From assembly GCA_021845505.1 (NCBI GenBank), contig JAJZVU010000024.1, forward strand, positions 1 through 53,674: a stretch of DNA of 53,674 nucleotides, read 5' to 3'. The notes beneath the pieces were generated by a model. The model made no database searches, was not told where the DNA came from, and saw nothing but the letters and a program-made list of their open reading frames with translations. Made by a program: the position numbers and the translations under genes. Source of the stretch: Pseudomonadota bacterium (GTDB taxonomy: Bacteria > Pseudomonadota > Gammaproteobacteria > Burkholderiales > Burkholderiaceae_C). This document shows, one piece after another, positions 1-53,674 of the stretch (positions within the stretch are counted from its first letter, which is position 1; each line of letters opens with the position of its first letter).

Positions 1-537
1 ACCCCCCGCATCCTTGAGCATGATGCTGTCCACGCGCCCGCGCCGCACCAGCTCGCGCGCCGTGTTCACGTACAGCTCGTCGGTGTGCACCGGACTGACG
101 CTGTACGACAGCGCGCCGAAGGTGCGCGCCCCCAGGCGACGGGCCGCGCCCAGGGTCGTCGCCATGTTGTCCATCTGGTTGAGCCCGTCGAAGGAGCCGA
201 TGACCCGCAGCCCGTTGGCCACCAGCCGCTCGACCCACAGCTCGACGATGTCGTCGGGCAGGACGTCGAACGCGACGATGTTCTTGCTGCGCACCAGACT
301 GCGCAGCGGCGCCTTGCGCACCTTCTCGCGCATCAGCCTCAGGCGCTGCCAGGGATCCTCGCGCAGGTAGCGCACGCACACGTCGAACTGGATCATGCCC
401 ATCAGGTCGATGCTGTCGAACCCGCACTCGTCGAAGACCTCGGCCACCGGCAGCATGTGGGCGGTGGTCATGCGGGTCGCCCACAGGCACTGATGGGCGT
501 CGCGCAGCGTGGTGTCGATGATGCCTATCGATCTCAT
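1..537 (-). CDS. Carboxyltransferase-domain protein (pyruvate carboxylase / oxaloacetate decarboxylase alpha type), partial
   Basis: The frame starts at ATG 535-537 and runs off the window edge, so only the N-terminal 179 residues are visible. Near the N-terminus is DTTLRDAHQ (residues 8-16), the metal- and substrate-binding signature of the HMG-CoA-lyase-like TIM barrel in biotin-dependent carboxyltransferases. It continues with an ATRM segment, an EDPW element and an FDGLN element near residues 115-119. In this family the domain moves a carboxyl group between carboxybiotin and a keto acid. No biotin carboxylase domain precedes it, so it is a separate subunit (PycB/OadA-like) or a carboxyltransferase with a divergent substrate. 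A GAGG ribosome site lies about 8 nt before the ATG. It sits 72 nt after the SDR at 610-1383 and is probably cotranscribed with it. The exact substrate cannot be told. Confidence 0.85.
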   Translation of the reverse strand, partial: MRSIGIIDTTLRDAHQCLWATRMTTAHMLPVAEVFDECGFDSIDLMGMIQFDVCVRYLREDPWQRLRLMREKVRKAPLRSLVRSKNIVAFDVLPDDIVELWVERLVANGLRVIGSFDGLNQMDNMATTLGAARRLGARTFGALSYSVSPVHTDELYVNTARELVRRGRVDSIMLKDAGG

Positions 538-609
538 GTCAGCCCTCGAAGGAATGCTGCGGGAGCGGGCGCCGCGGCGCTTGCCGTCGCCAGCCCGGCG
601 CCGGCCGCC

Positions 610-1383
610 TCATTGCGCGATCCACCCGCCGTCCACCACCAGCGAGCTCCCGGTCATGAAACTCGAGGCTGCCGACGCCAGGAACAGCGCCGGGCCGACC
701 AGTTCGTCCACTCGTCCGAAGCGCCCCATCGGAGTGGTGCCTGCGACCGCCTGCCTCTTGGCCTCGTCGTGCTGCCGGGTCAGCGGCGTGTCGATGAAGC
801 CCGGCGACAGCGCGTTCACCCTCACTCCGCAGGGAGCCATCTCCAGCGCGAAGGCGCGCGTGAGCTGCAGCAGCGCGCCCTTGGCGGCCGCGTAGGCGCT
901 GACATGGGGCCACGCGACGTGGGCCATCACCGAGCAGATGTTGATGATCGAGCCGCTGCCCTGGCCGCGCATGACCGGCCCGATGGCCCGGCAGGCCAGG
1001 AAGGCGCCCCGCACATGCACCTCGTAGAGCGAATCGAATTCGGCGCAGCTGTAATCGACCAGCGGCTTGCGAAGGTTGTGCCCAGCGCCGTTGACCAGGA
1101 TGTCGACCCGACCGAAGTCGCGGCAGATGCAGCGGATCGCCTCGCCCATCTGCGCTTCGTCGCTGACTTGCGCCCGATACGCCCGCACCGTCTGCCCGCT
1201 GGCATCCGCCAGTTCGACCGCGCAGGCCTGCGCCTGCTCGATGTTGCGATCGAGCAGCGCGACGCGAGCGCCGGCGCAGGCGAAGCCCAGCGCGATGGCT
1301 CGGCCGATCCCGGACGCCCCGCCGGTGACGATCGCGGTCTGGCCATCGAGTGCGTAGAGGCTGCGGACGGAAGCAGGGGTCAT
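610..1383 (-). CDS. Short-chain dehydrogenase/reductase (SDR)
   Basis: A 257-aa classical SDR, the usual length for the family. It has the Rossmann cofactor motif TGGASGIG (residues 20-27), an NGAG strand (98-101), a catalytic Ser near 151 and the YxxxK pair Y164/K168. The D46-R47 at the end of strand 2 suggests NAD(H) preference, but this is inference. It should oxidise or reduce a hydroxyl/keto group of an unknown small molecule in the cytoplasm. The start is supported by GGAGA 6 nt upstream; a longer open frame reaching further upstream only reads the MFS gene out of frame. It lies between the MFS transporter and the carboxyltransferase gene, so a role in the same catabolic route is likely. 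Confidence 0.92.
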   Translation of the reverse strand: MTPASVRSLYALDGQTAIVTGGASGIGRAIALGFACAGARVALLDRNIEQAQACAVELADASGQTVRAYRAQVSDEAQMGEAIRCICRDFGRVDILVNGAGHNLRKPLVDYSCAEFDSLYEVHVRGAFLACRAIGPVMRGQGSGSIINICSVMAHVAWPHVSAYAAAKGALLQLTRAFALEMAPCGVRVNALSPGFIDTPLTRQHDEAKRQAVAGTTPMGRFGRVDELVGPALFLASAASSFMTGSSLVVDGGWIAQ

Positions 1384-1448
1384 GGGTATCTCCGGAGGAT
1401 CGGACGGGATCGGGGCCGACGCGGGCGCAGGGGGGCGAGGTCCGCCCG

Positions 1449-2771
1449 TCAGTAGTCGGCCGCGGCCACCCCCACCAGGCCCGCGGACTCGCCGGGGGCC
1501 GGGACATCGCGCTGGAAGACGAACTGCTCGTGCTCGAGCTGCCTGGTTTCGGGAAGCATCAGGTAGCCGATCATCAGGCAGGCGTAGATCGCGGTGGACC
1601 ACTGGATCGCATGCGCCAGCCCCAGGAAGCCCGAGAGGAACTGCGTGACCGTCGGCGCCGCGATCGAGATGATGCGGCCGATTCCCAGCGACCAGCCGAA
1701 AGCCGAGCCCCGGATTTCCGTCGGGAAGATCTCGCACAGCACGATGAAGCCGAGCGTCCACTCGAAGCCGATGAAGGTCGCGCCCAGGAACTCCAGCACG
1801 CCGAACGAGCGCAGCGACAAGCCGCCCTGCCACCACAAGGCCGTGGCGACGATGCCGAGCACCCCGCCGACCAGGGCCGAGCTCCTGCGGCCCCAGCGGT
1901 CGGCCGCGTAGACCGCGATCGGCACGCCGAACATGTCCCCGGCGACGAACAGCATCGTGAACCAGCCGGCGGCCGAGGGGGTCAGGTGATAGGTGCCGAC
2001 CACGAAGACCGCCAGGTAGAACGCCAGCGCGTAGTACCCGTAGGCCAGCGCGGTGGCGATCAGCGTGCCGGCGATGAAGCGCCTGCGGTAATGCGGCACG
2101 CGCCAGGCCTGGGCCAGGCTGGTCTTCCTGGTGTTCAGCTGCCGCAGCGATTCCATCACATGCACGAAGCGCGGCGACTCCTCGATGCGCAGGCGCGCGA
2201 TCAGGATCAGCGCAGCGGGAATCAGCGCGAAGAAGTACGTCGCGCGCCACCCGAAGTGCGGAACGATGGTCTCGAACGCGAAGATGGTGAAAAAGTAGCC
2301 CAGGCCCCAGAACGCGTAGGTCGCGCCGATGGAGCGTGCGACATACTTGCGCTGCCAGACCTCCGACACGTAGGGCATCCCGACCGACACCTCCCCGGCG
2401 CCGCCGATTCCGGTGATGCAGCGCAGCGTGGCAAGAGCATAGAGGCCGTTGGTCAGGCCGGTCAGGGCCGTGGACAGTCCGTAGCCGATGATCGAAATGC
2501 CCAGCGTCAGGCGCCGCCCCAGGCGGTCGGCCAGCACGCCGAACAGGATGGTGCCGACGGTGTAGCCGATGAGGAAGATCGAGCCGACGACGCCGGCCAG
2601 GGTATGCGGCGAGATGTGGAAGTCCTTCGATACGAGGGGAACCGTGACCGTGTAGATCACCGATGCGAACGCGTCGAAGAACATGCCGAAGCCGGCGGCG
2701 AACGTGACGAGCAGGGCCGCCGAATACTTCAGGTCCCTGGGTGAGCGAGCTATGTTTTCGTGCTCTTGCAT
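1449..2771 (-). CDS. MFS transporter
   Basis: A 440-aa integral membrane protein with about 12 hydrophobic segments. The loop between helices 2 and 3 carries a motif-A element (GVLADRLGRR), diagnostic of the major facilitator superfamily, and a related YAADRWGRR element occurs after helix 8. The family moves small organic solutes, commonly acids or sugars, by proton symport or antiport across the inner membrane. The start at 2769-2771 (MQEHEN) was chosen because GGAGA lies 8 nt upstream; an in-frame ATG 14 codons earlier has no such site. It is flanked by two SDR genes and a carboxyltransferase gene on the same strand, which suggests uptake of the substrate they process. The substrate is not identifiable. 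Confidence 0.92.
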   Translation of the reverse strand: MQEHENIARSPRDLKYSAALLVTFAAGFGMFFDAFASVIYTVTVPLVSKDFHISPHTLAGVVGSIFLIGYTVGTILFGVLADRLGRRLTLGISIIGYGLSTALTGLTNGLYALATLRCITGIGGAGEVSVGMPYVSEVWQRKYVARSIGATYAFWGLGYFFTIFAFETIVPHFGWRATYFFALIPAALILIARLRIEESPRFVHVMESLRQLNTRKTSLAQAWRVPHYRRRFIAGTLIATALAYGYYALAFYLAVFVVGTYHLTPSAAGWFTMLFVAGDMFGVPIAVYAADRWGRRSSALVGGVLGIVATALWWQGGLSLRSFGVLEFLGATFIGFEWTLGFIVLCEIFPTEIRGSAFGWSLGIGRIISIAAPTVTQFLSGFLGLAHAIQWSTAIYACLMIGYLMLPETRQLEHEQFVFQRDVPAPGESAGLVGVAAADY

Positions 2772-2900
2772 GATGGGGTCTCCTTCCTGGTGATGTGCAG
2801 ACGATGGCTTCACACTCGTACGGAATGGCCCCCGAAAATCGGATGTGCGTCAACTGGGCACGCCGGGGCAAGGTGACACGGAGCCTGCAAGGCTCGCTCG

Positions 2901-3662
2901 TTAATAGGAGGAGCGACCTCCACTGACGTCATAGCAGGCGCCGGTCACGAAACTGGCGCGATCCGAAAGAAGGAACAGGACGATCTCGGCCACCTCCCGC
3001 GCGCGCGCCGGGCGACCGAGGGGAATGCGGCTGATGGAATCGCTGCTGAACCACGCGGGCATTTCGTTGACCATGCCGTCGCCGCCGATCAACGAGGGCG
3101 ACACGCAGTTGATCCGCACGCCGTGGGGCGCGAGATCCTTGGCCCAGGAGCGGGTCGCGCCGATGACCGCCGCCTTGGACAGCGAGTAGATCCCCAGGTG
3201 GCGGGGACCCTCCTTGCCGGCGATCGACGCCACGCTGACGATCGAGCCGCTCTTCTGCTCGATCATCTGCCTGGCCGCCAGGCGCGTGCAGGTGAAGACG
3301 CCCTGCACGTTCACTTCGCAGACCCGGCGCAACTCCTCCTCGGTGGTCTCCCACAGCGGCTTGATCGGCCCCAGCAGTCCGGCATTGTTGACCAGGCGAT
3401 CGAGGCGGCCGAAGCGCTCCAGGGTGTCGCGCAGCATGCCGGCCACCGAGTCGGGGTCGGCGACGTCGACCCGCAGGGCCAGCGCAGTGGCTCCGCCTGC
3501 GGCGAGCTCGGCGGCGAGCTCGCGCGCCGCCGCTTCCTCGCGGTCCGCGATCACCACGGCATCGCCCTGCCCGGCCAGCGCCAGGGTGATCGCGCGGCCG
3601 AGTCCGGCAGCGGCGCCGGTGACCAGGGCCACCGGCCGCGATGCGGCAGCGCGGGCGCTCAT
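2901..3662 (-). CDS. Short-chain dehydrogenase/reductase (SDR)
   Basis: A 253-aa classical SDR with TGAAAGLG (residues 15-22), NNAG (92-95), catalytic Ser near 146 and YxxxK (Y159/K163). Acidic D40 at the end of strand 2 is typical of NAD(H)-preferring members. It is distinct from the SDR at 610-1383 and does not look like a recent duplicate. It starts only 7 nt after the stop of the TetR-type gene, so the two are almost certainly cotranscribed and the regulator probably controls this cluster. The 129-bp gap to the MFS gene could hold a second promoter. The physiological substrate is unknown. Confidence 0.92.
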   Translation of the reverse strand: MSARAAASRPVALVTGAAAGLGRAITLALAGQGDAVVIADREEAAARELAAELAAGGATALALRVDVADPDSVAGMLRDTLERFGRLDRLVNNAGLLGPIKPLWETTEEELRRVCEVNVQGVFTCTRLAARQMIEQKSGSIVSVASIAGKEGPRHLGIYSLSKAAVIGATRSWAKDLAPHGVRINCVSPSLIGGDGMVNEMPAWFSSDSISRIPLGRPARAREVAEIVLFLLSDRASFVTGACYDVSGGRSSY

Positions 3663-3669
3663 GGCGGGC

Positions 3670-4419
3670 TCATGGGGAGGAGCGGTCCGCCGCGCCGGGC
3701 GGCGTGAGCAGCCGCTCGAGGAAATGCGCCAGCACCTTGGCGACCCCGGGATCGTCGAGGTGGTTGGGTCCCGGGTCGTTGATCACCGAGTTGATCAGGA
3801 AGCCGTTGACGAACTGCATGGCGGTGCGCACGCGCATCTCGTCGCCTTCCATCCCGCACTGTTTCAACTTCGGCCCGAGATGCTCGACGACGAGCTGGCT
3901 CGCCACGTAGCCCAGGCGCTTGAACGGACTCCACACACCGGGCATCGCGGATGAATGCTTGGACGCGGCACGGTAGAGGCCGCGGTTGTTGCTGTAGAGT
4001 CCGAGCCAGAAGGCCGAGAAGGCCTCGATCACGGCGCGTGCGTCGGCCTGCTGCCGCTCCAGGGTCGCGAACAGTGCGTGCAGGTTGCTCTCGACCTCGG
4101 CGATGGTCGCGTGCTGCAGCGCGAAAAAGTAGGCTTCCTTGTTCTTGAAGCGGCCGTAGAAGGCACCGACCGAAGCACCCGCCGCACGTGCGATGTCGAC
4201 GATGGTCATGTCGTCGAAACTGCCTCGCTCCAGCGCCTCGCGCCCGGCCAGCAGCAGCGCGCGCAGCGTCGCCTCGCTGCGTGACTGCTGCGGCGGGGTC
4301 ACGCCCGTGTCGAAGGAGGCCGCCGGAGGCGGGATGCGGCCGTGGGCCGCGCCGGCATCGCCGGCAGCAGGCTGGCGGGAGTCCGGAGGAAGATGGCAGG
4401 TGTCGCTGGGCTCGATCAT
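3670..4419 (-). CDS. TetR/AcrR family transcriptional regulator
   Basis: A 249-aa protein. The region around residues 50-96 forms a TetR-type DNA-binding domain: MTIVDIARAAGAS then GAFYGRFKNKEAYF matches the helix-turn-helix signature, including the invariant Tyr and Phe of the recognition helix. The ligand-binding C-terminal half is not assignable. The first 45 residues are Pro/Ala-rich and probably disordered, so the true start could be internal; the given ATG is the first in frame. The family usually represses its own and adjacent genes until a ligand binds. It is divergent from the aldo/keto reductase and directly precedes the SDR, so both flanks are plausible targets. Confidence 0.9.
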   Translation of the reverse strand: MIEPSDTCHLPPDSRQPAAGDAGAAHGRIPPPAASFDTGVTPPQQSRSEATLRALLLAGREALERGSFDDMTIVDIARAAGASVGAFYGRFKNKEAYFFALQHATIAEVESNLHALFATLERQQADARAVIEAFSAFWLGLYSNNRGLYRAASKHSSAMPGVWSPFKRLGYVASQLVVEHLGPKLKQCGMEGDEMRVRTAMQFVNGFLINSVINDPGPNHLDDPGVAKVLAHFLERLLTPPGAADRSSP

Positions 4420-4489
4420 GCTGGTCGCAAACGGGAGGACTCCGAAGAGGCGGGCTGTCGTGCTCTGCGCGGCCCCGCGGGGATGAAAT

Positions 4490-4518
4490 AGAATGGGAAT
4501 TCTGATTTGGATTCAATC
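4490..4518. promoter_or_regulatory. AT-rich inverted repeats between divergent tetR-type and AKR genes (candidate operator)
   Basis: In otherwise GC-rich DNA, AGAAT(GGGA)ATTCT at 4490-4503 is followed by GATT(TGGATTC)AATC at 4504-4518. Both are short inverted repeats, lying 70-80 bp from either start codon. Position and symmetry fit a TetR-family operator over divergent promoters. This is inference; no known consensus is matched. Confidence 0.4.
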
Positions 4519-4521
4519 TAG

Positions 4522-6559
<2,038 letters not shown>

Positions 6560-6583
6560 CGCGGTCGGGCGGCGAACGCCGAC

Positions 6584-6615
6584 AAAAAACCCCCACGCCG
6601 ACCTGGCCGTGGGGG
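6584..6615 (-). terminator. Rho-independent terminator of ctaD
   Basis: Read on the minus strand, an 8-bp perfect stem (CCCCCACG/CGTGGGGG, 6608-6615 with 6590-6597) closes a 10-nt loop and is followed at once by six T residues (6589-6584). It begins 24 bp after the ctaD stop codon. This is a textbook intrinsic terminator and the clearest one in the window. Confidence 0.9.
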
Positions 6616-6638
6616 TGGCTGCCGGCGGCAGGCCCGTG

Positions 6639-8267
6639 TCAGTCGTGGATCACCCGGGTGGCCGCCTCGTTCAGGCGCGGCGGGGTCTCGAAGGTGTGGA
6701 ACGGAGCCGGCGACGGCACTTCCCACTCCAGGCCCTCGGCGCCGTCCCATGGACGCTGCGCGGCCTTCGGACCCTGGTGGCGCAGCATCGGCAGCACCAC
6801 CGCGAACACGAAGTACGCCTGTGCCAGCCCGAAGATGAACGCCCCCACGCTGGACAACTGGTTGAAGTCGGTGAACTGCAGCGGATAGTCGGCGTAGCGT
6901 CGGACCATGCCGCCCAGCCCGAGGAAGAACTGCGGGAAGAAGGTCAGGTTGAAGCCGATCATCGACAGCCAGAAGTGGATCTGGCCGGCGCGCTCGTTGT
7001 ACATCACCCCCGACCACTTCGGGCCCCAGTAGTACACCGCCATGAAGATCGCGAACAGCGATCCGGCGACCATGGTGTAGTGGAAGTGCGCGACCACGTA
7101 GTAGGTGTTGTGCACTTCGGTGTCGATGGGCACCAGCGCCAGCACCAGCCCGGTGAAACCGCCGATCAGGAACACCACGATGAAGCCGATGGCGAACAGC
7201 ATCGGGGTTTCGAAGCTCAGCGAGCCGCGCCACATGGTGGCCACCCAGTTGAACACCTTGACCCCGGTCGGCACCGCGATCAGCATGGTCGCGTACATGA
7301 AGAACAGCTGGGCGAAGGTCGGCATCCCGGCGGTGAACATGTGGTGCGCCCAGACGATGAACGACAGGATGGCGATCGACGCGGTCGCGTAGACCATCGA
7401 GCTGTAGCCGAACAGCGGCTTGCGCGAGAAGGTCGGCACCACGCTGCTCATGATGCCGAACGACGGCAGGATCAGCACGTACACCTCGGGGTGGCCCATG
7501 AACCAGAACAGGTGCTGGTAGAGCACCGGGTCGCCGCCGCCCGCGGTGTTGAAGAAGTTGGTCCCGAAGTGGCGGTCGGTCAGGGTCATCGTGACCGCGC
7601 CGGCCAGCACCGGCATGATGGCGATCAGCAGGTACGCGGTGATCAGCCACGTCCAGGTGAACATCGGCATTTTCATCAGCGTCATGCCGGGAGCGCGCAT
7701 GTTGAGGATGGTGACGATGATGTTGATCGACGCCATGATCGACGACGCACCGAGGATGTGCACGGTGAAGATCGTCAGGTCCATGCTCATGCCCTGCTGG
7801 ATGGTCAGCGGGGCGTACAGCGTCCAGCCCACGTCGGGCGCTCCGCCGGGCACCAGGAAGGTCGACACGCCGAGGATCGCCGCCGGCACCAGCAGCCAGA
7901 AGCTGAGGTTGTTCATGCGGGGGAACGCCATGTCGGGCGCGCCGATCTGCAGCGGGATCATCCAGTTGGCCAGGCCGGCGAGCGCCGGCATCACGGCCAT
8001 GAAGATCATGATCAGGCCGTGCATCGTCGTGAACGACAGGAACATCTGCGGGTTGAGGAACTGGATCCCCGGCTCGAACAGTTCGGCGCGAATCGCCATC
8101 GCCAGGATGCCCCCGACGAACAGCATGCACATGGCAAACACCAGGTACATCGTCCCGATGTCCTTGTGGTTGGTCGAGAACAGCCAGCGCCGCCACCCGG
8201 ACGGGTGGTCGTGGGCGTGATCACCACCGTGTGCCGGTGCATGAACTGGATCGAGCGCGACGCTCAT
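6639..8267 (-). CDS. ctaD: Cytochrome c oxidase subunit I (aa3 type, A1 family)
   Basis: A 542-aa, 12-helix membrane protein that forms the catalytic core of a haem-copper oxidase, reducing O2 and pumping protons. Ligands are visible: H83 (low-spin haem), H259 with cross-linked Y263 and E261 in GHPEVY, the CuB pair H308/H309 in WAHHM, H394 (haem a3) and H396 (haem a) in VVAHFHY. E261 of the D-channel marks an A1-type enzyme. The NTYY variant before the last histidines replaces the commoner DTYY. The start at 8265-8267 has AAGGAG 8 nt upstream; a longer frame adds 34 unlikely residues. No coxB, coxC or haem-assembly gene is adjacent, which is unusual. An intrinsic terminator follows. Confidence 0.97.
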   Translation of the reverse strand: MSVALDPVHAPAHGGDHAHDHPSGWRRWLFSTNHKDIGTMYLVFAMCMLFVGGILAMAIRAELFEPGIQFLNPQMFLSFTTMHGLIMIFMAVMPALAGLANWMIPLQIGAPDMAFPRMNNLSFWLLVPAAILGVSTFLVPGGAPDVGWTLYAPLTIQQGMSMDLTIFTVHILGASSIMASINIIVTILNMRAPGMTLMKMPMFTWTWLITAYLLIAIMPVLAGAVTMTLTDRHFGTNFFNTAGGGDPVLYQHLFWFMGHPEVYVLILPSFGIMSSVVPTFSRKPLFGYSSMVYATASIAILSFIVWAHHMFTAGMPTFAQLFFMYATMLIAVPTGVKVFNWVATMWRGSLSFETPMLFAIGFIVVFLIGGFTGLVLALVPIDTEVHNTYYVVAHFHYTMVAGSLFAIFMAVYYWGPKWSGVMYNERAGQIHFWLSMIGFNLTFFPQFFLGLGGMVRRYADYPLQFTDFNQLSSVGAFIFGLAQAYFVFAVVLPMLRHQGPKAAQRPWDGAEGLEWEVPSPAPFHTFETPPRLNEAATRVIHD

Positions 8268-8370
8268 CAGGGGCTCCTTAGTTGAATCAACCGTTGTCTT
8301 CGAATCTTGCTGATCTTTTGCGCAGCCGCGAACCGCACGCGACCGCAGTGCATCGGCAGCAGCATACACC

Positions 8371-8397
8371 GCCCGCCTGCGCGTCAGGCAGGCGGGC
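8371..8397. terminator. Stem-loop between the TPR gene and ctaD
   Basis: GCCCGCCTG (8371-8379) and CAGGCGGGC (8389-8397) form a perfect 9-bp stem with a 9-nt loop. It lies downstream of the TPR membrane-protein gene and about 100 bp upstream of ctaD. No T-tract follows, so it would be at most a factor-dependent terminator or an RNA-stability element. The rest of the 8268-8546 gap shows no gene. Confidence 0.4.
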
Positions 8398-8546
8398 CGG
8401 TGCCGCTTGCCGGCTCCGGGATGTTGTAGCCGCCGCTTGCCGCATCGTTCTAAGGGTTATTACCGATCCCCCGTGACCGCAGTCAAGGCCGCGGTCGATA
8501 TCGCGCAGGCGCTGCCCGCCGATCCGCTGCCCGCGTCGACCACGGC

Positions 8547-9380
8547 TCAGTTCCAGCCGTCCGAGCCCGACGAATCATCGGTCCACGACGAGGTGTCGTC
8601 GATCCCGAAGTTGCCGTCGTCGGGCAGGCTGCCGGCGTCGGGCAGGCCCGCCGGGTCGAGGCCCGCGCCGCCCGCTCCGGCGATCGGCGCGCTGCCGTTC
8701 TGGAACAACCTGTCGACCAGCATTTCCCCGGCCGCCACCCCGGCGCCCACCGCCAGCCCGGTGCCCACCGCGCCGAGCATGCCCCCGCCTTGCGCCGGAG
8801 GGTACGGCCCGTAAGAAGGCGCCGCCCCGGGTTGACCCACGCCGCCCGGGTAGCCGGGCGGCTGCGCCCCCGCAGGCCAGGCAGGCGCGGCCATCACCTG
8901 CACCTGCGGGCGACGCGACGCCCGGTACACGGCCCACAGCACCAGCAGCGCCAGCGCCGCCAGCGCGATGCCGATGCCCCCCAGCGGCAGGCCGCGCCGG
9001 CGGGCCGGCGCCGGCTGCCCGGTATGCGAGGCCACCTGGCGGGTGAAGGCGCGCAGCGTGTCGCGATGCGCGAAGCCCAGCCCGGGGTCGAGTCGCTGCG
9101 CGCGGGCCAGCTCGGCGGCCGCGCGCGGCCACTCGGCCTGCAGCGCCGCGATCCGGGCCGACACGTAATGCGCCTTCGCCGAGTCCGGATAGGCTGCCAG
9201 CACCTGGTCGATCTCCCCCCTGGCCTGCTGCAGGCGGCCGCTGCTGGCGGCCGCGTAGACCTGCTGGATCGAAGGCACCGCGGGCGCCGCAGCCCAGCCG
9301 CATGTCGACCAGCCGATGCCGGCGAGCAGCAGCCAGGCACCGAGCAGCCAGCGCAGTTGTTGGATCATCGTCGAAGCCAC
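8547..9380 (-). CDS. Membrane-anchored TPR-like protein of unknown function
   Basis: A protein of about 277 aa. An N-terminal signal peptide ends near WAAAPA. Residues 35-110 form helical TPR-like hairpins (spacing as in AHYVSARIAALQAEWPRAA). A transmembrane helix lies near residues 130-150 (GIGIALAALALLVLWAVY), and a long Gly/Pro-rich region ends in an acidic Ser/Asp-rich tail. The TPR part should lie in the periplasm and the low-complexity tail on the other side. The start is uncertain: GTG at 9378-9380 or ATG at 9366-9368. It is upstream of ctaD on the same strand with a 279-bp gap; a link to oxidase assembly is only a guess. No specific family was recognised. Confidence 0.75.
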   Translation of the reverse strand: MASTMIQQLRWLLGAWLLLAGIGWSTCGWAAAPAVPSIQQVYAAASSGRLQQARGEIDQVLAAYPDSAKAHYVSARIAALQAEWPRAAAELARAQRLDPGLGFAHRDTLRAFTRQVASHTGQPAPARRRGLPLGGIGIALAALALLVLWAVYRASRRPQVQVMAAPAWPAGAQPPGYPGGVGQPGAAPSYGPYPPAQGGGMLGAVGTGLAVGAGVAAGEMLVDRLFQNGSAPIAGAGGAGLDPAGLPDAGSLPDDGNFGIDDTSSWTDDSSGSDGWN

Positions 9381-9489
9381 CCCATCCGATGGCCGTGGCG
9401 CCCGCCGGGACGGCGGGTGTCGGCCGATGCGCCATTCTAATGCGCTCGCGCGCGCCTGCCGCGGCCCGGGTGGCCAGGCCGCGGCCTTC

Positions 9490-9509
9490 TACGACGTGCG
9501 TCGTATACT
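9490..9509. promoter_or_regulatory. Palindrome overlapping a -10-like box upstream of the plcP-like operon
   Basis: TACGAC(GTGC)GTCGTA at 9490-9505 is a perfect 6-4-6 inverted repeat and overlaps TATACT (9504-9509), a good -10 element on the plus strand. No matching -35 is evident at 17 bp, which suggests an activator-dependent promoter or a repressor site. It lies about 90 bp from the chosen start of the metallophosphoesterase. Confidence 0.4.
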
Positions 9510-9600
9510 GGTGCGCTGATGGCCCGCCAGGGCCCGGAGGAAGCGCCTTGCCGACTGCATGCAACGCCTTGGGGCGGTCGCCCGGCCGCGCCGACAGGCG

Positions 9601-10506
9601 ATGAGAGTGCGCGCGCTGTTCGTGTCCGACGTGCACCTGGGCACGCGCGGCTGCCAGGCCGAACTGCTGCTGGATTTCCTGCAGCACTTCGACTGCGAGT
9701 GCATCTATCTGGTGGGCGACATCGTCGACGGATGGAGGCTGCGCTCGCACTGGTACTGGCCCGGCTCGCACGATGCCGTGGTCGACTGCGTGCTCGACAA
9801 GGCGCGCGAAGGCGCCCGAGTCCGTTACATCCCCGGCAACCACGATGCCTTTCTGCGGGACGCTGCCGGCAGCCGATTCGCCGGCGTGGAAATCGTCGAG
9901 CAGGCGGTGCACGAGTCGGCCGACGGCAGGCGCTACCTGGTGGTCCACGGCGACCTCTTCGATGTCGTCGAGCGCTATGCTCCGTGGCTGGCCCGGCTCG
10001 GCGACCTGGGCTACCGCGCGCTGCTGGCGGCCAACCTGCCGCTGAACCGCGTGCGCCGGCGTCGCGGCCTGCCGTTCTGGTCGCTGTCGGCGTGGGTCAA
10101 GGGAAAGGTCAAGCGGGGCGTGAATTTCATCAGCGACTACGAGGCGCGCATCGCCGAGCAGGCGCGCTGCCTGGGAGTGCACGGAGTGATCTGCGGCCAT
10201 ATCCACCACGCCGCGATGCATGACGACGGCGCCGTCGTGTACATGAACACCGGAGACTGGGTGGAGTCGTGCACCGCGGTGGTCGAGCATCTGGACGGCC
10301 ATTTCGAGATCGTGCGCTGGCCGCAACTGCGCGGACAGGCCGCCGCCGAAGTGGCCGACCGCGGCACCGTCCGCCACGCCCGCATGGCGTTTCGCAGGCG
10401 CTTGATGCCCGCCGGCGCCACCCGCAGCGCGCGACGCAGGCGCCGCGCAACCGCTGCCGAAGCCCCCCGCGATCCCGCCGTCCGGACCGGCGGGCCGCGC
10501 CGATGA
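9601..10506 (+). CDS. Metallophosphoesterase, UDP-2,3-diacylglucosamine diphosphatase / PlcP-like
   Basis: A protein of about 301 aa with the complete calcineurin-type metal site: SDVHLG (D10, H12), VGDIVDGW (D40), GNHD (N80, H81), VVHGD (H116) and CGHIHH (H200, H202). The COG2908 family includes LpxH-like hydrolases and PlcP, the phospholipase C used for membrane-lipid remodelling under phosphate limitation. The C-terminal 60 residues are Arg-rich and low complexity. The ATG at 9601 places the first motif right after the start; an in-frame ATG at 9559 would add 14 basic residues. The stop overlaps the DedA gene by ATGA, and a glycosyltransferase follows, which favours a PlcP role over lipid A synthesis. 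Confidence 0.85.
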   Translation: MRVRALFVSDVHLGTRGCQAELLLDFLQHFDCECIYLVGDIVDGWRLRSHWYWPGSHDAVVDCVLDKAREGARVRYIPGNHDAFLRDAAGSRFAGVEIVEQAVHESADGRRYLVVHGDLFDVVERYAPWLARLGDLGYRALLAANLPLNRVRRRRGLPFWSLSAWVKGKVKRGVNFISDYEARIAEQARCLGVHGVICGHIHHAAMHDDGAVVYMNTGDWVESCTAVVEHLDGHFEIVRWPQLRGQAAAEVADRGTVRHARMAFRRRLMPAGATRSARRRRRATAAEAPRDPAVRTGGPRR

Positions 10507-11141
10507 GCCTGGCCACGCTGCTCGCCGCTGGCGTGCTGCCGCATGACCTGGCTCGCCACCGCTATGCGCTGCTGTTCGCCGCCTCGGTGGTCGAAGGCCC
10601 GCTGGTCACGGTGCTGGCGGCCTACCTGGCGGCGCAGGGGCTGCTGAACCCGGGCGCCGTCTACGCCACCGCGGTGCTGGGGGACCTGGTCGGCGACGCG
10701 CTGTACTACGTCGCCGGCCGCTGGCTGCTGCGCGGTCTGGGCGCGCGCGCCCGACCCGGCGGCGCACTGCGGCGGCGCGTCGAGGCCTGGCGCGACTACC
10801 TGCGCGAGCGCCCCGGGCGCGTGCTGCTGCTGGGCAAGCTGACCCACTCGGCTGGCTTCGCGGTGCTGCTGGGGGCCGGGGCCGCCGGGGTGCCACCCGC
10901 CCGCTACATGGCCTACAACCTGCTGGGTACCCTGCCGAAGTCGGCCGTGCTGGTGCTGCTGGGCTATTTCTGCGGACGTTTCCTCGGCGAACTGCAGAGC
11001 GACCTGAGGCTGGCCGGGGTCTGCGGCCTGCTGCTGGCCGTGCTGGCGATCGCCGGCGTGGCGCGCCGCCTGCCGCTGGCGCGCGCGGGGCGCGCCGGGC
11101 CGGCCGCCCATCGGGGGCCCGCGGGGGATCCGGCCGAATGA
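10503..11141 (+). CDS. DedA/SNARE-associated (VTT-domain) membrane protein
   Basis: A 212-aa protein with several hydrophobic segments and a DedA-like layout: an acidic ASVVEGP turn (E near residue 32), then AVLGDLVGDALYYVAGRW, an ERPGRVLLLGKLTHSAG segment and GTLPKSAVLVLLGYFCGR. DedA proteins are inner-membrane proteins implicated in lipid carrier or phospholipid flipping. The gene overlaps the phosphoesterase (ATGA, 10503-10506) and the glycosyltransferase (ATGA, 11138-11141), so the three are translationally coupled. The C-terminal 25 residues are basic and probably cytosolic. Confidence 0.85.
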   Translation: MSLATLLAAGVLPHDLARHRYALLFAASVVEGPLVTVLAAYLAAQGLLNPGAVYATAVLGDLVGDALYYVAGRWLLRGLGARARPGGALRRRVEAWRDYLRERPGRVLLLGKLTHSAGFAVLLGAGAAGVPPARYMAYNLLGTLPKSAVLVLLGYFCGRFLGELQSDLRLAGVCGLLLAVLAIAGVARRLPLARAGRAGPAAHRGPAGDPAE

Positions 11142-12373
11142 GCGGACGCCCCGGCGACCCGCCGCGCGCTCTGCGCCTGGCGGTGTTCACCGACAATTTC
11201 CATCCCGAACTCGGGGGCATCCAGGATTCCATCCTGGCCAGCGCGCGCGAACTCGCGGCGCGCGGCCACCGCATCGTGGTGTTCGCGCCGGCCGCCTCGG
11301 CGCGCGACTATGCGCGCGCCGGCCTGCCGGTGGCCGAGCCCGACCTGGGCGCCAACGCGACGGTGCTGCGCCTGCGCTCGCTGCCCCTGCCCAGTTCCAG
11401 CCAGCAATCCAGGCTGGCGCTGCCGGGCGGCGCGTGGCGCCGCGAAATCGACCGCCTGCGCCCGCACCTGGTGCATACCCACACCTTCCTCAGCGTCGGC
11501 CTGCAGGCGCTGCGCGCGGCGCGCCGCGCCGGCGTCCCGGTGGTGGGGACCAACCACTGGTCGGTCGGCGCCTTCGACCTGTACGCCCCGCTGGCGCGCA
11601 ACGCGCTGCGGCGGGCGGCGCTGGCTGCGGTCGGCCGCTATTACCAGGCTTGCGACCGGGTGACCGGGCCGTCGCGCTACACCATCGACGACCTGCTGCG
11701 ACACGGCCTGCGCAGACCGTGCCGCGTGGTGTCCAACCCCATCGACACCACGCTGTTCCACCCGCTCGACGAAGCCGGCAGGATGCGGGCCAGGCAGCGC
11801 TGGCGGCTGGATGGCCCGGCCATCGTCTACGCCGGTCGGCTGGCACGCGAAAAGAACATCGACGTGCTGATCGACGCCTTCGCCCAGGTGCACGCGCGCC
11901 AGCCGCGGGCGACGCTGCTGCTGGCCGGGCACGGCAGCGCCCGGCGCGCGCTGGCCGAACGGGTGCGCGAGCGCGCGCTGGCCCACGCGGTGCACTTTGT
12001 CGGCACCCTGCCCCACGCCGACCTGGCCGAACTCCTCGGCGCCGCCGACGCCTTCGCGATCGCCAGCAAGTCCGAGACCCAGAGCATGGTGCTGCTGCAG
12101 GCGCTGGCCTGCGGGCTGCCGGCCGTGGGAGCGCGCTGGGGCGGACTGACCGAGCACCTTCCCGAGCAGGCAGGCCGACTCGCCGCGGCCGACGACCCGC
12201 GGGACTTCGCCGAGAGCCTGCTGGCGGTGCTGGCCGACGAGCCCGCGCGCCGGCGCATGGGCGCGCACGCCCGGCGCCACGCCGAGGGCTTCGGCATCGC
12301 GGCGATCGCCGACGCCTGGGAACAGTTCTACCGGGAAACGCTGCAAGAGTCTGCACGGCGCAGCACAATATGA
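11138..12373 (+). CDS. GT4-family glycosyltransferase (Agt-like)
   Basis: A 411-aa GT-B glycosyltransferase. The N-terminal acceptor domain starts with [13 protein letters not shown], typical of lipid glycosyltransferases. The C-terminal donor domain has [18 protein letters not shown] and a [15 protein letters not shown] segment. The family normally has an E-x7-E motif here; this protein has E313 but Q321 in the second place, a conservative change that may alter donor handling. Combined with the PlcP-like and DedA genes, it may glycosylate diacylglycerol released from phospholipids, as in plcP-agt clusters known from other proteobacteria. This function is inferred from context. The flavin oxidoreductase starts 4 nt after it. 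Confidence 0.88.
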
Positions 12374-12377
12374 CGCC

Positions 12378-13400
12378 ATGCAAGCCATTTCCCGTGTTCG
12401 TCTTTCCATGCTGGACCTGGTCGCGGTGCGCGAGGGCAGCACCGTGCAGGATTCGCTGGCGCTCGCGCTGCGCACCGCGCGCCACGTCGAGCAACTCGGC
12501 TTCGTGCGCTACTGGCTCGCCGAGCACCACAACATGCCGGGGATCGCCAGTTCGGCCACCGCGGTGCTGGTCGGCTACATCGCCGCAGGCACCCGGGGCA
12601 TCCGCGTCGGCTCCGGCGGGGTGATGCTCCCCAACCACGCCCCGCTGGTGGTGGCCGAGGCCTTCGGCACGCTGGCCGAGCTCTACCCGGGGCGCATCGA
12701 CCTCGGCCTCGGACGGGCGCCCGGAACCGACCCGCTGACCATGCGCGCGCTGCGCCGCGACCGCGTCGAGAGCGAGGAGGACTTTCCGCGCGATGTCGCC
12801 GAGCTGCAGCGCCTGCTGGCGCCGGCCGAGCCCGGGCAGCGGCTGATGGCCAACCCCGGCGCCGGCACCCAGGTGCCGATCTGGCTGCTCGGCTCCAGCC
12901 TGTTCTCGGCCTCGCTGGCCGCCAGCATGGGCCTGCCCTTCGCGTTCGCGTCGCATTTCGCGCCCAGGCTGCTGCTGCAGGCGCTGCAGGTGTACCGGGA
13001 GGGCTTCCGTCCTTCGGCGGTGCTGCAGCGGCCCTACGTGGCCATCGGCGTGCCGCTGATCGCCGCCGACGACGACGCCCAGGCCGAATACCTGGCCAGC
13101 AGCACCTATCAGCGGGTGCTGGGAATCCTCACCGGCCGCCGCGGCAAGCTGCCGCCGCCGGTGCCCGATTTCCTGCGCTCGCTGCACCCGCAGGAGCGCG
13201 CGGCCATCGACGATTTCCTCGCCGCCGCGGTGATCGGCGGCCCCGACAGCGTGCGCGCCGGCCTGGAGCAGTTGGCCCGGGCCACCGCGGCCGACGAGTT
13301 CGTGCTGGTCAGCGACGTGTTCGATCCGGAATTGCGGCTGCGCAGCCTGGACATCGCGGCGCAGGCGCTGGCCCGCTCGCAGGCCGCGGTCGCCGCGTAG
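12378..13400 (+). CDS. LLM-class flavin-dependent oxidoreductase (luciferase-like)
   Basis: A 340-aa (alpha/beta)8 bacterial-luciferase-like protein. The [14 protein letters not shown] start, [58 protein letters not shown] (given here as adjoining segments: [14 protein letters not shown], then [17 protein letters not shown]) are characteristic of the MsnO8/YhbW-like group. Members use FMNH2 with O2 or act as unknown flavin enzymes. The start is 4 nt after the glycosyltransferase stop, so it is probably cotranscribed, although a role in lipid remodelling is not obvious. No cofactor-reducing partner is adjacent. Confidence 0.9.
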
Positions 13401-13431
13401 CCGAGTTGCGCCAGCACAAGGACGCCCAGCT

Positions 13432-13498
13432 CCCCCCCACCTAGGCTGAACCCGCGGTGGAGCCGGACCCGGTCAGGGCCGGCCGCCAGAAGGGGGGG
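13432..13498 (+). promoter_or_regulatory. C7/G7 complementarity masking the ribosome site of the diguanylate cyclase
   Basis: Seven C residues (13432-13438) can pair with seven G residues (13492-13498) that form the Shine-Dalgarno region just before ATG 13501. The intervening 53 nt hold further GC-rich complementarity (CCGG and GGCCGG around 13472-13486). A leader fold that hides the ribosome site is possible. No known riboswitch family is recognised. Confidence 0.3.
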
Positions 13499-13500
13499 CC

Positions 13501-14655
13501 ATGCGGGGTCTGTCGTTCGTCGAGGCGTGGGCGGGTTCGCTCGCCGGCGCGGAGCCCGCGCCGCCCGAGGCGCTGCGCAAGCGCGGGCGGCGCCTGCGCA
13601 TGACCGCGCTGGTGGGACTGAGCTACGGCGTCGACCTGGCGGTCATCGCGTTGTTCTGGCGCGGCGGCGCGGCGCCGCTGTCGCTGCTGCCGATCTATGC
13701 CGCGGCGGCGGCCGGCCACATGCTGGTGTTCGGGCTGGCGCAGAGGCTGGGGCTGAGCGAGCGAGCCGCCAACCCGCATCTGACCGGCTTGCAGATGGCC
13801 TGGGCGATTTCGCTGCAGTTCGCGGCGCTGCTGTGGGCGCCCGCCCTCGCCGGCTACTTCCTCGGCGTGATGTTTGTCATCTTTTCCTTCGGGGCACTGC
13901 GGCTGCCGCTGCGCACGGCGCTGCTGATGTGGCTGGCCGCCAGCGCAGCCGTGGTCGCGCTGATGGCCTTCCTGCCGCTGCTGCCTGCGCCGTTGCCCCT
14001 GGGGTCGCCCTGGTCCCGGCTGGGCGCCGCAGTCGGCTTCTCCACCTTGCTGCTGCGGTGCATCGTGCTGAACTTTCGCGCGATGGCCCTGCGTGCCGAC
14101 TCGCTGCGTCAGGCGACCAGGCTGGCCGCCGAGGCGGCCGAGGCGCGCCGGCGCGCCAGCCGCGACGCGCTGACCGGGGCGCTCAACCGCGACGGCCTGC
14201 TGCCGCTGCTGGAGGCCGAACTCGCGCGCCTGCACCTGCACGGCGCACCGTGCTGCGTGGCCATGCTGGACATCGACTGGTTCAAGTCCGTCAACGACGA
14301 TTGGGGACATCCGGCGGGCGACCGCCTGTTGCGCGCCCTCGTCGATCTGCTGCAACACCACCTGCGCGCCAGCGACCGGCTGGCGCGTTTCGGCGGCGAG
14401 GAGTTCCTGGTCCTGATGCCCGCCACCGCGGAGCGCGAGGCGCTGGACATCGCCGAGCGCCTGCGCGAGCTGGTGGCGGCCAGTCCATGGCCGCAGGTGG
14501 CTCCGGGGTTGCGGCTGACGCTGTCGATCGGTGTCGCGCAGGCCCAGCGCAGCGAAGGCATGGAGCGCTGGCTGGCGCGCGCCGATACCGCGCTGTACGG
14601 CGCCAAGGCCCTGGGTCGCAATTGCTGTTGCGTGGCCGCCGCGGTCGCGGCCTGA
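13501..14655 (+). CDS. Membrane-bound diguanylate cyclase (GGDEF domain)
   Basis: A 384-aa protein. Residues about 35-190 contain five or six transmembrane helices with no recognised sensor signature. A short linker leads to a GGDEF domain from about residue 215. The active site reads GGEEF (298-302), an active variant. The RASD at 289-292, five residues before it, is an intact inhibitory I-site, so product feedback is expected. The enzyme should make cyclic di-GMP from two GTP at the inner membrane and so influence biofilm and surface behaviour. No EAL domain is present. A G-rich ribosome site directly precedes the ATG. Confidence 0.95.
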   Translation: MRGLSFVEAWAGSLAGAEPAPPEALRKRGRRLRMTALVGLSYGVDLAVIALFWRGGAAPLSLLPIYAAAAAGHMLVFGLAQRLGLSERAANPHLTGLQMAWAISLQFAALLWAPALAGYFLGVMFVIFSFGALRLPLRTALLMWLAASAAVVALMAFLPLLPAPLPLGSPWSRLGAAVGFSTLLLRCIVLNFRAMALRADSLRQATRLAAEAAEARRRASRDALTGALNRDGLLPLLEAELARLHLHGAPCCVAMLDIDWFKSVNDDWGHPAGDRLLRALVDLLQHHLRASDRLARFGGEEFLVLMPATAEREALDIAERLRELVAASPWPQVAPGLRLTLSIGVAQAQRSEGMERWLARADTALYGAKALGRNCCCVAAAVAA

Positions 14656-14778
14656 GCGAGCGCTGCAGGGGATGCTGTCCGGAACGCACGCGGCGGCGGG
14701 CAGTGCCATACTCGCGCATGTCTTGCACCGGGCAAGGCCGCGCGGCATCGGGCCGGCGTGCGCGTTGCCTGTTCCGCC

Positions 14779-16449
14779 ATGCACCCCTGTCCACCCCGCA
14801 GCGGCCCGCCCGCACCGATACGCCACCGGCGCGCCGTCTTCGCGCTCGGGCTCGCACTGGCCGCGGCCGCGCTGGCGCGGCCGGCCGGCGCGGCGCCGCC
14901 GGCGCCGCTGAGCCAGCAGCCCATCGACGGCGCGCAACGGATCGCGCGCTGGGTCCGGCCCCGCCTGGACTTCGGGTCGGCCGCACAGGCGCGCCGCGCG
15001 CTGCAAGCGGGCATCGAACTGCTGACCCCGGTCGGCAGCGCGGTGCCCGGGGTGCTGCGCGCCGCCGGCGCCAGCGTGGAGTTCCAGCCGGCGCTGCCGC
15101 TGGCCGACTGCTCGGTCTACACGCTGCGGGTGGGCGCCGCCGCCGGCGCCTGGCAGTCGGGCTTTCGCACCCGCTGCAGCCACTGGAGCCACCCGCGGCA
15201 GATCGACGACCGGCGCACGGCGCGCCGCCCGGGCTACGGTGCCGACGACGTGCAGCTGGCCGCCAGCCGCGGCGGAGGAGCGCTGGCCGCCTGGGTGCAG
15301 GGCGACGGACGGCACAGCGCGATCGTCTCCAGCCGGCTGCAGGCCGACACCGGATCGTGGCTGGCGCCGCGCATCGTCGATCGCCGCGGCGGCGGCGACG
15401 CCGAACTGCCGGCGCTGGCCACGCTGGCCGACGGCAGCGTGCTGGCGGCCTGGGTGCAGCAAGCCCGCGGCCATGACCAGCTGCTGGCTCGCCGCCTGGG
15501 CAGCGCAGCGCATCGGGTATGGCGGCTCGACCGAGCGGGCGCTGCCGCCGGCCCGAGCACGGTGCGTCTGGCCGGCGACGCCGCGGGCAACGCGGTCGCG
15601 GTCTGGCAGCAAGCTCGCGCAGGCCACGGCGCCGTCTGGGCCGCGCACTGGAGCGCGGCCAGCCGGAGCTGGGGACCGGCCAGGCTGCTCGAGGCCTGGC
15701 CCGGCGGCGACTACGCCCCCGTGGTCGCGGCGGGCGGCGACCAGCGCTTTGTCGTCGCCTGGGAACGCGGCCCGGCCGGCCGCGAGAGCGTGGTCGCCAG
15801 CCGCTGGACGCAGCGCGGCTGGTCGGCTCCGCGGCGCCTGAGCGCGCCGGGCGTGCGCGCCACCCGCCCGTTGCTGGCACTGGCCGACGAGGGTCGCGTG
15901 GCCGCGGCGTGGATGCAGGGGCGCGGCGCCGGCCGGCGGCTGGCGCTGCGCCGCATGCGCTGGCCGCACTGGGCCGGCAGCACCCGCGTCGTGCAGGCGC
16001 GCGGACTGCGCGGTCCCGCGGTCGCCGCGGCACTGCGCTTCGATCCCGCGGGCAACCTGGCCGTGGCATGGGAACAGCAGGCGACCGGCCCGGCCGGCTA
16101 CCGCATCGAGGCGGCGCGCTGGCTGGCCCGGTCCGCGCGCCCGGCCGGCATCACCCGCCTCGATCCGGCGGGCCTGGGCAGCGCCGGCAACCCGGCGCTG
16201 GTCGCCGACCCGGCCGGCAACCTGGTCTGCGCGTGGTACCAGCAGGGCCCGCAGGGGCTGCAGGTGCTGGCCGCCCGCTTCGACGCCAGCCTGGCGCGCT
16301 GGCAGCCCGCGCGCCTGCTGTCCGACCCCCGGCAGACCGTGCAGGCAAGCTTCCCGGTGCTGGCGGTCGACGCCGCGGGCAGCGTCACCGCAGCCTGGCA
16401 GCAGTACAACAACTGGCGCGACATCGTCGTCGCCAGCCGGTTGCGCTGA
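14779..16449 (+). CDS. Secreted beta-propeller-like repeat protein of unknown function
   Basis: A 556-aa protein from ATG 14779 (an in-frame GTG lies 7 codons upstream). A signal peptide with an Arg-rich n-region and an Ala/Leu core ends near RPAGAA. From about residue 150 a unit recurs eight times, each with a hydrophobic strand ending in AxW(v/e/q)Q followed about 10 residues later by a VxxxRL-type strand (for example LAAWVQGDG, VAVWQQARAG, LAVAWEQQATG, VTAAWQQYNN). The spacing of roughly 45-55 residues suits propeller blades similar to BNR/sialidase folds. No Asp-box or catalytic residues are evident. It is probably an exported binding protein. Confidence 0.75.
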   Translation: MHPCPPRSGPPAPIRHRRAVFALGLALAAAALARPAGAAPPAPLSQQPIDGAQRIARWVRPRLDFGSAAQARRALQAGIELLTPVGSAVPGVLRAAGASVEFQPALPLADCSVYTLRVGAAAGAWQSGFRTRCSHWSHPRQIDDRRTARRPGYGADDVQLAASRGGGALAAWVQGDGRHSAIVSSRLQADTGSWLAPRIVDRRGGGDAELPALATLADGSVLAAWVQQARGHDQLLARRLGSAAHRVWRLDRAGAAAGPSTVRLAGDAAGNAVAVWQQARAGHGAVWAAHWSAASRSWGPARLLEAWPGGDYAPVVAAGGDQRFVVAWERGPAGRESVVASRWTQRGWSAPRRLSAPGVRATRPLLALADEGRVAAAWMQGRGAGRRLALRRMRWPHWAGSTRVVQARGLRGPAVAAALRFDPAGNLAVAWEQQATGPAGYRIEAARWLARSARPAGITRLDPAGLGSAGNPALVADPAGNLVCAWYQQGPQGLQVLAARFDASLARWQPARLLSDPRQTVQASFPVLAVDAAGSVTAAWQQYNNWRDIVVASRLR

Positions 16450-16479
16450 GCCGGCGCCGGGCCGCCCCAAGCCGGCTCA
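16447..16479. terminator. Stem-loop between convergent genes
   Basis: TGAGCCGGC (16447-16455, containing the stop codon of the repeat protein) pairs perfectly with GCCGGCTCA (16471-16479) across a 15-nt loop. Its position between convergent genes fits a bidirectional terminator, but there is no T-tract on either side. Confidence 0.45.
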
Positions 16480-16556
16480 GCCCCCCTCGGGGATGAGGCG
16501 GGACCAGCCCGGACCCGGGGGCCCCTCCACCTGCCACCGACGCCGTCCGGCTCCCG

Positions 16557-17927
16557 TCAGGCGGGTTCCGGCACGCTGGGCAGGCCGGCCAGCGCCATCG
16601 CCAGTTCGCGCTCGTCGTAGGCCTCGTCCTTGAGTTCCCCGGCGAAGTACTTCTGGTAGGCCGACATGTCGAAATGGCCGTGACCGCACAGGTTGAACAG
16701 GATGGTCTGGCTGCGCCCCTCGCGCTTGCAGCGCAGCGCCTCCTCGATCGCCCCCTTGACCGCGTGGTTCGCTTCCGGCGCCGGCACGATGCCCTCGGTG
16801 CGGGCGAACTGCACCCCGGCGGCGAAGCATTCGCCCTGGGTGTAGGCCACCGCTTCGAGCAGCCCGAGCTGCCTGAGGTGCGAAACCAGCGGCGCCATGC
16901 CGTGGTAGCGCAGGCCGCCGGCGTGGAAACCCGGCGGCGTGAAGGTGGAGCCCAGGGTGTGCATCTTGGCCAGCGGGGTCATGTGGCCGGTATCGCCGAA
17001 GTCGTAGGCATAGCGCCCGCGGGTCAGCGACGGACAGGCAGCCGGCTCGACCGCGACGATGCGCGGCTTGGGACCTCCGCGCAGGCCATGGCCGATGAAG
17101 GGGAAGGCGATGCCGGCGAAGTTCGAGCCCCCGCCGGTGCAGCCGACCACCACGTCGGGCCAGGCGTCGGCCAGTTGCATCTGCTCCATCGCCTCCAGCC
17201 CGATGACCGTCTGGTGCATCAGCACGTGGTTGAGCACCGAGCCCAGCGCATACTTGGTGTCCTCGCGCTGCGCCGCCAGTTCCACCGCTTCGGAAATCGC
17301 GATGCCCAGGCTGCCGGGATGGTCCGGGCGCTGCGCCAGCACCTGCCGCCCGTATTCGGTCTCGGTGGACGGCGAAGGCAGGCAGCGTGCGCCGTAGGTT
17401 TCCATCACCGCCCGCCGGTAAGGCTTCTGGTCGTAGGACACCCGCACCTGGAACACCAGCACCTCGAGGCCGAACAACTGGCCGGCGAAGGCCAGCGAGG
17501 TGCCCCATTGACCGGCGCCGGTCTCGGTGGTCAGCCGCCGCACCCCGGCCTCGGCGTTGTAGAAGGCCTGCGGGACCGCGGTGTTGGGCTTGTGGCTGCC
17601 CGCCGGGCTGACCCCTTCGTACTTGTAGAAGATCTTCGCAGGGGTCTGCAGGGCCTTTTCCAGGCGATGCGCCCGGTACAGCGGCGCCGGCCGCCACAGC
17701 CGGTAGACCTCGCGCACCGGCTGGGGAATCTCGATTTCCCGCTCGGTGCTGACCTCCTGCGCGATCAGCGCCATCGGGAACAGCGGCGCCAGGTCGTCGG
17801 GCCCGATGGGCTGCAGGGTCCCGGGATGCAGCACCGGGGGCAGCGCCTTCGGCAGGTCGGCCTGGATGTTGTACCAGGCCTTGGGAATGCGGCTTTCATC
17901 GAGCAGGTATTTGGTGGTCTGGCTCAT
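16557..17927 (-). CDS. trpB: TrpB2-type tryptophan synthase beta-like PLP enzyme
   Basis: A 456-aa fold-type II PLP enzyme. [16 protein letters not shown] places the Schiff-base lysine at K113, and [10 protein letters not shown] is the phosphate-binding loop. The extended N-terminus and RPAPLYRA / [11 protein letters not shown] are features of the TrpB2 subgroup rather than canonical TrpB1. TrpB2 enzymes condense indole with serine, often acting without TrpA or rescuing indole. No trpA is adjacent, which is usual for TrpB2. The start at 17925-17927 has GGAGA about 9 nt upstream; longer frames extend into DNA with no coding character. Confidence 0.93.
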
Positions 17928-18701
17928 CGGGTGGTCTCCATGGAAGCAAAGCGATACCGATACCGGCCCCGAGCATATCCTGCGCCGGCACTGCGACTCC
18001 TTCGCGCCGCGCAACCCCATGCGCTGCGCGCAAGGCAACGGGTGTGTTTGCGGATCCGTTTCGCCTCATGCACCGGGTAGCGAACCTCGCTGCGGTGTGC
18101 GCGCCGACGGCCACGCGCGATGGGCCGCGGCGCTGCCCGCGAGCCGCCGCGGTGGAGGTGGTCGCATTGGCTTACTTTCGTTACGTCCGGATTCCGACGC
18201 CGCCGATTCGCGTCGGCGAGGCGCTCGGCGCCGCGGGCCGGGGTTGCGGATCGCCGAACGATCGCCGGCCCGCCCGGCAGAAACACCACGCCGGACCGCC
18301 ATTCCCGGCGAGATCGAGCGGCGTCGCCGAACGCCCGGCTGCCGCCGACGCTCGGCCGGGAGTTCGCCGCCGCTCCGCTCCATGCCGCTCAACGCGCGCA
18401 CTTGCTGCGTTGCGCGCTGAATCGCCGCGGCTGCGCGGCGTCGCGTCGGCCGGGCCCTGGCGCTGCCTATGCGTCGTCGGGGCCGGCACGTGCCGGCCGG
18501 GCTTGCGGCGCGCGGTCGCGCCACGGTGACGGCCGGCCCTGCAACGGTTGTGCGTCAGCACTGCTCGCAACTGCTTGTCAACCCCCGCGTTGTCGCCATT
18601 GCCAATATCCTCCCGCTCTGCCTAGGATGCTCAAGTAACTCCCATCGAGCACTTGCGAAAAGCCGGCATCGGGAGTAACGGGCTCGATTCCCATTACAAG
18701 C
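17928..18701. other. 774-bp gene-free region upstream of the T6SS locus
   Basis: No open frame here shows a recognisable protein, a ribosome site or the codon pattern of the neighbours. A 9-bp inverted repeat GCGGGCCGG (18233-18241) / CCGGCCCGC (18265-18273) encloses a smaller GATCG/CGATC hairpin. A promoter-like pair sits at 18599-18628. ACTCCC (18638-18643) and GGGAGT (18671-18676) form a further inverted repeat just before tssA. It probably holds the promoters of trpB2 (minus) and the T6SS (plus), and could hide a small RNA. Confidence 0.5.
18599..18628 (+). promoter_or_regulatory. Candidate sigma-70 promoter of the T6SS locus
   Basis: TTGCCA (18599-18604) and TAGGAT (18623-18628) are separated by 18 bp, matching the -35 at 5 of 6 and the -10 at 4 of 6 positions. 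Transcription would start about 65 bp before tssA. The local DNA is clearly less GC-rich than its surroundings. No sigma-54 element was found here. Confidence 0.4.
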
Positions 18702-19760
18702 ATGGACGAACTGGACGATGATTTCGGGGGGATGTCGGCGCAGGTCGAGCGCTGGCTGCAGCCTTGCGCCGACCAACCCGGCGGCGAGAACCTCGAATAC
18801 GACCAGGCCTTCCTTGACCTGGAGCGCGCCGCCCAAGGCAAGCCGGAAACCCAGTTCGCGCCGGCCGAGCCGCCGAACTGGATGGAAGTCAAGGCCCAGG
18901 CCGAGGCGCTGCTGGACCGCACGCGCGACCTGCGCGTGGCCCTGCCCTGGTTGCGGGCGAATATCGCGCTGTCCGGGGTGTCGGCGCTGGAGCCGGGGCT
19001 GCGGCTGCTCGACGGCTGGTTCGATTCGCTGTGGGATTCGATGCATCCGCAGAACGATCCCGACGACGGCGACGCCTTCGCGCGGCTGAACGTGCTGGCC
19101 AGCCTGTCCAGCAACGAAGGCCTGATCAAGGACCTGCGGCAATCCAGGCTGCACCCCGACCGCGTGGTGGGCGGGGTGCGGGTGCGGGATATCGAGATCG
19201 CGCTGGATCGGCTGCCCTTGCGCGACGACGACGCCGGCTACACGCTGTCGCAGATCCAGGGCATGGTGTCCGAGCGGCCGCCGGTGCAGCAGGCGCTGCG
19301 CCAGCGCACCGCCTCGGCGCTGGAGCATCTCGGCGCGCTGCAGCAGCGCATGAACGAGCGCGTGGGCATCGAGCGCGCGGTGGACCTGCAACCGCTGCGC
19401 GAGATGCTCGCCGCGGTCGCCTCGGTCGTGTCCGACGGCGAGTCCGGCGGCGAAGCGGCGCAGCCGCAAGACGACGATGCCCACGACGATGGCGATGCCG
19501 ACTCCGCGCCGGCGCCGCGGCGCCGCGGCGGCGGCGTCGCGGGAATCGAAACGCGGGCGGACGCGGTCAAGGCCATCCAGCTCATCTGTGCGTTTCTCGA
19601 CCGCACCGAGCCGACCAACCCGGCGCAGTTGTTCCTGCGGCGTGCCGAACAACTGATCGACAAGAGCTTCCTGCAACTGGTCAAGGAACTCGCGCCCGAC
19701 GCGATGCGCGAAGTCGCGCGCATGGTCGGGGTCGACCCCGAGACCATGGAAGACGAATGA
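18702..19760 (+). CDS. tssA: T6SS protein TssA (ImpA)
   Basis: A 352-aa protein with the ImpA_N domain (residues about 15-150: PGGENLEYDQAF, RTRDLRVALPWLRANIAL, LWDSMHPQNDPDDGD). A variable acidic/Arg linker (about 240-275) leads to a C-terminal region ending in LVKELAPDAMREVARMVG, as in the short TssA1 class that contacts baseplate and sheath. TssA primes and coordinates tail assembly. It opens the 25-gene T6SS locus. The ribosome site before ATG 18702 is weak; ATG 18732 (codon 11) is an alternative with a G-rich stretch before it. Confidence 0.95.
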   Translation: MDELDDDFGGMSAQVERWLQPCADQPGGENLEYDQAFLDLERAAQGKPETQFAPAEPPNWMEVKAQAEALLDRTRDLRVALPWLRANIALSGVSALEPGLRLLDGWFDSLWDSMHPQNDPDDGDAFARLNVLASLSSNEGLIKDLRQSRLHPDRVVGGVRVRDIEIALDRLPLRDDDAGYTLSQIQGMVSERPPVQQALRQRTASALEHLGALQQRMNERVGIERAVDLQPLREMLAAVASVVSDGESGGEAAQPQDDDAHDDGDADSAPAPRRRGGGVAGIETRADAVKAIQLICAFLDRTEPTNPAQLFLRRAEQLIDKSFLQLVKELAPDAMREVARMVGVDPETMEDE

Positions 19761-19808
19761 CACAGCGGGCCGCGCGATGCGCACCTGATTCAACGGAGGA
19801 AACGAGCG

Positions 19809-20309
19809 ATGGGAAGTAGCCAGAAATTCGTCGGACGCAACCGCGCTCCGCGCGTGCAGATCGAATACGACGTCGAGCTGTACGGCGCCGAGAAGAAGGT
19901 GCAGCTGCCTTTCGTGATGGGGGTGATGGCCGACCTGGCCGGCAAGCCCGCCGATCCGCTGCCCTCGGTGGCCGACCGCAAGTTCCTCGAGTTCGACGTG
20001 GACAATTTCGACACCCGCATGAAGGCGATGAAGCCGCGGGTGGCGTTCCAGGTCCCCAACACCCTGACCGGAGAAGGCAACCTGTCGGTGGACCTGACCT
20101 TCGAGAGCATGGACGATTTCTCCCCGGCGGCCATCGCGGCCAAGGTCGAGGGCCTGAACAAGCTGCTGGAGGCGCGCCAGCAGTTGTCCAACCTGCTGAC
20201 CTACATGGACGGCAAGGGCGGCGCCGAGGAGCTGATCGGCAAGGTGTTGAAGGACCCCACGCTGCTGCAGTCGCTCGGGGCCAACCCGAAGCCGGCCGAG
20301 CAGGCTTGA
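19809..20309 (+). CDS. tssB: T6SS contractile sheath small subunit TssB
   Basis: A 166-aa protein, the normal TssB length. It has the conserved N-terminal RNRAPRVQIEYDVE strand that weaves into the sheath, then LPFVMGVMADLAG, and the central DDFSPAAIAAKVEGL segment. TssB pairs with TssC to build the contractile sheath around the Hcp tube in the cytoplasm. GGAGGAAA lies about 7 nt upstream of the ATG. It is followed by tssC with 29 nt between, the universal order. Confidence 0.97.
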   Translation: MGSSQKFVGRNRAPRVQIEYDVELYGAEKKVQLPFVMGVMADLAGKPADPLPSVADRKFLEFDVDNFDTRMKAMKPRVAFQVPNTLTGEGNLSVDLTFESMDDFSPAAIAAKVEGLNKLLEARQQLSNLLTYMDGKGGAEELIGKVLKDPTLLQSLGANPKPAEQA

Positions 20310-20338
20310 ACGGCGATCACCACGCGGAGTAGGCGATC

Positions 20339-21835
20339 ATGGCGGAAGTGGAACAAAAGGCCGAGTCGGCGGCGTTTGCCGGCGTGCAGTTCGAGGGCAG
20401 CGATTTTGCCTCGCTGCTGAACAAGGAATTCAAACCCAAGTCCGACGAGGCCCGCAGCGCCGTCGAGAACGCGGTGCAGACCCTGGCCAAGCAGGCGCTG
20501 GAGCATGTGGGCACGATCAGCGCCGACACCGTGGCGAGCATCGAGGCGATGATCGCCGAGCTCGACCGCAAGTTGTCGGAACAGGTCAACCTGATCCTGC
20601 ACCACGAGGACTACCAGAAGCTGGAGTCGGCGTGGCGCGGCCTGCACTACATGGTGAACAACACGGAGACCGACGAGACGCTGAAGATCCGCGTCATGGC
20701 GATCTCCAAGCAGGAACTCGGCAAGACCCTGAAGCGCTACAAGGGCACGGCGTGGGACCAGTCGCCGCTGTTCAAGAAGCTCTACGAGGAGGAGTACGGC
20801 CAGTTCGGCGGCGAACCCTTCGGTGCGATCGTCGGCGACTACCACTTCGACCATTCGCCGCCCGACGTCGAGCTGCTGGGCGAAATGGCCAAGGTCGCCG
20901 CCGCGGCGCACGCGCCGTTCATCACCGGGGCCGCGCCCAGCGTGATGCAGATGGATTCGTGGAATGAACTCGCCAACCCGCGCGACCTGACCAAGATCTT
21001 CACCACCCCGGACTACGCGGCGTGGCGCTCGCTGCGCGAGTCCGACGATGCGCGCTACCTGGCGCTGTGCATGCCGCGCTTTCTCGGCCGCCTGCCCTAC
21101 GGCGCGAAGACCGACCCGGTGGATGCCTTCAATTTCGAGGAAGACACCGACGGCTCCGACCACGGCAAGTACGCCTGGTGCAACGCCGCGTACGCGATGG
21201 CGACCAACATCAACCGCTCGTTCAAGGAATACGGCTGGTGTTCGCGCATCCGCGGCGTCGAGTCCGGCGGCGCGGTGGTCAACCTGCCGACCCATACCTT
21301 CCCCACCGACGATGGCGGGGTCGACATGAAGTGCCCGACCGAGGTGGCGATTTCCGACCGGCGCGAGGCCGAACTGTCGAAGAACGGCTTCCTGGCGATG
21401 ATCCACCGCAAGAACTCGGATTTCGCGGCGTTCATCGGCGCGCAGTCGCTGCAAAAGCCCACCGAGTACGACGACGCCGACGCCACCGCCAACGCCGCGC
21501 TGGCGGCGCGCCTGCCCTACCTGTTCGCCTGCAACCGCTTCGCGCATTACCTCAAGTGCATGGTGCGCGACAAGATCGGCTCGTTCAAGTCGCGCGATGC
21601 GATGGAGCGGTGGCTCAACGACTGGATCTCCCGCTATGTCGACGGCGACCCGGCGAACTCCAGCGAACAGACCAAGGCCGAGCGCCCGCTGGCGGCGGCG
21701 GAGGTGGTGGTCGAGGAGGTCGAGGGGGCGCCCGGCTACTACCAGTCGAAGTTCTTCCTCAAGCCCCATTACCAGCTCGAGGGGCTCACCGTATCGCTGA
21801 GGCTGGTGTCCAAGTTGCCGTCGGAAAAGTCCTGA
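20339..21835 (+). CDS. tssC: T6SS contractile sheath large subunit TssC
   Basis: A 498-aa protein of normal length. Near the N-terminus, SDFASLLNKEFKPKSDEA is the helix that ClpV recognises in related sheaths. The middle contains ESAWRGLHYMV, FGAIVGDYHFDHSPPDVELL, FLGRLPYGAKTDPVDAF and a C-terminal part from about residue 365 (ARLPYLFACNRFAHYLK onward) that completes the sheath fold. It forms protomers with TssB. A second, C-terminally truncated sheath-like gene lies at 47530-49356. Confidence 0.97.
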   Translation: MAEVEQKAESAAFAGVQFEGSDFASLLNKEFKPKSDEARSAVENAVQTLAKQALEHVGTISADTVASIEAMIAELDRKLSEQVNLILHHEDYQKLESAWRGLHYMVNNTETDETLKIRVMAISKQELGKTLKRYKGTAWDQSPLFKKLYEEEYGQFGGEPFGAIVGDYHFDHSPPDVELLGEMAKVAAAAHAPFITGAAPSVMQMDSWNELANPRDLTKIFTTPDYAAWRSLRESDDARYLALCMPRFLGRLPYGAKTDPVDAFNFEEDTDGSDHGKYAWCNAAYAMATNINRSFKEYGWCSRIRGVESGGAVVNLPTHTFPTDDGGVDMKCPTEVAISDRREAELSKNGFLAMIHRKNSDFAAFIGAQSLQKPTEYDDADATANAALAARLPYLFACNRFAHYLKCMVRDKIGSFKSRDAMERWLNDWISRYVDGDPANSSEQTKAERPLAAAEVVVEEVEGAPGYYQSKFFLKPHYQLEGLTVSLRLVSKLPSEKS

Positions 21836-21887
21836 GCGACACCGCGGACTGGCACCCTTTGATTGAATCCGGACTAGGAGCAACGAC

Positions 21888-22445
21888 ATGGCGGCAAACG
21901 CATTCATCCGTTTTCTGAAGAACAAGAAGCCGGTCACCCTCGGCGAGTCGATGCAGAAGGGGCACATGTATACCGACGGCTGGCTCGAAATCGGTGACTG
22001 GAGCTGGGACATCACGGCCGACACCAACTTCCTCAAGGGCACGGGCGCCTCGGTCGGCAAGGCCGTGCCGGGGTCGATGAGCTTTTCCCACAGCTTCGAC
22101 CGCTCGTCGCCGCTGATCCTCGACCACATCACGATGGGCACGCACTTCGACGTGGCGCAGATCGACATGCTGAAGCAGACCGGCGAAGCCCAGCCGCAGG
22201 TCTACTTCCAGGTGATGATGGGTAGCGTGTTCATCACCAAGGTTTCGAGCAAGGGCGGCGAGGATGGCGCGATCGCCCAGGACGTCGAAATGGTGTTCAA
22301 GGAAATCCAGATCGGCTACAAGAAACAGAGCAGCAACATCAAGAGTGGCAAGGCCGGGAAACTCGATCCGGCGGTTCCGTTCAAGTGGAACATCTCCCAC
22401 ATGAACTTCACGGTCGACGATGAGATCAAGCTGCTGATCAGCTGA
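21888..22445 (+). CDS. hcp: T6SS tube protein Hcp (paralogue 1)
   Basis: A 185-aa Hcp-family beta-barrel protein. GDWSWDITADTNFLKGTGAS, SFSHSFDRSSPLILDHI and KGGEDGAIAQDVEMVFKEI are the strand signatures shared by the Imp/HSI-I type of Hcp. Hexameric rings of Hcp stack into the tube fired through the sheath. It has an N-terminal FLKNKKPVT insertion and a 20-residue Lys/Gly stretch before the C-terminus compared with paralogue 2. TAGGAG lies about 7 nt before the ATG. It is the first of four tandem hcp-like genes and is most similar to the next one. Confidence 0.95.
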   Translation: MAANAFIRFLKNKKPVTLGESMQKGHMYTDGWLEIGDWSWDITADTNFLKGTGASVGKAVPGSMSFSHSFDRSSPLILDHITMGTHFDVAQIDMLKQTGEAQPQVYFQVMMGSVFITKVSSKGGEDGAIAQDVEMVFKEIQIGYKKQSSNIKSGKAGKLDPAVPFKWNISHMNFTVDDEIKLLIS

Positions 22446-22489
22446 CCCTCACCCCAGCAGCGAAACCACCGACCATTGGAGATATCGAT

Positions 22490-23017
22490 ATGCCAGGCAA
22501 TGCATTCATTCAGTTCCCCGGTATCACCGGCGAGTCCTACCAGCAGGGCCACAGCGGCGACGCGGGATGGATCGAGATCGCCGACTGGAGCTGGGACGTC
22601 GAGGCCGAGACCAGCTTCCTCAAGGGCGGCGGCTCGGCGGTCGGCAAGCCGCAACCGGGCGCAGTGTCGTTCACCCACTACTACGACCTGAGTTCACCGG
22701 TGATCATGACCCACATCGTCGCCGGCAAGACCTTTCCCAAGATCACCATCGAGATCCTCAAGCAGATCGGCGATGACGAGAAGGGCCAGCCAGCGGTGTT
22801 CTTCCAGATCGTGCTGACCAATGCCTACATCACCAAGGTGTCGACCAAGGGCAGCGAGGACGGCGCGGTGAACCAGGACGTGGAGATGGTGTTCAAGGAA
22901 ATCGCCATCGGCTACAAGCCGCAGAACAACGACGGCACGCTGGCGCCGGCGATGGCCTTCGGCTGGAGCGTGACCGCGATGGACAACACGGTCACCAATC
23001 CGACCAGCCTGAGCTGA
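22490..23017 (+). CDS. hcp: T6SS tube protein Hcp (paralogue 2, most canonical)
   Basis: A 175-aa Hcp. It reads closest to canonical Hcp: ITGESYQQGHSGDAGWIEI, FLKGGGSAVGKPQPGAVSF, THYYDLSSPVIMTHIVAG, KGSEDGAVNQDVEMVFKEIA and IGYKPQNNDGTL. It is probably the main tube subunit. GGAGATATCGAT precedes the ATG. Paralogues 1 and 2 also resemble each other at the DNA level near the C-terminal strands, which supports tandem duplication. A strong hairpin follows its stop codon. Confidence 0.96.
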   Translation: MPGNAFIQFPGITGESYQQGHSGDAGWIEIADWSWDVEAETSFLKGGGSAVGKPQPGAVSFTHYYDLSSPVIMTHIVAGKTFPKITIEILKQIGDDEKGQPAVFFQIVLTNAYITKVSTKGSEDGAVNQDVEMVFKEIAIGYKPQNNDGTLAPAMAFGWSVTAMDNTVTNPTSLS

Positions 23018-23020
23018 GCC

Positions 23021-23068
23021 GCCGCAGCGCTGCCGCGAGCCTCGCGGCGGCGCGGCAGCGGCTGCGGC
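23021..23068 (+). other. Strong intergenic hairpin between hcp2 and hcp3
   Basis: The arm GCCGCAGCGCTGCCGC (23021-23036) pairs with 23052-23068 over 16 bp, broken only by one bulged G (23060); the 15-nt loop can pair internally. It starts 3 nt after the hcp2 stop. No T-tract follows, so partial termination or protection of the upstream hcp mRNA is more likely than full termination. Confidence 0.6.
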
Positions 23069-23096
23069 GCCTTGCGCCGGGCACCTGGATCGCAAC

Positions 23097-23636
23097 GTGG
23101 CAGATACCCATATCTATCTGGAACTCGACGACGTCAAGGGCGAAAGCACGGCGGCGGGATTTGTCGAGCGCGCCGAAATCCAGACCGTGCGCTGGGGGCT
23201 GTCGGCGCGCAACTCGCAGACCGTCGACGAGCAGACCGCCGCGGCGCAGCTCGACTACGACCTGGTGACCCTGACCAAGCATTTCGACAACGCGTCGCTG
23301 GCCTTTCTCAAGCGCACCGCCCGTTCCGATGGCGGCGGCGACCAGCGCAGGCAGGGCTTCGAGACGGCGAAGATCAGCTATGTCGACGTGGTGCTCGACC
23401 CCGACTCGCCGGAGAACGCCAAGAGCGTGCCGGTGGTGGAGATCGTGCTCAAGCATGGCTACATCGAGGACTACCAGCTGTCGACCGCCGAGGGCTCCAG
23501 GTCGATACGGGTGGAGGAGACCATCAAGCTGTCCTACCGGAGCATCCGGTTCAGCTACTACCGCGCGGTCGACGGCGACCGCGGCCGACGCCACGCCGTG
23601 CACTTCGACGGCGAGACCGCCGTCGGCGACGACTGA
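23097..23636 (+). CDS. Divergent Hcp-like protein (paralogue 3)
   Basis: A 179-aa protein starting at GTG 23097 with a weak GGAT ribosome site. The layout is Hcp-like: short N-terminal strand DTHIYLELDDVKGES, then TVRWGLSARNSQ, DYDLVTLTKHFDNASLAFL, VEIVLKHGYIEDYQLST and a final strand IKLSYRSIRFSYYRA. It lacks the FLKG and QDVEMVFK signatures of paralogues 1 and 2, so assignment to the Hcp superfamily is by overall pattern. It could cap the tube, form mixed rings or carry effectors. It lies within the hcp array, 15 nt before paralogue 4. Confidence 0.8.
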   Translation: MADTHIYLELDDVKGESTAAGFVERAEIQTVRWGLSARNSQTVDEQTAAAQLDYDLVTLTKHFDNASLAFLKRTARSDGGGDQRRQGFETAKISYVDVVLDPDSPENAKSVPVVEIVLKHGYIEDYQLSTAEGSRSIRVEETIKLSYRSIRFSYYRAVDGDRGRRHAVHFDGETAVGDD

Positions 23637-23651
23637 AGGCGGGGCGCGACC

Positions 23652-24323
23652 ATGGAGCAGAAGGCCCAGCTATTCCTGGAGATCAAGGCCCCGGACCAGG
23701 CGCTGCTGCCGGGCGAGTCGCAGGTTCGCGGCTTCGAGAACCAGATTGTCATCGACTCCTGGGAATGGGGGCTGAGCGCTCCCGACAGCGGCACCCGCAA
23801 CAACCGCCTCGAGCCCTCGACGCTGTCGTTTCGCAAGACCACCGATCGCTCGACCACGGTGCTGCTGAAGTTCCTCAGCAAGGGCACGCTGCTGCCCACG
23901 GCGACCGTGCACCTGCGCGACGCGTCGGCCGATTCGGGCTGGACGCTCGACGTGCAGATGGCCGACGTGCGCATCCTCGGCTACGAAATCGACCTGAAGT
24001 CCGACGCCGCCGAGGGTGTCACGGAGGAGAAGTGGGTGCTGGGCTTTTCCAGCATCCGGCTGGGCTACACCCGCTCCGGAACCGGGGCGGCGCAGACCAC
24101 GCTGAAGATGAAGCGTTCGGCCGGCGCCGACATCCGCGAGCCGGGGCGCAGTCGCCGCGAGGAAATCATTGCCCGCATCGACGACATCGAGGACGAGCGA
24201 GCATTCGCCGAACTCGAGCGCGACCTGCTGGCGCTGTTCAAGAGGCGGCGCGAGGTCAAGGCGAAGCCGCCGGACGACGAGCAGCAGGGCTCGCGCAATT
24301 CCCGCTCCCCGAGCGTGCGTTGA
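23652..24323 (+). CDS. Divergent Hcp-like protein with C-terminal helical tail (paralogue 4)
   Basis: A 223-aa protein. The first 155 residues follow the Hcp pattern (AQLFLEIKAPDQALLPGES, DSWEWGLSAPDSG, LSFRKTTDRSTTVLLKFLS, KWVLGFSSIRLGYTRS). About 65 extra residues follow, containing a charged helix (REEIIARIDDIEDERAFAEL) and a basic, Ser-rich end. Such an extension on an Hcp is unusual and could be a docking tail or a small cargo domain. It is nearest to paralogue 3 in style (both have WGLSA). The zinc-ribbon gene follows after 12 nt. Confidence 0.78.
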   Translation: MEQKAQLFLEIKAPDQALLPGESQVRGFENQIVIDSWEWGLSAPDSGTRNNRLEPSTLSFRKTTDRSTTVLLKFLSKGTLLPTATVHLRDASADSGWTLDVQMADVRILGYEIDLKSDAAEGVTEEKWVLGFSSIRLGYTRSGTGAAQTTLKMKRSAGADIREPGRSRREEIIARIDDIEDERAFAELERDLLALFKRRREVKAKPPDDEQQGSRNSRSPSVR

Positions 24324-24335
24324 CAAGGAGGGATC

Positions 24336-24923
24336 ATGCCCATCCAGACCTACACCGATCGCAGTTCGATGATCTCGGAGATGGAGGCCGGCTTCGAATT
24401 CGAGTTCAACTGCGCGCACTGCTCGCAACGCTGGGTCAGCGACTACAAGCCCTACCGCCTGGGCCAGCTGACGGGACTGCTCAACCGCTTCATGTTCGTG
24501 TTCAACGGCGCGATGGATGATGTCGGCCGGCTCAGCGAGAGCTTTTCCGACGTCAACATGCGCAAGGCCCACGACGCCGCGCTGGAAGCCGCGCAGCACG
24601 AGGCCGACCACCGCTTCAAGCTGTGCCACCAGTGCAGCGACGTGGTGTGCAACGACTGCTACGCCGACGAGGCGGAGTGCTGCAAGCAATGCCGTGACCG
24701 CGCCAGCGGAGCCGCGCCCGGCGCCGCCGCCGGTGGCAGCGGCGGCGCGGCGGCCGCCGCCGGCGGCGCGACCTGCCCGAACTGCAACACCGCGACCGCG
24801 GGCGGCAGATTCTGCCCGGAGTGCGGATTCGACATGGCCAGCAGCCACAAGTCCTGCCCGTCGTGCGGCACGGTGGTCGAGCGGCAGGCCCGCTTCTGCA
24901 CCGATTGCGGTCATTCCTTCTAG
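24336..24923 (+). CDS. Multi-zinc-ribbon protein in the T6SS locus
   Basis: A 195-aa protein with a strong AAGGAGG ribosome site. An N-terminal module has a CxxC at C26/C29 and a Cys-dense stretch C97, C100, C105, C108, C115, C116, C119. An Ala/Gly linker (about 123-145) leads to two zinc ribbons with paired CxxC motifs (C147/C150 with C160/C163, and C174/C177 with C188/C191), ending in a DCGHSF type tail. Four zinc sites are plausible. There is no signal peptide or membrane segment. Zinc ribbons mediate protein or nucleic-acid contacts. This is not one of the 13 core T6SS components. A role as an Hcp adaptor or regulator is inferred only from its place between the hcp array and tagJ. Confidence 0.85.
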   Translation: MPIQTYTDRSSMISEMEAGFEFEFNCAHCSQRWVSDYKPYRLGQLTGLLNRFMFVFNGAMDDVGRLSESFSDVNMRKAHDAALEAAQHEADHRFKLCHQCSDVVCNDCYADEAECCKQCRDRASGAAPGAAAGGSGGAAAAAGGATCPNCNTATAGGRFCPECGFDMASSHKSCPSCGTVVERQARFCTDCGHSF

Positions 24924-24953
24924 CGCGCTGCCCAGCACCCCGATCCCGCCGAC

Positions 24954-25784
24954 ATGAACCTCACCGCCGAAGCCGCCGACGACGCCGCCCGTGCCTTGCG
25001 CGAGGGCCATCCGAAGGCTGCGCTGGCCTCGCTCACCGCGTCGGTGCGGGCGCACCCGGCGGATGCGCGGCTGCGCGTCTTCCTGGCGCAACTGCTGTGC
25101 GTGCTCGGGCAGTGGGAGCGCGCCCACACCCAGCTCAACGTGATGGCCGACCTCGACCCCGCGGCCGTCCCGATGCGCGAAATGGTCGGCCACGCGCTGC
25201 GCTGCGAGCGCATCCGCGCAGCGGTGTTCGCCGGACGCCGCGCGCCGATGGTGTTCGGCCAACCCGAAGCCTGGCTGGCGCAACTGATCGAGGCCCTGCT
25301 GCAGCAGGGCCGCGGCGAGAAGGATCTCGCGCTCAGCCTGGCCGGCAGCGCCTTCGACGCCGCTCCCGCGGTGAGCGGACGCGTCGACGGCCAGCCTTTC
25401 GCGTGGATCGCCGATGCCGACTCGCGCCTGGGCCCGGTGCTCGAGGCCATGGTCAACGGGCGTTACTACTGGATCCCGTTCGGCCGCCTGCAGCGCCTGA
25501 CCATGTCGGCGCCGGAGGACCTGCGCGACCGGGTGTGGACGCCGGCGCAACTGCAGTTCGCCAATGGCGGCGAGGTGGTGGCGATGATCCCCACGCGCTA
25601 CCCCGGCACCGAGACCAGCGACGACGAGGCGCTGCTGATGGCCTCGCGCACCGACTGGCGCGAGGCGATGCCCGAGCACTGGCAGGGCCTGGGCCAGCGC
25701 GTGCTGGTCACCGACCAGGCCGAGTACGGGCTGCTCGACCTGCGCTCGATCGAAATCGACCCGCAGGAGGGGGCCCATGGCTGA
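24954..25784 (+). CDS. tagJ: T6SS accessory protein TagJ (ImpE)
   Basis: A 276-aa ImpE-family protein. TPR-like helices occupy residues about 1-130. The C-terminal half has AWIADADSRLGPVLE, NGRYYWIPFGRL, DLRDRVWTPAQLQFANGGEV and IPTRYPGTE, the family core. In HSI-I-type systems TagJ binds the N-terminal region of TssB and influences sheath turnover by ClpV. It is found in Imp-type loci, matching the subtype of this cluster. The end overlaps tssE by 8 nt, so the two are translationally coupled. Confidence 0.95.
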   Translation: MNLTAEAADDAARALREGHPKAALASLTASVRAHPADARLRVFLAQLLCVLGQWERAHTQLNVMADLDPAAVPMREMVGHALRCERIRAAVFAGRRAPMVFGQPEAWLAQLIEALLQQGRGEKDLALSLAGSAFDAAPAVSGRVDGQPFAWIADADSRLGPVLEAMVNGRYYWIPFGRLQRLTMSAPEDLRDRVWTPAQLQFANGGEVVAMIPTRYPGTETSDDEALLMASRTDWREAMPEHWQGLGQRVLVTDQAEYGLLDLRSIEIDPQEGAHG

Positions 25785-26304
25785 GGCCGGCGCCCAGGAC
25801 CGGCTGCAACCGTCGCTGCTCGATCGCCTGCTCGATGACGACGCGCGCAGCGGGGTCGAGAGCCCGGCGGCGCGCGCGCTGACCCGCCAGCAGTTGCGCG
25901 CAGCGGTGCTGCGCGACCTGGGCTGGCTGTTCAACGCCATCCGCGCCGAGCCGGAGCCGCATTCCAGCCGCGAGGACGAAAAGGCGCTGTGGCAGGCGCA
26001 CGCGCTGGCGCGCAAGTCGGTGGTCAATTTCGGCATGCCGGCCTTCGCCGGCACCACGCTGTCGTCGATGGACGTCGGGGCGCTGCGGCGCGCCGTGCTG
26101 GAGGCCATCCGCACCTTCGAGCCGCGCATCGAGAGCGACAGCCTCGACGTGCAGGTGACCACCAGCCGCGGCAGTGCCCACAACCAGATGCAGATCAGCA
26201 TCAGCGGGCGGCTGTGGAGCCAGCCCGTGCCACTGGAGTTGCTGCTGGCCGCGGAGGTCGACATCGAGACCGGCAACGCCCGCGTGCGCGAGCTGCGCAG
26301 CTGA
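25777..26304 (+). CDS. tssE: T6SS baseplate protein TssE
   Basis: A 175-aa protein of the phage gp25-like lysozyme-fold family. The N-terminal LQPSLLDRLLDD segment, the central LARKSVVNFGMPAFAGT and the C-terminal IRTFEPRIESDSLDV match TssE. It is a wedge component that joins the sheath to the baseplate; the phage catalytic activity is not retained in the family. It starts inside the end of tagJ and is followed after 16 nt by tssF. Confidence 0.95.
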   Translation: MAEAGAQDRLQPSLLDRLLDDDARSGVESPAARALTRQQLRAAVLRDLGWLFNAIRAEPEPHSSREDEKALWQAHALARKSVVNFGMPAFAGTTLSSMDVGALRRAVLEAIRTFEPRIESDSLDVQVTTSRGSAHNQMQISISGRLWSQPVPLELLLAAEVDIETGNARVRELRS

Positions 26305-26320
26305 CCGAGCGGGGTGTGCC

Positions 26321-28186
26321 GTGGATGCCAGACTGCTGCGCTACTACAACGACGAACTGCGCTACCTGCACGAGCAGGGGGCCGAGTTCGCGCGCGAGTT
26401 CCCGAAGATCGCCGCCCGCCTGGGCATCGAGGGACTCGAGGTCAGCGACCCCTACGTCGAGCGCCTGCTCGAGGGCTGCGCTTTCCTGTCGGCGCGGGTG
26501 CACCTCAAGCTCGACGCCGAATTCCCGCGCTTCGCGCAGCGCCTGCTGGAGCTGATGTACCCGAATTTCCTGGCCCCGGTGCCGTCGATGCTGGTGGCCC
26601 GGGTGCGTGTCGGAGCGGACGCCAACCTGCTGGCCGGCCCGACGGTTCCGCGGGGCACCGCGCTGATCGCGCCGGCCAGCGCGAGCTCGCCGACGCGCTG
26701 CGAGTTCACCACCGCGCAGGACCTGCAGCTCACGCCGCTGCAGGTCACCGCGGCCGATTATTTCCTCAACGTGTCGGAGCTCAAGCTCGGCGCCTATCCG
26801 CTGACCAGGCGGCTGCGCAGCGGCATCCGCGTCAAGCTGCAGCTGCCGGCCGGCATGGCGCTGCGCCAACTCGACATCGATTCGCTGAGCTTCTACATGG
26901 GGGGCGCGTTCGACATCGGCGCGCAGGTGCACGAATTGCTGCTGTCCGACCTGTGCGGAGTGCTGGTCGGCGCCCCCGGCGGCAAGCCGCTGTGGCTCGA
27001 CCCCGAGTCGCTGCAGGCGGTGGGCTACGCCGACTGCGAAGCCATGCTCGACCAGGCCGCGGCGGGTTTTGCCGGGGTGCGGCTGCTGCAGGAGTACTTC
27101 GCCTTTCCCGAACGCTTCCTGTTCGTGCGCCTGCAGGGCCTGCGCGCGGCGCTGGCGGCGCTGGGCGGCTCGGATCTGGAGATCACCTTCCTGTTCGGCC
27201 GCCAGGGCGAGGGCCTCGATGGCCAGGTCGGCGCCGAACAGTTCGCGCTGCACTGCGTGCCGGCGGTCAACCTGTTCAGCCGCCGCGCCGACCGCATCCA
27301 CCTGGACGACGGCTCGCACGAGTTCCACGTCGTCGTCGACCGCACGCGGCCGCTGGACTTCGAGGTCTACGGCGTCGAATCGCTGCGCGGCTTCGACAGC
27401 GCCGGCGGCGAGCGCGCATTCCATCCGCTGTACGCGCCCGACCACGCGACGCGGGGCGTGCGCCAGCCCGCGTACTTCACGGCCTGGCGCGAGCCGCGGC
27501 TGCTTTCGCAACAGGCCAAGCGCGACGGCACGCGCTCGGGCTACGTCGGATCCGAGGTGTTCGTCTCGCTGGTCGACCCGGAGGAGGCTCCGCAGGCGCT
27601 GGACATGCGCGAGCTGGCGGTGCAGGTGCGCTGCACCAACCGCGACCTCCCGGTGTTCCTGCAGGCCAGCGCGGCCCAGGCCAACTACACCCTGCAGGCC
27701 GAGCTGCCCATCGAGGGGACGCAGGTCCTGGCGGGACCGTCGCGCCCGCAATCGGGACTGCGCGACGGCGCGTTCGCCTGGCGGCTGCTCAACCTGCTGT
27801 CGCTGAACCACTTGTCGCTGCTCGACGAGGACGGCGACGGCGGCGCGCTGGCGGCGCTGCGCGAGTTGCTGGCGCAATTCCCCGGGGTACAGGGCACCGC
27901 CGAGCGCAGGCAGATCGAGGCGCTGCAGGCCGTCAGCGCGCGCCCGGTGGTCAGGCGCCATCCCGGAAAGGGCCCGATCGCCTTCAGCCGCGGACTGGAA
28001 GTGCGCCTGAGCGTCGACGAACTGGGTCACGAGGGCGGCAGCGCCCATCTGTTCTGCGCCGCGCTGCACCACTACTTCGCCCGCCACGTGTCGTTGAACA
28101 GCTTCGTGCAGACGGCCATGGTGTCGCTGAGCCGAGGCGAGGTGATGCGCTGGCTGCCCCACCCCGGGACCAGGCCCGTGCTATGA
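26321..28186 (+). CDS. tssF: T6SS baseplate protein TssF (VasA/ImpG)
   Basis: A 621-aa protein, typical length. The start is GTG 26321, giving (M)DARLLRYYNDELRYLHEQG, the expected TssF N-terminus, preceded by GAGCGGGGTG. FAREFPKIAARLGI, DPYVERLLEGCAFLSARV and ELMYPNFLAPVPSM are family blocks. TssF and TssG form the baseplate wedge with TssE and TssK. The stop overlaps tssG by ATGA (28183-28186). Confidence 0.96.
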   Translation: MDARLLRYYNDELRYLHEQGAEFAREFPKIAARLGIEGLEVSDPYVERLLEGCAFLSARVHLKLDAEFPRFAQRLLELMYPNFLAPVPSMLVARVRVGADANLLAGPTVPRGTALIAPASASSPTRCEFTTAQDLQLTPLQVTAADYFLNVSELKLGAYPLTRRLRSGIRVKLQLPAGMALRQLDIDSLSFYMGGAFDIGAQVHELLLSDLCGVLVGAPGGKPLWLDPESLQAVGYADCEAMLDQAAAGFAGVRLLQEYFAFPERFLFVRLQGLRAALAALGGSDLEITFLFGRQGEGLDGQVGAEQFALHCVPAVNLFSRRADRIHLDDGSHEFHVVVDRTRPLDFEVYGVESLRGFDSAGGERAFHPLYAPDHATRGVRQPAYFTAWREPRLLSQQAKRDGTRSGYVGSEVFVSLVDPEEAPQALDMRELAVQVRCTNRDLPVFLQASAAQANYTLQAELPIEGTQVLAGPSRPQSGLRDGAFAWRLLNLLSLNHLSLLDEDGDGGALAALRELLAQFPGVQGTAERRQIEALQAVSARPVVRRHPGKGPIAFSRGLEVRLSVDELGHEGGSAHLFCAALHHYFARHVSLNSFVQTAMVSLSRGEVMRWLPHPGTRPVL

Positions 28187-29328
28187 GCGCCGCCGCGCCG
28201 ATCGATCACGCGCCGGGCCGCGCGCCCATCGACTGGGCCGACTACTGGCGCCGCCGCGGCCATGGCTGCGACCTGTTCCAGCTGCTGCGCCGCATCGACG
28301 CCGCCCATCCGCAACTGCCGCGGCTGGGCAGCGGCAGCAGTCCGCACGACGAAGCGGTGCGGGTGAGCCAGCCCGCGGACCTGAGCTTCGCGCCGTCGGC
28401 GGTGGTCGCGCTGGAGCGCGAGGCCGACGGCGACAGGCTGTGGCTCAGGCAGCGGGTGTTCGGCCTGCTCGGCCCCAACGGCCCGTTGCCCCTGCACCTG
28501 ACCGAACTCGCCGGCGAGCGCGCGCGCATCCACGGCGACCGCACGCTGCAGGCCTTTTTCGACATGCTGACCCAGCGCTACGCGATGTTCTTCTATCGCG
28601 CGTGGGCGCAGGCGCAGCCGGTGGTCGACTGGGACCGTCCGCAGAAGTCGGCATTCCACCGCTGGCTGGGCGCGCTCAGCGGAATCGGCCTGCCGGCGCT
28701 GCGCCAGCGCGACGCCCTCGGCGACGAGGCCAAGCTGCACTTCAGCGGGCGGCTGGCGCGCCACAAGCGCGACGCCGACGGCTTGCTGGCCTGGTGCCGC
28801 AGCACCTTCGACGTGCCGTTGCGCATCCAGCAGTGGTACGGCCAGTGGCTGGCCATCGACGGCGGCGACCGCGCACGGCTTTCGCGCAAGGCGCAATCGG
28901 GGCTGGGCCGCGGACTCGTGCTGGGCAACTCGCTGTGGGACGTGCAGCACAAGTTCCTGCTGGTCATCGGCCCGCTGGACTATGCCCAGTACCGGCGATT
29001 CCTGCCCGATGGCGCGGACCTGGCCCGACTGCGCGCGCTGGTGCGCCAGTGGGTGGGGATCGAGTTCGCCTGGGACCTTCGCCTGGTGCTGCGCGCCGCC
29101 GAGGTGCCCAGGCTGCGCCTGGGCGGCGCCGCGGGGGCCGGCGGCGCCCTCGGGCGCAGCGCCTGGCTGGGCCGGCGCGCCGGCGCCGGCGATGCCGAGG
29201 ATTTCCAGATCGACGTCGAGCAGGTCATGCGCCGGGGCAGGCGCGCGCCCGGCGTCCCCGTCCATCCCGCCGCGGCAGCCGACGCCGCGGACCTTCCATC
29301 CGAACCCGCAGCGAGCTTCGAACCATGA
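28183..29328 (+). CDS. tssG: T6SS baseplate protein TssG (VasB/ImpH)
   Basis: A 381-aa protein. RRGHGCDLFQLLRRIDAAHP, VFGLLGPNGPLPLHLTE, FFDMLTQRYAMFFYRAWAQ and QKFLLVIGPL-like blocks mark TssG. The C-terminal 40 residues are Arg/Pro/Ala-rich and beyond the usual family end. It bridges TssF and TssK in the baseplate wedge. It overlaps both neighbours by 4 nt, showing tight translational coupling. Confidence 0.96.
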   Translation: MSAAAPIDHAPGRAPIDWADYWRRRGHGCDLFQLLRRIDAAHPQLPRLGSGSSPHDEAVRVSQPADLSFAPSAVVALEREADGDRLWLRQRVFGLLGPNGPLPLHLTELAGERARIHGDRTLQAFFDMLTQRYAMFFYRAWAQAQPVVDWDRPQKSAFHRWLGALSGIGLPALRQRDALGDEAKLHFSGRLARHKRDADGLLAWCRSTFDVPLRIQQWYGQWLAIDGGDRARLSRKAQSGLGRGLVLGNSLWDVQHKFLLVIGPLDYAQYRRFLPDGADLARLRALVRQWVGIEFAWDLRLVLRAAEVPRLRLGGAAGAGGALGRSAWLGRRAGAGDAEDFQIDVEQVMRRGRRAPGVPVHPAAAADAADLPSEPAASFEP

Positions 29329-32000
29329 CCGAAATCAGCCGAGTGGCCCTGTTTGGCAAGCTCAACCCGATCGCCTACAAGGCGATCGAAAGCGCCACGG
29401 TGTTTTGCAAGATGCGCGGCAACCCCTATGTCGAGCTGGTGCACTGGCTGGCGCAGCTGCTGCAGAACCCGCAGACCGACCTCGAAGCCGTGCTGCGCCA
29501 CTTCGGCCTGGACGCGTCGGCGCTGGCGCGCGACGTCACCGCCGCGCTGGACCGCCTGCCGCGCGGCTCGACGTCGATTTCGGACTTTTCCGAGCACATC
29601 GAACTGGCCATCGAGCGGGCCTGGGTCTACGCCACGCTGAAGTTCGGCGACGCCCAGGTGCGCAGCGGCTACCTGCTGCTGGCGATGCTGCGCACCGCGA
29701 GCCTGCGCAACGCCCTGCTGGCGATTTCCCGCCAGTTCGATCGCGTCAAGGCCGACGAGCTCGCCGAGGACTTCGACGCCATCTGCGGCGGCAGCGGCGA
29801 GGCCAAGCTGGGAGCGCAAGACGGCAGCGCGCTGGGTGGCGAGCAGCCCGGCGCCGACGTCGGCGCGATGGCCCCGGGGGCGATGGGCAAGCAGGAGGCG
29901 CTGAAGAAGTTCACCGTCGACCTCACCGCCCGCGCCCGCGAAGGCAAGATGGACCCGGTCAGCGGGCGCGACGAGGAGATCCGCCAGATCGTCGACATCC
30001 TGATGCGCAGGCGGCAGAACAACCCCATCCTCACCGGCGAGGCGGGGGTGGGCAAGACCGCGGTGGTCGAGGGTTTCGCCCAGCGGCTGGCGCGCGGCGA
30101 CGTGCCGCCGCAGCTCAGGGAGGTGTCGCTGCTGTCGCTGGACATCGGCCTGCTGCAGGCCGGCGCCAGCATGAAGGGGGAATTCGAGCAGCGCCTGCGC
30201 CAGGTGATCGACGAGGTGCAATCCTCGCCCAAGCCCATCATCCTGTTCATCGACGAGGTGCACACCCTGGTGGGCGCCGGCGGCGCGGCCGGCACCGGCG
30301 ACGCCGCCAACCTGCTCAAGCCGGCGCTGGCCCGCGGCGACCTGCGCACCGTCGGCGCGACCACCTGGGCCGAGTACAAGAAGTACATCGAGAAGGATCC
30401 GGCGCTGACCCGGCGCTTCCAGGTGGTGCAGGTTCCCGAGCCCGACGAGGCGAAGGCCATCGTCATGCTGCGCGGGGTGGCCAGCGTGCTGGAAAAGCAT
30501 CATCGGGTGCAACTGCTCGACGAGGCCATCGAGGCGGCGGTCAAGCTGTCGCACCGCTACATCCCGGCGCGCCAGCTTCCCGACAAGGCGGTCAGCCTGC
30601 TCGACACCGCCTGCGCGCGGGTGGCGGTCAGCCAGCACGCGACCCCGGCGGAGGTCGAGGACTGCCGCCGCCGCATCGAGTCGCTGGAGATCGAACAGGG
30701 GATCATCCAGCGCGAGGCCCAGGTCGGGGTCGACGTCGGCGAGCGCGGCACCGAGGTGGCCGCCCAGCTGGCCGGCGCGCGCGAGCGCCTGGGCGCGCTC
30801 GAGCAGCGATGGGAGGCCGAGAAGGCCGTGGTCGAGCGCATCCTCGCGCTGCGCGCCCGCCTGCGCGGCGAGGACGCGGCGGTCGACGCGCCGGCCGGCG
30901 ACGACGAGCAGCGCGCGCAGGCGCTGCAGCAACTCGGCGAGGCGCAGGCCGAACTGGCCGAGCTGCAGGGCGACGCGCCGCTGATCATGCCCTCGGTCGA
31001 CGCCCAGGCCGTGGCCTCGGTGGTCGCCGACTGGACCGGCATCCCGGTGGGCCGCATGGTGAAGAACGAGCTCGACGCCGTGCTGCGACTCGGACAGACC
31101 CTGGGCGAGCGGGTCATCGGCCAGCAGCACGGCCTGGACATGATCGCCCGCCGCATCCAGACCTCGCGTGCTCGCCTGGACAACCCCGGCAAGCCGATCG
31201 GGGTGTTCATGCTCTGCGGAACCTCCGGCGTGGGCAAGACCGAGACCGCGCTGGCGCTGGCCGAGGCACTGTACGGCGGCGAGCAGAACGTGATCACCAT
31301 CAACATGAGCGAATACCAGGAGGCCCACACGGTGTCCACGCTGAAGGGCGCGCCTCCGGGCTACGTGGGCTATGGCGAGGGTGGCGTGCTGACCGAGGCG
31401 GTGCGCCGCCGCCCCTACAGCGTGGTGCTGCTCGACGAGGTCGAGAAGGCGCATCCCGACGTGCACGAGCTGTTCTTCCAGGTGTTCGACAAGGGCTGGA
31501 TGGAAGACGGCGAGGGCCGGCTGATCGACTTCAAGAACACGATCATCCTCCTGACCTCGAACGTCGGTTCGGAGCTGATCATGAACATGTGCCGCGACCC
31601 CGACCTGCTGCCCGACCCCGACGGCCTGGCCGCCGCGCTGCAGGAGCCGCTGGTGAAGGTCTTCCCGCCGGCTCTGCTCGGGCGCATCGTGACCATCCCC
31701 TACTACCCCCTGTCGGAGGAAATGCTCGGGCGCATCGTGCGCCTGCAGCTCGAGCGCATCCGCAAGAGGGTGGAAGCCAACCACCGCATCCCGTTCGAAT
31801 ACGGCGACGACGCGGTGGCGCTGATCGTCAAGCGCTGCAACAACCCGGAGGCCGGCGGGCGCATCATCGATTCCATCCTGACCAACACCGTGCTGCCGCG
31901 GATTTCCATCGAGTTCCTCAGCCGGCTGGCGCAGGGCAACGAGCTGTCCCGCATCACCCTGGGAGCGGCCGACGGCGAGTTCACCTACAGCTACGCATGA
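29325..32000 (+). CDS. clpV: T6SS sheath-disassembly ATPase TssH (ClpV)
   Basis: An 891-aa AAA+ protein of the ClpB/Hsp100 type. Residues 1-155 form the N-domain that binds the TssC N-terminal helix. Two ATPase modules follow: Walker A GEAGVGKT (238-245) with Walker B IILFIDE (305-311), and Walker A GTSGVGKT (632-639) with Walker B VVLLDE (700-705). A coiled-coil M-domain lies around 440-550. It uses ATP to dismantle contracted sheaths so that subunits are reused. All key nucleotide-binding residues are present. It overlaps tssG by ATGA and is followed after 46 nt by vgrG. Confidence 0.97.
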   Translation: MTEISRVALFGKLNPIAYKAIESATVFCKMRGNPYVELVHWLAQLLQNPQTDLEAVLRHFGLDASALARDVTAALDRLPRGSTSISDFSEHIELAIERAWVYATLKFGDAQVRSGYLLLAMLRTASLRNALLAISRQFDRVKADELAEDFDAICGGSGEAKLGAQDGSALGGEQPGADVGAMAPGAMGKQEALKKFTVDLTARAREGKMDPVSGRDEEIRQIVDILMRRRQNNPILTGEAGVGKTAVVEGFAQRLARGDVPPQLREVSLLSLDIGLLQAGASMKGEFEQRLRQVIDEVQSSPKPIILFIDEVHTLVGAGGAAGTGDAANLLKPALARGDLRTVGATTWAEYKKYIEKDPALTRRFQVVQVPEPDEAKAIVMLRGVASVLEKHHRVQLLDEAIEAAVKLSHRYIPARQLPDKAVSLLDTACARVAVSQHATPAEVEDCRRRIESLEIEQGIIQREAQVGVDVGERGTEVAAQLAGARERLGALEQRWEAEKAVVERILALRARLRGEDAAVDAPAGDDEQRAQALQQLGEAQAELAELQGDAPLIMPSVDAQAVASVVADWTGIPVGRMVKNELDAVLRLGQTLGERVIGQQHGLDMIARRIQTSRARLDNPGKPIGVFMLCGTSGVGKTETALALAEALYGGEQNVITINMSEYQEAHTVSTLKGAPPGYVGYGEGGVLTEAVRRRPYSVVLLDEVEKAHPDVHELFFQVFDKGWMEDGEGRLIDFKNTIILLTSNVGSELIMNMCRDPDLLPDPDGLAAALQEPLVKVFPPALLGRIVTIPYYPLSEEMLGRIVRLQLERIRKRVEANHRIPFEYGDDAVALIVKRCNNPEAGGRIIDSILTNTVLPRISIEFLSRLAQGNELSRITLGAADGEFTYSYA

Positions 32001-32046
32001 CACGCACGGCCTGGTCGCGCACGACCCGCGACGTGGGAGACAGACA

Positions 32047-34146
32047 ATGCCGGTGATCAGGGAAGTCGAGTTCCACTGCGAGCTGGGAAGCGATGCCTTC
32101 CTGGTCGCCATGGTCAGCGGCCGCGAGCGCATCAGCGCTCCCTACGCCTACCACGTCGAATTGCGCCGCGACCGCACGGGCGACGCCAAGCCGGTGACCG
32201 CCGCGCAGCTGCTGGGCACGCAGGCCTGCGTGCGGCTGGACCTGTCCAACGGCCTGAAGCGCCATTTCCACGGCTACGTGGTCGGATTCGAGAAATCCGG
32301 TGTCGACGGCAGCTTCGACGTCTACCGCGTCGACCTCAGGCCCAAGCTCTGGTACCTGCGCCTGGGCGCCGACTGCCGGGTCTTCCAGAACAAGAGCGCG
32401 CTCGACATCATCGACAGCGTGCTGCAGGACTACTCGGTCACCGTGCAGAAGCGCGTCAAGGCCGAGCTGTGCACCAAGCGCGCGTTCTGCGTGCAGTACC
32501 GCGAGAGCGATTTCGCGTTCATCAGCCGCTTGATGGAGGACGAGGGCCTGTCCTATCACTTCAAGCACGAGAAGACGCGCCACATCATGGTGATCTGCGA
32601 CTCCAGCGCCAAGCGCGACACCCTGCCCGACAGCGAATTGCTGTGGGCCGAGGAGGCGCTCGACGAGACGGTGCGCATCGACGTCATCACCAGCTGGCGG
32701 CGCAACCACATCGTGCGCTCGCTGCAGTTCTCCCACACCGATTACGACTACCTGAGCCCGCAGGCCGACCTGGCGACCAGCGCGTCGCGCACCACCAGCT
32801 ACCCCAACCCGTCGAGCCTGATCGTGCGCGACTATCCGGGCGAGTACGACGATCTCGCCTTCGACGGCAAGACCAAGGCGATCACCGACCGCGGCTCCCA
32901 CCTGGCCGAGATGCGCCGCGACGTGTTCACCGCCAACGAGGACGTGGCCAGCGCCGACACGCCCTACCGCGGGGTGCAGGCGGGCTACACCTTCAGCCTG
33001 AGCAAGCACCCGGATGCCGGCTCCTACCTGGTCACGCAGGTGGATTTCTCCGGCCGGTTCGGCGGCTTCGAGGCCAGCCAGGGCGAGGAGAACCGGGGCT
33101 TCAGCGCGCGCTTCAAGGCGGTGCCGGCCAGCGTGGCCTTCGTGCCCGATGCGCAGACCCCGCGGCCGGTGATCTCGGGCCCGCAGACCGCGGTGGTCGT
33201 CGGGGGCGAGGGCGACGAGATCCTCACCGACGAGTACGGCCGGGTCAAGGTGCAGTTCCGCTGGGATGCCGTCGGCCAGCGCAACGCCTCGAGTTCGTGC
33301 TGGATCCGCGTCAGCCACCCGTGGGCCGGCAAGAACTTCGGCCACATCGCGCTGCCGCGGGTCGGCGAGGAGGTGGTGGTCGAGTTCCTCGAGGGCAATC
33401 CCGACCGCCCGCTGATCACCGGCCGCGTCTACAACGCCGTCAACAAGCCGCCGTACGAGCTGCCGGACCACGCGACCATCAGCGGCATCCGCACGCACTC
33501 CAGCAAGGACGGCGGCGCCGACGACTTCAACGAACTGCGCTTCGAGGACAACAAGGGCAGCGAGTACATCTGGCTGCAGGCGCAGAAGGACTTCCATCGC
33601 TGGGTGAAGAACGACTCCTTCGACACCGTCAAGAACAATCGCTGGAGCGAGGTGCTGAAGAACACCTACGACAAGGTGGGGCAGAACTACACCTTGAACG
33701 TCGGGCAGCAGGCCACCGTCAAGTTCGGCGGCAAGGCGCAGGTGCACGCCGGCGCCGATGTCGACGCCAAGGTCGACGGCGCGCTCAACCTGACGGTCGC
33801 GCAGGCGGTGGCGGTGAAGGCGCAGGCGGCCGTCGCGCTGTCGGTGGGCAGCGGGCTGGACCTCAAGGCAGGCTCGCAGATCAACATCGGCGCCGGCGCC
33901 AAGTTGAGCATCCAGGCCAACGGCGGAGTGGTCATCGATGGCGTCACCACGCTGACCCTGAAGGCCGGCTCGGGTTCCATCGTGCTGGGGCCGGCCGGTG
34001 TGAACATCACCGGGCTGATGGTCAAGATCAACTCCGGCGGCTCGGCGGCCTCGGCCACCGCGGCGCAGCAGGCCAACCCGGCGCAGCCGCAGGACCCCCC
34101 GGATCCCGAGCAGAACCAGGATCCGCTGACCAAGTCCTCCTCCTGA
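32047..34146 (+). CDS. vgrG: T6SS spike protein VgrG (TssI)
   Basis: A 699-aa VgrG. The gp27-like part spans about 1-370 (VQYRESDFAFISRLMEDEGL is a hallmark). The gp5-like OB fold lies near 395-470 (DEYGRVKVQFRWD, SCWIRVSHPWAGKNFG, VVEFLEGNPDRPLITGRVYN). A repetitive beta-helix needle runs from about 550 to 660. It ends in a short Pro/Gln/Ser tail with no enzymatic extension, so it is a non-evolved VgrG. A chaperone gene (DUF4123) follows 15 nt later, pointing to a non-covalently loaded cargo. Confidence 0.97.
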   Translation: MPVIREVEFHCELGSDAFLVAMVSGRERISAPYAYHVELRRDRTGDAKPVTAAQLLGTQACVRLDLSNGLKRHFHGYVVGFEKSGVDGSFDVYRVDLRPKLWYLRLGADCRVFQNKSALDIIDSVLQDYSVTVQKRVKAELCTKRAFCVQYRESDFAFISRLMEDEGLSYHFKHEKTRHIMVICDSSAKRDTLPDSELLWAEEALDETVRIDVITSWRRNHIVRSLQFSHTDYDYLSPQADLATSASRTTSYPNPSSLIVRDYPGEYDDLAFDGKTKAITDRGSHLAEMRRDVFTANEDVASADTPYRGVQAGYTFSLSKHPDAGSYLVTQVDFSGRFGGFEASQGEENRGFSARFKAVPASVAFVPDAQTPRPVISGPQTAVVVGGEGDEILTDEYGRVKVQFRWDAVGQRNASSSCWIRVSHPWAGKNFGHIALPRVGEEVVVEFLEGNPDRPLITGRVYNAVNKPPYELPDHATISGIRTHSSKDGGADDFNELRFEDNKGSEYIWLQAQKDFHRWVKNDSFDTVKNNRWSEVLKNTYDKVGQNYTLNVGQQATVKFGGKAQVHAGADVDAKVDGALNLTVAQAVAVKAQAAVALSVGSGLDLKAGSQINIGAGAKLSIQANGGVVIDGVTTLTLKAGSGSIVLGPAGVNITGLMVKINSGGSAASATAAQQANPAQPQDPPDPEQNQDPLTKSSS

Positions 34147-34161
34147 CGCAGCCACCCGCCG

Positions 34162-34719
34162 ATGAGCGCCCTCGCCGTCCCCGCCGAGTCCATCCACTAC
34201 GCGCGTTCGCAGTTCCGCGACGCGCTGTGGGCCGACCCCGCGCTGCAGGTGTTCGCGGTGCTGCTGGGCGACAGCGTCCCCGACCTGGCGCAGCGGCTGC
34301 AGCCGGTGCGCGAATGGGACTGCCTGCGCGCGGGCGCGCTCGAGCCCGCGCAGCGCCGCGAAGCCCCCTACCTGTTGCGCGTGGAAGCGGACAGCCCGCT
34401 GCGCGACTGGCTGCTGTTCGACGCCTATTCCCAGTTCGGCGAGTGGGGCCTGTTGTGCCTCAGCCCGCTGCCCCTGCTGCAACTGCGCGGGGCGATGCGC
34501 GATTGGTGCGACGCCATGAGCTCCACCGGCGAGCGCTTCGTGCTGGACTGGATGCGCCCGGCGCTGCTGCGCGCGCTGCTGCCCACGCTGGATGCCCAGC
34601 AGTCGGCGGCCTTCACCGCCGCCGCCACGGCCTTCGTGCTCGCCGACGAGCAGGGCTGGATCTGGTGGCGTGCCGGCGCCGGCGGCTTCGCGCCCAGCCG
34701 GGTGCAGGTCCTGGGCTGA
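34162..34719 (+). CDS. DUF4123 T6SS effector chaperone (Tap/TEC-like)
   Basis: A 185-aa protein matching the DUF4123 layout: QVFAVLLGDSVPDL at the start, EAPYLLRVEADSPLRDWLL in the middle, then GEWGLLCLSPLPLLQLRGAM, and a final helical part beginning RFVLDWMRPALLRALL. Family members load specific effectors onto VgrG and are usually encoded directly between vgrG and the effector. That makes the next gene (34723-36438) the first candidate cargo, although it does not resemble a known toxin. Four nucleotides separate the two genes. Confidence 0.85.
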   Translation: MSALAVPAESIHYARSQFRDALWADPALQVFAVLLGDSVPDLAQRLQPVREWDCLRAGALEPAQRREAPYLLRVEADSPLRDWLLFDAYSQFGEWGLLCLSPLPLLQLRGAMRDWCDAMSSTGERFVLDWMRPALLRALLPTLDAQQSAAFTAAATAFVLADEQGWIWWRAGAGGFAPSRVQVLG

Positions 34720-34722
34720 ACC

Positions 34723-36438
34723 ATGCTGAGCCTGAGCCACGCACAGACCCGACTGGTCGCCGACCATGCCTACCGGCGTGGCCTGGAGCGCATCGGCCAG
34801 GCGCTGGCGCAGGCCTTCGCGGCGGTGGCCCAGCGCGCCGGCGAGCGCTATGGCGCGCTGGTGGAGCACGGCGTCGAGCAGGCCACACGGCTGGGCCTGA
34901 ACGACGCCATGTGCGCGGCGCGCTACCTGGCCTGCTGCTTCGTCTGGGGCATGGAGTTCGAACGCCGCGCCGGCTTCGAGTGGGCGCAGTCCATCCTGCA
35001 GGACGGGGCCCGCGCGCAGGAGCTCAGGGCCTTCCAGTTGTGCCGCCGCGGCGCCGAGCAACTGCAGGCGAGCCCGGCCGCGGGCCTTCCGACGCGCGAG
35101 GACTTCGAAGCCGCGATCGCCAGCCTCGACTCGCGGCTGCGCGACTGGGGCCGCCTGGGCGCGCTGGCGGCCTCGCCGCGCCTGCGCATGGGGTTGCCCT
35201 GCGACCTCGACGCCTTGCGCATCGAGCGACCGGCGCAACCCTGGCGCCAGCATTACGGAGTGATCGACGGGCGCTGGCAGCGCGTCCCGGGCTGCGCCGA
35301 CGCCGCGGTGCTGGACTTCGCCGCGGCGGCCCCGTTGCCCGAGCAGATCAGCCTGTTCAGCCAGCCGGCGGGCGAGCCGGCGCGTCTGCGGCTGCGCAGC
35401 CACCTGGAGGCTGTCTGCGACCCGGCCATGCATCCGCTGGTCAGCCTGATGCACGACAGCGGGCCGCGCCAATGGCGCGGCCAGCCCGCGCGCGACAGCG
35501 TCGTCGAGCTGGCGGCCAGCGCTGCGCCGCAGGGCCCGATGGCGGCCGAGGACAGCCCCAGCTACCACCCACTGCGCATCGAATGCTGCGGGCTGCGCGA
35601 CAGCGGGGCGGCGTGGGGCGAGGCGCAGACCCTGCTCGCGGTGTACCCGGCACAACAATGGCTGCTCGCCTGGCGTCGCGACAAGCCGCAGCCGAGCGAA
35701 CTGAGTGAAGCGCAGGCGGAGCCGACGGCCGCGCCGCCGCCTGCGCGCGCGCGCCTGGAGCGCGACGGGCAGTTGCTGGACGCCACGCGTTGGCAAAAGG
35801 GCCTGGAGCGACTGGACACCGATCTGGCGCAGGCCTGGCAGCGCCTTCTGCTGGACTGGCTGCGCACCAGCACGGTGGCGCGCGGCAGGTTGCACGCCGA
35901 CGCCGCGGTGCTGCAGGGCGCGGCTGCGCTGAGCTGGGGCTGGCGCGAGGGTGCCGGCGGACTGGCCGGGCCGGCGCTGATGCACCTGGAGGCGCTGCAC
36001 GACCTGATCGGCTGCGAGATCGACCTGCTGCTGAGCGGCGAACTCGAGGTCGACGGCGCGCGCGCCGAACTGCGCCTGAGCACCCGCGGCCGCCAGGAGC
36101 TGCGCAACCATGGGATGCGCGACACCCGACAACCCGAGGTCGACGCGATGCTGGGCGGCTGCAACGTGCAATGGCGCTGGCCCTTTCAGGTCGAACTGCT
36201 GTCCCACGCCACCCGCGGGCTGGCCCAGTTGCGGCTGGCCGGCGCCCCGCAGGGCGCGCTGGTGGGCGCCTGCGGTTTGCGCCAGCGACGCGACGGACCC
36301 GGGCTGCAATGGCACGCCAGCCTGGCCATCGAGCCGGTCGGGGTGAACGTCGCCTGGTCGCATCCGCTGCGCGGAGAGCGCATCGCATCGCATGCCTTGC
36401 TGCCGCAGCTGAGCCTGCTCGACTGGAGCCTGGACTGA
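34723..36438 (+). CDS. Unknown T6SS-locus protein, 571 aa (effector or structural candidate)
   Basis: No known domain was recognised. The N-terminal 160 residues are helical and include a Cys/aromatic cluster (CAARYLACCFVWGMEFERR, near residues 65-85) and a CRRGAEQ element. Residues about 200-330 are mixed. The C-terminal 200 residues have regular hydrophobic strands with many Gln/Arg/Leu residues and look like a beta-rich domain. There is no signal peptide, membrane helix, PAAR, MIX or RHS motif. Base composition matches the neighbours, so recent import is not evident. Its place after vgrG-DUF4123 suggests cargo; its place before the FHA gene and tight coupling with the next gene also allow a structural or assembly role. 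Confidence 0.8.
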   Translation: MLSLSHAQTRLVADHAYRRGLERIGQALAQAFAAVAQRAGERYGALVEHGVEQATRLGLNDAMCAARYLACCFVWGMEFERRAGFEWAQSILQDGARAQELRAFQLCRRGAEQLQASPAAGLPTREDFEAAIASLDSRLRDWGRLGALAASPRLRMGLPCDLDALRIERPAQPWRQHYGVIDGRWQRVPGCADAAVLDFAAAAPLPEQISLFSQPAGEPARLRLRSHLEAVCDPAMHPLVSLMHDSGPRQWRGQPARDSVVELAASAAPQGPMAAEDSPSYHPLRIECCGLRDSGAAWGEAQTLLAVYPAQQWLLAWRRDKPQPSELSEAQAEPTAAPPPARARLERDGQLLDATRWQKGLERLDTDLAQAWQRLLLDWLRTSTVARGRLHADAAVLQGAAALSWGWREGAGGLAGPALMHLEALHDLIGCEIDLLLSGELEVDGARAELRLSTRGRQELRNHGMRDTRQPEVDAMLGGCNVQWRWPFQVELLSHATRGLAQLRLAGAPQGALVGACGLRQRRDGPGLQWHASLAIEPVGVNVAWSHPLRGERIASHALLPQLSLLDWSLD

Positions 36439-36439
36439 T

Positions 36440-37249
36440 ATGGAACGGCTGATGCTGATCAAGCTCAGCGCTTTCGACTGCGCCGCGCAGGCCTGGCTGA
36501 ACGGCGTGCCGCTGCTGCGAGTGGAAGCCGACGGCGGCACCGCCACGCTGGCGGTGCACGAGTACGTGTGCAGCGGCGCCAACCATCTGCAGCTGGAAAT
36601 CGACGCCAGCGGCACCCCCGCGGGCCAGCCCAGGCGGCTGCGCACCCTGCAACCACGCGACGGCCGCCTGCCCTACGCGGACTGCCGACTGCTGCTGCCG
36701 CGCTTCGACCATGCCGCCGACGAGTCGCGGGTGCGCACGCTGGGCGAGCTGAGCTGGCACGGCGAGGCCGGGCAGCGCGTGGGCGCGCCCATCGGGCTGC
36801 GCGCCGACGTCGACCTGCCGATCGCCTTTCCGCGCTGGCGCTGGCTCGACGCCCCGGTCGCGCAGTCCAGGGCCGAGTTGCGCGAGCGCGCCCAGCAGTT
36901 GCTGGAGCAACTGCGCGACGACCTGGCGCGCGGCCAGACCGAGCTGTACCTGCAGACCTGCCGACTGCGCAGCGAGGAGCTGGCGCTGGCGTACCAGCGC
37001 GAGGTCGGTCAGTTCACCCAGGAGTTGCGCGACCACCTGCTGCGGGTGGGCGAACTGGCGCAGTGGCAGTGGAGCGTGCCCGAGCCCGACGCGCTGCAGC
37101 TGCGGGCGATCGCCGGCGGCAAGCTGCTGGAATGCCTGGACGCCGACGGACTGCCGGCGCTGCGCACCCAGCCTGCGGCCGACGGCACGACCTGGCGGCT
37201 GCCGCTGCGCGTGGCCGCGCTGGAGGGAAGGCTGTATGTGTTGCGTTGA
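36440..37249 (+). CDS. Unknown T6SS-locus protein, 269 aa
   Basis: No family was recognised. The N-terminal 60 residues form a small beta domain (AWLNGVPLLRVEADGG, then LAVHEYVCSGANHLQLEI), resembling a carbohydrate-binding-like or Ig-like sandwich. Residues about 150-205 are a long charged helix (SRAELRERAQQLLEQLRDDL). A short beta segment closes the protein. No signal peptide or membrane helix is visible, so a periplasmic immunity role is not supported by the sequence. The ATG is 1 nt after the preceding stop, so the two unknown genes are coupled and probably act together. Confidence 0.8.
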   Translation: MERLMLIKLSAFDCAAQAWLNGVPLLRVEADGGTATLAVHEYVCSGANHLQLEIDASGTPAGQPRRLRTLQPRDGRLPYADCRLLLPRFDHAADESRVRTLGELSWHGEAGQRVGAPIGLRADVDLPIAFPRWRWLDAPVAQSRAELRERAQQLLEQLRDDLARGQTELYLQTCRLRSEELALAYQREVGQFTQELRDHLLRVGELAQWQWSVPEPDALQLRAIAGGKLLECLDADGLPALRTQPAADGTTWRLPLRVAALEGRLYVLR

Positions 37250-37282
37250 CACCCCGTCGGCTTGCGAGCGGAGGACCCTGCG

Positions 37283-39181
37283 ATGATCACCATCAGCGTG
37301 CTGTCGTGCAGCGGCCAGGCAGCCGATTCCGCGCTGCGCGCCGATTTCGACGAACTCGGCGGCACCATCGGCCGGGCCGACAACAACACCCTGGTGCTCC
37401 CCGACCCCGAGCGCAGCATTTCGCGGGTACACGCCCAGGTGCTGTTCCGCAACGGCGGCTTTGTCATCGTCGACCGCGGCAGCAACCCCATCGGTGTCAA
37501 CGGCAGCCAGCTGGGCAACGGCAAGGAGGCCCCGCTGGCCGCCGGCGACCGGGTGCAGATCGGCCCCTACGTGCTGACGGTCACCGCGTCGGCCGCTGCC
37601 GCGGCCGCGGCCGCCGGCGCGTCCGACCCCTTCGCCGACCTGTTCGGGCCCGCCAGCGCGCCGCCGACCGCCGCCCGCGCGCCGGCCGTCGCGGACCCCT
37701 TCGCCAACCTGGACGCAGCGCCGGCGCGGCCTGCCGCGCCGGCCGCGCCCCCGTCCGCCGCCGCGGGCTTCGCCGGCATACCCGACGACTGGGATCCCTT
37801 CGCCCCCGACCCCGCGCCGGCCGCGACGGCCCCCAGGCCCGCTGTGGGGGCGCTGGGGCTGGATACCGGCGCTGCGGCAGCCGAGCCGCTGCTGCCCGAC
37901 CTGCCGGGACACGGCGGGGGCGGCGGATCGATCGACAAGCTGTTCGGGCTGGCGGCCGGTGGCGGCGACCCGCTGGCCGGATCGCTGTTTGCCGAGGCAA
38001 CGGCCAAGCCGAACATGGCCAACGACGACGACCCGTTGCGCTCGCTGGACAAGGCGCCGACAGCCAGCGCCGCCACGACCGCCGACAACCTGTCGGACCT
38101 GCAGCGTCCGTTCACCGCGCCGCCGCTGATCCCCCAGGCCGTGGTGGACGACCCCGGCGACGACATGGTGCCGGTGGCCCGCGTCGCGGCACCGGCGCGG
38201 GCCAGCGCGCCACAGCCCTCGCCCGCCCCGGCGCCGCCACCGCAGCCCGGCCCCAGCGGGGCCATCCTGTCGTGGGAGGAGACCGGGGGCGAGGGCCACA
38301 CGATCATCCGCCCGAGCCAGGCAGGCGCGCGGGCCGCCTCCCAGCAGGCCGCGCAGCCGGCGCCGCTTGCCGCCCCGCTTGCCGCCCCGCTTGCCGCCCC
38401 GCTTGCCGCCCCGCTTGCCGCCCCGCTTGCCGCGCCGGTTGCCGCGCCGATCGCCGCGCCAGCTCCCGCGGCCTCGCCAGCCGCGCGGCCCGCAGCGATG
38501 CCGGCCCCCGCCGCCCAGGCGCCGGCCGCCCCGCCGCCGATGCCCGTTCCCGCAGCGCCGCCGGCGGCTGCCGACGGCGCTGCGCTGCAGGCGCTGCTGC
38601 AGGCCTTCCGCGAGGGCCTGGCGACACCCGATGTGCAGGTGGACTCGCTGACCCCCGAACTCATGCGGGTGGTCGGCGCGCTGCTGCGCGAGGCCGCCGC
38701 CGGCACCGTGGACCTGCTGATCGCGCGCGCCGAGGTCAAGCGGGGGATCCAGGCCGAGGCGACGATGATCGTCGCGCGCGACAACAACCCGCTGAAGTTC
38801 TCCCCCACCGCCGAGGTCGCGCTGAACTACCTGCTGCAGCCGCCAGCGCGGGGCTTCATGCCGGCCGAGCCGGCGATGCGCGACGCCTATGCCGACCTGC
38901 GGGCCCACCAGCTGGCGGTGGTCGCGGGCATGCGTGCCGCGCTCGAAGGGGTGCTGCAGCGCTTCGAGCCGGCCCAACTCGAGTCGCGGCTGACCCAGCG
39001 CTCGGCTCTCAAGTCGCTGTTGCCCGGCAGCCGCAAGGCGCAGTTGTGGGAGGTGTTCACCCAGTTCTACAGCCAGATCCGCAGCGAGGCCAGCGACGAC
39101 TTCCAGAAACTGTTCGGAGCGGCCTTCCTGCAGGCCTACGAAGAGCAGATCGACCGCATCGAACAGGGGGGGCGCTCGTGA
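37283..39181 (+). CDS. tagH: FHA-domain T6SS regulator TagH (ImpI/Fha)
   Basis: A 632-aa protein from ATG 37283, with GGAGGA upstream. An FHA domain occupies residues about 1-100: GGTIGRADNNTLVLPD, RSISRVHAQV and NGSQLGNGKEAPLAAGD include the phosphothreonine-binding Arg, Ser and Asn positions. A long Ala/Pro/Asp-rich linker (about 105-425) holds a 12-bp tandem repeat. The TagH C-terminal domain (about 435-632) carries LTPELMRVVGALLREA, ARDNNPLKFSP and SDDFQKLFGAAFLQAYEEQI. In HSI-I-type systems Fha is activated by the kinase PpkA and reversed by PppA; no ppkA is seen here. The stop overlaps the PP2C gene by GTGA. Confidence 0.93.
   Translation: MITISVLSCSGQAADSALRADFDELGGTIGRADNNTLVLPDPERSISRVHAQVLFRNGGFVIVDRGSNPIGVNGSQLGNGKEAPLAAGDRVQIGPYVLTVTASAAAAAAAAGASDPFADLFGPASAPPTAARAPAVADPFANLDAAPARPAAPAAPPSAAAGFAGIPDDWDPFAPDPAPAATAPRPAVGALGLDTGAAAAEPLLPDLPGHGGGGGSIDKLFGLAAGGGDPLAGSLFAEATAKPNMANDDDPLRSLDKAPTASAATTADNLSDLQRPFTAPPLIPQAVVDDPGDDMVPVARVAAPARASAPQPSPAPAPPPQPGPSGAILSWEETGGEGHTIIRPSQAGARAASQQAAQPAPLAAPLAAPLAAPLAAPLAAPLAAPVAAPIAAPAPAASPAARPAAMPAPAAQAPAAPPPMPVPAAPPAAADGAALQALLQAFREGLATPDVQVDSLTPELMRVVGALLREAAAGTVDLLIARAEVKRGIQAEATMIVARDNNPLKFSPTAEVALNYLLQPPARGFMPAEPAMRDAYADLRAHQLAVVAGMRAALEGVLQRFEPAQLESRLTQRSALKSLLPGSRKAQLWEVFTQFYSQIRSEASDDFQKLFGAAFLQAYEEQIDRIEQGGRS
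38366..38437 (+). repeat. 12-bp tandem repeat encoding LAAP in tagH
   Basis: CTTGCCGCCCCG occurs five times exactly (38366-38425), then once with one change (38426-38437), then twice in degenerate form. It encodes repeated Leu-Ala-Ala-Pro in the disordered linker. Copy number could change by slippage without a frameshift, because each unit is four codons. Confidence 0.95.
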
Positions 39182-39999
39182 GCGACACCGGCGACGACAC
39201 CACCTACTCGGATTCGCTGTTCGGCTATGGCGTGCTGCCGCAGGTCGAGCTGGCGCTGCTCACCCGGCAGGGCGGACGGCGCTACAACGAGGACGCCTGC
39301 GGCCACTGGCATTCCCCCCACGGCCTGTGCTGCGTGGTCGCCGATGGCGCCGGCGGCCACGGCGGCGGGCAGGTTGCCGCGCGGCTGGCGGTGCGCTCGA
39401 TCATCGAGAGCTACGCCCGCGCGGCGGTGGCCGAGGTGGAGGAGCTGCGGGCGCTGCTGCAATGGGTCAACGAGGAAGTCATCCGCCATCGCGGCGATGC
39501 CGAGGAACAGCGGCACATGCACAGCACGGTGGTCACGCTGATGGTCGACCTGGACCGCAGTTGCGCGATCTGGGGACATGTCGGCGACTCGCGCCTGTAC
39601 GTGTTCCGCCAGGGCGAGATGCTCGCCCATACGCGCGACCACAGCGCGGTGCAGGCGATGGTCGAGGCGGGGATGCTGCGCGCCGAGGAGTTGCGCACCA
39701 ACCCGCGCCGCAGCGAGCTGTACTCGGCGCTGGGAACCGACCCGCAGTACCTGAAGATCTCGGTCGTCAAGCGTCCGTGGAACCTGCGCATCGGCGACGC
39801 CTTCCTGCTGTGCACCGACGGCCTGTGGGAATGGGTCGACGAAGTCGACATCAGCGCAGCGCTGGCTCGCGCCGCCACCCCCGAGCAATGGCTGGCGCGG
39901 CTGGAGCAACTGGTGTTGCGCAACGCCGCGGCGGCGGGCAAGGTCGAGCACGACAACTTTTCCGGGCTGGCGCTGTGGGTCGGCAACTCCGGCGGCTGA
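39178..39999 (+). CDS. pppA: PP2C-family Ser/Thr phosphatase PppA (TagG)
   Basis: A 273-aa protein starting at GTG 39178, which overlaps the tagH stop. PP2C metal motifs are intact: GGRRYNEDA, VADGAGGHGGGQVAA, GHVGDSRLYVF and LLCTDGLWEWV, with the final acidic residue in EHDNFSGLAL. In T6SS it dephosphorylates Fha and lowers secretion, opposing PpkA. The partner kinase is missing from this window and must be encoded elsewhere, or phosphorylation control is altered. The following gene starts 25 nt later. Confidence 0.93.
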   Translation: MSDTGDDTTYSDSLFGYGVLPQVELALLTRQGGRRYNEDACGHWHSPHGLCCVVADGAGGHGGGQVAARLAVRSIIESYARAAVAEVEELRALLQWVNEEVIRHRGDAEEQRHMHSTVVTLMVDLDRSCAIWGHVGDSRLYVFRQGEMLAHTRDHSAVQAMVEAGMLRAEELRTNPRRSELYSALGTDPQYLKISVVKRPWNLRIGDAFLLCTDGLWEWVDEVDISAALARAATPEQWLARLEQLVLRNAAAAGKVEHDNFSGLALWVGNSGG

Positions 40000-40024
40000 C
40001 ACCCCACGCGACGAGGAACGAGCG

Positions 40025-40411
40025 ATGCCCATGCAAGTCTGTACCGGCGCCCAGATGACCTGCAGCTTCGGCGCTGCGCCATCGGTGTTCAGCGCCTCGT
40101 CGACCGACGTGATGACGACCTCGATGCCCGCCGGGGTCATCATGGACAACGTGCCGATGAAGAACGTGCCGTCCTTCGGAATGTGCACGTCGGAGGCCAA
40201 CCCGGCGGTCGCCGCGGCCACCGCGGCGGCCTTGGGCACGCCGACCCCGGCGCCCTGCGTGCCGGTGTTCCCGGCGCCGTGGGCGCCGGGCGTGCCCACC
40301 GTGCTGATCGACAATCAGCCGGCGCTCGACAACACCTGCCAGCTGATGTGCGCCTTCGGCGGAGTCGTGACCTTCGTGACTCCGGGCCAATTCACCCATC
40401 AGATCCCCTGA
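40025..40411 (+). CDS. PAAR-like DUF4280 tip protein
   Basis: A 128-aa protein. CTGAQMTCSFGAAPSVF at the N-terminus, DNVPMKNVPSFGMCTSEANP in the middle and NQPALDNTCQLMCAFGG near the end match the DUF4280 PAAR-like family with its paired Cys residues. Such proteins sharpen the VgrG spike and can carry effectors. It has no C-terminal extension, so it would be only the tip. It is placed between pppA and tssK, far from vgrG, with the start preceded by a GAGGAACGAGCG ribosome site. Confidence 0.9.
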   Translation: MPMQVCTGAQMTCSFGAAPSVFSASSTDVMTTSMPAGVIMDNVPMKNVPSFGMCTSEANPAVAAATAAALGTPTPAPCVPVFPAPWAPGVPTVLIDNQPALDNTCQLMCAFGGVVTFVTPGQFTHQIP

Positions 40412-40421
40412 AAACCCAACC

Positions 40422-41759
40422 ATGACCTGGCAAAACAAAGTCATCTGGTCGGAGGGCATGTTCCTTCAGCCGCAGCATTTGCAGCAGCACGATCGCCATC
40501 TGGCGGCGCAGGTGCATGCCCGCGCCAGCGCGCAGCTGCCCTACGGCTGGGGCTATGTCTCGCTGCAACTCGACAGCGCGGCCCTCAACCTGGGCAAGAT
40601 CGCGATCCTCGCGGCGCAGGGCGTGACCCCGGACGGAGTGGTGTTCGACATCCCCGGACAGGACGCCGCGCCGGCAGCCTTCGACGTGCCCGCCGACGCC
40701 CGCGACGAGCTCGTGGTGCTGGCGCTGACCCTGCAGCGGCCCGGGGTCGCGGAGACCGACGCCGAGGCCGATGCCACGTCGATGCCTCCGCGCTACACCG
40801 CGCTGGAGGTGCAGGTGGGCGACAGCAATGTCACCGGCCAGCGCGTCGTGCCGCTGCTGCTCGGGCGCCTGAACCTGCGCCTGATGCTCGCCCGCGACGC
40901 CCAGGAAGGTTATGCGAGCCTCGGTCTGTGCCGCATCGTCGAGCGCCGCGCCGACAACAAGGTGCTGCTCGATCCCTCCTACATCCCGCCGACCCTGCAC
41001 GCCGGCGCCAACGACACGCTGGCGGGCTACCTGCGCGAGGTGCACGGGTTGCTGCATCAGCGCGGCGAGGCGCTGGCGGCGCGGCTCGCCCAGCCCGGGC
41101 GCGCGGGCGTCGGGGAAATCGCCGACTTCCTGCTGCTCGAGGCCGTCAATCGCAACGAGCCGATGTTCGCGCTGCTGCGCCGCGCGTCGGTGGTGCATCC
41201 GCGGGAGTTCTACGCGGTCGGGGCGATGCTCGCCGGCGACCTCAGCACCTTCGGTGCGCGGCGCCGCCCCGAGCAGTTGCCCGAGTACCGGCACGACGAC
41301 CTCGGGCCGTGCTTCAAGGCGCTGATGGACGACCTGCGGCGCTCGCTGTCGATGGTGCTCGAGCAGACCGCGATCCCCATCGAACTGCAGGACCGCAAGT
41401 ACGGCGTGCGGGTGGCGATCATCGCCGACGTGGAGTTGCAGCGCAGCGCCCAGTTCGTGCTGGCGGTGGCGGCTCAGATGCCCGGCGACGCCTTGCGCAC
41501 CCGCTTTCCGGCGCAGGTCAAGATCGGCACCGTGGAGAAGATCCGCGACCTGGTCAATCTCCAGCTTCCCGGCGTGGCCATCCGTCCGCTGGCGGTGGCG
41601 CCGCGGCAGATTCCCTACCACGCCGGCTACACCTATTTCGAGCTCGAGACCCGCGGCAGCGACATGTGGAAACAACTCGAGACCTCCGGGGGAATGGCCA
41701 TGCACATCGCAGGGGACTTCCCGGGGCTGGAGCTGGAGTTCTGGGCCATCCGCGCCTGA
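40422..41759 (+). CDS. tssK: T6SS baseplate protein TssK (VasE/ImpJ)
   Basis: A 445-aa protein. It starts with NKVIWSEGMFLQPQHLQQHD, the TssK hallmark. RYTALEVQV, YIPPTLHA, FAL...ASVVHPREFY and the C-terminal VPYHAGY-like segment (QIPYHAGYTYFELE) follow. The trimer joins the baseplate to the TssL/TssM membrane complex. It lies 10 nt after the PAAR-like gene and is followed by tssL and tssM in the usual order. Confidence 0.97.
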   Translation: MTWQNKVIWSEGMFLQPQHLQQHDRHLAAQVHARASAQLPYGWGYVSLQLDSAALNLGKIAILAAQGVTPDGVVFDIPGQDAAPAAFDVPADARDELVVLALTLQRPGVAETDAEADATSMPPRYTALEVQVGDSNVTGQRVVPLLLGRLNLRLMLARDAQEGYASLGLCRIVERRADNKVLLDPSYIPPTLHAGANDTLAGYLREVHGLLHQRGEALAARLAQPGRAGVGEIADFLLLEAVNRNEPMFALLRRASVVHPREFYAVGAMLAGDLSTFGARRRPEQLPEYRHDDLGPCFKALMDDLRRSLSMVLEQTAIPIELQDRKYGVRVAIIADVELQRSAQFVLAVAAQMPGDALRTRFPAQVKIGTVEKIRDLVNLQLPGVAIRPLAVAPRQIPYHAGYTYFELETRGSDMWKQLETSGGMAMHIAGDFPGLELEFWAIRA

Positions 41760-41819
41760 GTGCGGCGACCACCGGCACGCGCGCAGGCGAACACACCCCA
41801 CAGCAGACGAGGCGGCTCC

Positions 41820-43202
41820 ATGTCCGACAACGACGATCCCTTCTCGGCCTTCGGGGCCGATCACACCATCATCAAGCCCAGCGCCGGACGCGGGCGCGCT
41901 CCGGCGCCCGCAGCGCCCGCCGCCCCTGCCCCTGCCGCGGCGCCGGCCGCTGCGGGCGAGCCCGCGAGCCCGCCCGCGCGCGAGGTGCCGATGGCGCTGG
42001 ACGCGCTGATGAGCGCAAGCCTCAACCCGCTGGTGTCGGCCGCGGCGCCGCTGCTGACCGCGGCGCCGCGCATCCGCGTCACCGCCAGGCACCCCAACCC
42101 CTCGGCGCTGCGCGAGGCGCTGGCCGAGGGAATCCGCAAGTTCGAGTCCCAGGCGCGCGCCCAGGGGCTTCCCAACGACCAGGTGATCGCCACCCGCTAC
42201 ATCCTGTGCACCATGCTCGACGAGGCGGCGGCGCTGACCCCGTGGGGCGGCTCGGGGGTGTGGTCGGCGCAGAGCCTGCTGGTGCAGTTCCACAACGAGA
42301 CCTGGGGCGGCGAAAAGGTCTTCCAGCTGCTCGGCAGGCTGGCCGAGAACGTGCAGGCCAATCGCAACCTGCTGGAGCTGCTGTATGTCGTGCTGGCCTT
42401 CGGTTTCGAGGGCCGCTACCGGGTGATCGACGGCGGACGCGCGCAACTCGACTCGGTGCGCGAACGCCTGTTCCAGATGCTGCAGCAGCAGGCTCCGAAG
42501 ACCGATCCCGAGCTGTCGCCGCGCTGGGCCGGAGTGGCCAGGAAGCCGTCGCGGCTGGTCGACGGCGTGCCGCAATGGGTCGTCGCGTCGGTGCTGCTGC
42601 TGCTGCTCACCGCGGTGTGGGGCGGCATGCGGCTGCGGCTGGGCGCGCAGGCGCAGCCGGTGTTCCAGTCGCTGGCGTCGATCCACGCGCCGGTGGCGAG
42701 CAACCTGCCGCCACCACCTCCTCCGCCGCCGGCACCCAGGCCGCGGCTGGCCGTGCTGCTGGCTCCGCAGATCCGGCAAGGCCTGATCCAGGTGGCCGAC
42801 TACGCCGACCGCTCGGTGGTCACCATCCACGGCGACGGATTCTTCGAGTCGGGCAGCGCGGACATCGCGCCGTCGGTGCGCAGCCTGCTGCCGGCGATCG
42901 GCCACGCGCTGGCCGAGGTCCCCGGTCGCATCGAGATCGCGGGCAATACCGACAACCAGCCGATCCATACCCTGCGCTATCCATCGAACTACGTGCTTTC
43001 GAAGGACCGGGCCGATGCGGTGCGCGACGTGCTGACACGCTACGTCCAGCCCTCGCGCATGCAGGCCGAGGGTCTCGGTGACACCGAACCGGTGGCCAGC
43101 AACGCCACGGCCGCGGGGCGGGCGAAGAACCGACGGGTGGTGATCACCCTGTACGTGCCCGCCCAGGCGCAGGCGAGCGCGCCGCAAGCGGCCCGCCAGT
43201 GA
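41820..43202 (+). CDS. tssL: T6SS membrane protein TssL with OmpA-like domain (ImpK)
   Basis: A 460-aa protein from ATG 41820; a longer frame from GTG 41760 lacks support. A Pro/Ala-rich N-terminus leads to the DotU domain (about 80-240: RYILCTMLDEAAALTPWG, FHNETWGGEKVF, LLELLYVVLAFGFEGRYR). One transmembrane helix follows (about 251-271), then a Pro-rich linker and an OmpA/MotB-like peptidoglycan-binding domain (about 330-455). The peptidoglycan-contact D of NTDN and R of SKDRA are present, although the usual H of HTDN is N. The built-in cell-wall anchor replaces a separate TagL. Confidence 0.96.
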   Translation: MSDNDDPFSAFGADHTIIKPSAGRGRAPAPAAPAAPAPAAAPAAAGEPASPPAREVPMALDALMSASLNPLVSAAAPLLTAAPRIRVTARHPNPSALREALAEGIRKFESQARAQGLPNDQVIATRYILCTMLDEAAALTPWGGSGVWSAQSLLVQFHNETWGGEKVFQLLGRLAENVQANRNLLELLYVVLAFGFEGRYRVIDGGRAQLDSVRERLFQMLQQQAPKTDPELSPRWAGVARKPSRLVDGVPQWVVASVLLLLLTAVWGGMRLRLGAQAQPVFQSLASIHAPVASNLPPPPPPPPAPRPRLAVLLAPQIRQGLIQVADYADRSVVTIHGDGFFESGSADIAPSVRSLLPAIGHALAEVPGRIEIAGNTDNQPIHTLRYPSNYVLSKDRADAVRDVLTRYVQPSRMQAEGLGDTEPVASNATAAGRAKNRRVVITLYVPAQAQASAPQAARQ

Positions 43203-43227
43203 TCCGCACTTCTGCCGGAATCCAAGC

Positions 43228-46200
43228 ATGAAAAAGATCCTTCGCCTGCTGTTGCAGCCCCTGCTGCTGGCGCTGTATGCCTTGATCGCCCTGTCGCTGG
43301 TGCTGTGGTGGCTGACCCCGCTGATCGGTTGGGGCACCCATCATCCCTTCGCCGGCATCGGCGCCAGGCTTGCGCTGGTGGGCGCGCTGTTCGCGCTGTA
43401 TGTCGCGCTGGTGCTGCTCGGCGCGCTGCATCGGCGCCGCCGCAACAAGGCACTGGTGCACGGGCTCAAGGGCGCCTCGGCCGCCAACCGCGAGACCGAG
43501 GTGCTGCGCCAGCGCTTCGACGAAGCGCTGAAGGTCCTCGAGGACAGCCTGCGCAAACGCGGACGCCGCTCGCTGTTGCGCCGCAGCCAGCACCTGTACG
43601 AGCTGCCCTGGTACGTGTTCATCGGTGCCCCCGGCTCGGGCAAGACCACCGCGCTGCTCAACGCCGGGCTGAATTTCCCGCTGGCGGCCAAGATGGGCCA
43701 GGCTTCGATCAAGGGCGTCGGCGGTACCCGCAACTGCGACTGGTGGTTCACCGACGATGCGGTGCTGATCGACACCGCCGGGCGCTACGCGCTGCAGCAG
43801 TCGGACGAGAAGGTCGACGCCGCGGCATGGGCGCAGTTCCTGGAACTGTTGAAGAAGACCCGCCCGCGCCGCCCCCTCAACGGCATCGTGCTGACGGTCA
43901 ACGTGCAGGACCTGCTGCAGCAGGCGCCCGCCGAGCGCAAGGATCATGCGGCGCGGCTTCGCGCCCGCGTGCAGGAGCTGCATGCCAAGCTCGGCGTGCG
44001 CCCGCCGGTGTACGTGCTGGTCACCAAATGCGACCTCATCGCCGGCTTCAACGAGACCTTCGACTCGCTGGGCCAGGAACAACGCGACCAGGTATGGGGC
44101 TTCACCTTCCCCTATGCGCCGCAGTCGCGCGAGCCCGCGCTGCGCGATTTCCCGAACGAGTTCGCGGCCCTCGAGAAGCGCCTGCGCGAGCGCCTGCTGG
44201 CGCAGATGCAGACCGAGCGCGATCCCCTGCGACGCGCAGCGATCTTCGCCTTCCCGCAGCAATTCGCCGGACTCAAGGGCCTGCTCGGCGGCTTCCTCGA
44301 GCAGGTCTTCGGAGGCAGCGGAGCGCTCGACCAGGGCGGACTTCTGCGCGGGGTGTACTTCACCAGCGGCACGCAGGAAGGCACGCCCATCGACCGCGTG
44401 CTGGGAACGCTGGCCCGCACCTTCGGCGTGGACAACCGGGCCGCGTCGGTCGCCTCGTCGCGCGGCAAGAGCTACTTCCTCTCCCGCCTGCTGCGCGAGG
44501 TGATCTTCAGCGAGCAGGGACTCGTCGGCGAGGACCGCCAGGCCGAGTCGCGCCGCCGGCTGCGCCGCCGGCTGGGCATGGCCGCCATGGGATTGGTCAG
44601 CCTGCTGGTGCTGGCGGGATGGAGCGTCAGCTACCTGCGCAACAGCGCGTACATCGCCGAGGTCGCCGCGCGCGTGCCCAAGCTGCAGGCCGCGGCCGAG
44701 TCGCTGCCGCCGGCGCAGGGCAGCGACCTGGCGAACCTGCCGCAACTGCTCGATCAGCTCGACGCGGCCGCCCGCTCGAGTTCCTTCGCGGTCTCGCAAC
44801 CGCCGCTGCTGGCCACCCTCGGCCTCTACCAGGGGGGCACCTTGCAGGCGGGAGCGCGCATCGGCTATCGCAACCTGCTCGAGCACGCGCTGCTGCCGCG
44901 GGTCGCGGCACGGCTGCAGGAGCGACTGCGGGCGGCGAACAAGGGCAATCTGGAATACGCCTACGACGCGCTGAAGGCCTACCTGATGCTCTACGAGCCC
45001 CAGCATTACGACCCCAAGTTCCTGTACGACTGGATCACCCTGGACTGGGACCAGAACCTGCGGTCGACCCTCGACCAGCAGCAGCTCGCGCAGCTGGCCG
45101 CCCACCTGGAGGCGGCGTTGAAACTCGGGCCGCCGCGCGCCATCGCGGTGGAGGACAAGCCGCTCGTCGCCAGCGTGCGCAACATGCTGGCGTCGTACCC
45201 GCTGTCGTATCGGGTGCTCAGCGAAATCGAGCGCGAGGGTGTCGCCGGCAACATCCCCGCGTTCACCATCGACGGGGCCGCCGGGCCGAATGCCGCGCTG
45301 GTGTTCGCCCGCGCCAGCGGCAAGCCGCTGACCGGCGGCGTACCCGGCCTGTACACCCGCAAGGGCTACTTCGACGCCTTCTCCCCCGCGGTCGACCGCG
45401 TCGCCAGGCAGCTGGCGGCCGAGCAGTCCTGGGTCCTGGGAATTCCCGCCGAAGGCGGCGCGCAGGGGCTGCTGCACGGCGACGCCCGGCTCGACCGCAG
45501 CGTGCGCCGCCTGTACCTGGAGAAGTACATCCAGCACTGGGACGACCTGCTGTCGGATCTCCGACTGGTCCAACTCGGCAGCCTGCACCAGAGCCTGGAG
45601 GTCGCGCGCACCATGGCCGCGGCCGACTCGCCGCTGCTCGGGCTGCTGCGCGGCATCAGCCGCCAGACCCAGCTCGCGGCGATGGCCGCCGCCCAGGGCA
45701 AGCATCCGGGGCTGGACAAGCTTGCGCATGCCGGCGCGAAAGTGGCGACCAGGGTCAATCCGCTGGCGCGCATGTTCGGCAGCGGCGCACCCGCCGGCGC
45801 GCAGGCCGGTGCGCCGGTCGAGCAGATGGTCGACGACCACTTCGCGTCGCTGCACCAGCTGTTCAGCGGCCAGCCCGCGCCCATCCAGGCGAGCCTGCAA
45901 CTGTTCCAGAATGCCTATGTGCAGTTGCATGCCATCGAGGTGGCCAAGCGCACCGACTCGCCGCCGCCGACCGCCGGGATCACCGCGCTGCGCGCGGCCG
46001 CCGGGCTGCAGCCTCAGCCCATCCGCTCGATGCTCGATGCCCTGCTCGACGCGGGAGCCAACCAGGGCAGCAGCGCGCAGCGGCAGAACCTGAACTCCCA
46101 GCTCAAGCCCGTCGCCCAGTTCTGCGCGCGGGCCATCGCCGGGCGCTTTCCCTTCGCGCCGGGCTCGTCGACCGACGTGCTGCCCGATGATTTCGGGCAT

Positions 46201-46770
46201 TTCTTCGGAGTCGGCGGCATGCTCGACCAGTTCTTCCAGCAGAACCTGGCCGCCCAGGTCGATACCAACTCGACTCCCTGGCGCTACAAGCCGCTGCCGG
46301 ACGGCACGGTGCCCCCCAGCGGCCCGGGGCTGATCGAGTTCGAACGGGCGCAGCGCATCCGCCAGGCGTTCTTCCCGCAGGGCGGCCAGAAACCGGGCTT
46401 CACCATCGACTTGCGCATGCTGTCGATGGACAGCGGGCTGCCTTCGGTCACGCTGGACGTCGACGGGCACAAGCTGGTGTTCACCGCCGGCGACCACACG
46501 GCCCAGCAACTCAGCTGGCCGAGCGCGACCGTGGCCTCGCAGATCCAGCTCAGCGGCGGCGACGCGCCGGTTCAGACCTTCAATGGCCCGTGGGCGCTGT
46601 TCCGGCTGTTCGACCGCTTCCAGATCCTCCCCGGCAAGCAGCCGGAGGACTTCACCGTGGTGCTGAACCTCGGCGGCAAGAAGGCGGACCTGGAGGTCCT
46701 GTCCACCAGCGCGATCAACCCGCTGCGGATGCCCGACCTGACGCGGTTCCGCTGTCCGGGCGCGCTCTGA
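43228..46770 (+). CDS. tssM: T6SS membrane-complex protein TssM (IcmF/ImpL)
   Basis: An 1180-aa IcmF-family protein. Two N-terminal transmembrane helices (about 12-32 and 46-68) enclose a short loop; a cytoplasmic GTPase-like domain follows with Walker A GAPGSGKTT (133-141) and a DTAGRYAL element. A third helix lies at about 450-470, and the remaining 700 residues are periplasmic. The Walker A motif is intact, unlike some TssM proteins. It forms the trans-envelope channel with TssL. In TssJ-containing systems the periplasmic end binds the TssJ lipoprotein, for which no gene is found here. Confidence 0.97.
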   Translation: MKKILRLLLQPLLLALYALIALSLVLWWLTPLIGWGTHHPFAGIGARLALVGALFALYVALVLLGALHRRRRNKALVHGLKGASAANRETEVLRQRFDEALKVLEDSLRKRGRRSLLRRSQHLYELPWYVFIGAPGSGKTTALLNAGLNFPLAAKMGQASIKGVGGTRNCDWWFTDDAVLIDTAGRYALQQSDEKVDAAAWAQFLELLKKTRPRRPLNGIVLTVNVQDLLQQAPAERKDHAARLRARVQELHAKLGVRPPVYVLVTKCDLIAGFNETFDSLGQEQRDQVWGFTFPYAPQSREPALRDFPNEFAALEKRLRERLLAQMQTERDPLRRAAIFAFPQQFAGLKGLLGGFLEQVFGGSGALDQGGLLRGVYFTSGTQEGTPIDRVLGTLARTFGVDNRAASVASSRGKSYFLSRLLREVIFSEQGLVGEDRQAESRRRLRRRLGMAAMGLVSLLVLAGWSVSYLRNSAYIAEVAARVPKLQAAAESLPPAQGSDLANLPQLLDQLDAAARSSSFAVSQPPLLATLGLYQGGTLQAGARIGYRNLLEHALLPRVAARLQERLRAANKGNLEYAYDALKAYLMLYEPQHYDPKFLYDWITLDWDQNLRSTLDQQQLAQLAAHLEAALKLGPPRAIAVEDKPLVASVRNMLASYPLSYRVLSEIEREGVAGNIPAFTIDGAAGPNAALVFARASGKPLTGGVPGLYTRKGYFDAFSPAVDRVARQLAAEQSWVLGIPAEGGAQGLLHGDARLDRSVRRLYLEKYIQHWDDLLSDLRLVQLGSLHQSLEVARTMAAADSPLLGLLRGISRQTQLAAMAAAQGKHPGLDKLAHAGAKVATRVNPLARMFGSGAPAGAQAGAPVEQMVDDHFASLHQLFSGQPAPIQASLQLFQNAYVQLHAIEVAKRTDSPPPTAGITALRAAAGLQPQPIRSMLDALLDAGANQGSSAQRQNLNSQLKPVAQFCARAIAGRFPFAPGSSTDVLPDDFGHFFGVGGMLDQFFQQNLAAQVDTNSTPWRYKPLPDGTVPPSGPGLIEFERAQRIRQAFFPQGGQKPGFTIDLRMLSMDSGLPSVTLDVDGHKLVFTAGDHTAQQLSWPSATVASQIQLSGGDAPVQTFNGPWALFRLFDRFQILPGKQPEDFTVVLNLGGKKADLEVLSTSAINPLRMPDLTRFRCPGAL

Positions 46771-46780
46771 GACCCCCGCG

Positions 46781-47500
46781 ATGCCATCCATGCACGCCCC
46801 CGGTTGGTACGGCAAGCTGCCCTCGCTGGGCGACTTCGCGTCGCGCCGCGTGGACGACGACTTCCTGCAGGCGTGGGACGGGTGGCTGGCGCACGACCTC
46901 GCCGGCTGGCGCAGCTCCGACCCGCAGGGCTGGCTGCAGCGCTATCTGCGGGCGTCCAGCTGCCTGTTCCTGGCGGTGCCCGGCGCGCTGGGCCACCCGC
47001 ACGGCGCGCTGGCCGGGGTGCTGACGCCGTCGGTGGACCGGGTCGGACGCTACTTTCCGCTGACCCTGCACGCCGCGCTGCCGCGCCTGCCGCGCGACGA
47101 GGAGGAATGCGCCGACTTGCTGGGCTGGCTGCTGGAACTCGACGATGTCGCGGTGCAGGCCCTGCAGGACGACTGGCCGATCCCGCGCCTGGAGGACGAA
47201 CTGCTGGGACGCGCCCCGGGGGCCCCGTCCTGGTGCGGAGGGGCGTCGCGGGCAGCCGACGCCGCCGGGCCGCAGCCGGGACCGGCGGCAGCCGACGCGC
47301 CGGCCCGCTGGGCGCGGCAATGGACCGCGGACCGCGAGGCCCAGCCCTGCGACCAGCGCATCTGGTGGTTCGGCACCGACGACGACGGCAGCGCCCGCTT
47401 GCGCGGCAGCCAGGGCCTCGAGCCCGACTGGCTGCCGGCGCTGCTGGGCGCGCATGTCACCGACGATCCCGCCGGCGCGACGGCCGCCGACGGGTGTTGA
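46781..47500 (+). CDS. tagF: T6SS post-translational repressor TagF (ImpM)
   Basis: A 239-aa protein. GWYGKLPSLGDFASRRVDDD followed by LQAWDGWLAHDL is the TagF/DUF2094 signature. PSVDRVGRYFPLTL and a C-terminal QRIWWFGTDDDG complete it. TagF holds the T6SS inactive independently of the PpkA/PppA route, in some species by binding Fha. The linker at about 145-190 is Ala/Pro-rich. It begins 10 nt after tssM and is followed after 29 nt by the sheath-like fusion gene. Confidence 0.93.
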   Translation: MPSMHAPGWYGKLPSLGDFASRRVDDDFLQAWDGWLAHDLAGWRSSDPQGWLQRYLRASSCLFLAVPGALGHPHGALAGVLTPSVDRVGRYFPLTLHAALPRLPRDEEECADLLGWLLELDDVAVQALQDDWPIPRLEDELLGRAPGAPSWCGGASRAADAAGPQPGPAAADAPARWARQWTADREAQPCDQRIWWFGTDDDGSARLRGSQGLEPDWLPALLGAHVTDDPAGATAADGC

Positions 47501-47529
47501 TCAGACCCCTCATCATCGAAGGAAAAACC

Positions 47530-49356
47530 ATGGCCGAGGATGCAAGCTGGGAACCCGACTTTGGCACCATCGCCGGCGACGCGCCGCAGTGGCCCGCGAA
47601 GCGGCCGGTGCGGGTGCTGCTGATGGGCGACTTCGGCGCCGCGGCGCTCAACGGGCGACTCGACGACGGCGACGCGATCGCCGGGCGCAAGCCGATGAAA
47701 GTCGAATTCGACACGCTGGAGGATTCGCTCGGCCGCATGGACCTGCGCCTGAGCCTGCCGATCGGCGCCGATGCCATCCCGGTGGAGATCCCCATCGGCG
47801 ACCTCGATGCCTTCCACCCCGACAGCCTGTATGCCAACGTGGAGATGTTCTCCGCGCTGTCGGCGCTGCGCAAGCGACTGAACAATGCGTCGACCTTCGA
47901 GGCCGCGGCGCGCGAGGTGCGGGCGTGGGGCGAGCAGCCGCGGCGCAAGGCCTCCGGAGTGGCCAGGCGCAGCCGCTCGCGCGGCGCCAGCCTGCCCGCC
48001 AAGGCACGGCGCGACACCTTCGCCCAGCTGCTGCAGCAACCCGCGCGCGGCGGCGGCGAGGCCGGCGCGATCGACGAACTGCTGCGCAACGTCGTCGGGC
48101 CGCTGGTGCAGCCCGCGCAGAGCCCGGACAAGGCGCGCTTGCTGTCGATCGTCGACGAGGCGCTGGCCGACGCCATGCGGGCGGTGCTGCACCAGGCCGA
48201 CTTCCAGAACGTCGAGGCGCTGTGGCGAGGGGCCGACTTCCTGCTGCGCCGCATCGAGACCAGCCATCAGTTGCAGGTCGCGCTGCTCGACCTCAGCGCC
48301 GAGGAACTCGCCGCCGACCTCAGCAGCGTCGATGACCTTTCGGAGTCGGGACTGCACCGCCTGCTGGTCGACAAGGCCGCCGAGGACGCCGACGGGGGAT
48401 ACACCTACCTGGTCGGGTGCTATCGCTTCGAGGCCACGCCTCCGCAGTTCGAGTTGCTCGGCCGCATGGCGCGGGTGGCCGCGCGCGCCGGCGCGACCTT
48501 TGTGACCAGCGTGGACATCGATCCCTTCACCAACCGCAAGGAGCCGCCGCACCCGCTGGTGTGCTCGACCATCGAGAAACTGCGCGCGCTGCCCGAGGCT
48601 GCCTGCCTGGCTCTGGTCGGCCCCGGCTTCCTGCTGCGCCACCCCTACGGCAAGCGCACCGATCCGATCACCACTTTCGCCTTCGAGGAGTTCCAGCGCA
48701 GCGCCGGACTGCGCGGCATGCTGTGGGGCAACCCGGCGCTGCTGCTGGCCTGCGTGCTGTGCCAGCGCGGCACCCCGCAGGTGGTCGGCGAGCTGCCCTT
48801 CTACACCTATGTCGACGACGACGGCGACCGCGTCGCCCTGCCCTGCACCGACCGCCTGGTCAACGCGGCGGCTGCGGCGTTGTTGCACGACTACGGCATC
48901 CTCGGCCTGATGGCGCACAAGGGCGAACCCCTGGTTCGCCTGACGGGAATCGAGGCGATCAACGGCGCGGCGCTCAGCGCCGCGCCGCTCGCGGCGCGTC
49001 CGCGCTTCGACGACTCGCGGGTGTCGCTGGGCAGCGGCCCCGGCGCCAGGAGCGCGGCTGCCGGCGGCGCCAAGGCCGCCGCGGGCGACGGCGACGACGA
49101 CGCGGCGGGCGACGACTCCTCCGACTCCTCCGACTCCTCCGACTCCTCCGACTCCGGCGACTCCGGCGACGATTCGGCGGACACCTCCTCCGACAGCGGC
49201 AGCGGCGACGACGACCTGCAGGCCATGCTGTCCAAGCTGGGAGACGACTCCGACTCGTCCTCGGATGCCGGGGATGCCGGCGACGCGCCGTCGTCCGACG
49301 GCGGCGACGCCGAGATGGATCCCGAACTCGCCGCGCTGCTCAAGGACCTGGGGTGA
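47530..49356 (+). CDS. TssB/TssC-like fusion paralogue with acidic Ser/Asp-rich tail
   Basis: A 608-aa protein with an AAGGAAAAACC ribosome site. Residues about 20-135 track TssB (PVRVLLMGDFGA; RKPMKVEFDTLEDSLGRMD; DLDAFHPDSLYANVEMFSAL). Residues about 225-490 track TssC (VEALWRGADFLLRRIE, GGYTYLVGCYRF, ELLGRMARVAARAGATFV, FLLRHPYGKRTDPITTF, YGILGLMAHKGEP). It lacks the N-terminal TssB strand and the C-terminal third of TssC that build the sheath lattice. Instead it ends in about 100 residues of Asp/Ser/Gly with two leucine elements (LQAMLSKLG and LAALLKDLG). It probably cannot polymerise like the TssB-TssC at 19809-21835. Roles as sheath cap, assembly factor or inhibitor are inference. Rhizobial Imp loci have a second TssC-like protein, ImpD, which may be related. 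Confidence 0.85.
   Translation: MAEDASWEPDFGTIAGDAPQWPAKRPVRVLLMGDFGAAALNGRLDDGDAIAGRKPMKVEFDTLEDSLGRMDLRLSLPIGADAIPVEIPIGDLDAFHPDSLYANVEMFSALSALRKRLNNASTFEAAAREVRAWGEQPRRKASGVARRSRSRGASLPAKARRDTFAQLLQQPARGGGEAGAIDELLRNVVGPLVQPAQSPDKARLLSIVDEALADAMRAVLHQADFQNVEALWRGADFLLRRIETSHQLQVALLDLSAEELAADLSSVDDLSESGLHRLLVDKAAEDADGGYTYLVGCYRFEATPPQFELLGRMARVAARAGATFVTSVDIDPFTNRKEPPHPLVCSTIEKLRALPEAACLALVGPGFLLRHPYGKRTDPITTFAFEEFQRSAGLRGMLWGNPALLLACVLCQRGTPQVVGELPFYTYVDDDGDRVALPCTDRLVNAAAAALLHDYGILGLMAHKGEPLVRLTGIEAINGAALSAAPLAARPRFDDSRVSLGSGPGARSAAAGGAKAAAGDGDDDAAGDDSSDSSDSSDSSDSGDSGDDSADTSSDSGSGDDDLQAMLSKLGDDSDSSSDAGDAGDAPSSDGGDAEMDPELAALLKDLG
49114..49167 (+). repeat. 9-bp tandem repeat encoding DSS in the fusion gene
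   Basis: GACTCCTCC occurs four times exactly (49114-49149), followed by two GACTCCGGC variants (49150-49167). It encodes Asp-Ser-Ser and Asp-Ser-Gly in the acidic tail. Unit length keeps the frame, so length variation is tolerated. Confidence 0.95.
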
Positions 49357-49366
49357 GACGATGCGC

Positions 49367-49383
49367 TCGCGCCAGGAGCGCGA
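49367..49383. terminator. Small stem-loop after the T6SS locus
   Basis: TCGCGC (49367-49372) and GCGCGA (49378-49383) form a 6-bp stem with a 5-nt loop, 11 nt after the last T6SS stop codon. No T-tract follows. It is a weak candidate for the end of the T6SS transcript. Confidence 0.25.
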
Positions 49384-49482
49384 TCACCTGTTTGCGGTGT
49401 TCCGGAAAACCGCCGATGATGCTGCAATGCACCGCCTGAACGGTCCATTTCCGTGCGAGACCGAAACGGGGGAGACTTCCAA

Positions 49483-51240
49483 TTGCGCCAGTCCCGGCTA
49501 CGCCGCCCGCGCAGGGCGGCCGGCGAACACCACGGGCGGTCGTGCGCCGTGGCGCTGGCCGTCGCCGCGGCGTGCGCGCTGGCGAACCAGGCCTTCGGCG
49601 CCGCGCCGCCCGCGGTGGTGCCCCAGGCCTCGCAGTTCACCACCCGGCAGGAGCTGGGCGCGGGAGCGCTCGGCCATCCCGAGCTGCCCGAGCAGCGCCG
49701 TGCGCCTCCGCAGCTGGGCAAGCCGCGGCACGATGTGTACATGGACGTGGTGCGCTACGAGGTGCCGGCCGACGCCCCCAAGGCGTTGCGCGACGCGCTG
49801 CCCAGGCTGACGGCGCCGTTCGTCGGCAAGCACCGCGACTTCGAGGACCTGCAGGACGCCGCGCTGGCGGTGACCCGATACCTGCAGGGCACGCTGGGCT
49901 ACTACCTGGGATACGCCTACATCCCGCCGCAGGTTCCCCACCAGCACGTGGTGCGGATCGCGATCCTGCCGGGAAGGCTGGACCATGTGGAGTTGCGCTG
50001 GAACGACAAGATCCCGGTGCGCAAATCGGTGGTCATGGCCTACCTGAAGCGGCTGCGCCCCGGGGCGATCATCACGGTGCGCAACATCGAGCGCAGCATC
50101 TTCCTGGTCAGCGACCTGTACGGCCTGAGGCTGCGGGTCGACGTCGAACCCGGCAGCCGACCCGGCACCGCGATCGTGGTCTTCAAGCCGGCGCCGGAAT
50201 CGCGGGTCAGCGGGCACGTGACCGTGGACGGAAACGGGTCGAGATACATAGGGGTGTATCGCGTCAGCGCGTTGCTGACCATCGCCAGTCCGTTGGGAAT
50301 CGGCGACGGGCTGTCGCTGTCGGGACTGGAGTCGACCACCGGCGGACTGAAGTTCGGTCTGCTGGGCTACACCGTTCCGATCGGCGGCAGCGGCCTGAAG
50401 GCCGGCCTGGCGTTGACCACCCTGCGCTACTCGATCGACCGCAGCATCTTCCCCATCGGCTACTCGGGAACGGCCCACGCGGTGAACGTGTTCGCGCTGT
50501 ACCCGCTGGTGCGCAGCCGCAACCTGAACCTGTTCATCGTCGGCGGCGCAGACGACAAGCATTATGACGACGTGGTCGCGTCGGCGGCGACCATGAAGAC
50601 CATCCGCGACGTCACGCTGCAGTTCAGCGGCGACTACCACGACGCGTTCCTGTCCGGAGGCATCGGCACCTTCGACTTCAGCATCGAGCACGGACGCGTC
50701 GCCTTCGGCAGCTTCGAGCCGCTGGGCAACGACGACTCGCCGGCGTTCACCAAGATCGACTTCGGCGCCGCCCGCCTGCAGAACCTGGTGCCCTACAAGT
50801 ACCAGATCTACCTGTCGATGCACGGACAGTGGGCGTTCAACAACCTGGACACCACCGAGCAGTTCCGCGTCGGCGGCCCCAACGGGGTGCGTGCCTTCGC
50901 ACCGGGCGAAGGCTCGAGCGACAGCGGCGTGGTCGCCTCGGCCGAGTTGCGCTGGCTGCCTCCGCGCAGCCTGTTCGGCCACTACGCGCGCCGCATGGTG
51001 CTGGCGGCGTTCTACGACGTCGGCTACGTGAAGTTCCGACGCAACCCCACGCTGGTCCCGCACCCGCCCGGATACCAGAACACGGCCGATTACCAGGGGG
51101 TGGGCATCAGCCTGGCGATGTCCAGGCCGCACCACTACGGCCTGACGCTGAGCCTGGCCGAACCGGTGCGCGGAGTGACCACGGCCGACACGGCTGCCCG
51201 CCATCCGCGCATTTTCGTGCAGTACACCCGGTATTTCTGA
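49483..51240 (+). CDS. Two-partner secretion outer-membrane transporter TpsB (ShlB/FhaC family)
   Basis: A protein of about 585 aa. The start is probably TTG 49483, with GGGGGAG 8 nt upstream; GTG 49453 is in frame but has no ribosome site. A signal peptide ends near ANQAFGAAPPA. POTRA-like domains span roughly residues 75-215 (PAPFVGKHRDFEDL-like region; HQHVVRIAILPGRLDHVELR), and a 16-strand Omp85-type barrel makes up the rest, ending in FVQYTRYF with a terminal Phe. GGPNGVRAFAPGEG (VRAF near 469-472) is the conserved barrel-loop motif in its common VRAx form. It should export the adjacent TpsA. Confidence 0.9.
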   Translation: MRQSRLRRPRRAAGEHHGRSCAVALAVAAACALANQAFGAAPPAVVPQASQFTTRQELGAGALGHPELPEQRRAPPQLGKPRHDVYMDVVRYEVPADAPKALRDALPRLTAPFVGKHRDFEDLQDAALAVTRYLQGTLGYYLGYAYIPPQVPHQHVVRIAILPGRLDHVELRWNDKIPVRKSVVMAYLKRLRPGAIITVRNIERSIFLVSDLYGLRLRVDVEPGSRPGTAIVVFKPAPESRVSGHVTVDGNGSRYIGVYRVSALLTIASPLGIGDGLSLSGLESTTGGLKFGLLGYTVPIGGSGLKAGLALTTLRYSIDRSIFPIGYSGTAHAVNVFALYPLVRSRNLNLFIVGGADDKHYDDVVASAATMKTIRDVTLQFSGDYHDAFLSGGIGTFDFSIEHGRVAFGSFEPLGNDDSPAFTKIDFGAARLQNLVPYKYQIYLSMHGQWAFNNLDTTEQFRVGGPNGVRAFAPGEGSSDSGVVASAELRWLPPRSLFGHYARRMVLAAFYDVGYVKFRRNPTLVPHPPGYQNTADYQGVGISLAMSRPHHYGLTLSLAEPVRGVTTADTAARHPRIFVQYTRYF

Positions 51241-51246
51241 ACAGCC

Positions 51247-53674
51247 ATGGACCGACAGCGAACAGTCAGGCAATGGGCGGCGCGCCTGGTCAGACCTGCG
51301 CTGCTGACTCTGGGCGCGGCGGCCAGCGTGCAGGCCTGGGCGCTGCCCGGCGGCGCGCAGGTGGGCGCCGGACAGGTCCAGGTGGGCACGCCGTCCGCGG
51401 GCCACATGCAGATCACCCAGAGCAGCAACCAGGCGCTGGTCAACTGGAACAGCTTTTCCATCGGCAGCGGCGAGTCGGTGGTGGTCAGGCAGCCGTCGAC
51501 CCAGTCGGTGCTGGTCAACCGGGTGATCGGCGCCGACTCGTCGATGATCGACGGCTCGCTGAGCGCCAACGGCCGGGTGTTCCTGATCAATCCGCAGGGC
51601 ATCGTGTTCGGCAAGGGCTCGACCATCGACGTCGGCGGCTTCCTCGGCTCGACGCTGCAATACCTGGGCACCGACTCCCTCGGCCGCGTGCTGCTCGGCG
51701 CCGGGGCCACCACGCCGGGTTCGCTGCAGATGAACGGCTCGATCTCGGCGCCCGGCGGCAGCGTGGTCCTGGTCGCCCCGCAGCTCGGTGTCGGCGGCAG
51801 CATCGACGCCGCGCGCGTCGGCCTCGCAGCGGCAGGATCGGTCGCTGTCGACGTCGATGGCACCGGGATGATCTTCTTCGACGCCCGCACGGCCGGTCTG
51901 GCGGCCCGACTCGACATGCTCGGCAAGGTCCAGGGCGGCACCATCGACATGCGCGCGGCGTCGGTGCGCGCCGACCTGGCCGGCAGCGTGCTCAATGTCG
52001 ACGGCATCGTGCAGGCCGACGGGTTTTCGAGCCAGGGCGGCACGGTGGTCATCGACGGCGGCCCCGGCGGCGCGGTCGACGTCGCCGGCAGCATCGACGC
52101 GTCGTCGGCCAGCGGCCGTGGCGGCAGCATCGTGCTGCTCGGGCGCAGCATCGGCGTGGCGCCGGGCGCGTCGCTGAGCGCCGACGGCGCCACCGCCGGC
52201 GGCAGCATCGGTGTCGGCGCGGTGGTCGGCGCGGCGGCGCCGGACGACGCTGCGGCGGCGCAGCGCGTCGACATCGCGGCAGGCGCGACGCTCGACGCGT
52301 CCGCTGGCGCAAGCGGGCACGGCGGGCACATCGTCGCCTACTCCGATCTGCTCGACCCGACGGCCCTGGTCCAGGTCGATGGCACGCTGCGCACCGACGG
52401 CGGCAGCGGAGGGGGATCCATCGAGACCTCCGGCTACAGCGTGGGAATCGGCGGGCAGATCGACCCGGGCGCGGGCGGAACGTGGCTGATCGACCCGGCC
52501 GACATCACCATCGGGACCGGGACGACGACGGTGAGCGCGACCACCGGGACCAACACCAGCAACACCTCGCCGGTGACCATTTCGGCCAGTTCGGTGCTCA
52601 GCGCGCTGAGCACCGGCAATGTCGTGATCGATGCCACCGGGGGCACGGCGAGCGCGGCCAACAACGGCTCGATCGACGTGGCGGCGGCGCTGACCTCGAC
52701 CACGACGGGAACCGGCAAGGGCGCGCTGACCCTGACCGCGGGAAGCCTGTCCGGCAGCAGCGCGATCAGCATCGCGGGCGGACTGACGATCAACCTGGAC
52801 CCGCTGACCGCGACCCAGTCGACCTATACCGGCGCCATCGGCGGAGCCGGGTCGCTGACCGTGGGCGGCAACGGCAAGGGCACCCTCGACCTGTCCGCGG
52901 CCAACACCTACACCGGCGGCACGACGGTCGCCGCCGGAACGCTGGCGCTGTCGGGCAGCGGCACGCTGGGGGCCACCACGGGCTCGACCAGCATCGCCGG
53001 CGGCACCCTCGACCTCGGCGGCACCTCGCAGACGCAGAGCAGCGTGACGCTGTCGGCCGGCGGCACGCTGAGCAACGGCAGCCTCGCCGTCACCGGTACC
53101 GGCACCGCGGTCAGCTCCAGCGGCGGCACCATCGACGGCCTGGGCGGCAGCACCGGGGTCACCGTCACCTCCGGCACCACCATCCTCAAGGGCAGCAACA
53201 CCTACACGAAAGCCACCACCATCGACGCCGGCGCGACGCTGCAGGCCGGCGCCGCCAACGCGCTGCCCGGTTCGTCGGCGGTCACCGACCTGGGCACGCT
53301 GGACCTGGCCGGCTTCGGCGGCAGCATCGCGTCGCTGGCCGGCACCTCGAGCTCGGCGCTGGTGACCAACAGTTCGACCACCGCGGCGGCCCTCAGCGTC
53401 GGCGATTCCAGCAACACGAGCTTCGCCGGGGCCATCGACGGCGCGCTGGCGCTGACCAAGCAGGGCAGCGGAACCCTCACGCTGTCGGGCGCCAACACCT
53501 ACACCGGCGGCACGACGGTCAACGCCGGAACGCTGGCGCTGTCGGGGTCGGGCTCGATCGCATCGTCGAGCCAGGTCGACCTGGCCACCGGGGGCATCCT
53601 GGACATTTCCCAGACCACCGCGGGGGCTGCCGTGCGCACCCTGGGCAACACGGTGGGCGGAACCGGAACGGTCT
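51247..53674 (+). CDS. Two-partner secretion exoprotein TpsA (filamentous haemagglutinin-like), partial
   Basis: An open frame from ATG 51247 to the window end, 809 codons visible with no stop. A signal peptide (about 1-32) precedes the TPS/haemagglutinin-activity domain, with NQALVNWNSFSIG (61-73), RQPSTQSVLVNRVIG and VFLINPQGIVFG (111-122), the motifs read by TpsB. GTWLIDPADITIG (near 415) and repeated GANTYTGGTTV-type autotransporter-associated strands follow, predicting a long beta-helix at the cell surface. It begins 6 nt after the tpsB stop, so the pair is one operon. The C-terminus, which would show adhesin, haemolysin or CdiA-type toxin, lies outside the window. Confidence 0.92.
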   Translation, partial: MDRQRTVRQWAARLVRPALLTLGAAASVQAWALPGGAQVGAGQVQVGTPSAGHMQITQSSNQALVNWNSFSIGSGESVVVRQPSTQSVLVNRVIGADSSMIDGSLSANGRVFLINPQGIVFGKGSTIDVGGFLGSTLQYLGTDSLGRVLLGAGATTPGSLQMNGSISAPGGSVVLVAPQLGVGGSIDAARVGLAAAGSVAVDVDGTGMIFFDARTAGLAARLDMLGKVQGGTIDMRAASVRADLAGSVLNVDGIVQADGFSSQGGTVVIDGGPGGAVDVAGSIDASSASGRGGSIVLLGRSIGVAPGASLSADGATAGGSIGVGAVVGAAAPDDAAAAQRVDIAAGATLDASAGASGHGGHIVAYSDLLDPTALVQVDGTLRTDGGSGGGSIETSGYSVGIGGQIDPGAGGTWLIDPADITIGTGTTTVSATTGTNTSNTSPVTISASSVLSALSTGNVVIDATGGTASAANNGSIDVAAALTSTTTGTGKGALTLTAGSLSGSSAISIAGGLTINLDPLTATQSTYTGAIGGAGSLTVGGNGKGTLDLSAANTYTGGTTVAAGTLALSGSGTLGATTGSTSIAGGTLDLGGTSQTQSSVTLSAGGTLSNGSLAVTGTGTAVSSSGGTIDGLGGSTGVTVTSGTTILKGSNTYTKATTIDAGATLQAGAANALPGSSAVTDLGTLDLAGFGGSIASLAGTSSSALVTNSSTTAAALSVGDSSNTSFAGAIDGALALTKQGSGTLTLSGANTYTGGTTVNAGTLALSGSGSIASSSQVDLATGGILDISQTTAGAAVRTLGNTVGGTGTV
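52900..53553 (+). repeat. Near-identical 63-bp repeats in tpsA (52900-52962 and 53491-53553)
   Basis: The first 30 bp of the two copies are identical and the remaining 33 bp differ at only a few positions (GCC versus AAC after the shared block, and the last triplets). They encode the autotransporter-associated repeat ANTYTGGTTV then AGTLALSGSG. The identity favours recombination between copies and length variation of the exoprotein. Confidence 0.9.

Follow-up and report, generated by a model that had tools for sequence, protein, structure and literature searches.

The contractile sheath of the T6SS is built from TssB and TssC, and in P. aeruginosa its inner layer consists of TssC strands 11-13 together with the TssB N-terminal strand, which interlock the protomers (PMC5807055). 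For TagJ-class T6SSs, the control of sheath length, firing and recycling is understood only in part. Agrobacterium needs TssC40, the product of its ImpD gene, for Hcp secretion (PMC3702570). In roseobacters, TssCL combines two VipA domains with a VipB domain and is reported as not detected outside Alphaproteobacteria (PMC9515649).

Here we describe a fused TssB-core/TssC gene in a DNA stretch of 53,674 nucleotides (the window), on the forward (+) strand of which all its features given below lie. The layout, predicted fold, missing domain, conserved motifs and spread of this protein are computational results. The gene, supported by ORF calling, Pfam and relatives, spans 47530..49356, begins with ATG, encodes 608 residues and is the last of a long same-strand T6SS cluster. 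This cluster opens with tssA, tssB, tssC, several hcp genes, a zinc-ribbon gene, tagJ, tssE, tssF, tssG, clpV and vgrG, and continues with a DUF4123-type gene, two genes without family match, fha, a DUF4280 gene, tssK, tssL, tssM and tagF. Specifically, tagF (46781..47500; NCBIfam TIGR03373, 95.9 bits) lies directly upstream and its stop is 29 nt from the fused gene, whereas the canonical tssB (19809..20309; Pfam VipA, 195.5 bits) and the canonical tssC (20339..21835; Pfam VipB and VipB_2, the latter at 148.7 bits) stand elsewhere in the same locus; on both points the original prediction was right. The genes tssK, tssL and tssM occupy 40422..46770 upstream of tagF (Pfam for tssK and tssL, phmmer match in the annotated relative locus L148 for tssM), and the clpV gene is contained in the ORF at 28440..32000 (Pfam), with the true start further in and the N-terminus MTEISR. 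The ORF at 24954..25784 gives only weak TPR matches in NCBIfam and is called tagJ (impE) from its phmmer match in L148, a locus with the same gene order and an annotated TagJ; tssG, vgrG, tagJ and tssM were all assigned by phmmer match to the annotated loci L147 and L148. Three genes of this genome bear VipB, namely the window tssC, one gene on contig C21 and the fused gene. A scan of 46600-49800 found no promoter-like or terminator-like sites, and a PHROGs search gave no match.

Several other features of the cluster were recorded alongside. Four apparent hcp-type genes follow tssC within 21888-24323, those at 23097 and 23652 recognised by Pfam and those at 21888 and 22490 by their similarity in sequence; the annotation of Eleftheria terrae (L147) shows a row of three hcp genes. 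A double zinc-ribbon protein gene (24336-24923) lies between the hcp genes and tagJ. The FHA protein (37262-39181) carries DPFADLFG and DPFANLD repeats in its linker and the N-terminal region of TssL (41760-43202) carries DDPFSAFG; together these may be short docking motifs of a second kind. Downstream of the cluster, on the same strand, is a gene for a ShlB/FhaC-type outer-membrane transporter (49453-51240).

The fused protein joins two sheath-derived parts in one chain. Residues 24-123 (47599..47898) form a TssB-like core, which is supported by hhalign, Pfam VipA and the structure model, and residues 162-478 (48013..48963) form a TssC-like part, which is supported by hhalign, Pfam and fold search and is not followed by VipB_2. 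In the hhalign comparison with a 71-sequence profile, the first part aligns with residues 32-132 of 166 of the window TssB (probability 92%) and the second with residues 21-372 of 498 of the window TssC (99.9%). Pfam T6SS_VipA matches residues 26-119 at 29.7 bits against a cut-off of 24, although partially (model positions 27-122 of 155), and the best VipB stretch, residues 205-331, scores 116.6 bits against a cut-off of 27. The NCBIfam TssC and TssB models match at 108.1 and 26.1 bits, far below their equivalog cut-offs of 271.5 and 97.25. AlphaFold2 predicts a confident sheath fold over about residues 11-480, across both halves, and in a fold search the model matches the TssC body and, more weakly, TssB of the sheath structures 5n8n and 3j9g. 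The 71 sequences share invariant residues, and the reading frame is open. The original prediction of a TssB core and TssC in a single chain, including a TssB-like fold, is thereby confirmed; its description of the second part as the middle of TssC holds for the TssC origin and fails for the extent, since most of the TssC N-terminal stretch is present too.

The fused protein lacks both ends of TssB as well as the inner domain at the C-terminus of TssC (Pfam VipB_2). No TssB N-terminal donor strand was found, as the alignment begins only at TssB residue 32 and the model upstream of residue 27 contains a one-residue bridge at position 13 and nothing else. In 36 scanned family members, VipA and VipB were both detected in every one at E 0.01 and VipB_2 in none, the window protein being among those without it. 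The loss of the interlocking parts described in the original prediction is borne out. Because donor strand and inner domain are both missing, we infer that the fused protein, and the family with it, should not polymerise in the manner of a usual sheath.

The chain ends in an acidic tail at about residues 491-608 (49000..49353), delimited by pLDDT and composition and modelled at low confidence: the segments 496-544, 546-551, 553-557 and 577-595, which make up 79 of residues 496-595, have pLDDT below 50. The last 110 residues comprise 28 D, 2 E, 25 S and 4 K/R, so that the expectation of about 100 acidic residues is correct for the length of an acidic tail and not for the number of acidic residues. 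Part of the tail is a Ser/Asp run encoded by a 9-bp tandem repeat (49113..49164; 5.8 copies, 95% match). As a candidate for the conserved part of the tail this run is rejected: it is a variable tandem repeat that is not kept in the near relative L153, and the linker composition changes from Ser/Asp-rich in the window to Ala/Pro/Glu-rich in other relatives. What is conserved instead are two short helices, the only ones that AlphaFold2 predicts in the tail. Helix 1 covers residues 561-570 (49210..49239) with the motif LQAMLSKL, and helix 2 covers residues 598-606 with the motif LAALLKDL within a C-terminal motif stretch of residues 598-608 (49321..49353); each is supported by motif count, model and conserved columns. 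Model confidence for them is modest (10-residue block means of 60-77), and L563, L566, L567, L600, L604 and L607, labelled by alignment column, are conserved in at least 90% of 71 rows.

The tails of the best 80 of 180 matched relatives and of the window protein were searched for this LDALLASL-type pattern. It occurs 171 times in the 81 tails, compared with 0.58 times in total in shuffled tails; because the pattern was drawn from the counted tails and the relatives are not independent, the shuffle figure shows only that composition fails to explain the occurrences. At least one pattern is present in 80/81 tails and at least two in 74/81. Four of the 81 tails are cut by a contig end, and in 74 of the 77 proteins with intact end the pattern forms the C-terminal end, while in L166, L223 and L232 a pattern-like helix stands 3-4 residues before the end, with F in first place in two of them. 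For six tails into which the profile extended, the last 110 residues were taken instead, and row set A4 leaves out 10 of the 81 sequences (seven near-copies and three with unclear start). A strong motif match was found in 2 of 8190 other six-frame ORFs of the loci, one of which is the separate TssB-array ORF of L225. By eye, the tail helices resemble DPTLLQSL at the C-terminus of TssB and DFASLL at the N-terminus of TssC. A motif-profile scan of the other T6SS proteins of the window gave nothing above the level of shuffled proteins, so the likeness to the TssB and TssC ends stays a lead. The helices may also resemble the N-terminal CheY-binding motif of FliM.

Fused relatives are spread unevenly. 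Besides the protein itself, 16 were found in the same family (200 genomes; one recognised as fused by a separate check) and 2 in the same order (250 genomes), and 16 in the same class (369 genomes; one cut by a contig end); a search of the phylum added two, both in the same class. In the family, class and phylum searches, fused rows were recognised by eye from how far the match extended. Within the genus, 2/28 genomes including this one have the fused protein and 14/28 have a TssC-type match at E 1e-30, so that the fused protein is dispensable for having a T6SS. A profile search of genome contigs matched 180 relatives, the best 80 of which come from Burkholderiales (Sphaerotilaceae and Comamonadaceae), from Leisingera, Salipiger, Roseibium, a Rhizobium, Acetobacteraceae MAGs and Rhodospirillales MAGs, and from Planctomycetota MAGs and one Spartobacteria (Verrucomicrobiota) MAG; the members from the last two phyla are MAG contigs alone, several of them short, and binning errors could have given them wrong taxon names. 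The plasmid annotations consulted label relatives 'contractile sheath large subunit'.

Among the best 80 of 180, window queries recognise at least one other T6SS gene nearby in 69/80, and L188 and L232, each with at least 7 kb of flanking sequence on either side, have no recognised T6SS neighbour. The nearest recognised upstream T6SS gene is clpV in 28/80 and tagF in 27/80, so the proposed tie to tagF does not generalise. The tagF gene is within about 135 nt of the fused gene in 21 of those 27, with start codons chosen by script, and the nearest recognised gene need not be the next one, as L148 has two other genes between clpV and the fusion. In L168, L169, L171, L180 and L182, about 1.9-2.1 kb separates tagF from the fused gene, and in L169 and L171 an ORF in between has a protein-kinase-like signature by eye. 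In a quick tree built from 106 rows, a branch with SH-aLRT 100 separates the 83 tailed rows from 23 tail-less relatives, many of which sit on long branches. Row set A2 excludes L123 (cut by a contig end) and A3 excludes L142, which has no good tail motif and is nevertheless counted as tailed in the tree. The tail-less part of the family comprises L111-L117, L119-L131, L141 and L144-L146; vgrG is recognised in the fetched stretch of 10/23, and L119 sits among VWA, BatD and transporter genes.

The alphaproteobacterial members include a longer form. An in-frame upstream TssB signature is found in 16/80 loci (best 80 of 180), all alphaproteobacterial, in which TssB, mostly with an acidic motif array, stands ahead of the same core. 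In Leisingera sp. ANG-M7 (L230) a full TssB is followed by an acidic array with 9 strict (59 loose) motifs and then by core and tail, and Roseobacter SK209-2-6 (L203) shows the same order with 11 strict (44 loose) motifs. Few motifs follow TssB in L217, L224 and L231 (0-1 strict, 3-7 loose). The window protein has no full N-terminal TssB, as 23 residues precede its aligned core, and its tail carries two LDALLASL-type helices as in TssCL-type roseobacter loci. The longer form is the TssCL of PMC9515649, the available part of which does not mention tail motifs. In Pseudophaeobacter leonis (L225:5875-9749), the TssB-array part is not in one frame with the fused core but in a separate, slightly overlapping one, through either a natural split or a sequence error.

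Second TssC-like genes were also compared. In a presumably rhizobial family of the same phylum, 14 genomes gave a match, and 8 of them have two adjacent tssC-type genes. A scan of four of these eight second genes showed that all four ImpD-type products have VipB and VipB_2 without VipA, the reverse of the fused window protein; the identity with ImpD is accordingly rejected, and the alternative of a common ImpD with ordinary polymerising domains is not borne out. The ImpD-type L252 is 82-83% identical to TssC of named Rhizobium plasmids (among the 15 matches listed), and the end of that plasmid gene touches tagJ where annotated, e.g. in R. johnstonii 3841. The Hcp-secretion requirement of TssC40 must not be transferred to the fused family.

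We propose, with a probability of roughly one half, that the fused protein is a sheath-derived accessory of the TagJ-class T6SS that is attached to the sheath and whose tail helices dock another T6SS component. The chain would fold like one sheath protomer, with the TssB core joined to the TssC body, and without the inner domain and the donor strands that link protomers it would not polymerise with itself. We infer that it is probably attached to the sheath, at its surface or at an end, through retained outer-layer contacts; that TssB is joined to the core in the roseobacter form gives a plain reason to place it there. The flexible acidic tail would then offer a second T6SS component two docking sites in the form of its short amphipathic helices, and such docking might control sheath assembly, stability or recycling.

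Other roles can be assigned to the same anatomy. The protein might sit on the growing sheath end and, for want of the inner domain, stop or block growth, with a tail that serves solubility or subunit repulsion. The absence of VipB_2 and of the TssB N-terminal part from a protein that retains the sheath fold fits such a cap or terminator; however, the linker varies freely in composition while the short helices are conserved, so that the work of the tail goes beyond its charge, and we regard this role as unlikely. We are also doubtful about an adaptor for recycling, in which the tail helices would mimic the TssC N-terminal helix recognised by ClpV (with TagJ) and bring the unfoldase to the sheath or keep it off. 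The frequency of clpV as the nearest recognised upstream T6SS gene (28/80 of the best 80 of 180) speaks for it, as does the last helix of L143, L223 and L232, which reads DFSVLL or DFSILL and so comes close to EFSALL or DFASLL at the N-terminus of TssC, and a ClpV-TssC helix contact is known in other systems (PMC4239648, PMC5048182). However, the ClpV proteins are of the charged-groove kind, with Arg6 in 20/20 N-termini picked by pattern from 30 ClpV ORFs and, by eye, in the window ClpV (the partner Asp of the groove was caught by pattern in 4, an unreliable count), and the charged groove of P. aeruginosa ClpV1 does not take the TssC helix (PMC4239648 / PMC5048182). The motif profile, moreover, ranked TssC no higher than the shuffled level.

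A mixed starter ring at the baseplate, in which the fused protein supplies the outer protomer body and TssE the inner domain, seems improbable to us. TssE is present in the locus and is listed as a gp25 homologue (PMC3702570), and the missing Pfam domain is named gpW/gp25-like; yet these parts are matched by name only, and it is common, within this genus too, for a T6SS to have no such protein. Finally, patchy presence (2/28 genomes of the genus) could be taken as a sign of a decaying sheath gene without function, an idea that is hardly credible given the open frame, the residues invariant over 71 sequences and the C-terminal motif in 74/77.

If the fused protein is indeed a docking accessory of the sheath, it may represent a class of T6SS parts. 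We suggest tentatively, as a possibility, that protomers stripped of the polymerising domain now act as hubs whose conserved C-terminal helices bring many copies of a T6SS factor to the sheath and thereby set the time of its firing or recycling, with roseobacters adding arrays of tens of looser helix motifs fixed to a true TssB. A sheath homologue that is devoid of its polymerising domain and has C-terminal helices kept across distant bacteria offers a handle on sheath control. The original prediction did not recognise a fusion with such a tail. The fusion core itself is already published for one group as roseobacter TssCL (PMC9515649), the only description of the fusion in the open-licence literature searched; the available parts of PMC13055248, PMC13098142 and PMC6423157 contain nothing on it. 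In that literature we encountered neither the wider spread nor the missing VipB_2 as a family trait, and nothing on how the family differs from ImpD or on the conserved tail helices. The published report is confined to Alphaproteobacteria, and the family now extends to Burkholderiales and, as MAG contigs, to Planctomycetota/Verrucomicrobiota.

Compared with known systems, the fused protein resembles the TssB-TssC contractile sheath (5n8n, 3j9g) in fold, clearly so for the TssC body and less strongly for TssB, but is a single chain without VipB_2 and without the TssB N-terminal part. Its match to the single-chain sheath proteins of phages, pyocins and eCIS stops before their C-terminal part. 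Like the sheath stabilisers TagB1 and TagJ, it would be an accessory sheath factor, as these are in T6SSs with short TssA (PMC7896307); they are proteins of about 30 kDa for which the available part of that source states no sheath homology, whereas the fused protein is a sheath homologue. Like ImpD/TssC40, it is a second TssC-like protein with a VipB domain beside a canonical TssC, but the ImpD-type gene adjoins tssC and tagJ, whereas the fused gene lies 3' of tagF, far from both. TssCL of ANG-M7 opens with a full TssB, to which a long acidic motif array is added; the window protein lacks both. The window protein has the TssCL arrangement, a VipA-like part followed by VipB within a single chain, with canonical tssB and tssC nearby, and roseobacter loci such as L203-L206, L210 and L230 (ANG-M7) fall within the same tailed branch as the window protein and carry two tail motifs.
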